In this document: one piece after another, positions 1 through 64,000 of the stretch | Position numbering within the stretch: the stretch's first letter is position 1 | How the letters are laid out: every line of letters begins with the position of its first letter | Assembly: GCA_913776615.1 (NCBI GenBank) | Contig: CAJYPK010000005.1 | Span: forward strand, 124,001-188,000 | Direction: 5' to 3' | Length of the DNA: 64,000 nt | Origin: an uncultured Hymenobacter sp. | Lineage (GTDB): Bacteria > Bacteroidota > Bacteroidia > Cytophagales > Hymenobacteraceae | Notes under the pieces: generated by a model | What the model was told of the DNA's origin: nothing | The model's database searches: none | Seen by the model: the letters and a program-made list of their open reading frames with translations, nothing else | Position numbers and translations under genes: made by a program

Positions 1-23
1 TTACGCAAAAGGTGCCCACATGG

Positions 24-377
24 TCAGTATACCGTCGGTGCGGGTGGTCGGTGCAGCAGTTGCCGCTTTATCTTACCGAAGCGGTGTTGCAGCTTGCGCT
101 GCTCGTAGGAATGGGGCAGCAGGCTGTCGAGGCGGGCGGCGCTCCGGGCTTTGCTGCGGCGCACGGCTTCGCGGCGTGCCGGGCCGCGTAGCTGCTGCCG
201 GGCGGCGGCGATGCTCGTTTGCTCCTGCACCAAAATGCTGCGCAGTCGCTCGCGCCGCCGTTCGCCCAGCCCATTCAAAAACCCATTGACGCCCCCGCCG
301 CAGCTCCCAAATACCAATAGCGTCACGAGCCCCGCAAGGAACAGCTGTGCGGCAGAGAGTCTGGCTACTGCTTTCAT
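24..377 (-). CDS. putative small lipoprotein, unknown family
   Basis: Predicted 117-residue protein. The N-terminus is a hydrophobic segment ending in V-F-G-S-C, an approximate lipobox, so it may be a lipoprotein. The rest is Arg/Gln-rich and probably helical, with no family I recognise. I start it at the ATG at 377, which puts the signal sequence at the N-terminus. It lies 26 bases downstream of the GMC oxidoreductase on the same strand and is probably co-transcribed. High GC gives open frames on the other strand too, so its reality rests on the signal sequence and position. Confidence 0.55.
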   Translation of the reverse strand: MKAVARLSAAQLFLAGLVTLLVFGSCGGGVNGFLNGLGERRRERLRSILVQEQTSIAAARQQLRGPARREAVRRSKARSAARLDSLLPHSYEQRKLQHRFGKIKRQLLHRPPAPTVY

Positions 378-403
378 AGTCGGCAAGTTAGCGCCGATGT
401 GGC

Positions 404-2398
404 TTATTTCAGCCCCTGCGCCGTGTAGTGCGCCAGCGCCATGATGGTGAGCATGGGATTGACGCCGCTGCACGCGGGAAAGGCCGAGCCATCGGCCACG
501 TACAGGCCTGGTACCTCCACCGTTTCGCCGCTGGGGCGCAGGGGATGGGTACGGGCCTGGCCCCCGAGGCGGCAGGTGCTCATCTGGTGGGCGCTGAAGA
601 GGCCGAAGCGGTTGGGCTGCCAGCGCAGGCGCGCGAGCTGGTCGAGCACTTCGGGATTGTGGGCCGTGCCCTGGTGGGCGTGCAGCACGGGCAGCGTGCC
701 GTGGGGCAGGTACACCGCGTGCGCCCCGGCCGCCACGTGGATTTCGGCGGCGGCCCGCACGCCGGTGAGCAGGTGTTGGCGGTCGAAATCCGATAGCCGG
801 TAATCGATCAGCGGGGCACCCTGGCGGTCGGTGCGCACCCGGCCGCCGTCGCGGTCGCGGGTGAGCACGATGAACGAGCCCAGGTGGTCGGCGGCTTGCA
901 GCAAGTCGCGGTGCTGCGCGCCCCCCAGCCAGGGCAGTACCATGGCCAGCAGGCCAGGATGGGTGGGCGGCGTTTCGAGCTTCACCCCAAAGTTGGTACC
1001 GCGCAGTCGCGCAAAAGTGTCATTCACCACGCTCATGCTGGGGCCGTACCACGAGTGCATGGGCTGCGGGTAGTGCGCGCCCACCACCACGGTAGGATGC
1101 AGGTGCAAGTGCCGGCCCAGGTGCGGGTGCCGCAGCCCCGAGCGCAGCAGCAGCGCCGGCGTCTGAATGGCCCCGCCCGCCACCACCACCCGCTCGGCCC
1201 GTACCGTGATGCGCACCAGGCGGCCATCGGCCGTGCGGTGCACGGCCGCGGCCCCGGTGGCCCGGCCGGCCGCCGTGGTTACGCGCTCGGCGCGGGTGTC
1301 GGGCAGCAGGCGGGCGCCGTGCGCGGCAGCCGTGCGCAGGTAGGTGTTCAGGGTGCCTTGTTTAATGCCGTGGGCATCGCCCAGGGTAGAAAAGCCCAGG
1401 CCCTGGAAATGGGCGTCGGAATCGCTCAGGCCTTTCTCGTTGCGGGGAATGAGCCGGGTGGCCTGGCCCAGCCGGGCCGAGCCATCGCGCAGCGCCGCGT
1501 TTTGGCCGTTGTGGCGGGGGTAGTCGGTGTTCACGCTCAAGGCCTGGGCCACGGCGTCGAGGCTGCGCTGAAAATCGGGGCCGACAAAATGGGGCGCGTC
1601 GTGCTCGCGGGCCCACTCCTCTAAAATGTAGTCGGGCGTGCGAAACGCCCCGGCCCAGTTGACGGTGGTGCCGCCCCCCAGGCAGGCCCCGGCCAGCAGG
1701 CTGATGCTGCCGTCGCGAGTGCTGAGCGCCCCCCGGGCATCGTAGAGGCGGCCCATCATCTCGACTTCGCGCTGGGTGAAATCGGCCCCGTGGTAGTAGG
1801 GGCCGGCTTCGAGCACCAGGACGTCGTAGCCCGCCTGGGCCAGTTCGCCCGCCACTACCCCGCCGCCCGCCCCCGAGCCAATGACCAGCACCTGGCAGGT
1901 ATACTCGGTATCGGTGGCAGGGGCCAGTGGCCGCAAGGGCCGTCCGCTGGCGGCCGGTGCCTCGGTGGCCAGCGGCAGCGCCGGGCCGGGGTAGCCCAGC
2001 ACCGCCCACGCGGGATTGAGCGCGCCGTCGGCCGGACTGCTGCCGTAGTAAAGAAAGGTGCAGAGCTTGCGCAGCGCCTGGAAGCCCTGCCGCAGCGGTG
2101 GCAGCCACGAGCCGGCCCAGCTCTGGAGCAGGCGCTCGCGCTGCGCGGGCGTCAGCCGATGAAACGGTCGCAGCGGCCCGCCCCAGCTGAGGCCGGCCAG
2201 TGGCTTGTTCAGCAAATCAAGCAAGTGGCCAAACTCGGTCTGGGTGCTGAGGGGCTGCGCCTGCACGGCGGCGGTAAGCTTGGCCAAATCGACCAGCGCC
2301 GAGCCGGGCGGAAGGCTGGCCGGGGCCGGGCCCGCCGGAATGAAGGTATCGGCAACGGCGCGCAGAGTGGTGGCGCGCGCAGGGGTGAGCACAAACAT
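404..2398 (-). CDS. GMC-family oxidoreductase (long-chain alcohol oxidase-like)
   Basis: 664-residue FAD-dependent glucose-methanol-choline oxidoreductase. A region of about 165 residues containing LRAVADTFIP resembles the N-terminus of long-chain fatty alcohol oxidases. It is followed near residue 172 by the FAD-binding motif VIGSGAGGGVVAGELAQAG and LEAGPYY. The C-terminus has the catalytic-type His in SAHQMSTCRLGG and Asn in CSGVNPMLTIMALA. Family members oxidise alcohols to aldehydes; the substrate here is not known. The frame stays open upstream but there overlaps the divergent thioesterase, so I use the ATG at 2398. The two genes diverge from a 111-base spacer that contains a palindrome. 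Confidence 0.88.
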   Translation of the reverse strand: MFVLTPARATTLRAVADTFIPAGPAPASLPPGSALVDLAKLTAAVQAQPLSTQTEFGHLLDLLNKPLAGLSWGGPLRPFHRLTPAQRERLLQSWAGSWLPPLRQGFQALRKLCTFLYYGSSPADGALNPAWAVLGYPGPALPLATEAPAASGRPLRPLAPATDTEYTCQVLVIGSGAGGGVVAGELAQAGYDVLVLEAGPYYHGADFTQREVEMMGRLYDARGALSTRDGSISLLAGACLGGGTTVNWAGAFRTPDYILEEWAREHDAPHFVGPDFQRSLDAVAQALSVNTDYPRHNGQNAALRDGSARLGQATRLIPRNEKGLSDSDAHFQGLGFSTLGDAHGIKQGTLNTYLRTAAAHGARLLPDTRAERVTTAAGRATGAAAVHRTADGRLVRITVRAERVVVAGGAIQTPALLLRSGLRHPHLGRHLHLHPTVVVGAHYPQPMHSWYGPSMSVVNDTFARLRGTNFGVKLETPPTHPGLLAMVLPWLGGAQHRDLLQAADHLGSFIVLTRDRDGGRVRTDRQGAPLIDYRLSDFDRQHLLTGVRAAAEIHVAAGAHAVYLPHGTLPVLHAHQGTAHNPEVLDQLARLRWQPNRFGLFSAHQMSTCRLGGQARTHPLRPSGETVEVPGLYVADGSAFPACSGVNPMLTIMALAHYTAQGLK

Positions 2399-2449
2399 GG
2401 GTGGGCGGGGCAGCGAATACGCTCGAAAAGATACCAGCTTTTTCCGAAA

Positions 2450-2467
2450 TACTCGGCATGCCGAATA
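2450..2467. promoter_or_regulatory. candidate operator palindrome
   Basis: An 18-base near-perfect palindrome with the perfect core TCGGCATGCCGA (2453-2464) lies in the 111-base spacer between the divergent GMC oxidoreductase and thioesterase genes. It is about 30 bases upstream of the thioesterase -7 motif. The position suits a dimeric repressor, but no regulator is encoded nearby and one copy is not proof. Confidence 0.35.
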
Positions 2468-2497
2468 GTGGCAAAGGAGGGCCGGGCGGGTAAACTC

Positions 2498-2505
2498 TAC
2501 CTTTG
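2498..2505 (+). promoter_or_regulatory. Bacteroidota -7 promoter motif
   Basis: TACCTTTG matches the Bacteroidota -7 consensus TAnnTTTG. It ends only 4 bases before the thioesterase ATG at 2510, implying a very short leader. I see no convincing -33 TTG. Confidence 0.5.
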
Positions 2506-2509
2506 CGGC

Positions 2510-3034
2510 ATGGCTACCCTCGTCCGCACTCCCGAAACCCGGCACCGCATTCACTTTCAAGACTGTGACATGCTGGGGCACCTCAACAATGCCCGCTACC
2601 TCGACTACTTCCTCAACGCCCGCGAGGATCAGGTAGCCCAGCACTACGCCCTCAACATGGGCCAGCTGGCCCGCGAGCAGCAGGCAGCCTGGGTAATCAC
2701 CAAGCACCACCTCAGCTACCTCAAGCCCGCCCGGCAGGGAGTAATGGTGCGCATCAGCACCCAGATTATCCATTTCGATAACTCTAACCTAGCGGTAGAG
2801 ATGCAGATGCGCTCCGACGACGGGCAGCGCCTGCTGGCCCTGCTGTGGTCGGAGCTGGCCTTCGTGAAGCTGCCCGCCGGTACCCGCACCGACCACGCCG
2901 ACGCCCTCATGGACCTGCTCGACGAGCTCGACGTGCCCGGCATCGACTACGATCCCGACGGCTTCGACCAGCGCGTGAAAGACGTGCGCCAGGAGCTGAA
3001 AAAGCTGCGCCGCGCCGCTGGTCACCTCGATTAA
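2510..3034 (+). CDS. acyl-CoA thioesterase, 4HBT hotdog fold
   Basis: 174 residues. The N-terminal half carries the 4-hydroxybenzoyl-CoA thioesterase pattern: HFQDCDMLGHLNNARYLDYF has the Asp and the HxNNxxY element typical of YbgC/FadM-like enzymes. These hydrolyse acyl-CoA thioesters in the cytoplasm. The C-terminal 45 residues are acidic then Lys/Arg-rich and look like a helical tail. The frame is open further upstream, but the ATG at 2510 directly follows a promoter motif and begins just ahead of the conserved domain. Divergent from the GMC oxidoreductase; a functional link through lipid oxidation is inference. Confidence 0.85.
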   Translation: MATLVRTPETRHRIHFQDCDMLGHLNNARYLDYFLNAREDQVAQHYALNMGQLAREQQAAWVITKHHLSYLKPARQGVMVRISTQIIHFDNSNLAVEMQMRSDDGQRLLALLWSELAFVKLPAGTRTDHADALMDLLDELDVPGIDYDPDGFDQRVKDVRQELKKLRRAAGHLD

Positions 3035-3035
3035 A

Positions 3036-3084
3036 GCCCGCCCGTACGCGGCTCGTCCGTAGCAACCTACGCTGCCGGGCGGGC
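3036..3084. terminator. hairpin after thioesterase
   Basis: A GCCCGCCCG / CGGGCGGGC stem encloses a smaller CGTAG/CTACG hairpin right after the stop codon at 3034. There is no U-tract, so it may stabilise the 3' end rather than terminate. Confidence 0.4.
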
Positions 3085-3142
3085 GTAGAAACGGAAACCA
3101 AGGCGGCAACCGTCCGCCAACCCTTCCTTTTCCACACGCCCC

Positions 3143-3706
3143 ATGTCACTTTTCAGCAGCGATAAGCTTAAAGGCAAGCGCATTGCCATTCTGGCCACCG
3201 ACGGCTTCGAGCAGGTAGAGCTCACCAAGCCCCAAAAATTCCTCAAGGACGAAGGCGCCACGGTCGACGTCATTTCCCTTAAATCGGGCTCCATCAAGGG
3301 CTGGGATATGACCGACTGGGGCGACAAGGTTGACGTCGATAAAACCCTGGACGATGCCAAGGTAGCCGACTACGACGCCCTGGTGCTGCCCGGCGGCCAA
3401 ATCAATCCCGACAAGCTGCGCGTCGAGCCCGCCGCCGTGGATTTCGTGCGCGAGTTTGCCCAGTCCGGCAAATTGGTCGCCGCCATCTGCCACGGCCCCT
3501 GGACGCTCATCGAAGCCGACGTAGTGCGCGGCAAGCACATGACCAGCTGGCCCAGCGTAAAAACCGACCTGCGCAACGCCGGCGCCGAGTGGCAAGACTC
3601 GGAGGTGGTAGTGGACGGCAACTTCGTTACCAGCCGCAAGCCCGATGACCTCGACGCTTTCAATAAAAAAATTGAAGAGCAACTGCTGGCTGGCCACGCC
3701 GCCTAG
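3143..3706 (+). CDS. DJ-1/PfpI-family protein (YhbO/GSP18-like)
   Basis: 187 residues, the usual length for the class I glutamine amidotransferase-like PfpI/DJ-1 group. RIAILATDGFEQVEL opens the fold, VLPGGQINPDKLR contains the oxyanion turn, and AICHGPWTLIEA has the nucleophilic elbow with the reactive Cys followed by His. Members are annotated as intracellular proteases or general stress and deglycase proteins; which activity applies here cannot be told. Single gene with a strong terminator 17 bases downstream. Confidence 0.92.
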   Translation: MSLFSSDKLKGKRIAILATDGFEQVELTKPQKFLKDEGATVDVISLKSGSIKGWDMTDWGDKVDVDKTLDDAKVADYDALVLPGGQINPDKLRVEPAAVDFVREFAQSGKLVAAICHGPWTLIEADVVRGKHMTSWPSVKTDLRNAGAEWQDSEVVVDGNFVTSRKPDDLDAFNKKIEEQLLAGHAA

Positions 3707-3722
3707 CCCCCAGGTCTAACAT

Positions 3723-3761
3723 AAAAAAGGCTTTCCGCTGCGTAGCGGAAAGCCTTTTTTT
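3723..3761 (+). terminator. rho-independent terminator
   Basis: The AGGCTTTCCGC / GCGGAAAGCCT stem has an A-run before it and a T-run after it, so it can work for the PfpI gene and for the convergent gene at 3780-4271. Confidence 0.9.
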
Positions 3762-3779
3762 ATGCTTGGCGCGGGCGAA

Positions 3780-4271
3780 TTATGATTTCAGTAACCACCA
3801 CATTACTAGGTCGAATACCAGCAAAAATGCCCCCTGAATGCGTACCGAGCGGCCGTAGCCCAGCAGGCGCTCGGGCCGCTTGGCAGTGGGGGAGGCTGCC
3901 CGGTACAACAGCCACGTGGCCACGAGCAGGTAGCCCACGTCGAGCATGGCATTGAAGAGAAATACCTGACCGGTGAAGTGCTCGTCGGCCCCGGCGTCGC
4001 TGGCGGTGAAGCCCAGCGGCGGCCGGCCCGGGTGCGTGCGCAGAATGCCCACCGCCGCCAGCACGGCGTTGACGAAGCCCCAGGCGCAGTTCATGAGGTG
4101 AAAGTGGAACTCCCAGAGGCGGCGGTCGGAACGGGGCAGGTAGTAGCCACTCGTGCAGAGGTTGAGCAACGCCCAGGCCCCCAGCACGCTCAGGCCGCGC
4201 CCCAGCAGCAGCTCGTGGTGCTGGTAGGCAGCCAGCCAGGCCGGCCCGGTCGGCAGTACGGAAAGCAGCAT
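3780..4271 (-). CDS. four-helix membrane protein, unknown family
   Basis: 163 residues with about four hydrophobic segments (near residues 15-45, 65-85, 105-130 and 140-160) joined by short charged loops, including YLPRSDRRLWEFHFHLMNCAWGFVN. This indicates a small inner-membrane protein. I cannot name its family. The ATG at 4271 is preferred over a GTG two codons earlier. It follows the outer-membrane barrel gene on the same strand by 17 bases, so the two probably form an operon. Confidence 0.75.
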   Translation of the reverse strand: MLLSVLPTGPAWLAAYQHHELLLGRGLSVLGAWALLNLCTSGYYLPRSDRRLWEFHFHLMNCAWGFVNAVLAAVGILRTHPGRPPLGFTASDAGADEHFTGQVFLFNAMLDVGYLLVATWLLYRAASPTAKRPERLLGYGRSVRIQGAFLLVFDLVMWWLLKS

Positions 4272-4288
4272 GACCACAAGATAAGTAG

Positions 4289-4972
4289 CTAGTGCGCAAT
4301 CCCGAGGCCCAAGTACACTTGCAGCACCGAGTTGCGGATGTTGCTGTCGGTCACGAGCGCGCTCAGCGGCTGGCCGTTGTACGTGAGCCGGGCCCCGTCT
4401 TTATAAAGATTAGCGAAGCTGAGGTCGTAGCGCACACCCAGGCGGGCAGGCCCCAGCCGCGCCTCGGCCCCGGCCACCCCGCCGAAATCGAAGCGGTGGT
4501 AGCCGCTCTGGCTCACGTCGAGGTCGGCGTCGCCGCTGCGGCCCCCGGTGAGTACCGACACCTGCGGGCCGAGGTGCAGGCTCAGCGTTTCGGTGAGGTT
4601 GCCCACAAACAGCACGGGGAGCGCCAAATAGTCGAGGCGATTTTGCTGGGTAGTATTGGTGGTCGCGTTGGTGCTTTCAAAGCCTTTGCGCGAATACAGC
4701 AGCTCGACTTGCAGCGAGGCAAAGTGCGTGAAGCCGTACTGGCCGTATACCCCGGCGTGAAAAGTCTTGAGCTGGTCGCGGTTGGTGAAAATGCTGGTGC
4801 CGCTGCCCTGCAAGTCGCTGTAACTAAGTCCTCCTTTGATGCCGAAGCCGGTGTTGCGCGAGGTCGTGCTCTGACCTTCCGAATAGTCGCTGGCGGCGGG
4901 GTTGCCACGCACTTGGGCATGGGCCGCCCCGGCGGCTACGAGCGAAGCAAGAAGTATAAGTACATGTTTCAT
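4289..4972 (-). CDS. PorT-like outer-membrane beta-barrel protein
   Basis: 227 residues starting with a clear signal peptide (MKHVLILLASLVAAGAAHA). The mature part alternates polar and apolar residues: FGIKGGLSYSDLQG, FHAGVYGQYGFTHFASLQVE, LDYLALPVLFVGN and LRLGVRYD-like strands. This is the pattern of the Bacteroidota outer membrane protein beta-barrel family (PorT type). It ends with LQVYLGLGIAH, a plausible final strand. These are small 8-10-stranded barrels of mostly unknown cargo. Probably first gene of a two-gene unit with the membrane protein downstream. Confidence 0.85.
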   Translation of the reverse strand: MKHVLILLASLVAAGAAHAQVRGNPAASDYSEGQSTTSRNTGFGIKGGLSYSDLQGSGTSIFTNRDQLKTFHAGVYGQYGFTHFASLQVELLYSRKGFESTNATTNTTQQNRLDYLALPVLFVGNLTETLSLHLGPQVSVLTGGRSGDADLDVSQSGYHRFDFGGVAGAEARLGPARLGVRYDLSFANLYKDGARLTYNGQPLSALVTDSNIRNSVLQVYLGLGIAH

Positions 4973-5037
4973 ACCCTCCCCAACGCCCGACCGCGCCGAA
5001 AGTTATCGGAAAAGCGGCGGCAATCGATTCGCCGCCG

Positions 5038-5045
5038 TACTTTTG
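5038..5045 (+). promoter_or_regulatory. promoter motif of tRNA-Val
   Basis: TACTTTTG matches the Bacteroidota -7 consensus and ends 31 bases before the tRNA. No clear -33 TTG is visible. Confidence 0.55.
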
Positions 5046-5076
5046 TGCCCAGCCCGCCCGCCGGGCCACCCAGGCC

Positions 5077-5150
<74 letters not shown>

Positions 5151-5161
5151 CTCATACTACA

Positions 5162-5198
5162 AACAAGGCCCTTCCGCACCATGCTGAAGGGCCTTGTT
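5162..5198. terminator. bidirectional hairpin after tRNA-Val
   Basis: A 13-base stem, AACAAGGCCCTTC / GAAGGGCCTTGTT, lies between tRNA-Val and the convergent pectate-lyase-like gene. The T-tract is poor. Confidence 0.65.
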
Positions 5199-5215
5199 GG
5201 CTTGGTAGTGACACC

Positions 5216-6076
5216 TTAATAAATGCGCGAAAACAGCGCCTTGCCGTTGCCCGAGCCGCCGCTGCCGGTGATGGTGATGTGGCCCGTGTTGCCGTTGCCG
5301 TCGTAGCCGCTGGCCTTGTTGGTGTTGCTGGTGCAGTTGGTGACGGTGTGGGGCACGGTTTGCCCGGCGCTACCCAGCTTGAAGCCGTTGCCGTCGCCGT
5401 TGCCGCCGAAGCCGTTGTTGGTGGCCGTGCAATTGGTGATGGTCACGGTGTAGGGCTGGCCGTAGAGGTCCCAGCCGTCGTCGGAGTTGTGGTTGGCCGT
5501 GCAGTGGTCAAATTTGTTGTTGGCCCCGGCCGAGAGCTTGCAGGCAAAGCCATCGGCATTCTCGCCGGCGTTGGCCGCGTCGTAGTTTTCGGTCGAGGTG
5601 CAGTAGCTGATGTTGTTGTCGTGGGCACCGTTGTACACTTGCAGGCCCGAGTCGCCGTTGGCCGTGGTGATGACCTTGTACACGTAGTTGTAGCCGCCGG
5701 TCTGGAACACTAGGCCGCAGTCGGGCGCATTCTTGATGGTCATGTTGGTGATGTTCCAGTAGCTGCCGTTCACCTTCACGCCCCAGCCCGAGGACAGGCC
5801 CGAGCAGTCGAGGGTGCCGCCCGTAAGGTTGATCTTGGCGCTGGCCGTGCCGTTGCGCAGGCATTGCAGCGTGCTCGTGAGCCGAATGGTGCCGCTGATG
5901 GTAATTACGTCGCCGGGATTGGCGTTAGCGACGGCCGTTTTCAGGGCCGCCTCGGTCGTAACCGTGGCGCTAGCGTCGGCCGAAACGGCGGTGACCGGGC
6001 CGGGAGCCGGCGCGTCTTGTTTGTTGCAGGCCACGGCAATAACTGCCAGCCCGAGCAGCAGGGAGAGCTTTTTCAT
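5216..6076 (-). CDS. pectate lyase-like (PL9) secreted lipoprotein
   Basis: 286 residues. The N-terminus MKKLSLLLGLAVIAVAC is a lipoprotein signal with the lipid-attachment Cys at residue 17. The rest is a right-handed parallel beta-helix: NPGDVITISGTIRLTSTL, WNITNMTIKNAPDCGL, NNISYCTSTENYDAAN, ENADGFACKLSAGANNKFDH, and NSDDGWDLY. The ADGFACK and NSDDGWDL stretches match the PL9 pectate lyase core, where Asp residues bind calcium and a Lys acts as base. Probable cleavage of pectin-type polysaccharide at the cell surface. The upstream TACTTTTA (about 55 bases before the start) could be its -7 element. Confidence 0.82.
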   Translation of the reverse strand: MKKLSLLLGLAVIAVACNKQDAPAPGPVTAVSADASATVTTEAALKTAVANANPGDVITISGTIRLTSTLQCLRNGTASAKINLTGGTLDCSGLSSGWGVKVNGSYWNITNMTIKNAPDCGLVFQTGGYNYVYKVITTANGDSGLQVYNGAHDNNISYCTSTENYDAANAGENADGFACKLSAGANNKFDHCTANHNSDDGWDLYGQPYTVTITNCTATNNGFGGNGDGNGFKLGSAGQTVPHTVTNCTSNTNKASGYDGNGNTGHITITGSGGSGNGKALFSRIY

Positions 6077-6285
6077 GTGGAAAAAGAATTGGGTGGGAAA
6101 GCCCGGCCACGCGGCCGGGTAGGGGCGTAAAAGTATTCGGCCCGCCAACTACTTATCCAGCGCAATGCTTAAAAATTTGTGCAAACGATGCCGACAACGA
6201 TTGCGGACTGCAAACGCGCTACCTGCACAGCCACAGATTATTAGCTTGATGAGTGAGGCCCTGCTTTTTACTGCTTACCCGCTGG

Positions 6286-7809
6286 CTAGCCGACCAATGC
6301 CAGCACTTCTTCCAGCACCTGGCGCGAATTGGCGAGGCGGGGCACCTTGCGCTGGCCACCCAGGCGGCCCCGGCCGCGCAGCCAGGTTTCGAAGGTGCCG
6401 GTGGGCACGAAATGCACCCGCGGCGGGGCCAGGGCCAGGTCGCGGTGGCGCTTGGCGTCGTAGTCGGAGTTGAGGCGGCGCAGCTCCTCATCCAGCGCCC
6501 GGGCGAAGCGGGCCGCGTCGGGGGCGGCCGGGCCGTGCAGCTCCACGGCCCACTCGTGGCCGCCGCGCGAGGTGCCAGCGCCCGCCGCGAAGTACACGGG
6601 CGCGGCCGTGAAATCGCGCACCGCGCAGCCGGTGGCCGCCGCCGCCGCCGCAATGGCCGCCTCGGCATTTTCCACCACCACTTCTTCGCCAAACGCGTTG
6701 AGAAAGTGCTTGGTGCGCCCCGTGATGCGCACCCGGTAGGGCCGCAGCGAGGTAAAGCGTACGGTATCGCCCACCAGGTAGCGCCACAGCCCGGCGCTGC
6801 TGCTGATAACCAGCGCGTAGCTCGGGCCGACGGTCACGGCTTCGAGCGGCACGGGCCGCGGGTCGGGGCTATCGAACTGCTCGGCGGGCAGAAACTCGTA
6901 GTAGATACCGTGTTCCAGCAGCAGCAGCAGGTCGGGCGCGCCGGGCTCGTCTTGCAGGGCAAAGTAGCCCTCCGAGGCGTTGTAGATTTCGAGGTAGCGC
7001 AGCTGCCCGCCGGGCATCAGCTCCTCAAACAGCGGCCGGTACGGCCCGAAGGCCACTGCCCCGTGCAAAAACAGGCTGAGCTGCGGCCATACGGCGCGCA
7101 GGTCGGTGGCCCCGGCCAGGGCCAGCACGCGGCGCAGCAGCACCAGCATCCAGGTGGGTACGCCGGCCAGTACGCGCACGTCCTGGGTAAGCACGTGGCG
7201 GGCGATGCGCTCAATTTTCTCCTCCCACTCGTCGAGCAGGGCCAGCGGCAGGGGCGGGGTACGCAGGGCCTGCGCCCAACTTGGCAGGCTCTGCATGATG
7301 AGCGCCGACACGTCGCCGGCCACCGCGCCCCCACCAAACGGGCTGGCGTCGAGGCTGCCGCCCAGGCTCAGCGTCTTGCCGCCGATCACGCGCTGGCTGG
7401 GGTAGAGGTGGGTAGCCAGGGCCAGCATGTCGCGTCCGGCGCGGTAGTGGTTGTCGTGCAGGGCTTCCCGGGTGAGCGGGATGTACTTGCTGCGGGCGTT
7501 GGTGGTCCCGCTGCTGCGGGCCTGCCAGTGCGGGGCGGGGCCGGGCCACAGCACGTCGGGCTGGCCCCGCAGCACTTTTTCGAGCTCGGGGTACAACTGC
7601 TCGTAGGTGCTCACCGGCACGCGGCGGGCAAACTCCTCGGCCCCCAGCCCCGGTGCGTAGCCGTAGCGCCGCCCCCAGGCCGTGCCCTGCGCCCGGCCCA
7701 GCAGGTAGCGCAGCAGCGCCGCCTGCGCCGCCAGCGGCTCGCGCCGCACCCGCGCCAGCCGGGGCAGGCTAGCCAGCTGAACGGCACGGGCAAGGAGCTG
7801 GTCGAGCAC
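6286..7809 (-). CDS. GH3-family acyl-adenylating enzyme
   Basis: 507 residues, typical of bacterial members of the GH3 (auxin-responsive promoter) family. These belong to the ANL adenylating superfamily and join carboxylic acids to amino acids. Near residue 100 ARSSGTTNARSKYIPLT is the ATP-binding P-loop-like motif, and IYNASEGYFALQDE matches the family's YxASEG element. The C-terminal part has the mobile subdomain (RITGRTKHFLNAFGEEV). It starts with GTG at 7809 just before an inverted repeat. The bacterial substrate is unknown; a plant hormone role need not apply. Confidence 0.88.
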   Translation of the reverse strand: MLDQLLARAVQLASLPRLARVRREPLAAQAALLRYLLGRAQGTAWGRRYGYAPGLGAEEFARRVPVSTYEQLYPELEKVLRGQPDVLWPGPAPHWQARSSGTTNARSKYIPLTREALHDNHYRAGRDMLALATHLYPSQRVIGGKTLSLGGSLDASPFGGGAVAGDVSALIMQSLPSWAQALRTPPLPLALLDEWEEKIERIARHVLTQDVRVLAGVPTWMLVLLRRVLALAGATDLRAVWPQLSLFLHGAVAFGPYRPLFEELMPGGQLRYLEIYNASEGYFALQDEPGAPDLLLLLEHGIYYEFLPAEQFDSPDPRPVPLEAVTVGPSYALVISSSAGLWRYLVGDTVRFTSLRPYRVRITGRTKHFLNAFGEEVVVENAEAAIAAAAAATGCAVRDFTAAPVYFAAGAGTSRGGHEWAVELHGPAAPDAARFARALDEELRRLNSDYDAKRHRDLALAPPRVHFVPTGTFETWLRGRGRLGGQRKVPRLANSRQVLEEVLALVG

Positions 7810-7816
7810 TTCGTGT

Positions 7817-7985
7817 TTAGTTAGGAGTTATGAGTTAGAAGTTATGAGTTGGGGCTAGGAATTGCTTGCAGGTTGGCTGCCGCAGAGAGCTGCCCTATCA
7901 ATTATGTTCCGTTACGGTATTGGTGACGCGTAACCGATGAAAGAAAGGCCCAACTCATAACTCCTAACTTTTAACTCCTAACTCC
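7817..7985. repeat. intergenic inverted repeat, AACTCCTAACTC word family
   Basis: The left arm (7817-7852) reads TTAGGAGTTATGAGTTAG and similar words. The right arm (7950-7985) is its approximate reverse complement, CAACTCATAACTCCTAACTT and so on. Each arm is a degenerate tandem of an AACTC(C/A)TAACT word. The right arm abuts the lptB stop codon at 7986-7988 and the left arm ends 7 bases from the GH3 start. Confidence 0.8.
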
Positions 7986-8723
7986 TCAAAACGTCTTTCG
8001 CTTTTTCAGCTCGAAGTCGCGGCCCAGGTACACGCGGCGCACGGTTTCGTCGGCGGCGAGCTCCTCGGCGGTGCCGGCTTTGAGGAGCTTGCCTTCGAAA
8101 AGCAGGTAGGCGCGGTCCACGATTTCGAGGGTTTTGTGCACGTCGTGGTCGGTGATGAGCACCCCGATGTTCTGATTCTTGAGCTTGGCCACGATGCCTT
8201 GAATTTCTTCGGTGGCGATGGGGTCGACGCCGGCGAAGGGCTCGTCGAGCAGCACAAACTTGGGGCTTACGGCCAGGGCGCGGGCGATTTCGGTGCGGCG
8301 GCGCTCGCCGCCGCTCAGCACCTTGCCCAGGTTTTTGCGCACGTGGCCGAGGCTGAATTCTTCGAGCAGCTCCTCTACCTTGTCGTGCTGGGCCTTCTTG
8401 GGCAGGTTGGTCATTTCGAGCACCGAGAGAATGTTTTCCTCCACGCTCAAATCGCGGAAGACGCTGGCTTCCTGGGCCAGGTAGCCCATGCCGCGCCGCG
8501 CCCGCTGGTAGATGGGCAGGCGCGTCACTTCCTCATCGCCCAGGAAAATGCGCCCGCCGTTGGGTTTCACCATGCCGACTATCATGTAGAAGCAGGTGGT
8601 CTTGCCGGCCCCGTTGGGACCCAGCAGCCCCACGATTTCGCCCTGCGCGACGTCGAGCGACATGTCGTTGACGACGGTGCGGGCTTTGTATTGCTTAAGA
8701 AGGTGCTCGGCGCGAAGTATCAT
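7986..8723 (-). CDS. lptB: LPS export ABC transporter ATPase LptB
   Basis: 245 residues. Walker [10 protein letters not shown] lies near residues 35-43, the signature [15 protein letters not shown] follows, then Walker [14 protein letters not shown] and the H-loop [17 protein letters not shown]. The combination DEPFAGVDP with [20 protein letters not shown] identifies LptB rather than another ATPase. LptB powers the LptFG complex that extracts lipopolysaccharide from the inner membrane. No lptFG or lptA is adjacent, as is common in Bacteroidota. TATCTTTA just upstream of the ATG resembles the -7 motif. Confidence 0.96.
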
Positions 8724-8948
8724 AGGTAGCGGTAAAGATAAAACCGGCGGCGTGGCCCGCTCGTTGCCAGGCCCGTCATCGGTAATGGTAACAAACGCTT
8801 AAACCGGCCGCGATTGATATGGTACCCGGTGCCGCGCCCGCCGGGCGTCGGGGCCAGTGGGGAAAGCGCGTCGGTAGCCCGGACTCAATTAAAAAAAGTA
8901 GCTTTACGCGCCGCGCCGGACTAGCCGCCGCGCTTAATCTTCCCCCTC

Positions 8949-9455
8949 ATGTCCACTCCCGACACCCAGAAAGAGCAGCTTTTTCAAGCCATCGCCGAGC
9001 GCCTGCACGGCCAGGGCCTGCGCGTAGACCGCCAGGATGCCAGCCGGCCCTGGGGCGGCTTTTTCGTGCTCGACGAAAGCCAGGCCCAACAATTTGCCGA
9101 CCTCTATTTCGACGGCCTGGAAGTCGATAAGCTGCGCATCTCGGGCCAGCTCAGCCCCAAAGTGCTGCTCGTGGCCCCGCACCAGCGCCTGAGCTGGCAG
9201 TACCACCACCGCCGCGCCGAAATCTGGCAGGTGGTCGAAGGTCCGGTGGGCGTGGCCATCAGCGACACCGACGAGCAAACGGAAGTGAAATCGTACCAGC
9301 CCGGCGAGCGCATTGTGCTGCGCCAGGGCGAGCGCCACCGCCTCGTGGGCCTCGATGGCTGGGGCGTAGTCGCCGAAATCTGGCAGCATACCGACGCCAA
9401 TCAGCCCAGCGACGAAGACGACATCGTGCGCGTGCAAGACGACTTTGGCCGCTAA
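8949..9455 (+). CDS. cupin protein, mannose-6-phosphate isomerase type II-like
   Basis: 168-residue single cupin. After an N-terminal helix and SRPWGGFFVLDESQ, the fold LSPKVLLVAPHQRLSWQYHHRRAEIWQVVEGPVGV carries metal-binding-type His residues and the Glu of cupin motif 1. GERIVLRQGERHRLVG supplies motif 2, with its His. It resembles the C-terminal cupin of bifunctional mannose-6-phosphate isomerase/GDP-mannose pyrophosphorylase, and similar Bacteroidota proteins are often labelled phosphoheptose isomerase without evidence. A TAGCTTTA sequence about 45 bases upstream may be the promoter. Confidence 0.75.
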   Translation: MSTPDTQKEQLFQAIAERLHGQGLRVDRQDASRPWGGFFVLDESQAQQFADLYFDGLEVDKLRISGQLSPKVLLVAPHQRLSWQYHHRRAEIWQVVEGPVGVAISDTDEQTEVKSYQPGERIVLRQGERHRLVGLDGWGVVAEIWQHTDANQPSDEDDIVRVQDDFGR

Positions 9456-9858
9456 GCCGCGCTCGTTCTCACCAACCGCCGCGCCAGGGCGGAGCGCCCC
9501 GCCAGCTCGCCGCTGGCTGCGCTTCGCCCTGGCGTTGCTGTTTATCGGGGCGGGGGTAATGCACTTTCTCCGGCCCGACATCTTCGGGCGCATCGTGCCG
9601 CCCGCGCTGCCCGCTCCCCGGCTGCTGGTGCTGCTCAGCGGCGCGGCCGAGGTGGCGGGAGGGCTGGGTCTGCTGCTGCCCGCCACCCGGCGATGGGCCG
9701 CCTGGGGGCTGCTGGCGCTGTTGGTAGCCGTGTTTCCGGCCAATGTGTACATGCTCCAGATACATGCGCAATTGCACATCCCCGCTTGGGTGCTGTGGGC
9801 GCGGCTGCCCTTGCAGCCGCTGCTGCTGTGGGCGGTGTGGCGGGTGGGAGCAGGGTAG
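9445..9858 (+). CDS. DoxX-like small membrane protein
   Basis: 137 residues with four predicted membrane segments: FALALLFIGAGVMHFLRP, LLVLLSGAAEVAGGLGLLLP, WGLLALLVAVFPANVYML and LPLQPLLLWAVWRV. The GAGVMHFLRPDIFGRIVPP and EVAGGLGLLLP elements are typical of the DoxX-like family. The most upstream plausible start is TTG at 9445, which overlaps the cupin stop by 11 bases and suggests translational coupling; an ATG within the first helix at 9559 would be too short. Function in this family is poorly known. Confidence 0.75.
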   Translation: MAAKPRSFSPTAAPGRSAPPARRWLRFALALLFIGAGVMHFLRPDIFGRIVPPALPAPRLLVLLSGAAEVAGGLGLLLPATRRWAAWGLLALLVAVFPANVYMLQIHAQLHIPAWVLWARLPLQPLLLWAVWRVGAG

Positions 9859-9932
9859 GTAGCTAAACCTTGTGCAATTGGCGAGGCGCTGGCATCAGCA
9901 GGGTAAGCACTTCACTTAACCCGCTTCCCGCC

Positions 9933-11990
9933 ATGAAGAAAATGCTTCCCGCCCTCCTCTTGCCGCTGACGCTGCTGGCTGCTGCCGCGCCCGCGCTGGC
10001 CCAGCGCGCCAAAAGCACTCCCGCCGCCCGCCCCACCACGCGCACTTTCAGCGGGCGCGTGGCCGATGCCTATGGGCAGCCGCTGCCCGGCGTGACGGTG
10101 CTAGTGAAGGGTACCAGTCTGGGGACCACTACCGACACGGCCGGGCGCTACCAGCTGGCCGGGGTGCCCGCGCACGGGGGCGTGCTGGTGTTCAGCTTCG
10201 TGGGTTACATCACCCGCGAGCGCCCCATCCCCACGAAAGGCACCGTGCTGAACGTAGTGCTGGAGCCCGACGAGAAGTCGCTGAGCGAAGTGGTGGTAAC
10301 GGGAAAGTATGTGGAGCAGAAGCGTCAAGTATCCTACAGCGCCAGTACCGTAACTGCCGCGCCCTTGTCGGGCCGCGTGCCTGGGGTGCGAGTGCGTAGA
10401 GCGGCCCGCAAAGCTAGCCCCCAGGTGATTGCTGGTAACACAGATGCCCCCGATTTAGTCGATCTGTCGGGCGAACCCAATGGCACCTACGACAAGGCGG
10501 TAGCCAGCCCTGCACCACCGGTGCTTGCTTATCCCGCCCGGCCCGAGGCCGGGGCGGGCGACACCTACGCGACCATTCAAGAAAACGCCTTCCGGACCGT
10601 GGCCAAGGAACCGCTGAGTACGTTTTCGCTGGATGTCGACAATGCCAGCTATTCCAATGTGCGCCGCTTTCTCAACGAGGGCCAGCTGCCGCCGCGAGAT
10701 GCCGTGCGCGTGGAGGAAATGCTGAATTATTTCCACTACCAACTGCCCGCGCCGCCCGCCGGCAGCCCCGACCCGGTGCGTATCAGCGCCGAGCTCAGTG
10801 AGTGCCCCTGGGCACCCGGCCACCAGCTGGCCCGCATTGGCATTCAGGCCAAGAAGATAGAGACGGCTAAGCTGCCGCCCGCCAACCTCGTGTTTTTGGT
10901 TGATGTATCCGGCTCGATGGGAGGCCCCGACCGCCTGCCCCTGGTGCAGGCAGGTCTCAAGCTGCTGGTGCAGCAGCTGCGCCCCCAAGACCACGTGGCG
11001 CTGGTGGCCTACGCCGGCGCGGCCGGTCTGGTGCTGCCGCCCACGCCCGGCTCGCAGCCGCAGGTTATTCTCGACGCCATCGACCGGCTCGCTGCGGGCG
11101 GCTCCACGGCGGGGGGCGCGGGCCTGCGGCTGGCCTACTCGGTGGCGGGGCAGTTTTTTCAGAAGGAAGGTAATAATCGCGTGATTCTGGCCACCGACGG
11201 CGATTTCAACGTAGGCGAGAGCTCGGACGAGGCGATGGAGCAGCTCATCGTGCAGCAGCGCGAAACCGGGGTATTTCTCACCGTGCTGGGCTGCGGCCGC
11301 GGCAACCTGCGCGACAGCCGCATGGAAATGCTGGCCGACAAAGGCAACGGTAACTACGCTTACCTCGACAACCTCGACGAGGCCCGCCGCACGCTGGTGG
11401 CGCAGTTTGGGGGCACGCTCTTCACGGTGGCCAAGGACGTGAAGCTGCAAATTGAGTTCAACCCCGCCCGCGTGGCCGACTACCGCCTCATCGGCTACGA
11501 AAACCGCCTGCTCGCCAACGAGGACTTCAACAACGACCGCAAAGACGCCGGCGAGCTCGGCGCGGGCCACACCGTCACGGCCCTCTACGAGCTGGTGCCC
11601 GTCGGTGCCGACAAACCACTTATCGACCCCCTCAAGTACCAGCTGCCGCCGGCCAAAGCCGGTAATACGACCGCCGAAGTGCTCACCGTAAAGCTGCGCT
11701 ACAAAGAGCCGCAGGGCAGCACCAGCCAGCTGCTGGCCCAGCCGCTGGCCGGCGCGGGCGTGCCCATCGCCCGGGCCTCGGCCGACCAGCAGTTTGCCGC
11801 CGCCATAGCCGAGTTTGGCTTGCTGCTGCGCCAGAGCGAGCAGCGCGGCACCGCCACCTACGCCACGGCTACCCAGCTCGCCCAGGCCGGCCGTGGCCCC
11901 GACGCCGACGGCTACCGCGCCGAGCTGGTGCGGCTGTTGAAGCTGGCCGAAGGGCTGATGCCAGCGAATAAGACAGTGGGGGTGCGGTAA
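9933..11990 (+). CDS. YfbK-like von Willebrand factor A protein with carboxypeptidase-like domain
   Basis: 685 residues. A signal peptide ends near ALAQ (residue 24). A CarboxypepD_reg-like beta domain follows at about 38-115 (FSGRVADAYGQPLPGVTVLVKG through LSEVVVTG). Then the YfbK N-terminal region (TFSLDVDNASYSNVRRFLNE) leads to a von Willebrand A domain whose MIDAS motif DVSGSMGG begins at residue 324. The C-terminus (GHTVTALYELVPVG onward) matches DUF3520. Likely a periplasmic or surface adhesion or assembly factor. The ATG at 9933 is chosen because it opens the signal peptide. It ends inside a strong hairpin. Confidence 0.9.
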   Translation: MKKMLPALLLPLTLLAAAAPALAQRAKSTPAARPTTRTFSGRVADAYGQPLPGVTVLVKGTSLGTTTDTAGRYQLAGVPAHGGVLVFSFVGYITRERPIPTKGTVLNVVLEPDEKSLSEVVVTGKYVEQKRQVSYSASTVTAAPLSGRVPGVRVRRAARKASPQVIAGNTDAPDLVDLSGEPNGTYDKAVASPAPPVLAYPARPEAGAGDTYATIQENAFRTVAKEPLSTFSLDVDNASYSNVRRFLNEGQLPPRDAVRVEEMLNYFHYQLPAPPAGSPDPVRISAELSECPWAPGHQLARIGIQAKKIETAKLPPANLVFLVDVSGSMGGPDRLPLVQAGLKLLVQQLRPQDHVALVAYAGAAGLVLPPTPGSQPQVILDAIDRLAAGGSTAGGAGLRLAYSVAGQFFQKEGNNRVILATDGDFNVGESSDEAMEQLIVQQRETGVFLTVLGCGRGNLRDSRMEMLADKGNGNYAYLDNLDEARRTLVAQFGGTLFTVAKDVKLQIEFNPARVADYRLIGYENRLLANEDFNNDRKDAGELGAGHTVTALYELVPVGADKPLIDPLKYQLPPAKAGNTTAEVLTVKLRYKEPQGSTSQLLAQPLAGAGVPIARASADQQFAAAIAEFGLLLRQSEQRGTATYATATQLAQAGRGPDADGYRAELVRLLKLAEGLMPANKTVGVR

Positions 11991-12043
11991 AAGACGGCGG
12001 CAGCGCGAACCCCGTGAGGTCCGCGCTGCCGCCGTCTTTTACC
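11986..12043. terminator. 22-base inverted repeat that contains a stop codon
   Basis: GGTAAAAGACGGCGGCAGCG pairs with its perfect complement ending at 12043, around a loop of about 14 bases. The TAA stop of the von Willebrand protein (11988-11990) lies in the first arm. The right arm has TTTT after the stem, so it can act as a terminator in either direction. Confidence 0.75.
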
Positions 12044-12193
12044 TCTGTGCGTTGCGGCTTGCTGCGCGCTGCGGTTGGCAGTTGCCGCTTTTGCCAGCGC
12101 AGCTAGTAGAGTGCAGTTAGTTCGAAGCAAGGGCTGGTTGGGCATCCTGGGGCTAGTATTCCCCATCCTTATCTCACCCTACCTTCGCCTTCT

Positions 12194-13597
12194 ATGTCGC
12201 AACCCTCTTTACAGCGCCGCCTGGGCCTGGTGCAAGCCACGGCCCTCAACATGATTGACATGGTCGGCATCGGGCCATTCGTGACCCTGCCGCTCGTGAT
12301 GGGCTTCATGGGGCCTAATTTCTTGCTGGCCTGGCTGGTAGGTGCGGCCCTGGCCCTGGTCGATGGCCTGATCTGGAGCGAGCTGGGCGCGGCCTACCCC
12401 GAAGCGGGCGGCTCGTACCGCTTTCTCAAGCTGGCCTACGGCGAGCAAAAGTGGGGGCGCTACATGTCGTTTCTCTACGTGTGGCAGACGCTCATTCAGT
12501 CGCCGCTGGTGCTGGCCTCGGGGGCCATTGGCTTCGCGCAGTATTTCGGCTACCTCGTGCCCCTCACCGAGTGGTGGCAGCCCAAGCTGGTGGCCGGCAC
12601 GGTGGTACTGCTGCTCATCGTCTTGCTCTACCGGCGTATCGAGGACATCGGCAAGCTCGGCGTGGCCCTGTGGGTGGGCGTGCTGGGCCTCATGGGCTGG
12701 CTGATTTTCGGCGGCGTTACCCACGCCATCCACCCGGTGGCCCTGTTCCCGAGCGGGGGCTTCGCGGCTTTGCCGGGGCTGCTGCTGTCGGCCGCGATGG
12801 GGCAGGCGGCCGTCAAAACCATTTATTCCTACCTCGGCTACTACAACGTGTGCCACCTGGGGGCCGAAATCGTGCGGCCCGAGCGCGTAATTCCGCGCAG
12901 TATTTTTCTCAGTATCCTGGGCATTGCGGCGCTGTACCTGCTGCTCAACTGGAGCGTGGGCACCGTCATTCCGTGGGCCGAGGTGCAGGGCTGGCAGGCC
13001 GGGGCCGGCGACAAGTCGCAGTTCATCATCAGCGTGTTTATGGAACGGCTCTACGGGCCGGTGGCGGCGCAGGCGGCTACCGGGCTGGTGCTGCTGGTGG
13101 CATTTGCCTCGCTTTTCGCGGTGTTGCTGGGCTACTCGCGCATCCCGTACGCGGCGGCGGCCGACGGCGAGTTTCTGCCCGTCTTCGGCAAGCTGCACCC
13201 GACCAAGCAGTTCCCCTACGTGTCGCTGCTGCTGCTGGGTGGCGTGGGCTTCGTATTCAGTTTGTTGTTTCGGCTGGGCGAGGTGATCTCGGCCATTCTG
13301 GCCATGCGGATCCTGGTGCAGTTTGTGGGTCAGGCGGTGGGGTTGGTGCTGCTGCGCCGGCGGCGCGGCACGGCGGCGCTGCCGTTCAAGATGCCGCTGT
13401 TTCCGCTGCCCGTGGTGCTGGCCATCGGGGTGTGGCTGGCCGTGTTCTGGGGCATCGCCCCGGCCGAGGTAAGCTGGGGCGACTGGCATTTCAAGCTCTA
13501 TTTTCAGCTCGCCGCGCTGGGTATGATGGCGCTGGGCACGGTGGCCTTTTTGCTCTGGAGCAAGCAGCAGGCCAAGTGGCCGTTTGAGAAAAAATAG
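12194..13597 (+). CDS. APC-superfamily amino acid permease
   Basis: 467 residues with about 12 hydrophobic segments. It opens with LGLVQATALNMIDMVGIGPFVTLPLVMG, the helix 1 unwound Gly-rich region of amino acid-polyamine-organocation transporters. The motifs WSELGAAYPEAGGSYRFLKLAYG and GYYNVCHLGAEIVRPERVIPRSI are characteristic of the family. Substrate cannot be told. The TACCTTCG at 12180-12187, 6 bases before the ATG, is close to the -7 consensus. Stands alone, followed by the palindromic repeat at 13625. Confidence 0.88.
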   Translation: MSQPSLQRRLGLVQATALNMIDMVGIGPFVTLPLVMGFMGPNFLLAWLVGAALALVDGLIWSELGAAYPEAGGSYRFLKLAYGEQKWGRYMSFLYVWQTLIQSPLVLASGAIGFAQYFGYLVPLTEWWQPKLVAGTVVLLLIVLLYRRIEDIGKLGVALWVGVLGLMGWLIFGGVTHAIHPVALFPSGGFAALPGLLLSAAMGQAAVKTIYSYLGYYNVCHLGAEIVRPERVIPRSIFLSILGIAALYLLLNWSVGTVIPWAEVQGWQAGAGDKSQFIISVFMERLYGPVAAQAATGLVLLVAFASLFAVLLGYSRIPYAAAADGEFLPVFGKLHPTKQFPYVSLLLLGGVGFVFSLLFRLGEVISAILAMRILVQFVGQAVGLVLLRRRRGTAALPFKMPLFPLPVVLAIGVWLAVFWGIAPAEVSWGDWHFKLYFQLAALGMMALGTVAFLLWSKQQAKWPFEKK

Positions 13598-13624
13598 CTG
13601 TTTTTAGAAGTGGTTTAGAGAATC

Positions 13625-13718
13625 TTGTCATACTGAGCTTGCCGAAGCATCTCGCGTGCTGTACTAACTATCTCATCAGACAGTGCGAGCGAGATGCTTC
13701 GGCAAGCTCAGCATGACA
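13625..13718. repeat. GCATCTCGC palindromic repeat, copy 1
   Basis: The 30-base arm 13625-13654 (begins TGTCATACTGAGCTTGCCGA) is inverted at 13689-13718 with one mismatch, around a 34-base spacer. The same arm recurs at 36055-36144. Located between the permease and DUF92 stop codons, so it could serve both as a 3' structure. Confidence 0.9.
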
Positions 13719-13780
13719 GGCATGATGGAACGAGGATTAGCCCAACAGCTCTTCAGCTAGCAAAGCGCAGTTACCAGTGG

Positions 13781-14503
13781 CTAACCCAGCCAGTGCCCGA
13801 GCCCGCCAGCCACCAGCGCCCCGGTCAGGGTATTGAGAAAATTAACCGCGTTGTTGCCGAGGTAGCCGCGCCGCTCCAGCGTGGCCCCCAGCACCGAGTC
13901 GGCCAGGTTGCCGGCCGTACCCGCCACCAGCAGCCACCCGAAGGCCGTGCCCCAGCCTGCACCCAGGCAATAGGCAGTTGCCAGTACGGCGGTGCCAGCC
14001 AGTCCCAGCGCGGTACCTTCCAGGCTCACCACGCCGTTGAGGCCGCGCGTATCGGGCCGCAGGGTGAGGATGTTGTAGTAGCGCCGGCCGTACACGTTGC
14101 CCAGTTCCGAGGCCAGCGTATCGGCCGTGGCGGCGGCGAAGCTGCCCGCCAGCATCAGGCGGGCCAGGGGCGCGGCGGGCGGCCAGTGCCAGGCCAGCAG
14201 TCCGAGCAGGCCCGCCACGCCGGCATTGGCGACTACCTGCCCGGCGGTGCGCCGGCCCCGGTTTTCTTCGGCCAGGCCGAGGCGGCGCTTTTCAGCCACC
14301 CGCCAGCCCGAAGCCGCCGTTCCCAGGCCAAAAAATAAAGCCAGCAGCGCCAGCCCGGTAAAGCCGCCGCCCAGGAAAATGAGCAGCCCCAGGCCGCCAC
14401 CCGTCCAGGCCGCGGCCATCGTCAGCTTGCCCGCCCGCACGCTGTACACCATCCCCAGGCCCAGCAGCCCCGCTACCAGGCCGAGGCGAAATAAGTCAGT
14501 CAT
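13781..14503 (-). CDS. DUF92 integral membrane protein
   Basis: 240 residues, strongly hydrophobic, with about six or seven membrane segments. ADTLASELGNVYGRRYYNI, RGLNGVVSLEGTALGLAGT and GNLADSVLGATLERRGYLGNNAVNFLNTL are the hallmarks of DUF92. That family includes plant VTE6 phytyl-phosphate kinase and eukaryotic TMEM19, so a prenyl-phosphate kinase activity is possible but not shown here. Same strand as the downstream-lying GNAT gene with a 38-base gap (the GNAT gene is upstream). Confidence 0.88.
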   Translation of the reverse strand: MTDLFRLGLVAGLLGLGMVYSVRAGKLTMAAAWTGGGLGLLIFLGGGFTGLALLALFFGLGTAASGWRVAEKRRLGLAEENRGRRTAGQVVANAGVAGLLGLLAWHWPPAAPLARLMLAGSFAAATADTLASELGNVYGRRYYNILTLRPDTRGLNGVVSLEGTALGLAGTAVLATAYCLGAGWGTAFGWLLVAGTAGNLADSVLGATLERRGYLGNNAVNFLNTLTGALVAGGLGHWLG

Positions 14504-14541
14504 GCCCGCGAAGTACGGACCTACGGCTGCGGGGTGTCAAC

Positions 14542-15057
14542 TCAAGCCAACTGCTTCTCATAGCAGAAAAACCGCAGCCCCGGCCGGAAAGCCAGCGTTA
14601 TCTCACCCGCAAAGCGGTAGCCCAGCTTGGGAAACAGCCGCTGGGTGGCCACGTTCTCTGAATTAGTATCGACGCGCAGGGTGCGCAGGCCCAACTGCCG
14701 GGCCTCGTGCTCGGCCTGGTGCAGCAGGGCGGCGGCCACACCCCGGCCCTGGGCGGCGGGTGCCACGGCCAGCCGGTGCGTTACGAGGGCCGGCTCGGCG
14801 GCGTCCCAGTCGGCGTCGGCGTACTCGGCGTCCTGGTCCTGGGTGAGGGCGGCGATGCCTTCGAGCTCGCCCAGGCGCTCGGCCACCCACAGCTGCTGCT
14901 GGGCAATATCCTGCCGGAAAACCGCTTCGTTCGGGTACTCGCTCGTCCACTGCATGTTGCCGCTGGCGTTCATCAGCGGTACCACGGCGTGCACCAGCGC
15001 CAGGATGGCCGGCAAGTCGGCCGCTGTAGCGCGGCGAATGGTAAGGTCGTGCGTCAT
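14542..15057 (-). CDS. GNAT-family N-acetyltransferase
   Basis: 171 residues. It begins LTIRRATAADLPAILALVHAV and has the acetyl-CoA-binding region LAVAPAAQGRGVAAALLHQAEHEARQLG (Q/RxxGxG/A type) and the following LRVDTNSENVATQRLFPKLGYRFAGEI, all standard for GCN5-related acetyltransferases. The substrate, a protein or a small amine, cannot be deduced. It probably forms a two-gene unit with the DUF92 gene. Confidence 0.9.
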   Translation of the reverse strand: MTHDLTIRRATAADLPAILALVHAVVPLMNASGNMQWTSEYPNEAVFRQDIAQQQLWVAERLGELEGIAALTQDQDAEYADADWDAAEPALVTHRLAVAPAAQGRGVAAALLHQAEHEARQLGLRTLRVDTNSENVATQRLFPKLGYRFAGEITLAFRPGLRFFCYEKQLA

Positions 15058-15169
15058 TTGTTCGTTGAAACCGACTAGAAAATAGAGGATTACTAAAAGC
15101 GTTGGGCTTAGCTAAGCAGCTGTTGCCGCGCCTTTACGGGGGCTTCCTTGGCCGCTGCCCATTGGAAAA

Positions 15170-16357
15170 CTACCGCGGCTCACCGAGCACGTTAAAAGTC
15201 AGAAACAGCGTAGGGCGAAGCAGCTTGCCGGTGGTGAGGTAGCGGGCCATAAAGGTCTGGGCTTTTTGTAGCTTGGCATCGGCTTCCAGCAGGGTCACGT
15301 CAAATTGTCGGAGGCTGGCAACCAAGGCCGGGTTGGGGCTTTGGACGGTCGCCGCCAGTTGCCGGGCCTGCGCCAGCCGCTCGGCAATGGGCGGTAGCAG
15401 CTGGCGCAGCTCCTCATCGGGCCGCCGGGGCTGAAACTGGTGATTGTAGAACTCCACAAAGGCATTGAGCAGCGTCACTCCCTCGTTGTAGGCGTTGGTT
15501 GCGTCGTTGTACGTATCGATGTGCAGGTTGTCCTCGCGGTGGCGGTTATTAACGAGGTAAGTGTAGGTATAGCCGTTTTTGACGCCGTTCTGGGCGATGC
15601 GGCGGTTGGTAGCGTGCAGCCGCTGCTTCGGCGTTTGCCGGGTGTAGAGGGCAATGGAATCGGCAAAGGCGAAGGGTACGGCGGGCGGGGGCGGTACCAC
15701 CCCCTGCTGAAACTGCTGGGGCGTGCGCGGTGCGGCCAGCAGCTGCCACAGTGGGTCGAAGGGCATGTGCAGTTCCAGAAATACCCTGGCCGGTGGGCAG
15801 TAGTACTCGTCGTTGAACTGCGGCACGAACCGGTGGTTTAGCACCTGGCCGGCGGCCCAGGTGGGGTCCAGCAGCTGCCATTTGCCCTCGATGCGGCTGG
15901 CGCACCAGGCATGGCCCACCGAGGCCAGCAGGCTGTTGTAGCCCGGCACCACGTAGGTGAGCACGCCGGCCTGGTTGGCCACGGCCGCATACAGCTCGGC
16001 GTAGTGCCGACATACCCCCAGGCGCTTGGCAAGAGTTTCCTGCGCTACCACGGCCGGTGCCCGCTCGTATTCAAGCAGGTACATGTTTTCCACGTCGTAG
16101 CGAATGTTGCGGGCCACCCACCCGAAAGCTGCTCGCGCCCGGTCGCCTTCCGTCGTAAAAGAGGCCGTAATAAAGCGCGCCAACCCGCCCACGGTGCGCG
16201 CCATCGAATCGGGCACCTGCTGCATGCGGGCATCCACGGCTTGGTAGGGAGACCGTGGGGCAGGCTTGGGGTTGGGCTTCGTCCGTTGCGCCTGCGCCAC
16301 GCCAGCCACACTCAGTAAAAATACCAGGGCCAGGGGCGAGGAGGAAAAAAGACGCAC
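15170..16357 (-). CDS. secreted transglutaminase-like cysteine peptidase-fold protein
   Basis: 395 residues with a signal peptide (ends near GVAQAQ, residue 24). The core is a transglutaminase-like domain at about 55-185: AAFGWVARNIRYDVENMYL, the catalytic Cys in LGVCRHYAELYAAVANQAG, His in SVGHAWCASRIEGKWQLLDPTW, and Asp in the same stretch. All three triad residues are present. The C-terminal half is helical and without a known domain. The GTG at 16357 opens the signal sequence. Likely periplasmic or outer-surface; whether it crosslinks, cleaves or only binds is unknown. Confidence 0.85.
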   Translation of the reverse strand: MRLFSSSPLALVFLLSVAGVAQAQRTKPNPKPAPRSPYQAVDARMQQVPDSMARTVGGLARFITASFTTEGDRARAAFGWVARNIRYDVENMYLLEYERAPAVVAQETLAKRLGVCRHYAELYAAVANQAGVLTYVVPGYNSLLASVGHAWCASRIEGKWQLLDPTWAAGQVLNHRFVPQFNDEYYCPPARVFLELHMPFDPLWQLLAAPRTPQQFQQGVVPPPPAVPFAFADSIALYTRQTPKQRLHATNRRIAQNGVKNGYTYTYLVNNRHREDNLHIDTYNDATNAYNEGVTLLNAFVEFYNHQFQPRRPDEELRQLLPPIAERLAQARQLAATVQSPNPALVASLRQFDVTLLEADAKLQKAQTFMARYLTTGKLLRPTLFLTFNVLGEPR

Positions 16358-16461
16358 GGCGGTAAAAAAGAAATGACGAAACAGCCAACAAAATAGGGCA
16401 AATTCGGCAGTATTACCACCAAATTTGCCCCAGCCTGCTAATCCAAAATCCGCGCTGAGCG

Positions 16462-17448
16462 CTAGCCCCGGCGCAGTACCTCGGCCGCTTCCTTGGCGAA
16501 ATACGTCAGGATGGCGTCGGCCCCGGCGCGCTTGATGCTCATGAGCACTTCCATCATGGTTTTTTCGCCATCAACCCAGCCGTTTTGGGCCGCCGCCTTG
16601 ATGAGGGCGTACTCGCCGCTCACGTTGTAGGCCGTCACGGGCAGGTTGGTGTTGTTTTTCACCTCCCGGATGATGTCGAGGTAGCTCAGGGCGGGCTTAA
16701 TCATCACCATGTCAGCGCCTTCGGCCTCGTCGAGCTGGAGCTCGCGCAGGGCTTCGAGGCGGTTGGCGGGGTTCATCTGGTAGCTTTTCTTGTCGCCCTT
16801 TTTGGGCGCTGAGTCCAGGGCGTCGCGGAACGGGCCGTAGAAGGCCGAGGCGTACTTGGCCGTGTAGCTCATGATGCTGACGTGGCTGAAGGCGTTGCGG
16901 TCGAGCACGTCGCGAATCCAGGCCACGCGGCCATCCATCATGTCGCTGGGCCCGATGATGTCGGCCCCGGCGCGGGCCTGGGCCAGGGCCATCTGGCCCA
17001 GTACTTCTAGGCTGGCATCGTTGAGAATTTCGCCGGTTTCCTGGTTTACCACGCCGTCGTGGCCGTCCGAGGAGTAGGGGTCCATCGCCACGTCGGTCAT
17101 GAGCACCACGTCGGGAAACTGGCGCTTGATGTCGGCCACCGTGCGCAGGTACAGCCCGTCCATGTTGGTCGATTCGCGGGCCAGCGGGTCCTTCACGCTG
17201 TCGGGCAGGCCCGGAAAGGGCGCAAACGACTTAATACCCAGCTCCACGGCCGAGCCAATCTCGTCGATAATGCGGTCGGCCGAATAGCGGTACACGCCGG
17301 GCATCGACTTGACTTCGAGGCGCTGGTTCTGGCCTTCAACGACAAATACCGGATAAATAAAATCGTGGGCCGTAAGGCGCGTTTCCTGCACCATGTCGCG
17401 GATAACCTGCGACTTACGATTGCGGCGGGGGCGATGAGTTGGAATCAT
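16462..17448 (-). CDS. hemB: porphobilinogen synthase (delta-aminolevulinate dehydratase)
   Basis: 328 residues, the normal length. It condenses two 5-aminolevulinate molecules to porphobilinogen in heme synthesis. The Schiff-base lysines are in SYTAKYASAFYGP and VMIKPALSYLD. The metal site reads DVAMDPYSSDGHDG, in which the three Cys of zinc-dependent enzymes are replaced, so it belongs to the magnesium-type group. I start at the ATG at 17448; the frame is open upstream but that part overlaps the REP-like repeat. The repeat's left arm lies about 40 bases before the start. Confidence 0.96.
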   Translation of the reverse strand: MIPTHRPRRNRKSQVIRDMVQETRLTAHDFIYPVFVVEGQNQRLEVKSMPGVYRYSADRIIDEIGSAVELGIKSFAPFPGLPDSVKDPLARESTNMDGLYLRTVADIKRQFPDVVLMTDVAMDPYSSDGHDGVVNQETGEILNDASLEVLGQMALAQARAGADIIGPSDMMDGRVAWIRDVLDRNAFSHVSIMSYTAKYASAFYGPFRDALDSAPKKGDKKSYQMNPANRLEALRELQLDEAEGADMVMIKPALSYLDIIREVKNNTNLPVTAYNVSGEYALIKAAAQNGWVDGEKTMMEVLMSIKRAGADAILTYFAKEAAEVLRRG

Positions 17449-17489
17449 AGTTAGCAAAACAACCAGCCAGCCCTTTTGTGTGCAAAAAT

Positions 17490-17567
17490 GTAGGGTAAGC
17501 TTCGGCTTGCCTAGCGCCCGGCGAGCCACGACCCACCAGACGCCGGGCAAGCTGAAGCTTACCCTAC
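17490..17567. repeat. REP-like inverted pair B1
   Basis: Left unit: GTAG then the imperfect hairpin GGTAAGCT-TC-GGCTTGCC (17490-17511). Right unit: the inverted copy, ending CTAC at 17567. The CTA at 17564-17566 is the stop codon of the next gene on the minus strand, so that stop lies in the unit's foot. Same unit as 47846 and, with GTAGCG, as 41176. Confidence 0.9.
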
Positions 17568-18088
17568 TTTTTCTTCACCAGCGAATACAGTAGAAACAGC
17601 ACCACCAGCGCCGCCACCGCCAGCCCCACGCCGCCCCAGAAGCTCACGCCCGGAATCAGGGCCAGCAGCGCGCCCAGGCCCGCCACGATGCCCAGCGCCA
17701 CCGCAATGAAAAACAGCGCTACCCGACCCAACCCGTTTTCGGCCGCGCCCTCGGTGGTATGCCGCCGGGGGCGCAGCCTGACGAGTGGGCTGACCTTGGG
17801 AGTCGCCGATAGCGAAGCCAGCGTACTCGGCGGTAATGAGTTAAGCGTGGTAAGCAACTGGCGCGGACGCAGCCGTTTGGCCGGTAGTGGGGCCGGAGTA
17901 GGGCTAGGTGCGGCCGTAGCCGCAGTGGGTGCGCCCAGCGCCGCGCTCACTTCCACGGGGCTAGCTTCCGCCGGCGCGCTGGCTACGGGTACCGACGTAG
18001 CCGGGGCCGGCTGAAACCGAAATGCTACCTGCTGGCTGTGGCAGCTGGCCAGCAGCAGGGCCGGCACCACGCATAAAAGTTTTCTCAT
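17564..18088 (-). CDS. putative lipoprotein with two C-terminal membrane helices
   Basis: 174 residues. MRKLLCVVPALLLASCHSQ is a lipoprotein signal with lipobox LASC. Residues about 25-70 are an Ala/Pro/Thr/Ser-rich, low-complexity linker, followed by a basic region, then two hydrophobic helices (VALFFIAVALGIVAGLGALLALIPG and FWGGVGLAVAALVVLFLLYS) and a KKK end. The combination of a lipid anchor with membrane helices is unusual; alternatively the first segment is only a signal anchor. I recognise no family. The TAG stop is inside the REP-like repeat B1. Confidence 0.65.
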   Translation of the reverse strand: MRKLLCVVPALLLASCHSQQVAFRFQPAPATSVPVASAPAEASPVEVSAALGAPTAATAAPSPTPAPLPAKRLRPRQLLTTLNSLPPSTLASLSATPKVSPLVRLRPRRHTTEGAAENGLGRVALFFIAVALGIVAGLGALLALIPGVSFWGGVGLAVAALVVLFLLYSLVKKK

Positions 18089-18100
18089 GGGGCCTTATAC

Positions 18101-19351
<1,251 letters not shown>

Positions 19352-19386
19352 GGGATGGGGGAGGAAGAGTGGAAATGCCAGCTAGC

Positions 19387-19881
19387 CTAACGGTTGTCGG
19401 CGTCGAGTAGTTTGCCAATGTAATTGCCTTCCTCCGTGCCATCGGGGTGGCTGATGGTCCAGTCGAGTACTGCCGACTCGGGGAAGGTAATCGGTTGATT
19501 TTGCTGAAAGCTTTTCACCGTGCCGATTTCGCTGGCAATCAAGCCGGTTACTTGCTTTTCCTGCCAGCGCTGCACCTTGATAAACACTTGCTCATACGTC
19601 CCGTCGGGGTCGGTAAGGCGAGTAGTCACGAAGAATGCCTGCCCCGCGGGGAGGCCCTGTAAGTAGCGGCGCTTCGCCTGCGGCAGCGTCGCCCGGCCCT
19701 GCTTCACGGCCGGGGCAATGTGCTTGTCGAAGGCCCGCAGGGCGGCGCTAGCTTCAGCGGCGGTACTCGCAACCAACACGGGCCGGTCGGCCGGGGCCGC
19801 GCTAGTGGCCGAGGCTGGTTGTTGGGCCAGCGCCGGCTGCGCCAGGGTTACTAAAGCAGCAAGCAGTAGAACGTACTTCAT
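19387..19881 (-). CDS. secreted DUF2314-like protein
   Basis: 164 residues with a signal peptide (MKYVLLLAALVTLAQPALAQ). The C-terminal half, from QGLPAGQAFFVTTRLTDPDGTYEQVF to VTGLIASEIGTVKSFQQNQPITFPESAVLDWTISHPDGTEEGNYIGK, has the layout of DUF2314 (an F-x-V strand pair, then G-x-L/I, then DW and GN). That domain has no established function. ATG at 19881 is used because it starts the signal peptide. Divergent from the DUF5522 gene. Confidence 0.65.
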   Translation of the reverse strand: MKYVLLLAALVTLAQPALAQQPASATSAAPADRPVLVASTAAEASAALRAFDKHIAPAVKQGRATLPQAKRRYLQGLPAGQAFFVTTRLTDPDGTYEQVFIKVQRWQEKQVTGLIASEIGTVKSFQQNQPITFPESAVLDWTISHPDGTEEGNYIGKLLDADNR

Positions 19882-19975
19882 GGTAAAGGCCCGGGGGATA
19901 TAAAAAAGCGTAGTTGCCGGTTGGCATTGCCAGCTCAAAGATGCACCCAAGCACAAGGAGTATTTTCGCCTCCCT

Positions 19976-20158
19976 ATGCCTGCCGATCCGCGCCTCGCCG
20001 CCTTTGCCGCCCAGCCGCTCCGGCCCGGCGATTTCTACCACACGCCCGAGGGCTACCTCGTGTTTACCGAGCAGTACCACCGCCGCCGGGGCTTCTGCTG
20101 CGGCAGCGGCTGCCGCCATTGCCCGTGGCGAAAAAATGTGCCTAATGCGGATAATTAG
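19976..20158 (+). CDS. DUF5522 small cysteine-rich protein
   Basis: 60 residues. LRPGDFYHTPEGYLVFTEQYHRRRGFCCGSGCRHCPW is the DUF5522 pattern: DFY-TPEGYLVFTE, then a CC-x-S-G-C-R-H-C cluster that looks able to bind a metal. The function is unknown. The TATTTTCG at 19961-19968 just before the ATG is close to the -7 consensus. The stop codon TAG is directly followed by an ATGTG-type inverted repeat. Confidence 0.82.
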   Translation: MPADPRLAAFAAQPLRPGDFYHTPEGYLVFTEQYHRRRGFCCGSGCRHCPWRKNVPNADN

Positions 20159-20227
20159 AGAATGTGCAGATGAAAAGAAGGGGTGCCAAGGCATCTGTCA
20201 CATTTCCACATTTTTACATCTTCGCAT
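20159..20227. repeat. intergenic inverted repeat, ATGTG word family, copy 1
   Basis: The left arm has AATGTGCAGATGAAAAG; the right arm has CATCTGTCACATTTCCACAT and TTTTTACATCTTCGCATTTT, its loose complement. It is a run of degenerate ATGTG words and begins right at the DUF5522 stop and ends just before the rpmB promoter. Related copies are at 31975, 34939, 57838 and 61641. Confidence 0.6.
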
Positions 20228-20235
20228 TTTTTGCG

Positions 20236-20243
20236 TATATTTG
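20236..20243 (+). promoter_or_regulatory. rpmB promoter -7 motif
   Basis: TATATTTG matches the TAnnTTTG consensus and lies 40 bases upstream of the rpmB ATG. The T-rich stretch about 25 bases upstream may serve as the -33 region. Confidence 0.6.
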
Positions 20244-20283
20244 CGGCCCGTTTCGGAATAGCATCATCTAACCTTTCAATATC

Positions 20284-20523
20284 ATGGCCCGAGTTTGTGA
20301 TTTGACCGGCAAGCGTACCCGCGTAGGCAACAACGTATCGCACGCCAACAACAAAACCAAGCGTAAATTCTACCCCAACCTGCAGAAAAAGCGCTTCTAC
20401 ATCCCCGAGCAAGACGCCTGGGTAACGCTGCGCGTAGCCGCTTCGACCATCCGTACCATCAACAAGAATGGTATCATGGCTACCCTGAAGAAGGCCAAGG
20501 AGCAAGGCTTCATCGTTTACTAG
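20284..20523 (+). CDS. rpmB: 50S ribosomal protein L28
   Basis: 79 residues with the L28 signature: [20 protein letters not shown], then [42 protein letters not shown] normal length for the Bacteroidota form, which has no N-terminal extension. It is a component of the large ribosomal subunit. A rpmB-rpmG-DUF4295-ftsY order is typical of this phylum; a 287-base gap with its own promoters separates it here from rpmG. Confidence 0.97.
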
Positions 20524-20575
20524 TCTGCTGCTAAAGCAGCCGGTCGTAGGTTTATTTCGGGCCTGCCAACTGCGC

Positions 20576-20623
20576 GCCGGTGCTGGCGGCTAGCTCCCGA
20601 GGGGGCTGGCCATCAGCACCGGC
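20576..20623. terminator. hairpin between rpmB and rpmG
   Basis: GCCGGTGCTG pairs with CAGCACCGGC around an internal loop of about 28 bases that can itself form a stem. There is no T-tract; it may end or protect the rpmB message. The rest of the 287-base gap shows nothing else but the rpmG promoters. Confidence 0.45.
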
Positions 20624-20739
20624 TTCGTTGTGAAAGGTTGCCGGGGTCGGCTCCGCCCGTAGTTGGGCGTCGGGCTGGTCCGCAGCCCCGCTAAAAAAAC
20701 AGGGGCGGCCTGACTTTTAGCGTAGTATCTTTGCCGCTG

Positions 20740-20771
20740 TTTGCAAAGCTCAGAAAAAAACTGTACCTTTG
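20740..20771 (+). promoter_or_regulatory. rpmG promoter, full -33/-7 match
   Basis: TTTG (20740-20743), 20 bases, then TACCTTTG (20764-20771): an exact Bacteroidota promoter, 39 bases before the rpmG ATG. A second -7-like element, TATCTTTG, is at 20726-20733. Confidence 0.85.
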
Positions 20772-20810
20772 CAGTCCTAAAATTTAAAAATTAACCCCCC
20801 TCCCGTCGCG

Positions 20811-20993
20811 ATGGCCAAGAAAGGAAACCGGGTGCAGGTTATCATGGAGTGCACCGAGCATAAAAACTCGGGTATGCCGGGCACCTCGCGCTACATCACC
20901 ACCAAGAACCGTAAGAACACCCCCGAGCGCATCGAGCTGAAGAAATTCAACCCGATCCTGCGCAAAATGACTGTTCACAAGGAAATTAAATAA
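20811..20993 (+). CDS. rpmG: 50S ribosomal protein L33
   Basis: 60 residues: [17 protein letters not shown], then [34 protein letters not shown], the complete L33 sequence. Of the usual zinc-binding CxxC pairs only one Cys (residue 14) remains, so this is the Cys-minus, zinc-free form. It is followed 8 bases later by the DUF4295 gene, and then ftsY. Confidence 0.97.
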
Positions 20994-21001
20994 CCTGAGT
21001 C

Positions 21002-21157
21002 ATGGCTAAGAAAGTAGTAGCAACGCTGAAAACTGCCACCGGTAAAGACTGGGCAAAAGTTATTCGCGCCGTGAAATCGGAGAAAACCGGTGCCTACACC
21101 TTCAAGGAGGAAATGGTACCCGTTGACAAAGTGCAAGACACGCTGGCTGGCAAGTAA
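21002..21157 (+). CDS. DUF4295 small basic protein
   Basis: 51 residues: MAKKVVATLKTATGKDWAKV, then IRAVKSEKTGAYTFKEEMVP and VDKVQDTLAGK. It is the small Lys-rich Bacteroidota protein DUF4295, always found between rpmG and ftsY. It starts 8 bases after the rpmG stop, so it is in the same operon. A ribosome-associated role has been suggested by context only. It is short but conserved and the start ATG is unambiguous. Confidence 0.93.
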   Translation: MAKKVVATLKTATGKDWAKVIRAVKSEKTGAYTFKEEMVPVDKVQDTLAGK

Positions 21158-21179
21158 GCCGCCCAGCCGTCGATGTAAT

Positions 21180-21209
21180 GAAAAAGTCCCACCTCCGTGG
21201 GACTTTTTT
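21180..21209 (+). terminator. rho-independent terminator
   Basis: AAAAAGTCCCAC pairs with GTGGGACTTTTT around a short loop, followed by T residues, 22 bases after the DUF4295 stop. It ends the rpmG-DUF4295 message before ftsY. Confidence 0.92.
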
Positions 21210-21370
21210 CGTGTTTACCAACCTATATCTGTCGTGCCGACGAGCCGAAAATTGGCTTCAGCCCCGGCAGCTGCTCAGCCAGCGGCTGTCGCCGGGAATT
21301 ACCTTTAGTTACCATTCGAGCGTTGAAGGCGATAAAACGCCTCGCCGGCTCAGCATGACACGCGATTATT

Positions 21371-22348
21371 ATGGGCCTCTTCGACTTTTTTAAGAAGGAT
21401 AAAGAAAATAAGGAGCAGCAGCGGGCCCTCGACGAAGGCTTGCAGAAAACCAAGACCAGCTTCTTCGACCAGTTCAGCAAGGCCGTGGCGGGTAAAAGCA
21501 CCGTGGACGAGGCCGTGCTCGACGACCTCGAAACTCTGCTCGTGCACGCCGACGTGGGCATCGATACCACGGTGAAGGTCATCGACCGTATCGAGAAGCG
21601 CGTGGCCCGCGACAAGTACGTGAGCACCAATGAGCTCGACCGCATTCTGCGCGAGGAAATCGCGGGCCTGCTCGATGGCAACGCGGGGGCTACCGGCTCC
21701 CGGGCCATCCTGGACCGGCCCGATAACCCCGGCCACCCCTTCGTAATTATGGTAGTGGGCGTGAATGGCGTGGGCAAGACCACGACCATCGGCAAGCTGG
21801 CCCACCGCTTCCACGCGGCGGGCAAGAAGGTAGTGTTGGGCGCGGCTGATACCTTCCGGGCCGCCGCCGTGGACCAGCTCATCGTGTGGGGCCAGCGGGT
21901 GGGCGTGCCGGTTATCTCGCACGGCATGAATACCGACCCCGCTTCCGTAGCCTACGACGCCGTGCTGAAGGGCGTGGAGATGCAGGCCGACGTGGTAATT
22001 ATCGACACCGCCGGCCGCCTGCACAACAAGGTAAACCTGATGAACGAGCTCAGTAAAATCAAGCGCGTGATGCAGAAGGTGATTCCCGAGGCCCCGCACG
22101 AGGTGCTGCTCGTGCTCGACGGCAGCACCGGCCAGAACGCCTTTTTGCAAGCCAAGGAGTTTACCCGCGCCACCGAGGTATCGGCGCTGGCCATCACCAA
22201 GCTCGACGGTACGGCCAAGGGCGGCGTGGTCATCGGCATCAGCGACCAGTTCAGTATCCCGGTGCGCTACATCGGGGTAGGGGAGAAGATGACCGATTTG
22301 CAGCTCTTCGACCGCCATACGTTCGTCAATTCGCTGTTTAAAAAATAG
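21371..22348 (+). CDS. ftsY: signal recognition particle receptor FtsY
   Basis: 325 residues. The N-terminal acidic region is short. The NG domain has GVNGVGKTTTIGKLA (P-loop), AADTFRAAAVDQL, DTAGRLHNKVNLMNELSKI, TKLDGTAKGGVVIG and GVGEKMTDLQLF, all SRP GTPase motifs. It docks the SRP-ribosome complex at the inner membrane for co-translational protein insertion. It lies after a terminator and an extra 160-base stretch with a TACCTTTA element at 21300-21307, so it has its own promoter. Confidence 0.97.
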   Translation: MGLFDFFKKDKENKEQQRALDEGLQKTKTSFFDQFSKAVAGKSTVDEAVLDDLETLLVHADVGIDTTVKVIDRIEKRVARDKYVSTNELDRILREEIAGLLDGNAGATGSRAILDRPDNPGHPFVIMVVGVNGVGKTTTIGKLAHRFHAAGKKVVLGAADTFRAAAVDQLIVWGQRVGVPVISHGMNTDPASVAYDAVLKGVEMQADVVIIDTAGRLHNKVNLMNELSKIKRVMQKVIPEAPHEVLLVLDGSTGQNAFLQAKEFTRATEVSALAITKLDGTAKGGVVIGISDQFSIPVRYIGVGEKMTDLQLFDRHTFVNSLFKK

Positions 22349-22370
22349 CGGCCTGCCCGAGCCGCCAAAT

Positions 22371-22402
22371 AGAACGCGCCCGGTAAACTACCGGGCGCGT
22401 TC
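22371..22402 (+). terminator. hairpin after ftsY
   Basis: GAACGCGCCCGGT pairs perfectly with ACCGGGCGCGTTC around AAACT, 24 bases past the ftsY stop. The following T-tract is weak. Confidence 0.7.
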
Positions 22403-22436
22403 GTGCGTTTGGGGGGCACTCTTTGCTTACTACGCT

Positions 22437-22877
22437 ATGCGCTTGCTTTACCTGGGCCTGCTGGCTGGCCTCGCCGTTGCCTGCAACTCCAAAGTCAACC
22501 CGATTGATACCATCCCCAACGTGCCCGTGAACGTGCAACTCGACCTGCTCGATCAGCAGAACCGGGCCCTGCGCTTCGACAATGGCGTGGTAGCTATCCC
22601 GCCGGGCAACGCCAACGGGCAGGGCGGCGTGAAGGGCATCTACGTGGTGCGCCAGAATGCTACGAGCTATTTGGCCTTCGAGCGCAATTGTCCCTACCAA
22701 CCACTCAGCACTTGCGCCACCGTCACGCTCGACAAAAACACGCGCCTGTTCTTTCGCGACAGCTGCTGCACCTCGCAGTTCGATCTGCTGGGTCGGGTGT
22801 CAGGTGGTCCCTCGCCCCGCCCGCTCCGCCAGTACAGCACCAATCTCAGCGGTAGCTTGCTGACAATCACCAACTAG
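22437..22877 (+). CDS. lipoprotein with Rieske-like fold but altered ligands
   Basis: 146 residues. MRLLYLGLLAGLAVAC is a lipoprotein signal (Cys16). The second half follows a Rieske outline: ERNCPYQPL at 82-90, then RDSCCTSQFDLLGRVSGGPS and PRPLRQY, which parallels the usual CTH and CPCHGSxFDxxGxVxxGPAxxPL elements. If aligned this way, the cluster ligands read Cys85, Tyr87, Asp108 and Cys111, so both His are missing and a 2Fe-2S cluster is unlikely. The fold assignment is inference; function is unknown. It follows ftsY after a terminator hairpin. Confidence 0.55.
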   Translation: MRLLYLGLLAGLAVACNSKVNPIDTIPNVPVNVQLDLLDQQNRALRFDNGVVAIPPGNANGQGGVKGIYVVRQNATSYLAFERNCPYQPLSTCATVTLDKNTRLFFRDSCCTSQFDLLGRVSGGPSPRPLRQYSTNLSGSLLTITN

Positions 22878-22919
22878 CTAAAAATTCGTAAAAAAACAGG
22901 CAAAATTTTAGCGTCAGGC

Positions 22920-22951
22920 TTGCTTTTTCAAAAATTAAGTAGCTACCTTTG
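22920..22951 (+). promoter_or_regulatory. tRNA-Asn promoter
   Basis: TTG (22920-22922), then 21 bases, then TACCTTTG (22944-22951), 31 bases before the tRNA. It is a good match to the Bacteroidota promoter. Confidence 0.75.
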
Positions 22952-22982
22952 TGAACCGAAAGCGCCGGTTTCGGGATTAAAA

Positions 22983-23056
22983 GCTTCCTTAGCTCAGCCG
23001 GTTAGAGCATCTGACTGTTAATCAGAGGGTCCCTGGTTCGAGCCCAGGAGGGAGCG
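22983..23056 (+). tRNA. tRNA-Asn (GTT)
   Basis: The 74-base cloverleaf has acceptor stem GCTTCCT / AGGGAGC with one T-G wobble, D stem GCTC/GAGC, anticodon stem TCTGA/TCAGA with loop CTGTTAA (anticodon GTT, asparagine), T stem CCTGG/CCAGG with loop TTCGAGC, and discriminator G. CCA is not encoded. Confidence 0.95.
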
Positions 23057-23066
23057 CTACATGATA

Positions 23067-23104
23067 AAACCCATTGTAAATCAAGTATTTACGATGGGTT
23101 TTTT
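23067..23104 (+). terminator. terminator of tRNA-Asn
   Basis: AAAACCCATTGTAAA pairs with TTTACGATGGGTTTT around a 7-base loop with one T-G wobble, followed by more T residues, 10 bases after the tRNA. Confidence 0.9.
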
Positions 23105-23187
23105 GTTTGTATAGCCACTCGTGTACCCGCGCTTCCTAATTTAGGAACAACTAACTCGGCAACCGTCTTCATCCTATCTTGGCTGGT

Positions 23188-23562
23188 ATGAAGTACCTGC
23201 TAGTTGCCTGCTGGCTGTTTGTAGCCAGCGTCGCTCATGCGCAGAGCGCGGCCGCACCCGCTCCTTATCGCTACTGTGCGTTGGTTGTTGCGGAAGACCG
23301 CTTTTCCTCGCCCGAGCGGATATACCTTGATTATGGCCAAAGTGCGCCAGGGGCGGTGGCTGACCCGGAAATGGCTGATATGGCCAAGAACATTCAACAG
23401 TCAACCCACGTCATTGACATCCTCAATTACTTAAGTCGGCACGGGTGGGAGTGGCTTAGTACGACGACGGTGCAAACCAGGCAGAACAAGTCCAGTCTTG
23501 ACAACTACACTACTTACATCGAAAACGAAACGCGCTATTTCTTTCGCTGTCGTACCCCCTGA
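23188..23562 (+). CDS. secreted protein of unknown function
   Basis: 124 residues. MKYLLVACWLFVASVAHAQ is a signal peptide. The rest (YRYCALVVAEDRFSSPERIYLDYGQ; MAKNIQQSTHVIDILNYLSRHGWEWLST; a C-terminal YFFRCRTP) has no family I recognise. The GWEWLST helix-strand resembles small proteins of the DUF4177 type but is too weak to assign. The ATG at 23188 opens the signal peptide, with TATCTTGG nearby as a possible promoter. Two Cys residues remain in the mature part. Confidence 0.6.
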   Translation: MKYLLVACWLFVASVAHAQSAAAPAPYRYCALVVAEDRFSSPERIYLDYGQSAPGAVADPEMADMAKNIQQSTHVIDILNYLSRHGWEWLSTTTVQTRQNKSSLDNYTTYIENETRYFFRCRTP

Positions 23563-23993
23563 AGAAAGCTTTGCCTCTCGGCTGTACTCTTGCTAGCACT
23601 ATCAATAGGCCTTGTCGCAAAATTTACCTATTTATTGGCCGTACGCCAGCGGGTAAGAGAGTCGGCTTGATATAGCCTGGTTACCAGTATCGAGCGCCTC
23701 CTTTTTTGCCTGGCGGGTTTGAGTCCTGCTGGCCGCTTGGTATGCTGCAGTGCCATAGCCATACTAAGCCGCGGCATCGGCTACATAATCCTGGCCATCG
23801 AGAACGCCAAAGTCATAGATGTTGGTGGTTGGCCGATTGGGTACCCAGACTGGCGTTGCGGCTGGGGGCCAGCCTACCATTGTTGTGGACGGGGGGGCAA
23901 CGTTGTTGGGGTTGAATGGCTACCGAAAGGCAGTGGGCGAAGGGCTGAAAGCGTGTTACCTTCCCTCACTTTTCACTTGTCATTTCCCCACCC
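23563..23993. other. 431-base stretch without a supported gene
   Basis: No confident gene. A plus-strand frame at about 23572-23671 encodes a hydrophobic helix followed by a basic tail (LCLSAVLLLALSIGLVAKF), then stops. A later open stretch (about 23719-23997) has odd composition rich in Gly, Trp and Cys and overlaps the GH32 start. It is lower in GC than the neighbours. It could be decayed coding DNA; no repeat or RNA gene was seen. Confidence 0.4.
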
Positions 23994-25496
23994 ATGAAAA
24001 AGCTGCTTCCCGTACTAGGCGCGTCGCTGCTGACCACGGCGGCCCTAGCCCAGTCGGCCCCGCCGCCCGCTACGCCGCAGTTTCGTCCGGCCTACCATTT
24101 TACGCCCACCGCCCACTGGATGAACGACCCCAACGGGATGGTGTACTACCAGGGCACTTACCACCTATTTTTTCAGTACTACCCCGGCGGCATGGTGTGG
24201 GGGCCGATGCACTGGGGGCATGCCACCAGCCCCGATATGGTGCGCTGGCAGGAGCAGCCCATCGCGTTGTATCCCGACAGCCTGGGCTACATTTTCTCGG
24301 GCTCGGCGGTAGTGGATGCCAACAACACGGCGGGCTTCGGTAAGAATGCGTTGGTGGCCATTTTCACCCATCACAACCCCAAGCTGGAGAAAACCGACTC
24401 CGAGCACGGCCAAAATCAAAGCCTGGCCTACAGCCTCGACGCCGGCAAAACCTGGATGAAATACCGGGGTAACCCGGTACTGAAAAGCCCCGGTATCGTC
24501 GATTTCCGTGACCCCAAGGTGACGTGGAACGCGCAGCTCAACAAGTGGCTGATGACGCTGGCTACGAAGGACCGCATTACGTTTTACTCCTCGCCCAACC
24601 TCAAGACCTGGACCAAGGAAAGCGAATTTGGCGAGAAGCTGGGGGCGCACGGGGGCGTGTGGGAATGCCCCGATTTGTTTCCGCTCGCGCTGAACGGCAA
24701 GACTTACTGGGTACTCATCGTCAACCTCAACCCCGGTGGCCCCAACGGCGGCTCGGCCACGCAGTACTTCGTGGGCAATTTTGATGGGCACACCTTTACG
24801 CCGCTCAACGACAAGACGAAGTGGGCCGACTACGGCCCCGACGAGTACGCCGGCGTAACCTGGGAGAATACCGCGCCCCGTCGCCTGTTCCTGGGCTGGA
24901 TGAGCAACTGGGAGTACGGCAACCAGGTGCCCACCTCGCCCTGGCGCAGCGCCATGACCATCCCGCGCGAGCTGGGACTGCGCCAGGAGGGCCAGGAGAT
25001 TTACCTTACCTCACAGCCCGCCGCCGAGGTCGGCCGGCTGGCCACTACGCCCACCACGCTCCCCAACGTGGCCGTGAAAAATACCGTGGACCTCACCCCG
25101 CGCCTCAAATCCACCACTGCCAAGCGTCGCCTTACGCTGCGTACCGCGCAGCTGGCGGGCTTCGAATTGGTGCTGGGCAACGCGGCCGGCGAGGAGCTGG
25201 TAATCGGCTACGACGCGGCGGCTAAGCAGTATTTCATCGACCGCAGCAAGTCGGGCAACGTCAGTTTCAGCCCCAAATTCACCGGCCGCAGCACGGCCCC
25301 GCGCCTGACTACGGCCCCCGGGGCCGACCTCACGCTGTACTGCGATGCGGCCTCGGTGGAGCTATTCGCCGACCACGGGCTGACGGCCATGACGGCAATT
25401 TTCTTTCCGACCCAGCCGATCACAACCGTGCGTTTGCGCTCGGCCCAGGGGCTGACTTTTCAGGAAATCAGCAACGCCGCGCTGGGGGGCAAGTAG
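23994..25496 (+). CDS. secreted GH32 fructan hydrolase (levanase/inulinase type)
   Basis: 500 residues with a signal peptide (ends ALAQS, about residue 21). Five-bladed propeller domain of glycoside hydrolase family 32: nucleophile Asp in HWMNDPNGMVYYQGTYHLFF, transition-state Asp in VDFRDPKVTW, acid/base Glu in WECPDLF. The C-terminal beta-sandwich follows from about residue 340. Such enzymes release fructose from levan, inulin or sucrose. The signal peptide favours extracytoplasmic use and the convergent SGLT transporter may take up the sugar. The stop codon is inside the REP-like unit D1. Confidence 0.93.
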   Translation: MKKLLPVLGASLLTTAALAQSAPPPATPQFRPAYHFTPTAHWMNDPNGMVYYQGTYHLFFQYYPGGMVWGPMHWGHATSPDMVRWQEQPIALYPDSLGYIFSGSAVVDANNTAGFGKNALVAIFTHHNPKLEKTDSEHGQNQSLAYSLDAGKTWMKYRGNPVLKSPGIVDFRDPKVTWNAQLNKWLMTLATKDRITFYSSPNLKTWTKESEFGEKLGAHGGVWECPDLFPLALNGKTYWVLIVNLNPGGPNGGSATQYFVGNFDGHTFTPLNDKTKWADYGPDEYAGVTWENTAPRRLFLGWMSNWEYGNQVPTSPWRSAMTIPRELGLRQEGQEIYLTSQPAAEVGRLATTPTTLPNVAVKNTVDLTPRLKSTTAKRRLTLRTAQLAGFELVLGNAAGEELVIGYDAAAKQYFIDRSKSGNVSFSPKFTGRSTAPRLTTAPGADLTLYCDAASVELFADHGLTAMTAIFFPTQPITTVRLRSAQGLTFQEISNAALGGK

Positions 25497-25559
25497 CGCG
25501 GTTTATAGTCCGCGTTGCATCCGGGCCGCTCGCAGCGCGGATTACCAAGTCCGCGCTAC
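25493..25559. repeat. REP-like inverted pair D1
   Basis: Left unit: GTAG then hairpin CGCGGTTTATAGTCCGCG (25493-). Right unit: the inverted form, ending CTAC at 25559, whose reverse complement is GTAGCGCGGACTTGGTAATC and so on. The TAG stop of the GH32 gene (25494-25496) is in the foot. Same family as 62554-62619. Confidence 0.9.
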
Positions 25560-25561
25560 AT

Positions 25562-25601
25562 AAAAAAAGAGGACCCTAGCCGCGCCAGGGTCCTCTTTTT
25601 T
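25562..25601. terminator. bidirectional terminator
   Basis: AAAAAAGAGGACCCT pairs with AGGGTCCTCTTTTTT. It lies between the convergent GH32 and sugar-transporter genes, with A/T runs on both sides. Confidence 0.92.
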
Positions 25602-25626
25602 AGCTTAACTGAAAGCAATTCGTCGC

Positions 25627-27315
25627 CTACCAGAACACGGTGTAGAGCATCGTGATGATGGCCAGCACCACCACCGAGCCGATGGCGAAGCTGCGGTTGG
25701 GGCGGAACATGCTCGAATCGATTTCCAAGCCCTTGGGGTTGGTGCGGCCGTGGCCCTGGATGAGGCTGATAATCACCATGCCGATGATGCAGAACACGAA
25801 CACGAAGCCCATGCGGTCGAGGAAGGGAATCTCGTAGAGGCTGCCGCCTTCGGGCTTCACGGCAAAGCCGAACGGGGCCAGGAACGAGAGGTCCATCATG
25901 CCGGGCAGGAACTTGAGGACGATGGAGAACAGGAAGCCGCCGATAGTGGCGAAGAGCGCGGCGCTGGAAGTCGTTTTCTTCCAGAAGAAGCCCAGGATGA
26001 ACATAGCGAAGATGCCCGGCGACACGAAGCCCGTGTACTCCTGAATGAACTGGAAGCCCCCCTTCTTATCGATGCCCAGGTGCGGCGCGATGAGAATACC
26101 CAGCAGCATGGCCACGACCACCGAGATTTTGCCCACGGCCACCAGCTTCTTCTCCGAAGCGTTCTCGTTCAGCACTTTCTTGTACACGTCGAGCGTGAAG
26201 ATGGTCGCAATGGAGTTGGCTTTGCCGGCCAGCGAGGCGACTACGGCGGCGGTGAGCGCCGCGAATGACAGACCTTTCAGACCCACGGGCAAAATGTTGA
26301 GCAGCACCGGGTAGGCGCGGTCGGGGTTGAGGTCGGCCCCCGTGCCAAACTCATTGGCACCGAATACATTCTCCTTGTACAGAACGAAGGCGGCGATGCC
26401 GGGCAGCACCACAATCACGGGCATCAGCATCTTGAGGAAGGCGGCGAAGAGCAGGCCACCGCGGGCGGTGGGCAGGTCGGCGCCGAGGGCGCGCTGCGTG
26501 ATGTACTGGTTGCAGCCCCAGTAGTTTAGGTTCACAATCCAGAGGCCGCCGAGCAGTACCGTGAGGCCGGGCAGGTCGAGGTAGTTGGGGCTGTCGCGCT
26601 TCACAATCATGTGGAAGTGGTCGTTGGCCTGGCCCATCAGCAGGTTGAAGCCGTTGAAGACGCCCGTGGTGCCGTAGTGCTCCGATACCAGGTTGAGGGC
26701 CAGGTAAGTAGTGGCTAGGCCGCCCAGGATGAGGAAGAACACCTGGATAACGTCGGTGAAGCCAATCACCTTCATGCCACCCAGCGTGATGATGACGGCG
26801 GCGATGGCCAGCGCGTACATGCAGAACGTGAGGTTGAGGCCCGAGACGCTGCTCACGGCAATGGCCCCCAGGTAGAGAATCGAGGTCAGGTTGACCACCA
26901 CGTACAGGGCCAGCCAGAAGATGGCCATGATCATGGCCACCGTGCCGTTGTAGCGCTGGTGCAGAAACTGCGGCATGGTGAAGATTTTATTCTTCAGGTA
27001 CACCGGGATGAAGAACGTGGCCACGATGATGAGCGTCACCGAGGCCATCCACTCGTAGGCCGAGATGGCCAGGCCGATTTTGAAGCCCGAGCCGGCCATG
27101 CCCACAAACTGCTCGGCCGAGATGTTGGAGGCAATCAGCGACGAGCCGATGGCCCACCACGTAAGCGAGCCTTCGGCCAGGAAGTAGTCTTTGGAATCGC
27201 CCTCGATAGTGCCGTCGTGGCCCGTCTTGCGGTTGTAAATCCAGATACCGTAGCCGGCAACTATCAAAAAGTAAACAAAAAAGACTATGTAGTCTAACGT
27301 AGCCAGCTTGTGCAT
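25627..27315 (-). CDS. SGLT-type sodium/sugar symporter (SSS family)
   Basis: 562 residues with about 14 membrane segments. Typical solute-sodium symporter features: LDYIVFFVYFLIVAGYGIWIY at the N-terminus, the core WAIGSSLIASNISAEQFVGMAGSGFKIGLAISAYEW, and LTAAVVASLAGKANSIATIFTLDVYKKV in the middle. Related to sodium/glucose cotransporters. Start ATG at 27315, since upstream residues are not membrane-like. Convergent with the GH32 gene, sharing one terminator, which suggests uptake of a released sugar; inference. Confidence 0.93.
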   Translation of the reverse strand: MHKLATLDYIVFFVYFLIVAGYGIWIYNRKTGHDGTIEGDSKDYFLAEGSLTWWAIGSSLIASNISAEQFVGMAGSGFKIGLAISAYEWMASVTLIIVATFFIPVYLKNKIFTMPQFLHQRYNGTVAMIMAIFWLALYVVVNLTSILYLGAIAVSSVSGLNLTFCMYALAIAAVIITLGGMKVIGFTDVIQVFFLILGGLATTYLALNLVSEHYGTTGVFNGFNLLMGQANDHFHMIVKRDSPNYLDLPGLTVLLGGLWIVNLNYWGCNQYITQRALGADLPTARGGLLFAAFLKMLMPVIVVLPGIAAFVLYKENVFGANEFGTGADLNPDRAYPVLLNILPVGLKGLSFAALTAAVVASLAGKANSIATIFTLDVYKKVLNENASEKKLVAVGKISVVVAMLLGILIAPHLGIDKKGGFQFIQEYTGFVSPGIFAMFILGFFWKKTTSSAALFATIGGFLFSIVLKFLPGMMDLSFLAPFGFAVKPEGGSLYEIPFLDRMGFVFVFCIIGMVIISLIQGHGRTNPKGLEIDSSMFRPNRSFAIGSVVVLAIITMLYTVFW

Positions 27316-27934
27316 AGAGTGGGAAAAAACGAATGGAAAACGAAAGTAGGACAAATATCACCTTGCCGGGCTACGCAAACGATTGCGCAGCTAAAATTGA
27401 CTGTCGGTAATTCACGCGCTATTACTCGCCGGCGGCGAGGAGAGGCATAGATACTGCGTTGGTTACGAGGTAGAAAAGGTCAGTCCCAACGGTTGTTCTA
27501 TGGTTCTCGCGCGTTGTAAGCTCGGGACCGGGCGGCGCGAATAGTTGGCTACCAGGGCGGCAGCCGAACCAGCAGTGGCCTCCGGTGTACCCGGCAGGGG
27601 GCGGCGCCTCGGTACTGCCTTGATTGGCCTGGAGATGGGGGCCAGCGGAGAGTTGGCTGTTTGCTCGGCGGGTGTAGCTCAACCCTAGGCGTGCCACGTT
27701 GAGGTCGGCGTAGAGGATGGCTTGCAGGATTGGCCGTTGCCAGGGTTGGGATTTCAGGCCGGACTAGCCCGGTCGCCAGGGCCAGCCGCAAAAGGTAAGA
27801 CCAGGAGGGTCTAAAGAGCTGGGTTAAACCACTCTCTGAAAGGTAAAATAACCGGCACGTTATCCGCGTTGGGCGGCGGCGGCTTGCGAGCAGCGTGCCG
27901 TCGTATTTTTGTAGGCATACCTACCTTGTAGTTT
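27316..27934. other. 619-base stretch, no supported gene
   Basis: Between divergent genes. On the minus strand an open frame (27422-27697) encodes 91 residues with a beta-rich look (ARLGLSYTRRANSQLSAGPH, TTVGTDLFYLVTNA); further upstream a similar-sounding stretch lies in a different frame. This could be a decayed barrel-protein end, but support is weak and I do not call a gene. The promoter for the next gene is at 27904-27911. Confidence 0.35.
27904..27911 (+). promoter_or_regulatory. sugar-cluster promoter -7 motif
   Basis: TATTTTTG matches the -7 consensus TAnnTTTG and ends 23 bases before the GTG start at 27935. If real it would drive the sugar gene cluster. Confidence 0.5.
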
Positions 27935-28993
27935 GTGAAAAAAGCGCTTTACCTCATCGGCTCGCCCAACCAAACCACCCAGATGCACCGCGTGGCGCAG
28001 CTGCTCGAAGATGAGTACGAGCCGTATTTCAGCCAGCTGTATTACGATGGCTGGATGCGCGGCTTTTACAAGTGGCTGCTGCGCAATAAAATTCTGGATA
28101 AAACTATCGTGCACGGCCAGATCAAGGAGAAGGCCGACCGCTACATCGAGCAGCACCAGCTGCGGCGCGACTTCGAGAACCGCGAGTACGGTCACGACTA
28201 CGACCTCGTGGTGTGCTGCTCCGACATCGTGGTGCCCTGGCCGCTGCTGGCCCGCACCAAGTCGGTGTTCGTGCAGGAGGGCATGACCGACCCCATGCAC
28301 CTGTGGGCGCGGCTCGTGAAGCGCTTCACCAACTTCCCCATCCTGGCCATCGGCACCTCGCTCAACGGTATGAACAACTGCTGCGACGTGTACTGCGTGG
28401 CCTCGCCGGGCTACGCCGAGCACTTCGAGCAAATCGGGGTCGATAAGGATAAGCTGGTCGTGACGGGCATTCCCAACTTCGACGACATCGCCAAGCTGCG
28501 CAACAATAGCTTCCCGCTCCGCGACTACGTGCTGGTGGCGACTACCGACATGCGCGAGACCTTCCGGCCCGACAACCGCAAGAAGTTCATTGAGCACGCC
28601 ACGCGCATCGCCGCCGGCCGGCCCATGATTTTCAAATTTCATCCCAACGAGGAGATGGACCGCGCCACGGCCGAAGTGCAGAAATACGCACCCCCCGGCA
28701 CGCTCATCTACACCAGCGGCAACACCGAGGAGATGATTGCCAACTGCGTGGAACTCATCACCCAGTACAGCACCGTGGCCTACGTGGGGCTGGCGCTGGG
28801 CATTCCGGTGCACTCGTATTTCGACGTGGACGACCTCAAGCGCAAGCTGCCCATCCAGAACGGCGGCACCAGTGCCCGCCGCATTGCCGACATTTGCCGG
28901 CAGTTTGGACGGTTCCAGGGTAGCGGCCCGGATTTTTTGCGGCAGTACAAACCCGCGGATACTCCCCAGTTGGCTCCCGTAACCGCCGCGTAG
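27935..28993 (+). CDS. GT-B-fold glycosyl/glycerophosphotransferase-like protein
   Basis: 352 residues. Features of the GT-B fold used by CDP-glycerol glycerophosphotransferases, polysialyltransferase-like and UDP-GlcNAc 2-epimerase-like proteins: N-terminal KKALYLIGSPNQTTQMHRV, DLVVCCSDIVVPWPLLARTKSVFVQEG, VVTGIPNFDD, then IFKFHPNEEM (HP element) and LITQYSTVAYVGLALGIPV, a donor-site S-T-x-x-x-E/Y-x-x-x-x-x-P-V pattern. First gene of the sugar cluster, so it may transfer the CMP-sugar made by the downstream genes. Starts with GTG. Exact family is uncertain. Confidence 0.7.
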   Translation: MKKALYLIGSPNQTTQMHRVAQLLEDEYEPYFSQLYYDGWMRGFYKWLLRNKILDKTIVHGQIKEKADRYIEQHQLRRDFENREYGHDYDLVVCCSDIVVPWPLLARTKSVFVQEGMTDPMHLWARLVKRFTNFPILAIGTSLNGMNNCCDVYCVASPGYAEHFEQIGVDKDKLVVTGIPNFDDIAKLRNNSFPLRDYVLVATTDMRETFRPDNRKKFIEHATRIAAGRPMIFKFHPNEEMDRATAEVQKYAPPGTLIYTSGNTEEMIANCVELITQYSTVAYVGLALGIPVHSYFDVDDLKRKLPIQNGGTSARRIADICRQFGRFQGSGPDFLRQYKPADTPQLAPVTAA

Positions 28994-29063
28994 GGGGAAC
29001 GGAACTTTTGAGCCGCGCTTGTTACGCTTTGTGCTGATTTTGTTACGTTTTATACTGTAAGCG

Positions 29064-29858
29064 ATGCTCACTCTCATACAGGCCCGGCGCGGCTCGTCGC
29101 GCCTGCCCGACAAAGTCAGTCTGGATTTATGCGGCCAGCCGCTGCTGGTGCGGCAGGTGGAGCGGGTGCGGCTAGCCAGCCGGGCGGGTCGGGTGGCCGT
29201 CATCACCACTACCGACCCGGCCGACGACGCGCTGGCGGACCTCTGCCAGCAGCACGGCATCGACGTGTTTCGGGGTAATGCGCTCGATCTGCTCGACCGC
29301 CACTACCAGGCCGCGCTGCACTTTGGCGAGACGGAGGCCGTGGTGAAAATTCCCAGCGACTGCCCGCTTATCGACCCGGCCGTTATCGATAAAGTATTTA
29401 AAGTGTACGATGACAATAAGGGGCAGTACGACTTCGTCAGCAACCTGCACCCTGCCACCTATCCCGATGGCAACGACGTGGAGATAATGACCTTCGCGGC
29501 GCTCGAAACGGCCTGGCGCGAGGCCACCCGCCCGCTGGAGCGCGAGCACACCACACCCTTCTTCTGGGAAAACCCCGAGCGCTTTCGGCTGGCCAACGTG
29601 ACTTGGGAAACGGGCCTCGACTACTCGATGTCGCACCGCTTCACCATCGATTACGCGGCCGACTATGAGTTTATAAAAGCCGTGTACGAAGCGCTTTACC
29701 CCGCCAACCCGGCTTTCAGCCTGGCCGACATCCTGACTTTATTAAAACAAAGGCCAGACATTTACGCCTTGAATGCCGACCTGGCCGGCGTGAACTGGTA
29801 CCGTAATCACCTCGACGAACTCAAAACCGTGGACGCGGGCAATACAAAGTCTTACTAA
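29064..29858 (+). CDS. SpsF-like cytidylyltransferase (CMP-sugar synthetase family)
   Basis: 264 residues. MLTLIQARRGSSRLPDKVSL is the nucleotide-binding start of the SpsF/NeuA/KdsB family (Q-A-R-x-G-S-x-R-L-P-x-K). PSDCPLIDPAVIDKV, DFVSNLHPATYPDGNDVE and HRFTIDYAADYEFIKAVYE follow the SpsF order. The family transfers CMP to 3-deoxy-ulosonic sugars, activating them for transfer. The NeuB-like and KdsC-like genes downstream support that. The stop codon TAA (29856-29858) abuts the inverted repeat at 29858. Confidence 0.87.
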   Translation: MLTLIQARRGSSRLPDKVSLDLCGQPLLVRQVERVRLASRAGRVAVITTTDPADDALADLCQQHGIDVFRGNALDLLDRHYQAALHFGETEAVVKIPSDCPLIDPAVIDKVFKVYDDNKGQYDFVSNLHPATYPDGNDVEIMTFAALETAWREATRPLEREHTTPFFWENPERFRLANVTWETGLDYSMSHRFTIDYAADYEFIKAVYEALYPANPAFSLADILTLLKQRPDIYALNADLAGVNWYRNHLDELKTVDAGNTKSY

Positions 29859-29947
29859 GCTTCTAGTTGTTAGCCGCTAGCTGTTAGCTTTTTCCGCGCG
29901 AAAAGGCCGCAGCTAACAGCTAATAGCTAGCAGCTACTAGCTAAAAA
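29858..29947. repeat. intergenic inverted repeat, TTAGCTGTTAGC word family, copy 1
   Basis: The left arm (29858-29893) contains TTAGCCGCTAGCTGTTAGCT; the right arm (29911-29947) is its near complement AGCTAACAGCTAATAGCTAG and so on. Each arm is a degenerate tandem of TTAGCTG words. The repeat fills the gap from the SpsF stop to the transketolase start. Second copy at 63700-63882. Confidence 0.85.
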
Positions 29948-29948
29948 C

Positions 29949-30806
29949 ATGACTCCCGAAAAAAAACAAGCGCTTTCCGAGCTCGCCCTGCGCGTGCGTG
30001 AGCACATCGTGCGCCTCAGCACCGATGGCGGCTGCTTCACCGGTGCCTCGCTGAGCTGCGCCGACTTGCTGGTGTACCTCTACGCCGACTTCCTCAATGT
30101 GAACCCGGGCAACCTGCAAGACCCCGAGCGCGACTACCTGTTCCTGAGCAAGGGCCACGACGTGCCGGCCCTCTACGGCACCTTCGCCGAGCTGGGCTTC
30201 ATGCCCAAGGAGCGGCTGGCCAATCACTTGAAGGCCAGCGACAGCATCTACTGGCACCCCAACCGCAACGTGCCGGGCGTGGAGTTTCACTCGGGCTCGC
30301 TGGGCCACCTGCCGAGCGTGGCGCTGGGCGTGGCCCTCGATGCGCGTCTGCGCGGCCAAAACCAAAAGGTCATCGTCATCACCGGCGACGGCGAGCTCAA
30401 CGAGGGTACCTGCTGGGAGGCTCTGCTGGTGGCCAGTGCCCACAAGGTCAACAACCTCACCATCGTGGTGGACCGCAACCACTTCCAGGCCAACATCGCC
30501 ACCGAAGACCTCATCCCGCTGGAGCCGCTGGCCCCCAAGTTCGAGGCGTTCGGCGCGGTCGTGAAGCGCATCGACGGCCACGATTTTACGGCTTTGGAAG
30601 AAGCCTTCACCGCCCTGCCCTTCAGCCCGGACAAGCCGTCGGTCATCATCTGCGACACGGTGCGCGGCCGGGGCCTGCCCAGCATCGAGCGCCGCGCCGA
30701 CCGCTGGTTCTGCAATTTTAGCAGCGCCGAAATCACCGAGCTGCTGAAGGAGCTGCACAGCCAGGAGGCTACTACCTTGACTAGTGAAACCTTGACGGTT
30801 AGATAG
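29949..30806 (+). CDS. transketolase N-terminal subunit
   Basis: 285 residues. Thiamine-diphosphate-binding half of a split transketolase: FLSKGHDVPALYG, FHSGSLGHLPSVALGVALDA, the cofactor motif VITGDGELNEGTCWEALLVA near residue 140 (G-D-G, 28-residue spacing to N), and FQANIATEDLIPLEPLAPKFEAFG. Split transketolases transfer two-carbon units between sugars; in sugar clusters they may serve as specialised enzymes rather than pentose-phosphate housekeeping. The C-terminal half follows 210 bases downstream, after a repeat-rich gap. Confidence 0.93.
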   Translation: MTPEKKQALSELALRVREHIVRLSTDGGCFTGASLSCADLLVYLYADFLNVNPGNLQDPERDYLFLSKGHDVPALYGTFAELGFMPKERLANHLKASDSIYWHPNRNVPGVEFHSGSLGHLPSVALGVALDARLRGQNQKVIVITGDGELNEGTCWEALLVASAHKVNNLTIVVDRNHFQANIATEDLIPLEPLAPKFEAFGAVVKRIDGHDFTALEEAFTALPFSPDKPSVIICDTVRGRGLPSIERRADRWFCNFSSAEITELLKELHSQEATTLTSETLTVR

Positions 30807-30845
30807 CGGCCGGCTTATATCTGGGTGGTTGCTTGCCAGGCGTAG

Positions 30846-30890
30846 CGCCTCACCCCCCGGCCCCCTCTCCGAAAAGGAGAGGGGGAGCCT
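30846..30890. repeat. hairpin repeat in the transketolase gap
   Basis: CCCCCTCTCC-GAAAA-GGAGAGGGGG (30861-30885) is a perfect 10-base stem flanked by GC-rich sequence. Such elements are often dispersed in Bacteroidota genomes; only one copy is here. Further along the 210-base gap are GCCCGCC / GGCGGGC (30953-30976) and the direct words AATCCGTTAAATCCGTTAAAT just before the next start. Confidence 0.7.
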
Positions 30891-31016
30891 GACGATATTA
30901 AGACTATCCAGCTTGTAAAAGCCGGGCATCTGCCCCAAACTCTCGCATAGCCAGCCCGCCGCCGAAGGCAGGCGGGCGTATCCGCGAAATCCGTTAAATC
31001 CGTTAAATCTGCGGTC

Positions 31017-31970
31017 ATGAATTACGAACAGCTTATCCACGAAACCGCCCTGGCCGATGAGCGCCTGCTGGTGATGACGGCCGAAAACCGCGCCCTGATT
31101 CGCAACCTGCCCGGCCCGCTGGGGGCCCGCTTCATCGACACCGGCATCACGGAGCAAACCATGATTGGGGCCGCCGCCGGGCTGGCCCTGCGCGGGCGCG
31201 TGCCGGTGGTGCACGCGCTGGCGACCTTCCTCACGCTGCGGGCGTTCGAGTTTATCCGCACCGACGTGGGTATTCCCAACTTGCCGGTGAAAATCAGTGC
31301 CTTCGTCCCTGGCTTTTTGTCGGATGGCAACGGCCCCACGCACCAGGCCATCGAAGACGTGGCGCTCATGCGCGGCATTCCCGGCATGACGGTTTTCGCC
31401 CCCGCCGACGAGGCCGACATGCTGGCCATGCTGCCCGCTATCTGGGCCTCGCCCAGCCCCGCCTACCTGCGCGTGAATACCCGCCCGGGCACCTACCAGC
31501 ATGAGCCCTTCGTGATGGGCAAAGCGGAAATCGTGAGCGAGGGTAAAGACGTGACCATTCTCACCTACGGCATGCTCTTCGAGCAAGCCCTCATTGCCAA
31601 AGATTTGCTCACCGAAGCCGGCTATTCGGTGGGCCTCGTCAACCTCCGCAGCCTCAAGCCCCTCGATACCGAGGCCGTGCTGAACGTGGTACGCGGCGGC
31701 TCGCTCATCGTCACCCTGGAAGACCACTTCCAGACCGGCGGCCTCTACTCCATCCTGGCCGAGCTGCTGCTGGAGCACGAACTGACGGCCAAGGTGCTGC
31801 CGCTGGCCCTCAAGGAGCGCTGGTACAAGCCCGGCCTGCTGAGCGAAGTGCTCGAATACGAGGGTTTTACCGGCCAGCACATCGCCCGCCGCATCGGCGA
31901 GCGCCTGGGCGACGGTGCCCATACCTTCGGGGCCAAGACCAAGGTGGTCGAAAACGAGTTCGCGGAGTAA
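31017..31970 (+). CDS. transketolase C-terminal subunit
   Basis: 317 residues. The pyrimidine-binding half: RFIDTGITEQTMIGAAAGLALRG carries the catalytic Glu that activates thiamine diphosphate; PTHQAIEDVALMRGIPGMTVFAPADE and YLRVNTRPG follow, then a C-terminal domain (VGLVNLRSLKPLDTEAVL). It pairs with the subunit at 29949-30806. Together they equal about one complete transketolase, with both active-site halves intact, so the split is natural rather than a frameshift. Confidence 0.93.
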   Translation: MNYEQLIHETALADERLLVMTAENRALIRNLPGPLGARFIDTGITEQTMIGAAAGLALRGRVPVVHALATFLTLRAFEFIRTDVGIPNLPVKISAFVPGFLSDGNGPTHQAIEDVALMRGIPGMTVFAPADEADMLAMLPAIWASPSPAYLRVNTRPGTYQHEPFVMGKAEIVSEGKDVTILTYGMLFEQALIAKDLLTEAGYSVGLVNLRSLKPLDTEAVLNVVRGGSLIVTLEDHFQTGGLYSILAELLLEHELTAKVLPLALKERWYKPGLLSEVLEYEGFTGQHIARRIGERLGDGAHTFGAKTKVVENEFAE

Positions 31971-31974
31971 GTTT

Positions 31975-32097
31975 TTTTAAATGTGAAGATGGGTGGAATG
32001 TGGGAATGTGAAAATATTCTTGAGCAGGAAGCCGGCAGTGATAGCCAACTAATTCATTTTCACATTTCTCCATTCAGCACATTTCTACATTCAACAG
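31975..32097. repeat. intergenic inverted repeat, ATGTG word family, copy 2
   Basis: The left arm (31980-32015) reads AATGTGAAGATGGGTGGAAT and so on; the right arm (32053-32097) reads CATTTTCACATTTCTCCATT and similar, the loose complement. It fills the gap between the transketolase stop and the aminotransferase ATG at 32098. Confidence 0.75.
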
Positions 32098-33392
<1,295 letters not shown>

Positions 33393-33396
<4 letters not shown>

Positions 33397-33519
33397 CGCC
33401 AAGCTCTGGCTTGGCGTATCGCCGCGCCGCGGCGAAGGCGGGGCCGGGCACGACTGCCCGGCCTCGTTTATTTTCCTTTCTCAACCCTGCCGCCTCGCCA
33501 AGCTGGAGCTTGGCGTTAC
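33393..33519. repeat. REP-like inverted pair C
   Basis: GTAA then hairpin CGCCAAGCTCTGGCTTGGCG (from 33393); inverted unit ending TTAC at 33519. A GCCGGGCA/TGCCCGGC stem lies inside. The TAA stop of the aminotransferase (33394-33396) is in the foot, and the SDR ATG is 3 bases past the right end, so the pair fills the intergenic gap exactly. Confidence 0.9.
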
Positions 33520-33522
33520 GAT

Positions 33523-34329
33523 ATGAATTTCTTCGACTTAACCAACAAAACGGCCATCGTTACCGGGGCTTGCGGCCTCATCGGCCAGAAGCACTGCGAA
33601 GCCCTGGCCCTGGCCGGGGCCAACGTGGTTGTGGCCGACCTTAACCTCGACAAGGCCCGCGAGGTGGCCGCCGGCCTGCCCGGCGGCATTCACCTGCCGC
33701 TGGCCGTGGACGTGACCTCGCCCGAGTCGCTGGCCGCCGCTCGCGATACCATCATCGCACACTTCGGCCACATCGACGTGCTGGTGAACAATGCCGCCAT
33801 CAACGACATGTTCGAGAACCCGGCGCTGGCCGCCGACCTCAGCAAGTTTGAGAACTTCCCGCTGGCTACCTTCACCAAAGTGTTGGAAGTGAACGTGACC
33901 GGTATCTTCCTGGCTGCCCAGGTATTCGGGACGCCGATGGCCGAGCAGGGGAGTGGCTCCATCATCAACGTGGCCAGCACCTACGGCATCGTGGGGCCTG
34001 ATCAGAGCATCTACCGCAACGAGGCTGGGGAGCAAACTTTTTACAAGTCCCCGTCTTACCCCATGACCAAGGGCGCGGTGGTCAACTTCACCCGCTACCT
34101 GGCCGCATACTGGGGCAACAAGGGCGTGCGCGTGAATACGCTCTCCCCCGGTGGCGTCGAAAACAGCCAGGATGCCTTCTTCGTGAAGCAGTACAGCGCC
34201 AAAACGCCGCTGGGCCGCATGGCCGCCCCGACCGACTACCAAGGCGCGGTGGTGTTCCTCGCCTCCGACGCCTCGGCCTACATGACGGGGGCCAACCTGG
34301 TGGTAGATGGCGGCTGGACAGCCATTTAG
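33523..34329 (+). CDS. short-chain dehydrogenase/reductase
   Basis: 268 residues. Rossmann start TAIVTGACGLIGQKHCEALA (TGxxGxIG), DVLVNNAAIND, the catalytic Ser in NVASTYG, and Y179-xxx-K183 in SPSYPMTKGAVVNFTRYLAA. The C-terminal VNTLSPGGVENSQDAFFVK and VVDGGWTAI are normal for classical SDRs. It would reduce or oxidise a sugar or precursor with NAD(P). Its place in the cluster and the Asp-containing VVADLN after the second strand suggest preference for NAD(H); the substrate is not known. Confidence 0.92.
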   Translation: MNFFDLTNKTAIVTGACGLIGQKHCEALALAGANVVVADLNLDKAREVAAGLPGGIHLPLAVDVTSPESLAAARDTIIAHFGHIDVLVNNAAINDMFENPALAADLSKFENFPLATFTKVLEVNVTGIFLAAQVFGTPMAEQGSGSIINVASTYGIVGPDQSIYRNEAGEQTFYKSPSYPMTKGAVVNFTRYLAAYWGNKGVRVNTLSPGGVENSQDAFFVKQYSAKTPLGRMAAPTDYQGAVVFLASDASAYMTGANLVVDGGWTAI

Positions 34330-34406
34330 CCCGACGTATAAATTAGATAACCTGCGCTGCCGCCGATTTTGTAGTAAATTCGGAGAAGTTTTCACTGAGC
34401 CCCTTT

Positions 34407-34934
34407 ATGAAGCACGCCGATCTCGTTGCTAAAGCCCGCCGTATCAAGCTTGTACTCACCGATTGCGACGGCGTGCTCACCGATGGCGGCGTATATTACG
34501 GCGAAGCCGGCGAGGTACTCAAGCGCTTCAACATCCGCGACGGCATGGGTGTGGAGCGCCTGCGCGCCGTGGGCGTCGAAACCGGTATCGTGACCGGCGA
34601 GCGCTCGCCCTCGGTGCAGAAGCGCGCCGAAAAGCTGAAAATCACCGAGCTGCACCTGGGCATTAAGGACAAGGCCCCGCTGCTGGGTGAGATTTTGACC
34701 CGTACCGGCCTTACGGCTGAGCAGGTGGCTTTTATTGGCGACGATACCAACGACGTAGCTATTTTGGGCCTGGTGGGGCTGGCCGCCTGCCCCGGCGACG
34801 CCACTATTTTTGCCCGTGAGGCCGCCGACTATCGCTGCCAGGCCTTCGGCGGCCAGGGAGCCTTCCGCGAGCTGGCCGAGCTGATTATCAGCTGCCAGGG
34901 CGGGGCGCCGCTGCCCGACCGCGGCTCGGAATAG
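34407..34934 (+). CDS. KdsC-like HAD-family sugar phosphatase
   Basis: 175 residues, typical of KdsC. HAD motif I LTDCDGVLTDG with Asp19 and Asp21, then VETGIVTGERSPSVQKRAEKL (motif II Thr), and motif IV GDDTNDVAIL. KdsC removes the 8-phosphate of Kdo-8-phosphate; KdsC-like enzymes also act in nonulosonic-acid pathways. With the NeuB-like gene next to it, it probably dephosphorylates the condensation product. No cap domain is present, as in KdsC tetramers. Confidence 0.9.
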   Translation: MKHADLVAKARRIKLVLTDCDGVLTDGGVYYGEAGEVLKRFNIRDGMGVERLRAVGVETGIVTGERSPSVQKRAEKLKITELHLGIKDKAPLLGEILTRTGLTAEQVAFIGDDTNDVAILGLVGLAACPGDATIFAREAADYRCQAFGGQGAFRELAELIISCQGGAPLPDRGSE

Positions 34935-34938
34935 TTTT

Positions 34939-35129
34939 ATTAATGTGGGAAAGGTGAGAATGTAGAAATGTGAAAAGGCTAGTTGGGCAAATGCACAACG
35001 GGGCCACGAGTAGCGGAAAATAAAAACCGACTTACTTCGTCATCACTTCTAAGCCGCCGAACGGCGGCGATTCTTCCCACCGCTCTTCCCACGCATTGTC
35101 ACATCTTTCACATTTCCCACATTAACCAG
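34939..35129. repeat. intergenic inverted repeat, ATGTG word family, copy 3
   Basis: The left arm (34943-34978) reads ATGTGGGAAAGGTGAGAATG and so on; the right arm (35095-35125) reads TTGTCACATCTTTCACATTT and similar. In between is lower-GC sequence without a gene. It fills the gap between the KdsC-like stop and the NeuB-like start. Confidence 0.75.
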
Positions 35130-35132
35130 AAG

Positions 35133-36017
35133 ATGTCCGTAGTTCAAATCAAGAAGAACCGCGCTATTGGCCCCGGCCAGCCGTGCTACATCATTGCCGA
35201 AATCGGCATCAACCACAACGGCTCGCTCGACCTGGCCAAGCAGCTCATCGACGCGGCCGTGACGGCCGGCGCCGATGCGGTGAAGTTCCAGAAGCGCACC
35301 CCCGAGCTGTGCGTGCCCAAGGACCAGTGGGAAAAGATGCGCGATACCCCCTGGGGCCGCATGAGCTACATCGACTACAAGCGCAAGACCGAGTTTGGCC
35401 AGGCTGAGTACACGGTGATCGACGACTACTGCAAGGCCAAGGGCATCGACTGGTTTGCCTCGTGCTGGGATGAGCCGTCGGTCGATTTCATGGAGCAGTT
35501 CCAGCCCGTGCTCTACAAGATGGCCAGCGCCTCGCTCACCGATAAGCCCCTCCTCGACCGCGTGCGTGCCACCGGCCGCCCACTCATGCTGAGCACCGGC
35601 ATGAGCACCCAGCAGGAAATCACCGATGCCGTAGCCTACGTGGGCCTCGACAACCTGATGATTGCCCATTCGACTTCGGCCTACCCCTGCCCCCCGCAGG
35701 AGCTGAACCTGCGCATGATTCAAACCCTGCAAGCGCAGTTCCCCGACACGCCCATCGGCTATTCGGGCCACGAAACCGGCCTGAGCACCACCGTAACGGC
35801 CGTGGCCCTGGGCGCGACGTTCGTGGAGCGCCACTTCACCCTCGACCGCGCCATGTGGGGTTCCGACCACGCCGCCAGCGTGGAGCCGGGTGGCCTGGCT
35901 AAGCTCGTGCGCGACATCCGCGATACCGAAGCCGGCCTCGGCGACGGCGTGAAAGTGGTGTACGAGAGCGAGAAAGAGCCCCTGCGCCGCCTGCGCCGCG
36001 AGGTGACGGCGGCGTAA
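35133..36017 (+). CDS. NeuB-like 3-deoxy-ulosonic acid synthase, no SAF domain
   Basis: 294 residues. YIIAEIGINHNGSLDLAKQL, GADAVKFQKRTPELCV, YKMASASLTDKPLLDRV, LMLSTGMSTQQEITDA and IGYSGHETGLSTTVTAVALGATFVERHFTLDRAMWGSDHAASVEP cover the whole PEP-condensing TIM barrel of N-acetylneuraminate synthases. The family usually has about 340-350 residues and ends in an antifreeze-like SAF domain; this one stops right after the barrel at REVTAA. It probably condenses PEP with an aldose made upstream. The ATG at 35133 precedes the conserved start. Confidence 0.9.
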   Translation: MSVVQIKKNRAIGPGQPCYIIAEIGINHNGSLDLAKQLIDAAVTAGADAVKFQKRTPELCVPKDQWEKMRDTPWGRMSYIDYKRKTEFGQAEYTVIDDYCKAKGIDWFASCWDEPSVDFMEQFQPVLYKMASASLTDKPLLDRVRATGRPLMLSTGMSTQQEITDAVAYVGLDNLMIAHSTSAYPCPPQELNLRMIQTLQAQFPDTPIGYSGHETGLSTTVTAVALGATFVERHFTLDRAMWGSDHAASVEPGGLAKLVRDIRDTEAGLGDGVKVVYESEKEPLRRLRREVTAA

Positions 36018-36054
36018 GCCTGCTGGCTTCGTAGAGTTGTTACTGACCTACTCA

Positions 36055-36144
36055 CGTCCGTCATGCTGAGCTTGCCGAAGCATCTCGCCCGCTTCCTCTA
36101 ACGGGGCGGGCGAGATGCTTCGGCAAGCTCAGCATGACGGACGT
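36055..36144. repeat. GCATCTCGC palindromic repeat, copy 2
   Basis: The 38-base arm 36055-36092 (CGTCCGTCATGCTGAGCTTG and so on) is inverted perfectly at 36107-36144 around a 14-base loop. Same arm as 13625-13718. A degenerate half (CTCAGCATGACACGCG) lies near 21347. It occupies the gap after the NeuB-like gene and could act as a terminator. Confidence 0.92.
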
Positions 36145-36248
36145 TGTGTATTTTTATCAGGATTAAATCCTGTTCTTTCCGGCTGCTAGGCGAACATTCG
36201 CCCCGTACAGGCAGTTAGGGGCAGAGTTATCACATTATCGCATTCGTT

Positions 36249-37283
36249 ATGCTAGAGCCGATAAGCGAGTTTTACCACAGCCTCAACGCGGTGGGGCGCA
36301 CTACCATGATAACGACGCCCATCCTGCTGCTGGCGGTGGCGGTGCTGCTAATCCTGGAGCGCAAATTTCCTTATCGCAAGGGGCTGCCGTTCTTCCGCGA
36401 GGGCTTGTTCGTGGATCTGTTCTGGTACACGCTGGTGCAGAGTTACTTTCTGCAAATTTTGATTTTCGGGTTCATCATCGCGCCGCTGGCGGCCCATTTC
36501 GGGGCGCGGTTTCACCTGGTGAGTAGCTGGCCGGTGGTGGCGCAGGTGGCGTTTTTCGTCGTCACCCACGATTTTTACATCTACTGGTTTCATCGTTTCC
36601 AGCATAGCAGCGCGTTTTTCTGGCGCACCCACGAGGCGCACCATTCGGGCAAGCAGGTGGATTGGCTGGCCGGCTCGCGCTCGCACGCCGTGGAAATTAT
36701 CATCAACCAGACCATCGAGTTTGCCCCCATTATCCTGCTGGGGGCTAATCCGGTGGTGGTGCCCATCAAGGCCCTGATCGATGCCGTGTGGGGCATGTAC
36801 ATCCACGCCAACATCGACGTGAAATCGGGTAAGCTGCAATACTTTATCAACGGTCCCGAGATGCACCTCTGGCACCACGCCGACCATGAGGAAGTGTACT
36901 ACGCCAATTTCTCGACCAAATTTGCGGTCTGGGACTGGCTGTTCGGCACCGCCTTTTTGCCCCAGAACCGCAAGCCCGAGCGTTGGGGCCTGCCCTACGC
37001 TTTCCCCAAGGATTACTTTTCGCAGCACGCCTTTTCGGTGATGCGCTTCGACGAAAAAGCCTTGGCCGAGCGCTCGGCGGCCTTCCGCGCCTACCACGGC
37101 GTGCGCTGGCGCGTGCTGAGCTGGCTCGGTGAGCGCGTACCCGCCGCCAAGGTGCTGCAAGGCTGGGAAGTGCCCGAAGAGGTGCACGAGACCGTGCCCG
37201 CGCCCCGCCCCGGCGGCAACCCCACGGCCGCCGAGGCCGTTGCCCCAGAATCTCCCCGCCCCGCCGTAACCGCCGCGCCTTGA
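36249..37283 (+). CDS. sterol desaturase/fatty acid hydroxylase family protein
   Basis: 344 residues with about four membrane segments and the diiron-type His clusters HDFYIYWFHRFQH, RTHEAHHSGKQ and MHLWHHADHEEVYYANF. This family adds hydroxyl groups or double bonds to sterols, fatty acids or carotenoids; in Bacteroidota it is often involved in lipid A, carotenoid or hopanoid-type lipid changes. The exact substrate cannot be told. The C-terminus is Pro/Ala-rich. Its stop TGA overlaps the TTG start of the SMR gene, so the two are probably coupled. Confidence 0.9.
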   Translation: MLEPISEFYHSLNAVGRTTMITTPILLLAVAVLLILERKFPYRKGLPFFREGLFVDLFWYTLVQSYFLQILIFGFIIAPLAAHFGARFHLVSSWPVVAQVAFFVVTHDFYIYWFHRFQHSSAFFWRTHEAHHSGKQVDWLAGSRSHAVEIIINQTIEFAPIILLGANPVVVPIKALIDAVWGMYIHANIDVKSGKLQYFINGPEMHLWHHADHEEVYYANFSTKFAVWDWLFGTAFLPQNRKPERWGLPYAFPKDYFSQHAFSVMRFDEKALAERSAAFRAYHGVRWRVLSWLGERVPAAKVLQGWEVPEEVHETVPAPRPGGNPTAAEAVAPESPRPAVTAAP

Positions 37284-37663
37284 CACTCAGCTTTAATCCT
37301 GCCTGGCTTTACCTGTTGCTCGCTTCCGTGATGGAGGTGTGCTGGAACTACAGCCTCAAATACACGAGCGTAGCCAAAATAAAGGCCATCGACTGGCCGC
37401 ATTTCTTTTCTTCCTCGGCCGGTATTACGACGTTGGCCCCGGCCATCGGCTACGTGGGTTTTGGGGTGGCCAACGTGTTTTTCTTCTCCAAGGCGCTCAA
37501 CGTTATCCCGGCTTCCACCGCGTTTGCCATCTGGATGGGTATTGCCCTGGTCGGCATCAAGCTCGTGGATACGCTGGTGCTGAAGGAGCCCTTTCAGTGG
37601 GTGCACGTCTTTTACATCGGCTGCATTCTGGTGGGTATTATCGGGCTGAAGCGCACGAGCTGA
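37280..37663 (+). CDS. small multidrug resistance-like transporter
   Basis: 127 residues, four membrane helices. LLLASVMEVCWNYSLKYT contains the essential proton- and substrate-coupling Glu of SMR transporters (Glu14 of EmrE), here at residue 19. AFAIWMGIALVGIKLVDTLVLKEPF and YIGCILVGIIGLKR complete the SMR fold. The TTG start overlaps the upstream stop in TTGA. SMR proteins export quaternary ammonium compounds, guanidinium or, in some cases, lipid-linked sugars; pairing with the desaturase-like gene may hint at a lipid role. Confidence 0.82.
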   Translation: MTLSFNPAWLYLLLASVMEVCWNYSLKYTSVAKIKAIDWPHFFSSSAGITTLAPAIGYVGFGVANVFFFSKALNVIPASTAFAIWMGIALVGIKLVDTLVLKEPFQWVHVFYIGCILVGIIGLKRTS

Positions 37664-37702
37664 GCGGCAGATCTGACTGGTTTAAAGCCGAACCTCTTGT
37701 GG

Positions 37703-37710
37703 TACATTTG
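37703..37710 (+). promoter_or_regulatory. promoter -7 motif
   Basis: TACATTTG matches TAnnTTTG and ends 11 bases before the ATG at 37722. Confidence 0.5.
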
Positions 37711-37721
37711 CTTGGCCAGTA

Positions 37722-38153
37722 ATGGCTAGCATTATGACTAGAGAAGTAGCCAACGCCTTTGGGAAGGTCTTTCTGACAATGACCTACGAGTCCCAGAATA
37801 ATTTGACCTTTAATGTGTGGCAGGGCTACCTCACGCTCGAAAGCATCATGAACGGCTCAAACGTGGGCATCGATTTTCTGGCCCAGAGTCGCTGCCCGTA
37901 CATGCTCAACGACAACACCCGCGTGAGCGGCCCCTGGGACCACGCCGTGGCCTGGATAGCCCAGGACTGGACGCCCCGCGCTATTGCGCTGGGCCTGCGC
38001 TACTTCGCCCACGTAGTCAGCCCCGCCTCGTTTGCCGCTCTCTCAGCCGAGGCGCTGGTGTCGAGCATCGGCGACAAGTTTGAAATGCGCATTTTCGATA
38101 ACCTCGACGCGGCCCGGCAGTGGCTGCGTAGTTGCCAGCAGGCCAGCCACTAG
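37722..38153 (+). CDS. SpoIIAA/STAS-like fold protein of unknown function
   Basis: 143 residues with no signal peptide. The second half, WTPRAIALGLRYFAHVVSPASFAALSAEALVSSIGDKFEMRIFDNLDAARQWLRS, follows the SpoIIAA-like/STAS pattern (alternating strand-helix ending in a helix with xxAxxWL). I do not recognise the N-terminal half. Such proteins are common in Hymenobacter-like genomes. Function unknown; an alternative Met at residue 5 could be the start. Confidence 0.7.
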   Translation: MASIMTREVANAFGKVFLTMTYESQNNLTFNVWQGYLTLESIMNGSNVGIDFLAQSRCPYMLNDNTRVSGPWDHAVAWIAQDWTPRAIALGLRYFAHVVSPASFAALSAEALVSSIGDKFEMRIFDNLDAARQWLRSCQQASH

Positions 38154-38247
38154 CGAAGAATATTGCCCGTGCGGTGGCCGGGCAAAAAGTAGTAGTGAAC
38201 CCGGCGGGTAGTTGCGCGGGCAGCCAGGCTCAACCGTAACTTGCTCC

Positions 38248-41169
38248 ATGCAAAAAATGCTCGCGGGGCTGGCCCTGGCGCTGGCCGCCAGTGGCGCAGC
38301 GGTGGCCCAAAGCCTGCCCATCCTCAGTCAAAACCCGCCCCACCTGCGCTGGCAGGAAATCCGCAGCCCGCACTTCCGGGTGCTGTACCCGGCGGGGCTC
38401 GACACGGCGGCCCAGCGCACGGCCCGCCGGCTGGAGGCCGTGCACGGCCCCGAGGGTGCTACCCTGGGCGTGCAGGCCAAGCCCATCGCGGTGGTGATGC
38501 AAAACCAAACCACGGTGAGCAACGGCTTCGTGACGTTTTTGCCGCGCCACGCCGAGTTTTTCACTACCCCCGAGCAGGGGCAGGGGCTGGGTACCGTGGA
38601 CTGGCTCGACGGGCTGGTGGTACACGAGTTTCGGCACGTCAATCAGTTCGACAAGGCGCGGCAGGGATTTGGCCGGGTGCTGGTGCCGTTGCTGGGCGAG
38701 GGCGGGCTGGGGGTAAGCGCGGTGGGCGTGCCGCAGTGGTTTTTCGAGGGCGACGCGGTGGGGACCGAAACGGCTTTCACCCGCAGCGGGCGCGGGCGCA
38801 TCCCGTACTTCGGCCTGGGCCTGCGGGCCAATTTGCTGGCTGGCCGCCAGTATAATTACCAAAAGGCGGTGAGCGGCTCGCTGCGTGACTACGTGCCCGA
38901 CTGGTACGTGCTGGGCTACTACCTCACCTCCTACGCCAAGGCGCATTACGGGGCCGACGTATGGAGCCGCGCCCTGAGCGAGTACTACCGCTTCCCGTTC
39001 TACCCGTTCTCGTTTTCCAACGGCCTGCGCCGCACTACCGGCCTGCGGGTCGAAGACCTCTACGCCCGCACCATGCGCGAGCTCGACTCGACCTGGCGGG
39101 CCGAGCAGGCAGCCCGGCCCGCGCCCACGCCGGTGCGCGAGCTGGCGGGCCAGGTCGTGACGCCGGTGTTCACCCAGTACCAATACCCGCAGTACGTGAC
39201 CGACAGCACGGTGCTGGCCCTGAAAAGCGGCCTCGGCGACATCGCGCAGCTGGTGCTGCTGGGCCGCCACGGGCGCGAAGAGCGGGTGTTTACCCTGGGC
39301 CAGCAGAATATTCCCGAACTGCTGTCGGTTGGGGGCGGCAAGGCCGTGTGGCCCGAGTTCCGACAGAATCCGCGCTGGGGGCAGAAAGTATATTCCGAGT
39401 TGAAAATACTGGACCTGAAAACCGGCCGCCTGACGCGGCTGGGGCGGGGCCAGCGTTACTCGGCCGCCGCGCTCTCGACCGACGGGGCGCGCATCGTGGC
39501 CGTGCGTACCGACGAGGCGTACCACCACGCGCTCGTGGTGCTGGATGCGGCTACCGGGGCCATTATCCGCACGCTACCCAATCCGCGCAACGACCTTTAC
39601 CAGCAGCCGCGCTTCACGCCTAATGGTCAAGGTATTGTAGTAGTTGCCCTGAGCGCCGCCGGCAAGACCTTGCAGCTTATCGAACCGACTACCGGGGAGG
39701 CGACCAACATCCTGCCCGTGGCCAACGTCAACCTGGCCAACCCGCAGCCGTGGGGCGACTACGTATTTTACAACTCGCCGCAGTCGGGAGTTGATAATAT
39801 TTACGCCGTCAATTCCCGCACGCGCCAAACGTACCAGGTTACCAACCGGCCCACCGGTGCCTACCACGCCGCCGTAGCCCCCGCCGGCCGCCACCTGGCC
39901 CTGCACGATTACCGCGCCACCGGGGCCCGGGTGGTCGAAATGCCCCTGAATCCGGCCACCTGGACGGCGCTACCCAGCGCCGTGCCGCCCGCTGCCCCCG
40001 CGCCCTACGTGGCCGCGCTGGCGGCCGGCGAGCCAGCCGCGGCGCACATTACGGCGCTGCTGGCCTCGCCCGATTCGAGCGGGCCGCGCTACGGGGTGCG
40101 GCGCTACCGGCCGCTGGCTCACGCCTTCCGGGTGTTCAGCTACGGGGTGGTACAGAGCCCCAGCGGCAACGCGGTGAGCGTGGGCGTACGCTCGCAGGAT
40201 TTTCTGAGCACGACCCAGCTCTTCGCGGGCCTCACCTACGACCAGACCGAGCGCACGCTGGCCGCCACCGGCGCGCTCAGCTACCAGGGCCGCTACCCAG
40301 TGCTCGACGTGGAAGCCACCTACGGCGGACGCGACGCCGCCCGCTACGTAGACCGCGCCCTGCCGCTCGACAGCCTGCGCCGCGACCAGTGGCAGTACGC
40401 CCGCCTGCTGGCCGGCGTGCGCATGCCCCTCGTGCTCACGCGCTCCAAGTACTTGCAGGCGCTTACGGTGGGCGCGTACTACCTGCACGAGCGGGTGTTT
40501 AATTACGACCTGCCCGTGCGCAATCGCTCCGAAGTAGGCCCCACCGCGCCCCTGCACGCCGTGCAGACTTCGTTGGCCTACGCCAGCCAGCTCAAGCAGA
40601 GCGCCCGCGACGTGGCCCCGCGCGGCGGCGCTACGCTGCTGGTTACTTACCGTACCACGCCGTTCGATACCCGCTTGCAGGCCAGCCAGGTGGGCGTGCA
40701 GGCGGCGGTGTACGCGCCGGGGCTGGCCCGGCACCACGCGCTGCGCCTGCGCGGTGGCTTTCAGTATCAGCAACAAAATCAGTATAATTTCTCGGCGGCC
40801 ATCTCCTTTCCCCGGGCTGAGACGAGCTACCTCAGCTTCAACCGGCTGGCCGTGGGTAGTGCCGACTACTACCTACCGCTGGCCTTCGTGCATTGGTCGG
40901 TGGGGCGGGTGCTCTACGTGCAGCGCCTGCGCGCCACGGTCTTTGCCGACCTGGCCCAGGGTAGCAGCCTGGTAGGGCTGCGCACCACCACGGGTGCGGT
41001 GGTGAATACGCGGGCCGTGGTCGATTATCAGAACTACGGCGTTGACTTGATGGCGCTGTTCAACGTCTTTCACCTGCGTACGCCCATCGAGGCGGGTATG
41101 CGGGTGGCTTACAGTACTAACCTGCAAGATTGGGTAGTGCAGCCGCTGGCCCTCAACGTGCGGCTGTAA
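38248..41169 (+). CDS. gluzincin-like/beta-propeller/outer-membrane-barrel fusion
   Basis: 973 residues. Signal peptide ends near AVAQS (residue 20). At 126-130 the motif HEFRH matches HExxH, with Glu167 in QWFFEGDAVGTETAF placed like the third zinc ligand of gluzincin peptidases. From about 310 to 610 repeated TolB/WD40-type blades follow (LDLKTGRLTRL, LDAATGAIIRTL, VNSRTRQTYQVTN). Residues about 640-973 are alternating strands ending in WVVQPLALNVRL, typical of an outer-membrane barrel. So a surface-exposed or periplasmic peptidase-like unit anchored by a barrel is suggested. The ATG at 38248 opens the signal peptide. Confidence 0.85.
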   Translation: MQKMLAGLALALAASGAAVAQSLPILSQNPPHLRWQEIRSPHFRVLYPAGLDTAAQRTARRLEAVHGPEGATLGVQAKPIAVVMQNQTTVSNGFVTFLPRHAEFFTTPEQGQGLGTVDWLDGLVVHEFRHVNQFDKARQGFGRVLVPLLGEGGLGVSAVGVPQWFFEGDAVGTETAFTRSGRGRIPYFGLGLRANLLAGRQYNYQKAVSGSLRDYVPDWYVLGYYLTSYAKAHYGADVWSRALSEYYRFPFYPFSFSNGLRRTTGLRVEDLYARTMRELDSTWRAEQAARPAPTPVRELAGQVVTPVFTQYQYPQYVTDSTVLALKSGLGDIAQLVLLGRHGREERVFTLGQQNIPELLSVGGGKAVWPEFRQNPRWGQKVYSELKILDLKTGRLTRLGRGQRYSAAALSTDGARIVAVRTDEAYHHALVVLDAATGAIIRTLPNPRNDLYQQPRFTPNGQGIVVVALSAAGKTLQLIEPTTGEATNILPVANVNLANPQPWGDYVFYNSPQSGVDNIYAVNSRTRQTYQVTNRPTGAYHAAVAPAGRHLALHDYRATGARVVEMPLNPATWTALPSAVPPAAPAPYVAALAAGEPAAAHITALLASPDSSGPRYGVRRYRPLAHAFRVFSYGVVQSPSGNAVSVGVRSQDFLSTTQLFAGLTYDQTERTLAATGALSYQGRYPVLDVEATYGGRDAARYVDRALPLDSLRRDQWQYARLLAGVRMPLVLTRSKYLQALTVGAYYLHERVFNYDLPVRNRSEVGPTAPLHAVQTSLAYASQLKQSARDVAPRGGATLLVTYRTTPFDTRLQASQVGVQAAVYAPGLARHHALRLRGGFQYQQQNQYNFSAAISFPRAETSYLSFNRLAVGSADYYLPLAFVHWSVGRVLYVQRLRATVFADLAQGSSLVGLRTTTGAVVNTRAVVDYQNYGVDLMALFNVFHLRTPIEAGMRVAYSTNLQDWVVQPLALNVRL

Positions 41170-41175
41170 GGCAAT

Positions 41176-41283
41176 GTAGCGTAAGCTTTAGCTTGCGGGC
41201 GAGCGCAGCGAGCAGCCACGTAAGCGAACGTCCCCTGACGTAATTGCTCGCTGCGCTCGCCCACCAGCTAAAGCTTACGCTAC
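41176..41283. repeat. REP-like inverted pair B2
   Basis: Left unit: GTAG then CGTAAGCTTTAGCTTGCG hairpin (41176-41197). Right unit: inverted, ending GCTAC at 41283. A further stem GGGCGAGCGCAGCGAGCA / TGCTCGCTGCGCTCGCCC lies inside. The TTA at 41275-41277 is the stop codon of the minus-strand gene, inside the right unit; the left tip is 6 bases past the stop of the plus-strand gene. Confidence 0.9.
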
Positions 41284-41769
41284 ATCAGACTTGGCAGTGA
41301 AGCGGATAAGGTAAGCCGTTTCCTCGTCCACATCGGCGCGGGCCAGGCTGGATTCGCGAATGAGCAGTACGCTGGCGTAGAGCAGGAGCAGCGCGCCCAT
41401 CACGCTCAGCCCGGCAATAATCCAGGCCCGCGAGATGTTGGTCAGCTCGAAGACGCCAATGCTCAGAATGCTGCCGATGAAGATGCTCAACGTGAGGTGC
41501 AGGCAGTTCATGGCGTGCTGAAGCAGCCGCGCCCGCCGAATGGCGAATAGCAGCTGCTGCGAGAGGTGGCCGTGCTCGGCCGGGTCGGGCGTGGAGGTAG
41601 TGGCCTGCTGCTGATTTTGACGCAAAAGCTGCGCTACCTCGCGCTGCCGGTCGAGGCTGCGGGCCAGCCGCTGCGAGGTGGTGAGAATGAGTGAGCCGCA
41701 GGCCGACACCAGGATGGCCGGCGTGAACATCGCCGAGAGGATGGACAGCGTGCCCGAAAGATTAGCCAT
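41275..41769 (-). CDS. DUF2721 membrane protein
   Basis: 164 residues. N-terminal membrane segment LSAMFTPAILVSACGSLILTTSQRLARSLDRQR, then a polar loop, then two C-terminal segments (LTLSIFIGSILSIGVFEL and AWIIAGLSVMGALLLLYASVLL). The T-S-Q-R-L-x-R-x-x-D-R motif after the first helix is typical of DUF2721. Function unknown. Its last codons and stop are inside the REP-like repeat B2. It follows the NDH-2 gene by 13 bases on the same strand. Confidence 0.9.
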   Translation of the reverse strand: MANLSGTLSILSAMFTPAILVSACGSLILTTSQRLARSLDRQREVAQLLRQNQQQATTSTPDPAEHGHLSQQLLFAIRRARLLQHAMNCLHLTLSIFIGSILSIGVFELTNISRAWIIAGLSVMGALLLLYASVLLIRESSLARADVDEETAYLIRFTAKSDVA

Positions 41770-41782
41770 GCAAGTTCGGGCG

Positions 41783-43114
41783 TCAGACCAGCGGCTTTAC
41801 TTCCAGCTCCTGCTCTTTCAGCGGGGCCTTGGGCTTGCCGATGATGTATCGCATGCCTTTGTCCTGGGTAATGTAATTCCAGGCCCAGGCCACGAATACC
41901 GAGAGGCGATTGCGGAAGCTCACCAAGGCCATGATGTGCACGAAGCTCCAACCCAGCCAGCCCAGCCAGCCGGTGATGTGGAACTGCTTGCCAAAGAGCA
42001 TAATATCCCCCACGGCCCGGTGCCGGCCAATGGTAGCCATCGTCCCCTTATCGTGATACTCGAAGGGTTCCATGGGCTTTTTGGCCAATCGGCGGCGCAG
42101 GTTTTCGGCCAGCAGATGGCCTTGCTGAATGGCGGGCTGCGCCACCTGCGGGTGGCCGTCGGGGTAGTCCTTAGTGGCCATCTGGGCGATGTCGCCGATG
42201 GCAAATACGTTGTCGTAGCCCGCTACTTGGTTGAACTCGTTGACCTGGTAGCGGTTGGATTTGAGGAGCGCACTGGGCTCCAGGCCCGCCACTGGCGCCC
42301 CCGTAACGCCCGCCGCCCAAATGAGCGTGCGCGACACCAGGTGCTCGCCGGTGCTCAGGGTCACGGTGTAGCCGTCGTACGACTTCACCCGACAATCGAG
42401 CCACACCTGCACGCCCATCTCCTGCAAGTATTGCAGCGACTTGGCCGAGGCCTCGGCCGACATGCCCTTGAGCAGCACCGGCCCGCTCTGAACCAGGTGA
42501 ATGTCCATCTGCTTGAGGTCGAGCTCGGGGTAGTCGCGCGGGAAAACGTGGGCGCGTAGCTCGCTCAGCGCGCCGGCCATTTCCACGCCGGTGGGGCCAC
42601 CGCCCACAATGACGAAGTCGAGCATGCTGTTGAGCTTTTCCACGTCGCCGATTTGCAGGGCCTGCTCGAAGTGCGAGAGCAGGGTATTGCGCAGCGCGAT
42701 GGCATCGGTCAGATTCTTGAGCGTAATGGCGTTACGGGCCATCAGCTCGTCGCCGAAGAAGTTGCTCGTAGTGCCGGTAGCCAACACTAGGTAATCGTAG
42801 CGCAGCAGCCCGATGGAAGTTTCCACCACCTGCTCGCTGGCGTCGATAGATTTTACCTCGGCCAGCCGGAAAAAGAAATTCTCCTGCCCGTTCAGGATTT
42901 TGCGAAACGGGGAGATGATGCTGTCGGGGTTGAGGCCGGCCGTGGCTACCTGGTAGAGCAGGGGCCAGAAGCCGTGGTAGTTCTGCTTGTCGATAAGTAC
43001 TACCTGTACCGGCGCGTCGGCCAGCGACTTGGCCAGCTCCAGCCCGCCAAAGCCACCGCCTACAATCACAACGCGGGGCATGCCGAGGTCGGCGATTTTC
43101 GTGAGTCCTTCCAT
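41783..43114 (-). CDS. ndh: type II NADH dehydrogenase (NDH-2)
   Basis: 443 residues. FAD-binding start PRVVIVGGGFGGLELAKSLA, then DKQNYHGFWPLLYQVATAGL, YDYLVLATGTTSNFFGD, the NADH-binding FVIVGGGPTGVEMAGALSEL and LIWAAGVTGAPVAGLEPS, and VFAIGDIAQM, all in the NDH-2 order. It oxidises NADH to reduce quinone on the inner membrane without pumping protons. The C-terminal WLGWLGWSFVHIMALVSFRNRL helix mediates membrane attachment. I choose the ATG at 43114; a second ATG at 43081 is possible. DUF2721 follows in the same direction. Confidence 0.92.
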   Translation of the reverse strand: MEGLTKIADLGMPRVVIVGGGFGGLELAKSLADAPVQVVLIDKQNYHGFWPLLYQVATAGLNPDSIISPFRKILNGQENFFFRLAEVKSIDASEQVVETSIGLLRYDYLVLATGTTSNFFGDELMARNAITLKNLTDAIALRNTLLSHFEQALQIGDVEKLNSMLDFVIVGGGPTGVEMAGALSELRAHVFPRDYPELDLKQMDIHLVQSGPVLLKGMSAEASAKSLQYLQEMGVQVWLDCRVKSYDGYTVTLSTGEHLVSRTLIWAAGVTGAPVAGLEPSALLKSNRYQVNEFNQVAGYDNVFAIGDIAQMATKDYPDGHPQVAQPAIQQGHLLAENLRRRLAKKPMEPFEYHDKGTMATIGRHRAVGDIMLFGKQFHITGWLGWLGWSFVHIMALVSFRNRLSVFVAWAWNYITQDKGMRYIIGKPKAPLKEQELEVKPLV

Positions 43115-43280
43115 AGGGTAAAAATGCGGGCCGGCGAGCTTGCCGCCAGGGGCTAGCCTGCCCATACGGGCGGGGTTGGGTGCGCGTTGGGCTTAGCTCA
43201 ACAGCAAGCACCTAGTGCAACCACTTGGCCCCAACCCAAGTATGAGGTTTCACCTTCCCCTGATTCTTTAGCCTTTTCCC

Positions 43281-43883
43281 ATGAAAAAAATACTCTTAGG
43301 CCTGGCGCTCGCGCTGGGCGGCGGGCTGAGCGCCTGCACCTCGGCCGTCAACGTAGAGCAACGCGCCGACGTCAACTTCGCCAAGTACCGCACCTTCGAC
43401 TTTGCCAATACGGAAGTAAAAACCAGCGGCGATCAGAATCCGCTGCTCAATAGCCCCATTGCGCAAGATCGTATCAAGCAGGCCATTGCCAGCGAGTTGA
43501 CCAAGCGCGGCCTGCGCGAAGTGGATTCCAGCCCCGACATCCTCGTGACCACCCACACCTTCGTGGAGAAGGCCGAGCGTACGGTGTACGACACGTACCC
43601 CGGTCCCAATTACGCCTATCCTTACGCCGTGGGCTACCGGGGTGCCTACCTGCCTATCAACTACGGCTACTGGTATACGCCGGCCTACTACAGCCAGCCG
43701 CGCACCGAGCAGTACCGTGAGGGTACACTCATCATCGACTTTATCGACGCCCGCACCAACAATCTCGTGTGGCGCGGCTCAATGGCAGATGACGTGAACG
43801 ACCCCGCCCGCCTGGGTAGCGAGTTCAGCAAGTCGGCCAAGGATATCCTGGACAAGTTCCCGGTAGCCGAGAAGAAGTCGTAA
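43281..43883 (+). CDS. DUF4136 lipoprotein
   Basis: 200 residues. MKKILLGLALALGGGLSAC is a lipoprotein signal with lipobox LSAC. The mature part has VNFAKYRTFDFAN, the strand pair and IKQAIASELTKRGLREVDSSPDILVTTHTFVEKAERT, then a Tyr/Pro-rich loop and GTLIIDFIDARTNNLVWRGSMADDV, all standard for DUF4136. Function unknown; probably on the outer membrane. A terminator lies about 135 bases later. Confidence 0.92.
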   Translation: MKKILLGLALALGGGLSACTSAVNVEQRADVNFAKYRTFDFANTEVKTSGDQNPLLNSPIAQDRIKQAIASELTKRGLREVDSSPDILVTTHTFVEKAERTVYDTYPGPNYAYPYAVGYRGAYLPINYGYWYTPAYYSQPRTEQYREGTLIIDFIDARTNNLVWRGSMADDVNDPARLGSEFSKSAKDILDKFPVAEKKS

Positions 43884-44016
43884 AGCCCGCTCACTGCCAA
43901 TTTTGAACGTGCTGCCGGCCTTCGGGCGGGCGGCGCGTTTGCAGGGGTTGAGCCTGATACAGTCTTTTACTGGACAGTAATCTGCTCAAAATGCAAAAAA
44001 ATAGCAAAAATAAATA

Positions 44017-44050
44017 AAAGCCCTTGCCGGTAGCGGTAGGGGCTTTTTTC
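44017..44050 (+). terminator. rho-independent terminator
   Basis: AAAAGCCCTTGCC pairs imperfectly with GGTAGGGGCTTTT, followed by TT. It lies in the 315-base gap between the DUF4136 and T9SS genes. The rest of that gap is A/T-rich (44051-44198) with a possible -7 element, ATATTTTG, near 44130, and no gene. Confidence 0.8.
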
Positions 44051-44198
44051 GATATAAAACAGAAAGAAAACAGGATTACAAGCGGTGGGAGAGTAAGTCG
44101 CTGATTTTAATTAAAGTAATATATTTTGTAACGTTGTGGCGATTTACGGCCGGGTTTATCACGCTTCGCTCTCAACACTTTAATTCTTTCCGCATTCT

Positions 44199-45911
44199 AT
44201 GATAAGAACATTTACTAAAGCGAAACACTTTCTTTATCCGGCAGCCTGGTTGGGGCTTACGCTTGCGGGTGGGGTACCAGCCTGGGGGCAGTGTACGAGC
44301 TGCGGCACGGTAGTAGACAGTAATGTGGGGAGCTACACACCCAGCGCGGGTAGTACGGTGTGCATCCCGGCCAACACCACCTACGGGGGCACCATTGAGG
44401 TGACGCAAAACGGGGTGACGATTTGCAACAGCGGTACGTTTACCGGTACGCTCAACGTGGCGGCGGGCGTGACGGGTACGGTCATCAACAACGTGGGTAC
44501 GGTTGCGACCGGTAACCTGCGTATCAATGCCCCGACCGTGCTCAACAACGGTAGCAGCGACGGCGGTGCTACCGTGGCGAGCGGGGCCGGCTGGAGCGGT
44601 TACCTCGGCGGCAACGTCGCCGCTGCCGCCACCATCAACAACTACGCGAGCTGGACGGCCGCCCTGCAGCCCCTGGCCGGCGGTACCATCAACAACCGCC
44701 CCGGTGCCACCTGGGATGCGTATCTGACAACCAGCGCCAACCTGGCCATCACCAACGCTGGCACCTGGAAAACGCAGATTCAGGAGGGGGGCAACAGCCC
44801 GATCATCAGCATCATTCACAACGGTGGTAGCTGGACGGGCGGCCTGGGCGGCGGCAGTGGCTCACTCCGCATCACCAATAATGCTACCTGGACCCAGGGC
44901 TTCAATTTCCCGGGCGGCAGCGCCAACGCCTTTACCGCCGCCGCGGGTAGCACGACCAATCTCAACGGCTACCTGGGCATGGGGGGCACGGTGACGCTCG
45001 TCAACAACGGCACCATGAACCTGCTCAACGGTATGGGTACTATCGGGGCTACGTCGAGCCTGACCATCGGGGCCAGCGGTACCTTCGCCGTCACGGGCGA
45101 CTTCAGCAACGACGGTGCGGTGCTGAACAAGGGGACGTTGACGGCATCAGTCAATTTCTTCAATAACGGTACCGGCACTATCACCGGGCCGGCCGCGCAG
45201 CCACGCGGCCAGGTGCGCGCCGGCAGCTACACCGTGAATAACGGCAGTTTCGGGGCCGATGGCAGCTACCTCGACTTCTGCGACGGGACGCCGCCCTCGC
45301 CGGCCAGCAACGGCTTCGACTCGCGGAGCGGTACCGTGGGAGCCAACGTCACGTTTTGCGCCGCCAGCTCTAGCACCTTGCCCGTTACGCTCACCAGCTT
45401 CACGGCCACGCCGCAGGCCGACGCCGTGCTACTGCGCTGGGCTACGGCTTCGGAGGTGAATAACAAGGAGTTTGTAGTGGAGCGCAGTGCCGATGGCCGT
45501 CGATACCAAGCCCTGCAAACGCTGGCCGGGCGCGGTACGTCGCTCACGGCTAGCACGTATGCTGCTACCGATGCCCAGCCCCTGCCCGGCCTCAGCTACT
45601 ATCGCCTCCGCCAGGTAGACCTCGGCGGCGCTAGCAGCTACTCGCCGACCGTCAGCGTAAGTCGTGCTACGGCCGTTGCCGCCTACCCCAATCCAACGGC
45701 CGACATGCTCACCCTCGACTTACGCGCCCTGCCCGCTGGCCCCTGCGCGGTGCGCCTGCGCAGTCTGCCCGGTCAGGTAGTGCTCGCGCAAACGTTGGCC
45801 GGTGGCCAGGCCCAACTGCTGAATGTAGCGGCGCTGCCTGTCGGTACTTATCTGCTCGAAATGGAGTCGGCTACGCAAGGCCGTAGCGTGCAGCGCATTG
45901 TGAAGCACTAG
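44199..45911 (+). CDS. type IX secretion cargo protein with low-complexity passenger
   Basis: 570 residues. An N-terminal signal segment (AAWLGLTLAGGVPAWGQ) is followed by about 330 residues rich in Gly, Thr, Asn and Ala built from repeated short strands (TVLNNGSSDGG, GSTTNLNGYLGMGGTVTLVN, GTMNLLNGMGTIGATSSLTI), a likely beta-solenoid. From residue about 395, LPVTLTSFTATPQADAVLLRW starts a fibronectin-like region, and AYPNPTADMLTLDL through YLLEMESATQGRSVQRIVKH is a T9SS type A sorting domain. It is therefore likely exported across the outer membrane and attached to the surface. The upstream region is A/T-rich. Confidence 0.9.
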   Translation: MIRTFTKAKHFLYPAAWLGLTLAGGVPAWGQCTSCGTVVDSNVGSYTPSAGSTVCIPANTTYGGTIEVTQNGVTICNSGTFTGTLNVAAGVTGTVINNVGTVATGNLRINAPTVLNNGSSDGGATVASGAGWSGYLGGNVAAAATINNYASWTAALQPLAGGTINNRPGATWDAYLTTSANLAITNAGTWKTQIQEGGNSPIISIIHNGGSWTGGLGGGSGSLRITNNATWTQGFNFPGGSANAFTAAAGSTTNLNGYLGMGGTVTLVNNGTMNLLNGMGTIGATSSLTIGASGTFAVTGDFSNDGAVLNKGTLTASVNFFNNGTGTITGPAAQPRGQVRAGSYTVNNGSFGADGSYLDFCDGTPPSPASNGFDSRSGTVGANVTFCAASSSTLPVTLTSFTATPQADAVLLRWATASEVNNKEFVVERSADGRRYQALQTLAGRGTSLTASTYAATDAQPLPGLSYYRLRQVDLGGASSYSPTVSVSRATAVAAYPNPTADMLTLDLRALPAGPCAVRLRSLPGQVVLAQTLAGGQAQLLNVAALPVGTYLLEMESATQGRSVQRIVKH

Positions 45912-45943
45912 CGGAGACCGTTTGAGCATAGTAAAAGCCCTCT

Positions 45944-45993
45944 TAACCACTACAGTCGACCAGCGCAGCCTGGCGACCGTAGTGGTTTTTTAG
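45944..45993 (+). terminator. terminator of T9SS cargo gene
   Basis: AACCACTACAGTCG pairs with CGACCGTAGTGGTT around a loop with its own small stem, followed by TTTT, about 33 bases past the stop. Confidence 0.85.
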
Positions 45994-46026
45994 CGTTGTA
46001 GATAAGCAGTAGAAGAAAGTGATTAA

Positions 46027-46509
46027 TCAACTACCGGCCCGAAACGGATGACTTCCCCGCGCTAGGCGCTCGGCTAATTCGACGGCGTAGCGGGCGCGGG
46101 TGTCGGGGCGCTTGGCATCGGCTACTTTGCGGGCTATGGCCCGGCGCATGGCCCCGCTGTGCGCCAGAAAGCCAGCCTCGGCCTCGGGCCAGGCGGCTAG
46201 GGCTTCGGCAAGCTCGTCGGGTAGATCTACGTAGTCGGGGTTGGGGTCGGGGGCGAGCGAGAGGTCGATTGCCTGGCCGATGGCTACGCCGAGGCGCTGG
46301 CACAACTCCTTGCGCAGCATGAGGTAGCGCCCGCCACTTTCCCGCGGGAGCAGGCCCAGCCGCTCAGCGTGGCCGTTGAGCGTAGCGACTACCCGCTTGG
46401 TGGTCTTGCCGCCCAGTGCTTGCCAGGCGGCATCGGGTACGACAATAATCTGCGTCGGCATGAAGCTGGGGCCGCCGGCCTCCAGCACCGCACGAAAGGA
46501 AACGGGCAT
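46027..46509 (-). CDS. DUF1905/YdeI-OmdA protein
   Basis: 160 residues. The N-terminal half, FMPTQIIVVPDAAWQALGGKTTKRVVATLNGHAERLGLLPRESGGRYLMLRKELCQRLGVAIGQAIDLSLAPD, matches DUF1905. The C-terminal half, LPDELAEALAAWPEAEAGFLAHSGAMRRAIARKVADAKRPDTRARYAVELAERLA, is the YdeI/OmpD-associated domain. No signal peptide, so cytoplasmic. The family has a stress or antimicrobial-peptide-resistance annotation without a defined mechanism. Stands alone. Confidence 0.87.
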   Translation of the reverse strand: MPVSFRAVLEAGGPSFMPTQIIVVPDAAWQALGGKTTKRVVATLNGHAERLGLLPRESGGRYLMLRKELCQRLGVAIGQAIDLSLAPDPNPDYVDLPDELAEALAAWPEAEAGFLAHSGAMRRAIARKVADAKRPDTRARYAVELAERLARGSHPFRAGS

Positions 46510-46585
46510 ACTATTCGGACGAAAGAATTACGTGTACCTCACTGATTGGCAAAATTTTATTGTGTAAAATTAAGCCCAGTTCGCA

Positions 46586-47839
46586 CTAGCTCGCCCGCAC
46601 CTGCCCGGTGCCGCGCACCAGCCACTTGTAGCTCGTCAGCTCCTCCAGGCCCATCGGGCCGCGGGCGTGTAATTTCTGGGTGCTGATACCGATTTCGGCG
46701 CCCAGCCCAAACTGCGCCCCGTCGGTAAAGGCCGTGGAAGCGTTGGCGTACACGGCCGCCGCGTCCACGACTTGTAGGAAGGTGTCGAGGTGCGCCGCAT
46801 TTTCCGAAACGATGGCTTCGCTGTGGCGCGAGCCGTGCCGGGCAATGTGCGCCAGGGCCGCGTCGAGGTCAGGCACAGTTTTGATGGCCAGCTTATAATC
46901 CAAAAATTCGGTGCCAAAATGTTCTTCGCTGGCCGCGGCCAGTAAGTCGGCCGGGTAGTGGCCAGTGAGCGCCGCGTGAGCCGCCGCATCGGCGAATACC
47001 TGCACCCCGGCCGCGGCCAGCGGTGCCACCAAAGCGGGCAGGTCGGCGAGGCGGTTTTGATTGATCAACAAGCAGTCCAGGGCGTTGCAGACGCTCACCC
47101 GGCGGGTTTTGGCATTGGCGACGATGGCCTGGCCCTTGGCCAGGTCGCCGGTTTCGTCGAAGTAAGTGTGTACCACGCCGGCCCCGGTTTCGATGACGGG
47201 CACGCGGGCGTTCTGGCGCACGTAGTCAATCAGCCCCTGACTACCCCGCGGAATAACCACATCGACCAGGCCCACGGCCAGCAGCAGGGCCTCGGTGGCA
47301 GCCCGCTCGGGTGGGAGCAGGGTGGCGGCGGCCAGCGGCAGCCCGTGGCGCAGCAGTACCGGGCCAGCCACTTCGAGCAGCGCCGCGTTAGAAGCCGCCG
47401 CGTCGGAGCCACCTTTCAGCAGGCAGGCATTGCCGGTTTTGAGGCACAGCGCCAGGCTGTCGAAGGTTACGTTGGGCCGGGCTTCGTAGATGATGCCCAC
47501 CACGCCCAGCGGTACCCGTACTTTTTTGAGTTGTAAGCCATTGGCTAGCGTCTTATCGTTGAGTACGGTGCCCAGCGGCGAGGGCAGGGCAGCCACGTTG
47601 CGCAGGTCCTGGGCCATGCCGCGCAGGCGCTCGGGCGTGAGGCGCAGGCGGTCGTGGCGCGGGTCGGTGGCGGGCATCCGGGCCAGGTCCCTGGCGTTTT
47701 CGGCCAGCACGAAATCGGCGTGGGCGAGCAGCGCATCGGCCAGGTCGCGCAGTACGGCGTCGATGACCGCGGGGGAGGTGGCGGCCAGGGCGCGGCTGGC
47801 CTGCTGCGTGGCGGTGAAATAGGCGGAGTAGGCAGACAT
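46586..47839 (-). CDS. proA: gamma-glutamyl phosphate reductase
   Basis: 417 residues, normal length. It reduces gamma-glutamyl phosphate to glutamate semialdehyde in proline synthesis. [51 protein letters not shown], the catalytic Cys in [16 protein letters not shown], and [48 protein letters not shown] are all conserved. proB lies upstream on the same strand with only a REP-like repeat between them, so they form an operon in proB-proA order. Confidence 0.96.
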
Positions 47840-47845
47840 AAAATG

Positions 47846-47898
47846 GTAGGGTAAGCTTTAGCTTGCCCAGGCGTAAGGCAAGCTAAAGCTTACCCTAC
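47846..47898. repeat. REP-like inverted pair B3
   Basis: GTAG then GGTAAGCTTTAGCTTGCC hairpin (47846-47867), inverted at 47877-47898. It fills the proB-proA gap: the proB stop (TTA on this strand, 47890-47892) is inside the right unit and the proA start is 6 bases from the left tip. Confidence 0.92.
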
Positions 47899-48981
47899 AT
47901 TTTCGGCGGTGAGGAAGAGGTAGTCGTAGTGGACCAGCGGGCGTTGACCGTGCTGACCCAAGCGCTCGCGGGCTTTCTCGGCCCCGTACTCGGCCAGGCC
48001 CAGGCCCAGCGCGTGGCCGGCTTCGTCCACGAGGCGGATGAGGTCGCCCTTCTGAAAATCGCCCGCGATGTGGGTGACGCCCACTGGCAGCAGGCTCACC
48101 GCCTGGCCCGGGGCCAGCAGCGCGGTTCGGGCGCCGGCGTTCACGTGCACCGTGGCCTGGGCGGCCTGGGCGTGGGCCAGCCACTTCTTGGTGCCCGAGG
48201 CTTTTTTGCTGGGCTGAAACCAGGTGCTGAGGGCCGTTTCGTTCAAAATGTTGGGCAGGATGTCGGGCGTCTTACCGTTGGCAATGTGCACGCCAATGCC
48301 CAGCCCGGCCACCTTGTGGGCGATGGAGCACTTAGTGAGCATACCGCCGCGTCCGAACTGCGAGCGCGTGGCCTGCACAAACCCGGCGAAGCTGGTGTCG
48401 TGCGGCGCAATGTGGCGAATAACCTGCGCGCCCGGCCGGCTGGGATCACCGTCAAAAATTCCGTCTACGTTGCTCAGAATAAGGAGCGCATCAGCGTTGA
48501 GCATGCTGGCAACCAGGCCCGCCAGCTCGTCGTTGTCCGTGAACATGAGCTCCGTGACCGAAATTACATCGTTCTCATTCACAATGGGAATGACGTTTTG
48601 TTGGAGCAGCTCCTGAAAGCAGTTGCGCATGTTCAGGTAGTGCTGGCGGTCGCGAAAATCTTCCTTCGTCACCAGCACCTGTGCGCCCAGCAGGCCGTGC
48701 GGAGCCAGCAGCGCGGCGTAGAGGCTCAGCAGCTTCACCTGGCCCACGGCGGCCAGCAGCTGGCGGCTGCGTACGGCATCGGCCTTGGGCGGCAGCGTGA
48801 TGAGGCTGCGCCCCGCTGCCACTGCCCCCGACGATACTAAGATAATCTCTAGACCCTGACGCTTGAGCGCTACTATCTGGGCCACGAGCTGGGCCATCCG
48901 GTCCTCGTCGGGCAGGCCATTGGCCTGGGTAAGAACGTTGGAACCGATTTTGACGACGAGGCGGCGGTAGGGCAGGGGCAT
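47890..48981 (-). CDS. proB: glutamate 5-kinase
   Basis: 363 residues, normal length. It phosphorylates glutamate to start proline synthesis. LVVKIGSNVLTQANGLPDE, LVSSGAVAAGRSLITLP, QNVIPIVNENDVISVTELMFTDNDELAGLVASMLNADALLILSNVDGIFDGDPS and GGMLTKCSIAHKVAGLGI form the amino acid kinase domain. A PUA domain follows from about residue 275 (VHVNAGARTALLAPGQAVSLLPVGVTHIAGDFQKGDLIRLVDEAG). The TAA stop is supplied by the REP-like repeat B3. Confidence 0.96.
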   Translation of the reverse strand: MPLPYRRLVVKIGSNVLTQANGLPDEDRMAQLVAQIVALKRQGLEIILVSSGAVAAGRSLITLPPKADAVRSRQLLAAVGQVKLLSLYAALLAPHGLLGAQVLVTKEDFRDRQHYLNMRNCFQELLQQNVIPIVNENDVISVTELMFTDNDELAGLVASMLNADALLILSNVDGIFDGDPSRPGAQVIRHIAPHDTSFAGFVQATRSQFGRGGMLTKCSIAHKVAGLGIGVHIANGKTPDILPNILNETALSTWFQPSKKASGTKKWLAHAQAAQATVHVNAGARTALLAPGQAVSLLPVGVTHIAGDFQKGDLIRLVDEAGHALGLGLAEYGAEKARERLGQHGQRPLVHYDYLFLTAENVG

Positions 48982-48990
48982 GGGGCAAAA

Positions 48991-49083
48991 GTAGGGTAGG
49001 AGGGTGTTTTAGGGTAGGAGGGTAGGTGGGTGTGAGTTGATCCCCCCCTTTTACCCTCCTACCCTAAAACACCCTCCTACCCT
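48991..49083. repeat. inverted repeat with G-quadruplex motif, upstream of proB
   Basis: The 32-base right arm (49052-49083) reads ACCCTCCTACCCTAAAACAC and so on, the perfect complement of the left arm 48991-49022. The plus strand reads five GGG runs at 48994, 49002, 49012, 49020 and 49028 with loops of 5, 7, 5 and 5 bases. It lies 9 bases upstream of the proB ATG. Confidence 0.85.
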
Positions 49084-49092
49084 AAAAAAAGC

Positions 49093-50085
49093 TTACCCCA
49101 GCTGCACTTCCGCCAGGCGCTTATTGATAAAATCAATCTCCTCGAAGCTCAGCTGCACATCGATGGCCTTGGCATTCTGGGCGGCCTGCTCGGGGTTGCG
49201 GGCACCCACCAGCGCCACCGTAATGCCGGGCTGGGCCAGCGTCCAGCGCAGCACGAGCTGGCCGAGGGTGGCGTTTTTGGTTTCGGCCAGGGGGCGGATT
49301 TTATTGAGGAAGTCGTTGACTTTCTGCACGGCCTCGGGCTTGAACAGGCGGTTGGTGCTGCGCAGGTCGCTGGCATCGAAATGCTGGCCGGGCTTGATTT
49401 TGCCGGTGAGCAGTCCCAGCTGCAAAGGGCTGTACACGAGAATACCCTGGTGATGCTGCTGGGCGTAAGGCACTACGTCTTTTTCAATGTCGCGCCGCAA
49501 CATGCTGTAGGGCACCTGGTTGCTGGCTATTTTAAGCGTCTTTTCGGCTTCTTCCAGCTGGGCTACCGAGTAGTTGCTCACCCCGGCGGCCCGCACCTTG
49601 CCCTGCTCAATGAGGCGCTGCACGGCCTCCATCGTTTCGGCGATGGGGGTGGTTACGTCGGGCCAGTGCTGCTGGTAAAGGTCGATGTAGTCGGTGCCCA
49701 GGCGCTTGAGGCTGTCCTCGCATTCCTTAATAATGCTGTCGCGGCTGGCGTACTTGTACACGTCCACGTCCTGGCCCTCGTTGTTCTTGGTTTTCATGGC
49801 GAAGTCGCCCTTGGCCTCGTCCCAGCGCATGCCAAACTTGGTCAGGATCTGTACTTTGTCGCGCGGCAGGCTTTTAATGGCTTCGCCCACGATCTGCTCG
49901 CTCAGGCCCATGCCGTAGATGGGCGCCGTGTCGATGCTGGTTACGCCCAGGTCGTAGGCGGCGTGAATGGCCCCCACGGCGTCGTTTTGCTCGGTGCCGC
50001 CCCACATCCAGCCGCCGGCCGCCCAGCTGCCGAAAGCAATGCGCGAAACGGTAACGTCGGACGAGCCTAATTTCTGATATTCCAT
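49093..50085 (-). CDS. aldo/keto reductase
   Basis: 330 residues. AKR pattern: VSRIAFGSWAAGGWMWGG, SIDTAPIYGMGLSEQIVGEAIKSLPRDKVQILTKFGM (catalytic Asp and Tyr, then Lys), DYIDLYQQHWPD (active-site His in QQHWPD), and VRAAGVSNYSVAQLEEA. The C-terminal VALVGARNPEQAAQNAKAIDVQLS binds the nucleotide phosphate. It reduces carbonyl compounds with NADPH; the physiological substrate is unknown. Upstream of the gene the next convergent/divergent unit is the FrnE-like gene. Confidence 0.92.
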   Translation of the reverse strand: MEYQKLGSSDVTVSRIAFGSWAAGGWMWGGTEQNDAVGAIHAAYDLGVTSIDTAPIYGMGLSEQIVGEAIKSLPRDKVQILTKFGMRWDEAKGDFAMKTKNNEGQDVDVYKYASRDSIIKECEDSLKRLGTDYIDLYQQHWPDVTTPIAETMEAVQRLIEQGKVRAAGVSNYSVAQLEEAEKTLKIASNQVPYSMLRRDIEKDVVPYAQQHHQGILVYSPLQLGLLTGKIKPGQHFDASDLRSTNRLFKPEAVQKVNDFLNKIRPLAETKNATLGQLVLRWTLAQPGITVALVGARNPEQAAQNAKAIDVQLSFEEIDFINKRLAEVQLG

Positions 50086-50276
50086 GAGTTAAGGAAGGTA
50101 AGTGCAAAGAAGTGCGTTTTCCTTAACCTGCCCCGCCCGCCGAAGGTTATGGCCCCGCTAGCCGGACTAGCGAACGCGGCCCGGCGGCTGGCTGTTAGCC
50201 AGCGGGTAAGCCTAAACATTAGCGTCGCTTCCCGGCTTCGTGTCTTTTCCCGCTGTTTTTTCTAGCCCGTACTCCC

Positions 50277-50975
50277 ATGAAAGTTGAAATTTGGTCCGAC
50301 GTAGTATGCCCGTTCTGTTACGTGGGCAAGCGCAAGTTTGAGAACGCCCTGCGGCAGTTTGCCCACCGCGACGATGTGCAAGTCGAGTGGAAAAGCTTTG
50401 AGCTGACCCCCGATTTTGTACCCGTGCCCGGCGAGAGCATCCACGCCATGCTGGCCAAGAAAAAAGGCGTCTCCGAAGCCGAGGGCCGCCGCATGAACGA
50501 CTACATGACGCAGGTGGCCAAGGAGGTAGGCTTGGATTACCAGTTCGAGAAAGTCATCCCGGCCAATACTTTCCTGGCGCACCAGCTCATTCATTTTGGG
50601 GCGCACCACGGCCGGCAAGATGCTATGAAGGAGCGCCTGTTTGCCGCCTATTACCTCGAAGGCCAGGATCTGAACAGCCTGGATACCCTGGCTGCCCTAG
50701 CCGCCGAAATTGGTCTCGACGCTGAGGCGGCCCGCCAGGCGCTGCTGGCTGGCACCTATGCCAACGAAGTGCGCCGCGACGAGTACGAGGCCCAGCAAAT
50801 CCAGGTGCGCGGCGTACCCTTCTTCGTGTTCGACGACAAATACGCGGTATCGGGCGCGCAGCCCAGCGAGGTATTTGCCGAAGTGCTGGATACCGTGTGG
50901 GCCGAGGCGCACCCCCAGGCCCAGCCCACCGTGCTGGCTGCCGGCCCGGCCTGCGGCCCCGAGGGCTGCGACTAA
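50277..50975 (+). CDS. DsbA-family FrnE-like oxidoreductase
   Basis: 232 residues. The thioredoxin-fold start MKVEIWSDVVCPFCYVGKRK carries the CPFC active-site pair. A helical insertion follows, and the conserved cis-Pro is in QIQVRGVPFFVFDDKYAVSGAQP. The C-terminus AGPACGPEGCD has an extra Cys pair typical of FrnE-like proteins. No signal peptide, so cytoplasmic. FrnE-like proteins act as oxidoreductases in stress protection or antibiotic pathways; the target is unknown. Single gene. Confidence 0.92.
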   Translation: MKVEIWSDVVCPFCYVGKRKFENALRQFAHRDDVQVEWKSFELTPDFVPVPGESIHAMLAKKKGVSEAEGRRMNDYMTQVAKEVGLDYQFEKVIPANTFLAHQLIHFGAHHGRQDAMKERLFAAYYLEGQDLNSLDTLAALAAEIGLDAEAARQALLAGTYANEVRRDEYEAQQIQVRGVPFFVFDDKYAVSGAQPSEVFAEVLDTVWAEAHPQAQPTVLAAGPACGPEGCD

Positions 50976-51158
50976 CCGGGTGAAAGCCCGCGGAATGAAG
51001 AACGGGGCCGGTGGTGTTACCGAGTGGCTAGGGCCAGGCGGCCCCGTTCAGCTTTTCCGAATTACGCCGTCCTGCTTCATACTTTCGCTACCTGGCCCAG
51101 CGTAGGCTTGTGGCGTGCGCCAGCGGGCGCGGGGGCCGGCGTTGCTTACTGATGTACT

Positions 51159-53705
51159 ATGATAACTAATTTTTTGGCTAAACTGCGTCCGGCCAATAAG
51201 TTGGCGGCCGTGGCCATACCCGCCGCCGGGGCGCTGACCCTGATGGCTTTCCGCTGGCCGGCCGAGGAAAATCCTATCCGCGTTATTGCCGAGAAGCTGG
51301 GCGCCTACTACGCCGCCACGCAGCCCGAAAAAGCTTACCTGCACCTCGACCGCCCCGCCTACGGCACCGGCGAGACTATCTGGTTCAGCGCCTACGTAGT
51401 CGATGCCCTGCGCCACCGGCCCGATACGCTGAGCAAGGTATTGCACGTCGATCTGCTCTCGCCCGAGCGCCGGGTGGTGGCCCGCCGTACGCTGCGCCTG
51501 GTGCGCGGCCGGGCTGCCGGCGACATTGAGCTGGTAGACAGCCTGGCGGCCGGCACTTACCTGCTGCGGGCCTACACGGCCTGGATGCTCAACGCCGGCC
51601 CCAACTACGTGTACGAGCGGCGGCTGCAAGTGTGGCCCGCCTCGCCCGACCAGACCGATGCCCAGGCCGCTGCCCCCGGCCCCAAGACGGCGCTGAAGTC
51701 GGCCGTACTTCCGGCGGGCAAGGTTGACGTGCAGTTTTTTCCGGAAGGCGGTGCGCTCGTGGCGGGCTTACCGGCCACGGTGGGCATCAAGGCGCAGGCG
51801 GCCAGCGGGCGCGGGGCCACCGTAAGCGGCCAGGTGCTCGACGAGCAGGGTAAGCCCGTGGTGGCCGTGTTTGCCACGCCCCACGCGGGCATGGGCCGGC
51901 TCAGCTTTACGCCCGTCGCCGGGCAGCGCTACCATGCCCGCGTAAAGCTGCCCGATGGTACCAGCGCCGACTATCCGCTGCCGGCCGTGCAGCCCACCGG
52001 CTACAGCCTGCGCGTGCTCGACGCTGGCGATAGCTACACCGTGGAGGCTCGCTACCGGGGTGCGCCCGGCGCGCCGGTGCCCGGCCCCGTCATGCTGCTT
52101 ACCGAGGTGCGCGGCTTTCTCATCGGCCTCATCCCGCGCCCCATCACCCCCGACGGTACCCCCGTCACCTGGAAAGTCTCCAAAGCGCGCTACCCAAATG
52201 GTATTCTGCATCTTACGCTGTTTGATGCGCAAAGCAACGTGCAGGCTGAGCGCCTTGCCTTCATTCTCAACGGGCCGCCCGCGCTCCGGGTGGTGCTCAC
52301 GCCCGACCGCGTTGCCTACGCTCCGCACGACCCCGTGCACGTGAAGGTGCAGGTGCAGGACGCCAGCGGCCAGCCCGTGGCTACCCACCTCTCGGTGGCC
52401 GTGGCCGAGGCTGGCGCGGCTGCCCTCGACCCGGAGGCGGGCAACGTAACAACCAACCTGCTGCTGACTTCCGACCTGGCGGGCTACGTCGAAAATCCCG
52501 GCTATTATTTTCAGAATACCAACCCGGAAACCAGCACCGCCCTGGATAACCTGCTGCTTACCCAGGGCTGGCGTCGCTACGTGTGGAAGCAGGTGCTCGG
52601 CCCCACGCTGCCGCCCTTTACCTACGCCTCCGAGCAGGGCATTACCCTGGCGGGTCAGGTGACGGGCATGGGCCAGCAGGGGATTGCGAATAGTCAGCTC
52701 ACGTTCATCCAGAGCAAGCCCGAGCGGAGCGTGCTCACGGCCACTGCCGACGCCAACGGGCGCTTCCGCTTCACGGGCTTTCCGGGCCGCGACACGGCCG
52801 TGGTGACGTTGCAGGCGCGCCGATCTACCGGGGGTAGCAACGTCATTATCCGTCCCGACCTGGGGCCACCCACGTTCGGCGCTCCGCTGCCACCCTTGCC
52901 GCCACTGGCCGCGGCCCCGCCCGGCGTGGCCGACTACGTGCGCCGCAGCCGGCAGCAACAAGTGCAAGAGCGCCAAAACCGCCCGGAAGGGGATATCCGC
53001 AGCGTGCAGCTATCCAACGTGGCGGTGACCGGTAAAAAGGAGCTGGTGACCCGCGACGACCCCCGCCGCCTCTACGGCGCCATGGCCAATACGGTGGTCG
53101 ATTTTGCCAATAACCCTTCGGCCCAGTCGGGCCTGAGCATTTTTCAGGTGTTGCAAGGTCGAGTGGCGGGACTCACCGTCACGGGTAGCCCGCCTAACAT
53201 GAGCGTTCAGTTGCGGGGCTCCGGCGAGCCACTATTCATTCTGGATGGTATGCGGGTGGATGCGGATGCGATCAACCTCGTCCAAGCCAACCAGGTGGAA
53301 AGTGTGGAGGTGTTTAAAGGTCCCGAGGCAGCTATTTTCGGCAATGGAGCCGGTGGTGGCGCTATTGCCGTGTACACCAAGCGCGGTGATAAGAATTACA
53401 AAGGCCCCGACAAGGGCCCTAGCCCCGGCCTGATGGTAATCCGCATTCCCGGCTACTACCAGGCGCGGGAGTTTTATCAGCCGCGCTACGGTGCGCCCGT
53501 GCTCAACGCCCCCGCCTCCGACCCGCGCCGTCTCACGCTCTACTGGGACCCCGAGTTCAGCACTGACGTTAAAGGACAGGGCGAGTTTCTTTTCTACACG
53601 GCTGACGGCGGTGGTAATTTTCAGATCAGTACCGAGGGAGTTAGCCTAGCCGGCGACCCCAGCCAGGGCAAGGCCAGCATCTACGTAGCGCCGAAAACCA
53701 AATAG
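51159..53705 (+). CDS. MG2-domain/TonB-plug protein without a barrel
   Basis: 848 residues. A hydrophobic N-terminal segment (LAAVAIPAAGALTLMAF) likely acts as a signal. Residues about 55-140 match the alpha-2-macroglobulin MG2-type domain (EKAYLHLDRPAYGTGETIWFSAYVVD), then further beta-sandwich repeats. About 610-750 is a TonB-dependent receptor plug: LSNVAVTGKKELVT, IFQVLQGRVAGLTVTG, QLRGSGEPLFILDGMRVD and VESVEVFKGPEAAIFGNGAGGGAIAVYT. No 22-strand barrel follows, only about 95 residues. Probably a surface-exposed or periplasmic partner of TonB-type uptake. A terminator follows. Confidence 0.88.
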   Translation: MITNFLAKLRPANKLAAVAIPAAGALTLMAFRWPAEENPIRVIAEKLGAYYAATQPEKAYLHLDRPAYGTGETIWFSAYVVDALRHRPDTLSKVLHVDLLSPERRVVARRTLRLVRGRAAGDIELVDSLAAGTYLLRAYTAWMLNAGPNYVYERRLQVWPASPDQTDAQAAAPGPKTALKSAVLPAGKVDVQFFPEGGALVAGLPATVGIKAQAASGRGATVSGQVLDEQGKPVVAVFATPHAGMGRLSFTPVAGQRYHARVKLPDGTSADYPLPAVQPTGYSLRVLDAGDSYTVEARYRGAPGAPVPGPVMLLTEVRGFLIGLIPRPITPDGTPVTWKVSKARYPNGILHLTLFDAQSNVQAERLAFILNGPPALRVVLTPDRVAYAPHDPVHVKVQVQDASGQPVATHLSVAVAEAGAAALDPEAGNVTTNLLLTSDLAGYVENPGYYFQNTNPETSTALDNLLLTQGWRRYVWKQVLGPTLPPFTYASEQGITLAGQVTGMGQQGIANSQLTFIQSKPERSVLTATADANGRFRFTGFPGRDTAVVTLQARRSTGGSNVIIRPDLGPPTFGAPLPPLPPLAAAPPGVADYVRRSRQQQVQERQNRPEGDIRSVQLSNVAVTGKKELVTRDDPRRLYGAMANTVVDFANNPSAQSGLSIFQVLQGRVAGLTVTGSPPNMSVQLRGSGEPLFILDGMRVDADAINLVQANQVESVEVFKGPEAAIFGNGAGGGAIAVYTKRGDKNYKGPDKGPSPGLMVIRIPGYYQAREFYQPRYGAPVLNAPASDPRRLTLYWDPEFSTDVKGQGEFLFYTADGGGNFQISTEGVSLAGDPSQGKASIYVAPKTK

Positions 53706-53718
53706 TTGCGCCCAGCGA

Positions 53719-53767
53719 TAAAAAGGCCGGCCGTAGTGCGCGTGAGTGCACTACGGCCGGCCTTTTT
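53719..53767. terminator. bidirectional terminator
   Basis: AAAAAGGCCGGCCGTAGTGC pairs with GCACTACGGCCGGCCTTTTT between convergent genes, with A and T runs on both flanks. Confidence 0.95.
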
Positions 53768-53785
53768 CATTGGAGTAAAACGGGT

Positions 53786-54316
53786 TTAGCTCGCTGACCG
53801 AAATACCTCGTCTTCCAACCGTTTGATGCGCGGCTCCTGACCTTCCACGGCGGGCAGGCGCTGAGCTAAGCCATCTACCTTCTCTGCATCGGCGCGCATT
53901 AGCTGCAACATCTGAAGCTGCGTTTGCACCAAGCCATCCAGGCGCGAATCAGTATTCTCCTGGCGCTTGAGTAATGCGCGCAAAGCTTCCACGGCAGCAT
54001 CTTGCCGCTGGCCTTGCGCATCCAGCCGCTGCCCCTGCATTTTTATTTCGGCCATCATCGCATCCTGCCGCTGCTCGGTTTCGGTGTGGCGGGCGTTGGA
54101 AATTTTCAGAATGTTGATGATGTCGCCAATCTGGTCGCCAATGGCGTCGAGCCGCTGTTCTTGTCGATATAGAATTTCGGTGTGGCTGTTGAGTACTTCG
54201 GTATGGCTGTTGAGTACTTCGGTAATATGCGCAATCTGCTCGGCTTGCTGGTCTTGTTTACGGGCCAGATCTACTAACAGGCTCTCTAGTTGGTCGAAAC
54301 GCTTTTTTATGTCCAT
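53786..54316 (-). CDS. coiled-coil protein with short tandem repeat
   Basis: 176 residues, almost entirely predicted helix with no Cys or Trp. MDIKKRFDQLESLLVDLARKQDQQAEQIAHITEVLNSHTEVLNSHTEILYRQEQRLDAIGDQI has heptad-like spacing, and EVLNSHTEVLNSHTE is a protein-level repeat caused by a DNA tandem repeat. QRLDAQGQRQDAAVEALRALL is another heptad stretch. Probably a cytoplasmic coiled-coil structural protein. The ATG at 54316 is preferred over one at 54379, which would overlap the mfd end. Function unknown. Confidence 0.75.
   Translation of the reverse strand: MDIKKRFDQLESLLVDLARKQDQQAEQIAHITEVLNSHTEVLNSHTEILYRQEQRLDAIGDQIGDIINILKISNARHTETEQRQDAMMAEIKMQGQRLDAQGQRQDAAVEALRALLKRQENTDSRLDGLVQTQLQMLQLMRADAEKVDGLAQRLPAVEGQEPRIKRLEDEVFRSAS
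54176..54217. repeat. 21-base tandem repeat
   Basis: Two copies of TTCGGTNTGGCTGTTGAGTAC (54176-54196 and 54197-54217, one difference) plus a partial third. In the coiled-coil protein each copy encodes seven residues, one heptad. Confidence 0.92.
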
Positions 54317-54350
54317 GGGGCAGGCTTTTTTATTTGCTAAGATACTGGTT

Positions 54351-57300
54351 TTAAGCCAGCACCATCTCAGCGGCACCAAATTCGGCGAGTAGCCGCTGGG
54401 CCATGCCCACGTTCTTGATGCCGTCGATAGTCACCTGCAATTTGTCCTTCTGATCCTTCATGCGGGCCGTGCGCGGGTGGGTCTGCACGAAGTTGAGGAT
54501 CACCCCAAACTGCTCGCCCTGGAAGTACGCCTCGTGCCCCGGCCCGGCGGGCAGGTAGGCCCGCAGGGTTTCGCGCTTCAGCGTCAGCTTCTCGAAGCCC
54601 AGGCGGCTGGCCTGCCAGCGCAGCTTCACGATATCCACGAGCTGCTGCACCTGCTCGGGCAGCGGGCCGAAGCGGTCGGTCATGCTGGCCACGAGCTTTT
54701 TCAGCTCCTCGGGCTTCTGGGCGCGGTCGAGCTTGGCGTAGAGTTGCAGGCGCTCCGACACGTTGTTCACGTAGGTATCAGGGATGAGCACCGGCAGGTC
54801 GGTTTCGATCTGCGTTTCCTTGAGGCCGCTGTTGAGCGCCCCGGCCGCCACTTGCAGGCGCTGCTGGCTGCTGCCGCCCGTACCCTCACCCAGGAACAAA
54901 TCCCGAAACTCGGTTTCCTTCAACTCCTGCACGGCCTCGTCGAGCACCTGGTGGTAGGCCTCGTAGCCCAGATCGTTGATGAAGCCCGACTGCTCGCCGC
55001 CCAGCAAATTGCCCGCGCCCCGGATGTCGAGGTCGCGCATGGCCACGTTGAAGCCCGCCCCCAGGTCCGAAAACTCCTCCAGCGTGTTGAGTCGCTTGCG
55101 GGCGTCGGCTGGCAGGTTGGCCACGGGCGGCGTGAGCAGGTAGCAGTAGGCCTTGCGATTGGAGCGACCCACCCGGCCGCGCATCTGGTGCAGGTCGCTG
55201 AGACCGGTAAGGTGCGCCCGGTTGATAATGATGGTGTTGGCGTTCGGAATATCCAGCCCGCTTTCGATGATGTTGGTCGAAACCAGCACATCAAATTCAC
55301 CCTCTACGAACTTCATCATGCGCTTTTCCAACTCCTCGCCTTCCATTTGCCCGTGGGCAAAGGTGACGCGGGCGTTGGGCACCAGCCGCACGATCATGGC
55401 GGCCATCTCCACAATGTCGCTCACCCGGTTGTGCACGAAAAATGCCTGCCCGCCGCGCTTCAGCTCCCGGGCAATGGCGTCGCGCACGATAGTTTCGTCG
55501 AAAACGTGCAGCTCCGTGGTCACGGGCTGGCGGTTGGGCGGCGGGGTGGCGATTACGCTCAGGTCGCGGGCACCCATCAGCGAAAAGTGCAAGGTGCGCG
55601 GGATGGGCGTGGCCGAGAGGGTGAGCGTATCCACGTTCACTTTAAGCTCCTTGAGCTTGTCCTTGGTTTTTACCCCAAATTTCTGCTCCTCGTCGATGAT
55701 AAGTAGGCCCAGATCCTTGAATTGCAGCTTCTTATTGGTCAGCGCGTGGGTGCCGATGAGAATGTCGGTGCGGCCGGCCGCCACGCGCTCCATCGTTTCC
55801 TTCACCTGCTTCGGCGACTTGAAGCGGTTGATGTACTCCACCGTCACCGGCAGGTTGGCCAGCCGGTCGCGGAAGGTTTTGTAGTGCTGCATCGCCAGGA
55901 TGGTCGTCGGCACCAGCACGGCCACCTGCTTGCCATCGGCCGCCGCCTTGAAGGCCGCCCGGATGGCCACCTCCGTTTTGCCGAAGCCCACGTCGCCGCA
56001 CACGAGCCGGTCCATGGGGTGGGGCTGCTGCATGTCCTGTTTCACGTCCTCGGTGGCCTTGGCCTGGTCGGGCGTGTCTTCGTAAATGAAGCTCGATTCG
56101 AGTTCGGCTTGCAGGAAGCCATCTTTCGAGAAGGCGAAGCCCGGGGCGGTCTTCCGCTTGGCGTACAGCCGGATAAGGTCGGCCGCAATATCCTTGACTT
56201 TCTTCTTGACCGACTTCTTTTTATTTTCCCACTCCGGCGAGCCCAGCTTGCTCATGGTGGGCGGCGTGCCCTCGGCCCCGCTGTACTTGGCAATCTTGTG
56301 CAGCGCGTGGATGCTCACCGTCAGTACGTCGTCGTCGCGGTAAATAAGGCGGATGGCCTCCTGCACGTGCCCGTCGATCGTGATCTGGGTGAGGCCGGCG
56401 AAGCGGGCAATGCCGTAGTCCTGGTGCGTCACGTAGTCGCCGGGCTGCAAGGTCTTGAGCTCGCGCAAGGTCAGGGCCTTTTTCTTCGAGAACTTCTTTG
56501 TTTCCTGCGCCCGGTAATAGCGCTCAAATAGCTGGTGGTCAGTATACACGGCCAGGCCCAGCTGCTCGTCCACGTAGCCTTCGCGCAGGGCAATGAGCAG
56601 GTGCTGAAACTGCACGTTGGGGTCCAGCTCGTCGAAAATCGTGCGCAGCCGGTCGGCCTGCCGCACCGAGTCGGCCGCGATGATGGTGGTAAAGTCGCGC
56701 ACCCGGTTCTCCCGAATGTTCTTCAGCAGGCGCTCAAAATCCTTGTTGAAGCTCGGCTGGGGTTTGGCCGTAAACTTGAATTCCTGGGCGTTTTTGAAAT
56801 AAAACCGCTTGCCAAACTCCACGATGGCAAACTCGTCGAGGCACTTTTTCAGGCTCTTGCCCTGCTCAAATAAGTCGGCGGGCTTCGATACGATTTGCAT
56901 CCCGCCGGCTTCCTCCAGCACCTTCTTGAAATTGCTCTCCGCTTTGTCAAACAGCTCGGTCACTACGTCGAGGGTCTGGCGCACGTCCTTCATCCACAGG
57001 CAGCTGGTGCGCGGCAAAAACTCCAGAAACGATTCGCGCCGCTCCTGCAACAGCTTGGTTTGCACGTTGGGAATGATGCTCACCGAGGTGCGCGGCTCCA
57101 CCGACAGCTGGGTTTCGGGGTTGAACGTGCGGATGCTCTCAATCTCGTCGCCAAACAATTCCAGCCGGTACGGCAGCTCGTTGGCGTAGCTGAACACGTC
57201 TACGATGCCCCCGCGCACCGCGTACTGCCCCGCCTCGTACACAAAATCCGCCTTCTCGAAGTCGTATTGCCCCAGCAGCTCGCCCAGAAAATTCACGTCC

Positions 57301-57827
57301 AGCTTGTCGCCCACCTTGGCCGAAAACGTGTTCTGCACCAGGCTCTGGCGGTTGATAACCTTTTCGCTCAGCGCCTCGGGGTAGGTTACGATGAGCGGGG
57401 CCGTGCCCAGCGCTGCCACGCTGGCCTGCCGGCTGGCATTGAGCTGATTAAGTACCTCGGCCCGCATGAGCACGTTGGCGTTTTCCGTCTCGTCAAACTC
57501 GTAGGGCCGCTTGTAGGAGCTCGGAAACAGCAGTGCCTCCGGCCCGTCGGGCAGCAGGTGGCGCAGGTCGGCCATGAAGAGCGCCGCCTCGTCCTTGTCG
57601 TGCAACACGAACACGTTGGGGTGGGCGTGGTGCGCGCTGGCGGCGGCCACTACGGCATCCTGCGAGCCCACCAGGCCGCGCAGCTGCACGCGCAGCTCGC
57701 CGCCCCGGGCCGCGTCGTCGGCCGGGCGGGCGGGGTCGGCGGGTTTGTAGGCGGCCAGCAAACGGGCGCTCAGGGTTTGCAGCTCGGCGTCGAGGCGATA
57801 GAGGCGAAGAAAATTAGCTACTTGCAC
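54351..57827 (-). CDS. mfd: transcription-repair coupling factor Mfd
   Basis: 1158 residues, full length. The UvrB-like N-terminal part includes [36 protein letters not shown]. The RNA-polymerase-interacting region is around [22 protein letters not shown]. The helicase has [19 protein letters not shown] (Walker A near 610), [21 protein letters not shown] (DEEQ near 712), [23 protein letters not shown], and [18 protein letters not shown]. The C-terminal TRCF domain ends it. Mfd displaces stalled RNA polymerase and recruits excision repair. It starts with GTG at 57827; a long inverted repeat lies just upstream. Confidence 0.97.
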   Translation of the reverse strand: [1158 protein letters not shown]

Positions 57828-57837
57828 GGGAGTTTTT

Positions 57838-58017
57838 CTAATGTGCAGAATGGATTAGGATGTGGAAAATGTAGGAATGTGAGAATGTGCCCGATGAAAA
57901 AAGCTAAATACTACTGCTAGTCTAGTAGCTACATTTCTTCATCAAGTACATTTTCACATTTCCCACGTTTTCCACATCCCGCACATTCGCCACATTTTTA
58001 AATTTTCACATTAACTA
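57838..58017. repeat. intergenic inverted repeat, ATGTG word family, copy 4
   Basis: The left arm (57838-57892) carries AATGTGCAGAATGGATTAGG and similar words; the right arm (57935-58017) carries CATTTTCACATTTCCCACGT and so on. It starts 10 bases from the mfd start. In the 315-base gap it is followed by a hairpin AGCCCGGCCGG / CCGGTCGGGCT (58031-58060). No gene is seen. Confidence 0.8.
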
Positions 58018-58142
58018 TAAAAACGGCCAGCCCGGCCGGGCAAAATTCCGGTCGGGCTAGGGTAGTTATTTGGCTAATACCGTTGCTAAGGTCCGAAAGT
58101 TTCCGCCGTAACTTAGCCCAAGATTTTTAGTAAATTTCTTTT

Positions 58143-58391
58143 ATGAATCCGCGTGACCTGCCCGAAGTCGTGGCCGAGTTAATTATTGAGATGCACGAGG
58201 TGCGCTCCGAACTGAAAGAGGTGCGCACGGAAATCCGGGCCATGCGGGAAGACCTGCAAGCTATGCCCGAACGCATCGGCACGGCTACTATCCGGGCCTT
58301 GGAGCCCTTCCTCAACCGGCTGCTGGAACACGACGACCAGCTGCGCAAACACGATGGTCGCCTCAATAATCTCGAATCTCCCCAGCAATAA
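58143..58391 (+). CDS. short coiled-coil protein
   Basis: 82 residues. LPEVVAELIIEMHEVRSELKEVRTEIRAMREDLQAMPERIG is a heptad-patterned helix, with a second helix (LEPFLNRLLEHDDQLRKHDGRLNNLES). No signal peptide or known family. The TTG start of the YdjM-like gene begins 4 bases after its stop, so the two are co-transcribed. It resembles the longer coiled-coil protein at 53786-54316 in style rather than in sequence. Confidence 0.75.
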   Translation: MNPRDLPEVVAELIIEMHEVRSELKEVRTEIRAMREDLQAMPERIGTATIRALEPFLNRLLEHDDQLRKHDGRLNNLESPQQ

Positions 58392-58395
58392 GTAG

Positions 58396-59133
58396 TTGCG
58401 CGGTTCTGCTCACCTGGCCATCGGCCTCATTACGGGCCTAGCCGTGGCTAGCCTCGTCCCCCAAATTCCGTTTTCGGTAGCCGGCATCGCGCTGGCGGGC
58501 TTCTCCTCCCTCGCCCCCGACCTCGACCACCCCGATAGCAAGCTCAGCCACCGGCTGGGCTTTGTGCACGGCTACGTGCGCTGGGCTTTTGGGGCGGCGG
58601 CGGTGGGGCTGGGGGCCTACGCCTACTTCCAGCTGCGGCCCGGCCCCGACCAGCGCCTCACCTACATTGCCGGGCTGGCCTTTGCCCTCGTGGGGGTGGC
58701 TCTGCAAGGTGGCTCGGCCCGCAAGCTGGCGTTGCTGTTTACGGGCCTGGCCACGGTGCTGGCGGGTCTCTACGCGCAGTTTCTGTGGCTGAGCCTGATC
58801 GGGGCGTTTATCAGCCTGGCACCTTTCACCGGGCACCGCACCTGGACGCACACGCTCTGGGCGACTTTTTTCTGGACCTACATCGGCTACCTGGCCAACC
58901 GGAGCCTGGGCTGGCGCGGCATTGCGCACTACGCCGGGGCGGGCTACGCCTCGCACCTCGTGGCCGACTCGCTCACCAAGGCCGGGGTGCAGTGGCTGCG
59001 GCCCCTCGGCCTCTGCTTTCGCATTCCGCTGCTCAGCACGGGCTCCAAGAAGGGCAATATGATGGAGGCAGCCATCTGCGTGGGCTATGGCCTGTTGGTT
59101 CTGGGGCTCGCTATTGGGCGCATTCGGTTTTAA
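58396..59133 (+). CDS. YdjM-like membrane-bound metal-dependent hydrolase
   Basis: 245 residues. MRGSAHLAIGLITGLAVASLVP and LAGFSSLAPDLDHPDSKLSHR give the family's metal-binding His and Asp residues; FTGHRTWTHTLWATFFW and GYASHLVADSLTKAGVQWLRPLG complete the pattern of YdjM (DUF457) proteins. About six membrane segments. The only start that includes the first conserved His is the TTG at 58396, 4 bases after the upstream stop. Family function is unclear, with hydrolase activity inferred from conserved residues. Confidence 0.87.
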   Translation: MRGSAHLAIGLITGLAVASLVPQIPFSVAGIALAGFSSLAPDLDHPDSKLSHRLGFVHGYVRWAFGAAAVGLGAYAYFQLRPGPDQRLTYIAGLAFALVGVALQGGSARKLALLFTGLATVLAGLYAQFLWLSLIGAFISLAPFTGHRTWTHTLWATFFWTYIGYLANRSLGWRGIAHYAGAGYASHLVADSLTKAGVQWLRPLGLCFRIPLLSTGSKKGNMMEAAICVGYGLLVLGLAIGRIRF

Positions 59134-59365
59134 AATGAATAACTTGTGTATGTACTTGTCCTGTCTTAGCTTCGCATCGGAGCGAGTGATACGGCGGCGA
59201 GAAAAGTTTCTTAGTGCATACGATAACGGTTCTTCTATATCCAGCGCGAGTGCCCCGTCCTACGCTTATTTCTAACGTGTTAGCCCACCGAGCCTTTAGT
59301 CGGCAGGCCTTATTCCAACTGCTACTCATTCTCAAATTTTACCCCCCACCAACTTACCCGTTTCT

Positions 59366-60469
59366 ATGAACCAGATGAATAGTCCGCTCATCCGGGTCGG
59401 CGTTTTCTACGACGGCAATTATTTCCTTAAAATTAGCGATTATTACTATTTTCAGCATGAGCGCAAGGCCCGCATCAGTCTCGAAGGCCTGCACGAGTTT
59501 ATCCGCCATCAAGTAGCTGAGGAAGAAGACGTAGACGTACGCCTAGCGCAGATTACTACTTCGCATTTTTTCCGGGGACGGCTTTCGGCCACTGAAGCCC
59601 GCGACAAGGACCGCCTGTTTCACGATCGCCTGCTCGACGACATTCTGATGAATCTGGGCGTGTGCACGCACTACATGCCCCTCAAAACGCGCGATGGCCG
59701 CCTGCAAGAAAAGGGTATCGACGTGTGGCTGAGCCTCGAAGCCCTCGAAATGGCGCTGCACAAAACCCTCGATGTGGTGGTGCTCATCGCCGGCGACAGC
59801 GACTACGTGCCCCTCATCCGCAAGCTCAACACGGTGGGTACCCGCGTGATGCTGCTCAACTGGGACTTTAAATACGAGGATTTCAAGGGGGAAACCCGCG
59901 TAACGCGTGCCTCGCAGCACTTGCTGGAGCAGGCCACCTACCCGGTAGCCATGCACGCCGTTATCGACCGCGGCTTGCAGGAGCAGGACGAGGTAGTGGA
60001 GAATATGTTCGTAACGCAGAGCGAGCCCGCCGCATTTGCCACCCTGCCCACCCCCGCCGCTACCAATGGCCACGCCAACGGGCACTCCAATGGTCATTAC
60101 GCGCCGGTAGCGCCCCCGGCCGCTGCGCCGGCGGCGGCCCCGGCAGCCCGCGTCGTGCGCCCCACCGGCCCCACGGCCGCCGGTCCGGTCGGTACGGTCG
60201 GCATCAGCACCATCAAAAACCTGAAAAACGGGTTTGGCTTCGTGGTAATGCCGCCCAATAACTTGTTCTTCAGCTATGCCGACTTGTCGGAAGGTGATTT
60301 CAACGACCTGCGCGAAGGCGATTGGGTGGAATTTACGGTGGGCCGCAACCACCGCGATGAGGACTGCGCCCGCAACGTGCGTAAAGTAGCCGCCCCCAAT
60401 CTGACCAGCGACGAGGAAAGCGACTACGAGCCCAGCGCCGTGGTGCAGTCGGTTGGTGCCGTGCTGTAG
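59366..60469 (+). CDS. NYN-domain/cold-shock-domain fusion, putative RNA-acting protein
   Basis: 367 residues. N-terminal NYN (PIN-like) domain at about 9-200: VGVFYDGNYFL with Asp16 (start of the acidic active site), EKGIDVWLSLEALEMA, and VVLIAGDSDYVPLIRKLNTVG with two more Asp, as in NYN/LabA-like nucleases. A Pro/Ala/Asn-rich linker (about 235-280) leads to a cold-shock-type OB domain from about 283: STIKNLKNGFGFVVMPPNNLFF and REGDWVEFTVGRN. That suggests an RNA-processing or RNA-binding nuclease; activity is unproven. A terminator follows 25 bases later. Confidence 0.9.
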   Translation: MNQMNSPLIRVGVFYDGNYFLKISDYYYFQHERKARISLEGLHEFIRHQVAEEEDVDVRLAQITTSHFFRGRLSATEARDKDRLFHDRLLDDILMNLGVCTHYMPLKTRDGRLQEKGIDVWLSLEALEMALHKTLDVVVLIAGDSDYVPLIRKLNTVGTRVMLLNWDFKYEDFKGETRVTRASQHLLEQATYPVAMHAVIDRGLQEQDEVVENMFVTQSEPAAFATLPTPAATNGHANGHSNGHYAPVAPPAAAPAAAPAARVVRPTGPTAAGPVGTVGISTIKNLKNGFGFVVMPPNNLFFSYADLSEGDFNDLREGDWVEFTVGRNHRDEDCARNVRKVAAPNLTSDEESDYEPSAVVQSVGAVL

Positions 60470-60493
60470 GCAAGCAACTCTGACTAAACCAGC

Positions 60494-60528
60494 AAAGCCC
60501 CGGCGCGTAGAGCACCGGGGCTTTTTTT
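60494..60528. terminator. rho-independent terminator
   Basis: AAAGCCCCGG pairs with CCGGGGCTTTTTTT between the convergent NYN and thioesterase genes. Confidence 0.93.
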
Positions 60529-60536
60529 GCGTTGAG

Positions 60537-60992
60537 CTACAGCTGCTTCTTGGCGGCTGGGTAACGGTTGAAAGTACCCAGCCCCTGGGCCACGGCGGGG
60601 TCTTCGGCGGTTGGGGCGCCCAGCCGGTAGATGGTGCCGCTCACCACCACGATGGATTTGCCCGCGTGTTCGACCCGGGCCACGGCCCGCAGCTCGTCGC
60701 CAAGGTGCACGGGGCGTAGGTAGTTGATTTTAAACTCCACCGTCGAAACCAGCTCGCCGGCCGTGAAGGCCTGGGTGAGTGCTGCCGCGCCCAGCACGGC
60801 ATCCATGAGGCCAGCCAGCACGCCGCCGTGGGCCGTGCCCGGCGAGGAAAGGTGGGCCTCGGTGATGACCATGCGATACTCGGCCTGGCCGGGGGCCGGT
60901 ACGGTGAGCGTCATGCCATTAACCTGGCCGTAGCGGTTGATGCGGTTGTAGTGCGCCACGAGGGCGGGCCAGTCGGGAAGCGGGTGGGACAT
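60537..60992 (-). CDS. PaaI-family hotdog thioesterase
   Basis: 151 residues. The hotdog-fold core LSSPGTAHGGVLAGLMDAVLGAAAL carries the PaaI-type HGG motif and the Asp, followed by LVSTVEFKINYLRPVHLGDELRAVARVEHAGKSIVVVSGTIY. These enzymes hydrolyse acyl-CoA, often of aromatic acids; the substrate is unknown. The ATG at 60992 is preferred because the frame upstream lacks conserved residues. Single gene facing the NYN gene. Confidence 0.9.
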   Translation of the reverse strand: MSHPLPDWPALVAHYNRINRYGQVNGMTLTVPAPGQAEYRMVITEAHLSSPGTAHGGVLAGLMDAVLGAAALTQAFTAGELVSTVEFKINYLRPVHLGDELRAVARVEHAGKSIVVVSGTIYRLGAPTAEDPAVAQGLGTFNRYPAAKKQL

Positions 60993-61078
60993 GCGAAGGG
61001 AAAAAAGAACGCGCAAAGTTGCCTTACGTTGAAGGAACGGGGCCAACTAAGCAGGCGCGGCCCGCTACCGGGGCGCGC

Positions 61079-61086
61079 TACCTTTG
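61079..61086 (+). promoter_or_regulatory. yajQ promoter -7 motif
   Basis: TACCTTTG matches the consensus, 56 bases before the yajQ ATG. No -33 TTG is evident. Confidence 0.6.
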
Positions 61087-61142
61087 CCGGTCCGGTCGGG
61101 GCTGGCTGCGGCTCCGCTTCACTTTAATTCCTGTTCATCACC

Positions 61143-61634
61143 ATGCCCTCCTTCGATATCGTCAGCAAAGTAGATCCGCAGACGCTGGAAAACGCCATCA
61201 ACACCGCCAAAAAAGAGCTGGCCACCCGCTACGACCTGCGTGATACCAAGGGCGGCATTGAGCTGGATAAGAAAGCCAATACCGTACAGCTCAGCTCCGA
61301 AAACTCGATGCGCATCAAGGCGCTCGAAGACATTCTGCTGGCCCGCATTGTGAAGCAGGGCATCGACGGCACGGCCCTCGATTTCACGGCCGAGGAACAG
61401 GCCAGCGGCACCCTCGTAAAGAAAACCATCAAGGTGCGGGCGGGCGTGGACAAGGACGCGGGGCGCAAAATCATCAAAACCATTAAGGACAGCAAAATCA
61501 AAGTGGAGGCCCAGATGCAGGACGACCAGATTCGGGTGTCGGCCAAGAAAATTGATGATTTGCAGGCCGTTATCGCCCTGCTGCGGCGCACTGACAATGG
61601 TCAGCCGCTCCAGTTTGTGAACATGAAGAGCTAG
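61143..61634 (+). CDS. YajQ-family cyclic di-GMP/nucleotide-binding protein
   Basis: 163 residues: MPSFDIVSKVDPQTLENAINTAKKELATRYDLRDTKGGIELDKK and ALDFTAEEQASGTLVKKTIKVRAGVDKDAGRKIIKTIKDSKIKVEAQMQDDQIRVSAKKIDDLQAVIALLR match YajQ over its full length. The family has two ferredoxin-like domains and some members bind cyclic di-GMP and modulate transcription factors. Preceded by a -7 promoter motif and followed by an ATGTG-type repeat. Confidence 0.96.
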   Translation: MPSFDIVSKVDPQTLENAINTAKKELATRYDLRDTKGGIELDKKANTVQLSSENSMRIKALEDILLARIVKQGIDGTALDFTAEEQASGTLVKKTIKVRAGVDKDAGRKIIKTIKDSKIKVEAQMQDDQIRVSAKKIDDLQAVIALLRRTDNGQPLQFVNMKS

Positions 61635-61640
61635 GCTCCG

Positions 61641-61746
61641 AATGTGAAAATGTAAGGGATGTGCGGGATGTGCGAATGAGTACGCGAAAGCTGACTCGCA
61701 TCTCTCCCTTATTTTCACATTTTCACCCTCCTTACATCTTCACTTC
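61641..61746. repeat. intergenic inverted repeat, ATGTG word family, copy 5
   Basis: The left arm (61641-61679) carries AATGTGAAAATGTAAGGGAT and so on; the right arm (61708-61746) carries TTATTTTCACATTTTCACCC and similar. It fills the gap between the yajQ stop and the terC start. Confidence 0.8.
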
Positions 61747-61754
61747 ATAAAAAT

Positions 61755-62552
61755 TTGTCACCCTTCGCTGCTTTTTCTGCCGAGCATTTCGCCGCCTTTT
61801 CGCAGGTTCATACCTGGATTAGCCTGCTCACCCTCACACTGATGGAAATCGTGCTGGGTATTGATAACATCATTTTTATTTCCATCACCGTCAACCGCCT
61901 GGCTCCGGACCAGCAGACGCGCGGGCGCACCATCGGCCTGCTATTGGCGCTGCTGTTTCGCATCGGGCTGCTATTGAGTATTTCTTGGATCGTCAGTCTG
62001 CGCTCGGCGCTGTTCACGCTCAATTTTCCGCCGCTCGTGGAAAATTTTGGCGTGAGCGGCCGCGACCTCATTCTGTTGGCGGGCGGCTTGTTCTTGATGT
62101 ACAAGAGCACTACCGAGATTCATAACAAGCTGCAAGGCGAGGAAGAGGAGGAAAATGCGAGCAAGGGCCACGCCAGCCTGCCCGCCATTATCCTGCAAAT
62201 CATCATCATCGACATCGTATTTAGCTTCGACTCCATCCTCACGGCCGTGGGCCTGGTCGACAACGTGCTGGTGATGATTGCGGCCGTTATCTGCGCGATG
62301 GGCATCATGCTGGCCTTCAGCGGCTCGGTGGCCAACTTTGTAAACCGCAACCCCACCATCAAGATGCTGGCGCTCTCGTTCCTCATCATGATTGGCTTTA
62401 TGCTGGTAATGGAGGCTGCCCACAAGGAAATCGAGAAGGGCTACCTGTATTTCGCCATGGCCTTCTCGCTGATAGTGGAACTGCTGAACATGCGCCTGCG
62501 CCGCAAAACCAAGTCCGCGCCCATCAAGCTGCGCGACTCGCAGTACGACTAA
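61755..62552 (+). CDS. TerC-family integral membrane protein
   Basis: 265 residues with about seven membrane segments. The TerC signature is LLTLTLMEIVLGIDNIIFISI and, in the second half, IIIIDIVFSFDSILTAVGLVDN, each with an acidic residue in a helix. TerC proteins are linked to manganese export, often during protein secretion, and to tellurite resistance. The TTG at 61755 gives a start just ahead of the first helix; no ATG exists before the conserved MEIVLGIDN, so TTG is the reasonable choice. Followed by the REP-like unit D2 and a terminator. Confidence 0.93.
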   Translation: MSPFAAFSAEHFAAFSQVHTWISLLTLTLMEIVLGIDNIIFISITVNRLAPDQQTRGRTIGLLLALLFRIGLLLSISWIVSLRSALFTLNFPPLVENFGVSGRDLILLAGGLFLMYKSTTEIHNKLQGEEEEENASKGHASLPAIILQIIIIDIVFSFDSILTAVGLVDNVLVMIAAVICAMGIMLAFSGSVANFVNRNPTIKMLALSFLIMIGFMLVMEAAHKEIEKGYLYFAMAFSLIVELLNMRLRRKTKSAPIKLRDSQYD

Positions 62553-62553
62553 C

Positions 62554-62619
62554 GTAGCGCGGACTCGGTAGTCCGCGTTCGACAACCCGACAAAATGCGG
62601 ACTGCAAAGTCCGCGCTAC
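62554..62619. repeat. REP-like inverted pair D2
   Basis: GTAG then CGCGGACTCGGTAGTCCGCG hairpin (62554-62577), inverted unit ending CTAC at 62619 (reverse complement GTAGCGCGGACTTTGCAGTC and so on). It begins one base past the terC stop. Same family as 25493-25559. Confidence 0.92.
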
Positions 62620-62657
62620 AGCGCGCCACCCGAAAATCGGGTGGCGCGCTTTTTTTG
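62620..62657. terminator. rho-independent terminator
   Basis: AGCGCGCCACCCGA pairs with TCGGGTGGCGCGCT around AAA, followed by a run of T, immediately next to the REP-like pair. It can serve the convergent genes terC and 62662-63096. Confidence 0.95.
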
Positions 62658-62661
62658 ACTG

Positions 62662-63096
62662 CTACCCAGCAGCAGATAAATAAGCCCGCAGCTCGGGCAG
62701 GCTGGATAGCACACGCTGCTCGGCCAGGTCGAGGAGGCGGCGCGTGAGCTCGGAGCGGTGCTGCCGGTAGAATGCTAGCTCGGGCTGCGTGAGCATGGCC
62801 ACGGCCAGCCCGGCCAGGGTGGCGCGCAGGCGGGCGTTGCGGCCCAGCAGCTCGGTGAGCAGGCGGGTGGCCTCGGTGGGGGCCGCGACGGCCAATGGCA
62901 GGCGGTAGTCGTGGGCAAAATCGGCCACGGTAGCCAGCAGCACGGCGTGCTGGAGCTTGAGTATCGGGCGCAGTACCTGCTGCTGGAAGTCAGCCACGGT
63001 AGCGGGCGTGGGGATAGCCGCCGGCTGGCCGGCAATGGCCGGGCGCAGGGCCAGCAGGGCGTCGTCGGGGCGGGTAGGGGAGGCGGGAGCGGACAT
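62662..63096 (-). CDS. helical protein of unknown function
   Basis: 144 residues, mostly helical, with no signal peptide or membrane segment. ATVADFQQQVLRPILKLQHAVLLATVADFAHDY and LLTELLGRNARLRATLAGLAVAMLTQPELAFYRQHRSELTRRLLDLAEQRVL are the main stretches. I do not recognise a family. It is upstream of nothing else on its strand and ends at a strong terminator shared with terC. Confidence 0.65.
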   Translation of the reverse strand: MSAPASPTRPDDALLALRPAIAGQPAAIPTPATVADFQQQVLRPILKLQHAVLLATVADFAHDYRLPLAVAAPTEATRLLTELLGRNARLRATLAGLAVAMLTQPELAFYRQHRSELTRRLLDLAEQRVLSSLPELRAYLSAAG

Positions 63097-63149
63097 ACGC
63101 CCCTCCTACGCACCCAGCCCCGGACCGGCCGAAACCGGGCTTTAATCGG

Positions 63150-63686
63150 CTAGCCGAACACTGCGAGCTTGCTGAGCACGTCCCACAGTACCACACCGGC
63201 CGCCACGCTCACGTTGAGCGAGTGCTTGGTGCCGAGCTGCGGTATTTCCACGGCGGCCTCGCAGAGGGCCAGTACCTCATCATCGACGCCAAAAACCTCG
63301 TTGCCCAGCACCAGGGCCAGCGGGCGGCCCGGCGCGGGCTGGAAGGCGGGCAGCAGCACCGAGCCGGTAGTTTGCTCCACGGCCACGAGCTGGTAGCCCG
63401 CGGCCACGAGCTGCCGGGCGGCTTCGAGGGTAGTGACGGTGTGCGTCCAGGCCACCGATTCGGTGCTGCCGAGGGCCGTTTTGGTAATTTCGCGGTGCGG
63501 GGGCTGGCCGGTCACGCCGCAGAGGTAGATGCGCTCCAGGGCAAAGGCGTCGGCGGTGCGAAACACGGCGCCCACGTTGTGCAGCGAGCGCACGTTGTCG
63601 AGCACCAGCACCACCGGGCTTTTGGGCGTGGCTTTAAAATCGGCGACCGGCAGCCGGTTCAGCTCCGTCATGGTGAGTTTGCGCAT
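63150..63686 (-). CDS. SpoU/TrmH-family RNA 2'-O-methyltransferase
   Basis: 178 residues. Knotted SPOUT fold motifs: VVLVLDNVRSLHNVGAVFRTADAFALERIYLCG (motif 1 with the Asn-Arg), ALVLGNEVFGVDDEVLALCEAAVEIPQLGTKHSLNVSVAAGVVLWDVL (motifs 2 and 3, the knot and SAM site). It methylates a ribose in tRNA or rRNA; the target site is not deducible. I start at the ATG at 63686, because the frame upstream runs into an inverted repeat. A single gene. Confidence 0.94.
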   Translation of the reverse strand: MRKLTMTELNRLPVADFKATPKSPVVLVLDNVRSLHNVGAVFRTADAFALERIYLCGVTGQPPHREITKTALGSTESVAWTHTVTTLEAARQLVAAGYQLVAVEQTTGSVLLPAFQPAPGRPLALVLGNEVFGVDDEVLALCEAAVEIPQLGTKHSLNVSVAAGVVLWDVLSKLAVFG

Positions 63687-63699
63687 AGTTTTTTGAGCC

Positions 63700-63882
63700 G
63701 TTAGCTTTTGGCTGTTAGCTGTTAGCTTTTGGGGGAATGAATAAGGCCCGCAAAACGGGCACATTCCGGCGTAATTTAGGGTTTTTAATAGAGAGGCCTG
63801 GCTGCTTAAAGCGCGAGGCAATTCTTACTAAGTTGGCTGTCAAGAGAAAGCTAGTAGCTAACAGCCAAAAGCTAACAGCTAA
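63700..63882. repeat. intergenic inverted repeat, TTAGCTGTTAGC word family, copy 2
   Basis: The left arm (63700-63730) has TTAGCTTTTGGCTGTTAGCT; the right arm (63850-63882) has AGTAGCTAACAGCCAAAAGC and so on, its near complement. The right arm ends at the mutS ATG. The 119-base spacer has no gene. Same family as 29858-29947. Confidence 0.85.
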
Positions 63883-64000
63883 ATGTCCACCGCTTCCGCC
63901 CCCGCCACGCCGCCCACCAAGTTCGCCATTAAGTCGCTGGGGCCCGATCACATCAAGCCCGCCGCCGTGGCCGATACGCCGCTCATGCGGCAGTACTACC
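63883..64000 (+). CDS. mutS: DNA mismatch repair protein MutS, N-terminus (partial)
   Basis: Only the first 39 codons are in the window; the gene continues past the edge. After a short variable segment (MSTASAPATPPTKFAIKSLG) comes TPLMRQYY, the conserved start of the MutS mismatch-binding domain, where the polypeptide normally continues into the MutS DNA-recognition loop. MutS detects base mismatches. The ATG directly follows the inverted repeat arm at 63850-63882. Identification rests on this short N-terminal motif. Confidence 0.75.
   Translation, partial: MSTASAPATPPTKFAIKSLGPDHIKPAAVADTPLMRQYY

Follow-up and report, generated by a model that had tools for sequence, protein, structure and literature searches.

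Ten neighbouring genes in a 64,000-nucleotide stretch of DNA from an uncultured Hymenobacter sp. (hereafter the window) form one conserved cassette. We propose, giving the proposal an even chance, that a NeuB-family synthase and a HAD phosphatase within it are the predicted source of Kdn, and that a short-chain dehydrogenase (SDR), a split transketolase and an aminotransferase tailor this sugar to an amino-ulosonic acid, which would probably be activated with CMP and attached to a membrane or surface acceptor. The first-pass annotation had read the locus as leading, independently of the UDP-GlcNAc pathways, to a 3-deoxy-ulosonic sugar activated with CMP, by way of PEP condensation, dephosphorylation, activation and transfer; family membership and conservation support both the class of product and this set of reactions. 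We know of no such sugar from these hosts. If the proposal is correct, environmental bacteria of several phyla would modify completed Kdn to obtain an amino sugar akin to sialic acid, with no need of UDP-GlcNAc, and transketolase and transamination chemistry would join the nonulosonic-acid repertoire. The cassette would also hold a natural counterpart to transketolases engineered for unphosphorylated substrates, and many genes called sialic-acid synthase or glutamate-semialdehyde aminomutase would be misnamed.

A ten-gene cassette with a conserved order

Eight of the genes lie within 27935..36017, all on the + strand and separated by short gaps. The families first assigned to them agree with profile matches and, for the first open reading frame, with a predicted GT-B fold. 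This GT-B-fold protein (GT; 27935..28993), a putative transferase, is followed by an SpsF-type cytidylyltransferase of the CTP_transf_3 family (29064..29858; PF02348, 1.7e-24; closest solved chain the cytidylyltransferase 6oew), the N-terminal half of a split transketolase (TKN; 29949..30806; PF00456, 2e-24; best solved match 6yak) and its C-terminal half (TK-C; 31017..31970; PF02779, 6.3e-27, and PF02780, 2.9e-25; 6yaj). There follow a class-III PLP aminotransferase resembling GSA aminomutase (GSA; 32098..33396; PF00202, 1.6e-45), the SDR (33523..34329; PF13561, 1.3e-48; best NCBIfam match of the gluconate 5-dehydrogenase type), a KdsC-type HAD phosphatase with Glu65 and Lys76 (34407..34934; KdsC-type HAD, 1.6e-41; TIGR01670) and a NeuB synthase (35133..36017; PF03102, 1.8e-77). 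The NeuB frame is open from 34983, and its start is most likely the ATG at 35133 because homologues are about 294 residues long. The eight genes are thus present as first described, but they are not the full unit: a membrane fatty-acid-hydroxylase family gene (FAH; 36249..37283; PF04116, 2.4e-27) and a gene for an SMR/EamA-type small membrane transporter (SMR; 37280..37663; PF00893, 4.5e-14), both on the + strand and overlapping by 4 bases, extend it through 36249-37663 to ten.

Conservation was assessed in the best 80 of 586 confirmed stretches, a set that includes 30 Streptomyces loci and has 25 loci carrying the transketolase. The order GT-SpsF-TKN-TKC-GSA-SDR-HAD-NeuB is found in 23 of these 25, FAH accompanies 22 and SMR 18, and HAD was not found in 5 of them. 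The comparison of neighbourhoods that had been suggested for this cluster bears it out: the arrangement goes beyond chance, the gene order recurring in Bacteroidota, Ignavibacteria and Chloroflexi records. Fusions also occur: HAD with NeuB in eight loci, SpsF with TKN at locus L011, and SpsF with GSA at locus L079. Among the matches listed for the L079 fusion, 116 of 120 homologues have both Pfam domains.

At nine loci (L029, L030, L049, which is the same as L201, L051, L079, L199, L200, L202 and L203) NeuB and the aminotransferase are present, and the space separating the latter from SpsF contains no transketolase. In the four genomes of this kind with a clean search, the only transketolases found, if any, were full-length enzymes; the sole split pair in the L079 genome is 35% identical. 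GT, SpsF and GSA sequences did not separate according to the presence of the transketolase, a result that speaks against the transketolase step altering the sugar drastically. In one family the cassette genes do not lie together, and the stretches fetched there showed no GT, SpsF or cluster-type SDR. A metallophosphoesterase gene, with no match at the transketolase-bearing loci examined, adjoins eight of the nine transketolase-less loci (it was not seen at L079, where the contig is cut) and also adjoins two lone NeuB genes.

NeuB and its phosphatase point to Kdn as a probable product

The NeuB of the window is 64-66% identical to a Streptomyces NeuB that is the sole NeuB in 3 of 3 Streptomyces genomes searched. 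Streptomyces, Chlorobi and Chloroflexi loci that have neither a cluster-type transketolase nor a cluster-type aminotransferase carry a NeuB of this clade, at 63-67% identity to the window protein, together with a phosphatase. In the NeuB alignment 79 positions are invariant in 81 sequences and only 8 consistently distinguish the cluster proteins from the Streptomyces group, with 9 of the 80 loci belonging to no group and entering the invariant count alone. The protein falls below the cut-offs for both NeuB_NnaB (261.8 against 399.65) and PseI (203.7 against 340.25), and a profile search found the NeuB domain alone, with no C-terminal SAF domain. A second NeuB is encoded elsewhere in the host genome.

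The phosphatase passes TIGR01670 (141.8 bits, cut-off 106.95), and its best NCBIfam match is the Kdn-9-phosphate phosphatase equivalog NF058599, at 156.9 bits below the cut-off of 180. Its E65 and K76 correspond in the alignment to the positions mutated to alanine in 4hgq/4hgr, the solved Bacteroides relative, and among cluster-type HAD rows, a set that includes two from the window itself, the Glu is kept in 29 of 29 and the Lys in 28 of 29; we presume a functional role for this pair in the Bacteroides enzyme. Kdn has been described as a component of Streptomyces walls, along with a gene region for teichulosonic acid (PMC11481543, PMC13011467). Because NeuB is close to that of Streptomyces, whose walls carry Kdn, and the HAD residue pair is kept, NeuB and HAD most likely make Kdn from mannose-6-phosphate, with no need of the transketolase or aminotransferase. 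Since same-clade NeuB proteins occur without those two enzymes, NeuB would yield Kdn-9-phosphate and the additional enzymes would act later.

Nested occurrence of the cassette enzymes

Samples of 150 host-family and 345 phylum genomes, each drawn from larger groups, were searched at thresholds of 1e-100 (family) and 1e-90 (phylum) for NeuB, 1e-80 for TK-C and 1e-120 for GSA. In the host-family sample, the 28 of 150 genomes that carry NeuB are precisely those that carry TK-C (a raw count that ignores kinship). Across the phylum sample, again ignoring kinship, NeuB is present in 123 genomes and the aminotransferase in 47, all 47 with NeuB, and 37 of 38 genomes with TK-C also have both partners. 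The TK-C of the single exception has seven internal stops. In the 345 genomes, transketolases without internal stops (37) are thus nested inside the aminotransferase set (47), and this inside the NeuB set (123). Ten phylum genomes have GSA and no TK-C, and the loci of five were examined. The aminotransferase is absent from 76 of the 123 phylum genomes with cluster-type NeuB; together with the same-clade NeuB-phosphatase pairs that lack both enzymes, this speaks against the earlier suggestion that NeuB receives its aldose from transketolase and aminotransferase.

Altered substrate residues in the split transketolase

Among transketolase loci in the best 80 of 586, the catalytic residues E411 and H473 are kept in 25 of 25 TK-C rows, and H66, H100 and the ThDP aspartate in 24 of 24 TKN rows; the thiamine machinery is intact. 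S385, H461 and D469 are replaced in 25 of 25 (D469 by Asn in the window), H26 in 24 of 24 and, at the aligned columns, R358 in 24 of 25 and R520 in 21 of 25 (4 of 25 retain it); the alignment is gapped around the columns of R358 and S385. By this alignment, most of the residues that hold the sugar phosphate are replaced, and the canonical substrate set is not retained. S385, D469 and R520 are also changed in an E. coli transketolase evolved towards unphosphorylated aldehydes, in the portion of PMC5073344 that describes it.

Aminotransferase, cytidylyltransferase and GT

The aminotransferase passes the Pfam class-III profile (155.9 bits, cut-off 30.5) and lies below the cut-offs for HemL (238.4 against 527.3) and PRK06209 (392.9 against 486). 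K251, which we take to be the PLP lysine, is invariant (16/16). In viral contigs, relatives of this enzyme neighbour those of NeuB and SpsF. SpsF scores 33.6 bits against the KdsB cut-off of 155.2, and a separate KdsB in the host genome scores 221, over that cut-off; we rejected SpsF as the housekeeping Kdo enzyme on these grounds.

Motifs that we presume to be those of bacterial sialyltransferases first suggested a transferase role for GT. The protein has no Pfam match at 1e-3, and its structure model (pLDDT 88.6) is matched best by the folds of NeuC and UDP-GlcNAc 2-epimerases, then by those of glycosyltransferases and TagF/TarL. When matches with E up to 1 are admitted, Epimerase_2 is the commonest, in 22 of 24 members, with Glyphos_transf in 15 of 24; the window protein scores 17.6 bits against the Epimerase_2 cut-off of 30.6. 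We infer that GT is a predicted CMP-sugar transferase of GT-B fold.

A proposed route and its alternatives

Drawing on families, residues and co-occurrence for every step, we suggest that NeuB would condense PEP with mannose-6-phosphate to give Kdn-9-phosphate, from which HAD would strip the phosphate to leave free Kdn. The SDR would then oxidise a hydroxyl of free Kdn, most plausibly at C8, creating the HOCH2-CO-CHOH arrangement that a transketolase can cleave. Acting on this unphosphorylated sugar, the split transketolase would most plausibly remove C8-C9 and leave a C7 aldehyde for the aminotransferase to aminate; where the transketolase gene is absent, the ketone itself would be aminated. 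SpsF would form the CMP-sugar, most likely after tailoring, and GT would transfer it, with FAH likely hydroxylating a lipid partner and SMR perhaps flipping the product across the membrane. A specific carbon-shortening outcome, which we rate as unlikely, is that a transketolase devoid of its phosphate site cuts the last two carbons from C8-oxidised free Kdn and the aminotransferase caps the remainder; the product would be CMP-7-amino-3,7-dideoxy-hept-2-ulosonic acid, an amino sugar of seven carbons that would end up on a membrane lipid.

Other arrangements of the same enzymes were weighed. An AHBA-like logic, as we understand that route, would place transketolase and aminotransferase before NeuB, as makers of an unusual (amino) aldose that NeuB then condenses with PEP. 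The presence of such a combination of enzymes in a single operon and the co-occurrence of TK-C with NeuB fit this order, but NeuB is nearly unchanged in loci and genomes that lack both enzymes, and the sugar-phosphate residues of the transketolase are mostly gone, yet the phosphatase implies a phosphorylated aldose. On the NeuB alignment and the genome nesting we rejected these enzymes as the aldose source, and consider the order improbable. A similarly low probability attaches to a scheme in which NeuB, HAD, SpsF and GT make and transfer ordinary CMP-Kdn, and transketolase and aminotransferase convert a fatty aldehyde into a sphingoid-like 2-amino-1,3-diol lipid finished by SDR and FAH. It would account for FAH and SMR in the cassette; the transketolase changes resemble those reported in the relevant part of PMC5073344 to admit unphosphorylated, non-polar aldehydes, and a Kdn-linked sphingolipid of an alga appears in part of PMC6200933. 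Against it, the aminotransferase of L079 is accompanied by NeuB and SpsF at a locus that showed neither a transketolase nor FAH, SpsF-GSA fusions exist, and in viral contigs it is the aminotransferase relatives that accompany those of NeuB and SpsF.

We see only a slim chance that the cluster makes ordinary CMP-Kdn and that transketolase, SDR and aminotransferase serve a separate, merely co-inherited function. The portion of PMC6200933 on this pathway indicates that CMP-Kdn needs no more than NeuB, HAD and a cytidylyltransferase, and the two gene groups lie apart in some genomes; the perfect nesting across genomes and the fusion of SpsF to both TKN and GSA speak for a shared one. Very improbable, finally, is a NeuC-like UDP-sugar 2-epimerase role for GT with a classical sialic acid as product: the best solved folds and the commonest weak Pfam match would suit it, but the Epimerase_2 score is sub-threshold and Glyphos_transf also matches, NeuB falls far below the NeuB_NnaB cut-off, and aminotransferase, SDR and transketolase would be left without a role.

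Relation to known systems

In searches of the open-licence PMC literature, judged by titles and abstract openings, we recognised no published description of this gene set. Part of PMC6200933 sets out the Kdn route of Bacteroides thetaiotaomicron and Prymnesium parvum, from mannose-6-phosphate and PEP through Kdn-9-phosphate and Kdn to CMP-Kdn. The cassette shares with it a NeuB-family synthase, a KdsC-type phosphatase with the Glu/Lys pair and a cytidylyltransferase, and differs in the SpsF type of the last and in the addition of SDR, class-III aminotransferase, split transketolase, FAH and SMR. With the Streptomyces Kdn (teichulosonic-acid) locus it shares the NeuB clade and the residue pair of the phosphatase domain; at Streptomyces locus L044, unlike in the cassette, the phosphatase is fused to a NeuA-type domain, and the 30 Streptomyces loci among the best 80 of 586 gave no transketolase, GSA or SpsF match.

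In the 8-amino-Kdo route of Shewanella (KdnA/KdnB), a finished ulosonic acid is oxidised, transaminated and then CMP-activated. That idea is common to the proposed pathway, whereas the scaffold there is Kdo, the enzyme families are others and no transketolase takes part. Rifamycin-type AHBA clusters bring together dehydrogenase, aminotransferase, split transketolase, phosphatase and PEP condensation by a DAHP-synthase-type enzyme; the mix is the same here, but with NeuB, which occurs without transketolase and GSA. The best solved match of both transketolase halves is the split enzyme of Carboxydothermus hydrogenoformans (6yaj/6yak), which, unlike the cassette transketolase, keeps the equivalents of H461 and D469.

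The gene unit and its relatives

Eight open reading frames running in one direction from 27935 to 36017 encode a GT-B-fold putative transferase (GT), an SpsF cytidylyltransferase, the two halves of a split transketolase (TK-N and TK-C), a class-III, GSA-aminomutase-like aminotransferase (GSA), an SDR, a KdsC-type phosphatase (HAD) and NeuB, bearing out the arrangement in the first-pass annotation, whose family assignments were upheld by profile searches. The NeuB frame begins at 34983, and the length of its homologues (about 294 residues) fits the ATG at 35133. Profile searches add an FA_hydroxylase family gene (FAH; 36249–37283) and an SMR/EamA-type gene (SMR, a small transporter; 37280–37663), making the unit real and broader than the eight genes originally described. 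Directly upstream, on the opposite strand, lie genes for a GH32 glycosidase and a sodium:solute symporter (23994–27354).

Scanning a genome collection with a NeuB alignment confirmed 586 stretches, of which the 80 best were compared. Both transketolase halves are present in 25 of these 80 loci, and the order GT-SpsF-TKN-TKC-GSA-SDR-HAD-NeuB is conserved, for the genes present, in 23 of the 25 (exceptions, L010 and L014), with FAH in 22 and SMR in 18. GT gave no match at one transketolase-bearing locus (L016) and HAD none at five (L005, L006, L007, L010 and L037); in a Hymenobacter subgroup (L005–L007 plus host-family loci including L095 and L098–L107), the interval from SDR to NeuB gave no phosphatase match. 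The nearest named locus among the 80 is that of H. setariae (NeuB 98% identical), by which the host is, judged from sequence, Hymenobacter-like.

HAD is fused to NeuB in 7 of the 25 loci and also in L023, from Mucilaginibacter aquaedulcis, in which GT-SpsF-TKN-TKC-GSA-SDR-FAH-SMR lie together elsewhere (L161). L011 encodes an SpsF–TK-N fusion and L079 an SpsF–aminotransferase fusion; among the 120 listed homologues of the latter, 116 have both domains. A PhyH-type dioxygenase gene adjoins the L079 fusion (L079:2276–3124), and L022 has a similar ORF (13048–13980) downstream of its cluster. A related aminotransferase also occurs in viral contigs (L167–L185), in most cases close to NeuB-family and SpsF-like matches.

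Nested co-occurrence across genomes

Among 150 genomes of the host family, NeuB (E ≤ 1e-100) and TK-C (E ≤ 1e-80) were each found in 28, and these are the identical 28 genomes. Across 345 genomes of the phylum, NeuB was found in 123, the aminotransferase in 47 and TK-C in 38; NeuB accompanies the aminotransferase in 47 of 47 genomes, and both accompany TK-C in 37 of 38. Hypergeometric probabilities, which ignore relatedness, are 9e-25 for the aminotransferase in NeuB genomes, 1.3e-17 for TK-C in NeuB genomes and 2.4e-39 for TK-C in aminotransferase genomes. The sole exception, G228, has neither partner, and its TK-C match is interrupted by seven internal stops, probably marking a decaying remnant; the stops (contig C118:24008–24892) are two TGA and five TAA. 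One family of the phylum has the transketolase, aminotransferase and NeuB genes, all three, but at separate sites; HAD or FAH is usually found beside NeuB, and no GT, SpsF or cluster-type SDR was seen in the stretches retrieved from that family. The enzymes therefore nest, with NeuB as the core, the aminotransferase occurring with NeuB and the transketolase with both.

NeuB and the phosphatase are predicted to make Kdn

Among the 80 best of the 586 stretches, Streptomyces, Chlorobi and Chloroflexi loci pair a NeuB of the same clade (63–67% identical) with a KdsC-type phosphatase domain and give no TK, SpsF or GSA match; in all three of these loci that were read (L038, L044 and L066), phosphatase and NeuA-type domains form one protein. 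Across the 80 loci and the window, 79 NeuB positions are invariant, and eight consistently distinguish the transketolase-cluster group (n = 25) from the Streptomyces group (n = 30). Each of three Streptomyces genomes searched has one NeuB. Kdn polymers are reported in Streptomyces walls, and a teichulosonic-acid gene region in S. coelicolor (PMC11481543, PMC13011467). We infer that the fetched Streptomyces loci correspond to this region. In the Chloroflexi MAG locus L038 (3719–10958), SDR, NeuA-HAD and NeuB genes are flanked on one side by an ATP-sulfurylase/APS-kinase gene and on the other by a sulfotransferase gene, a neighbourhood that suggests a sulfated Kdn.

The best solved relative of the cluster phosphatase is 3e81, deposited as an acylneuraminate cytidylyltransferase, which we take to be the Bacteroides Kdn-9-phosphate phosphatase. 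The phosphatase scored below its equivalog cut-off in the profile search, a result that counts against the proposed route. It has the Glu and Lys replaced by Ala in deposited variants 4hgq and 4hgr, and these are kept in 54 and 53, respectively, of 54 aligned HAD rows (two being the window's own). Mannose-6-phosphate is described as the substrate of a characterized Kdn-9-phosphate synthase (PMC6200933). Given the NeuB clade, Kdn in Streptomyces, the phosphatase residues and this synthase, the predicted first steps are mannose-6-phosphate + PEP → Kdn-9-phosphate → Kdn.

The transketolase probably acts after the phosphatase

Both transketolase halves match the split Carboxydothermus enzyme best among solved structures. 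Alignment to the host's full-length transketolase as reference shows that all cluster enzymes retain the ThDP aspartate and residues equivalent to H66, H100, E411 and H473. Other positions are changed: H26 in all 24 sequences compared, S385, H461 and D469 in all 25, R358 in 24 and R520 in 21 of these 25, the change of D469 to Asn being clear and those at R358 and S385, in a gapped part of the alignment, less certain. S385, D469 and R520 were changed in an E. coli transketolase evolved from phosphorylated to unphosphorylated aldehydes (PMC5073344). Because these substrate residues are replaced, including positions of the evolved enzyme, the cluster transketolase is probably not a supplier of sugar phosphate; it would fit a phosphate-free sugar or aldehyde, as in a step after the phosphatase.

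Some results count against the proposed scheme. Nine loci with NeuB and the aminotransferase have no transketolase between SpsF and the aminotransferase (L029, L030, L049 (same contig as L201), L051, L079, L199, L200, L202 and L203). Five of their genomes were searched for transketolase: three gave only full-length enzymes, one no match and one a split pair elsewhere, 35% identical. GT, SpsF and the aminotransferase are as close between Ignavibacteria-type loci with and without the transketolase as within each group, and the final sugar may therefore differ little, or these enzymes may accept both. A calcineurin-like metallophosphoesterase gene lies beside eight of the nine (L029:4261–5184, and flanks of L030, L049, L051, L199, L200, L202 and L203) and had no match at the transketolase-bearing loci examined. 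A gene of this kind also adjoins two lone second NeuB genes (L056 and L080).

A candidate pathway

The first-pass annotation placed the transketolase and aminotransferase upstream, as suppliers of a precursor; same-clade NeuB genes without both, together with the replaced transketolase residues, make this most likely wrong. Its broader reading, a CMP-activated ulosonic acid outside the UDP-GlcNAc-derived routes, we judge right. We read the cassette as a variant of the Kdn/nonulosonic-acid kind. In our proposal, the SDR would form a ketone on free Kdn, the transketolase would act on the resulting carbonyl compound without need of phosphate, and the aminotransferase would add an amino group. The product would then be activated by SpsF and transferred by GT, while FAH and SMR would act on a lipid partner. 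In its most specific version, one consistent route among several, C8–C9 would be removed and C7 aminated.

Other ulosonic acid genes in the host

The host genome also encodes a separate KdsB, scoring above cut-off, as well as a second, 349-aa NeuB (contig C9, locus L001), whose adjoining ORF reads by eye as PseG/PseH-like, which suggests a separate pseudaminic-type pathway. The cassette is thus probably a third ulosonic acid route in this host.
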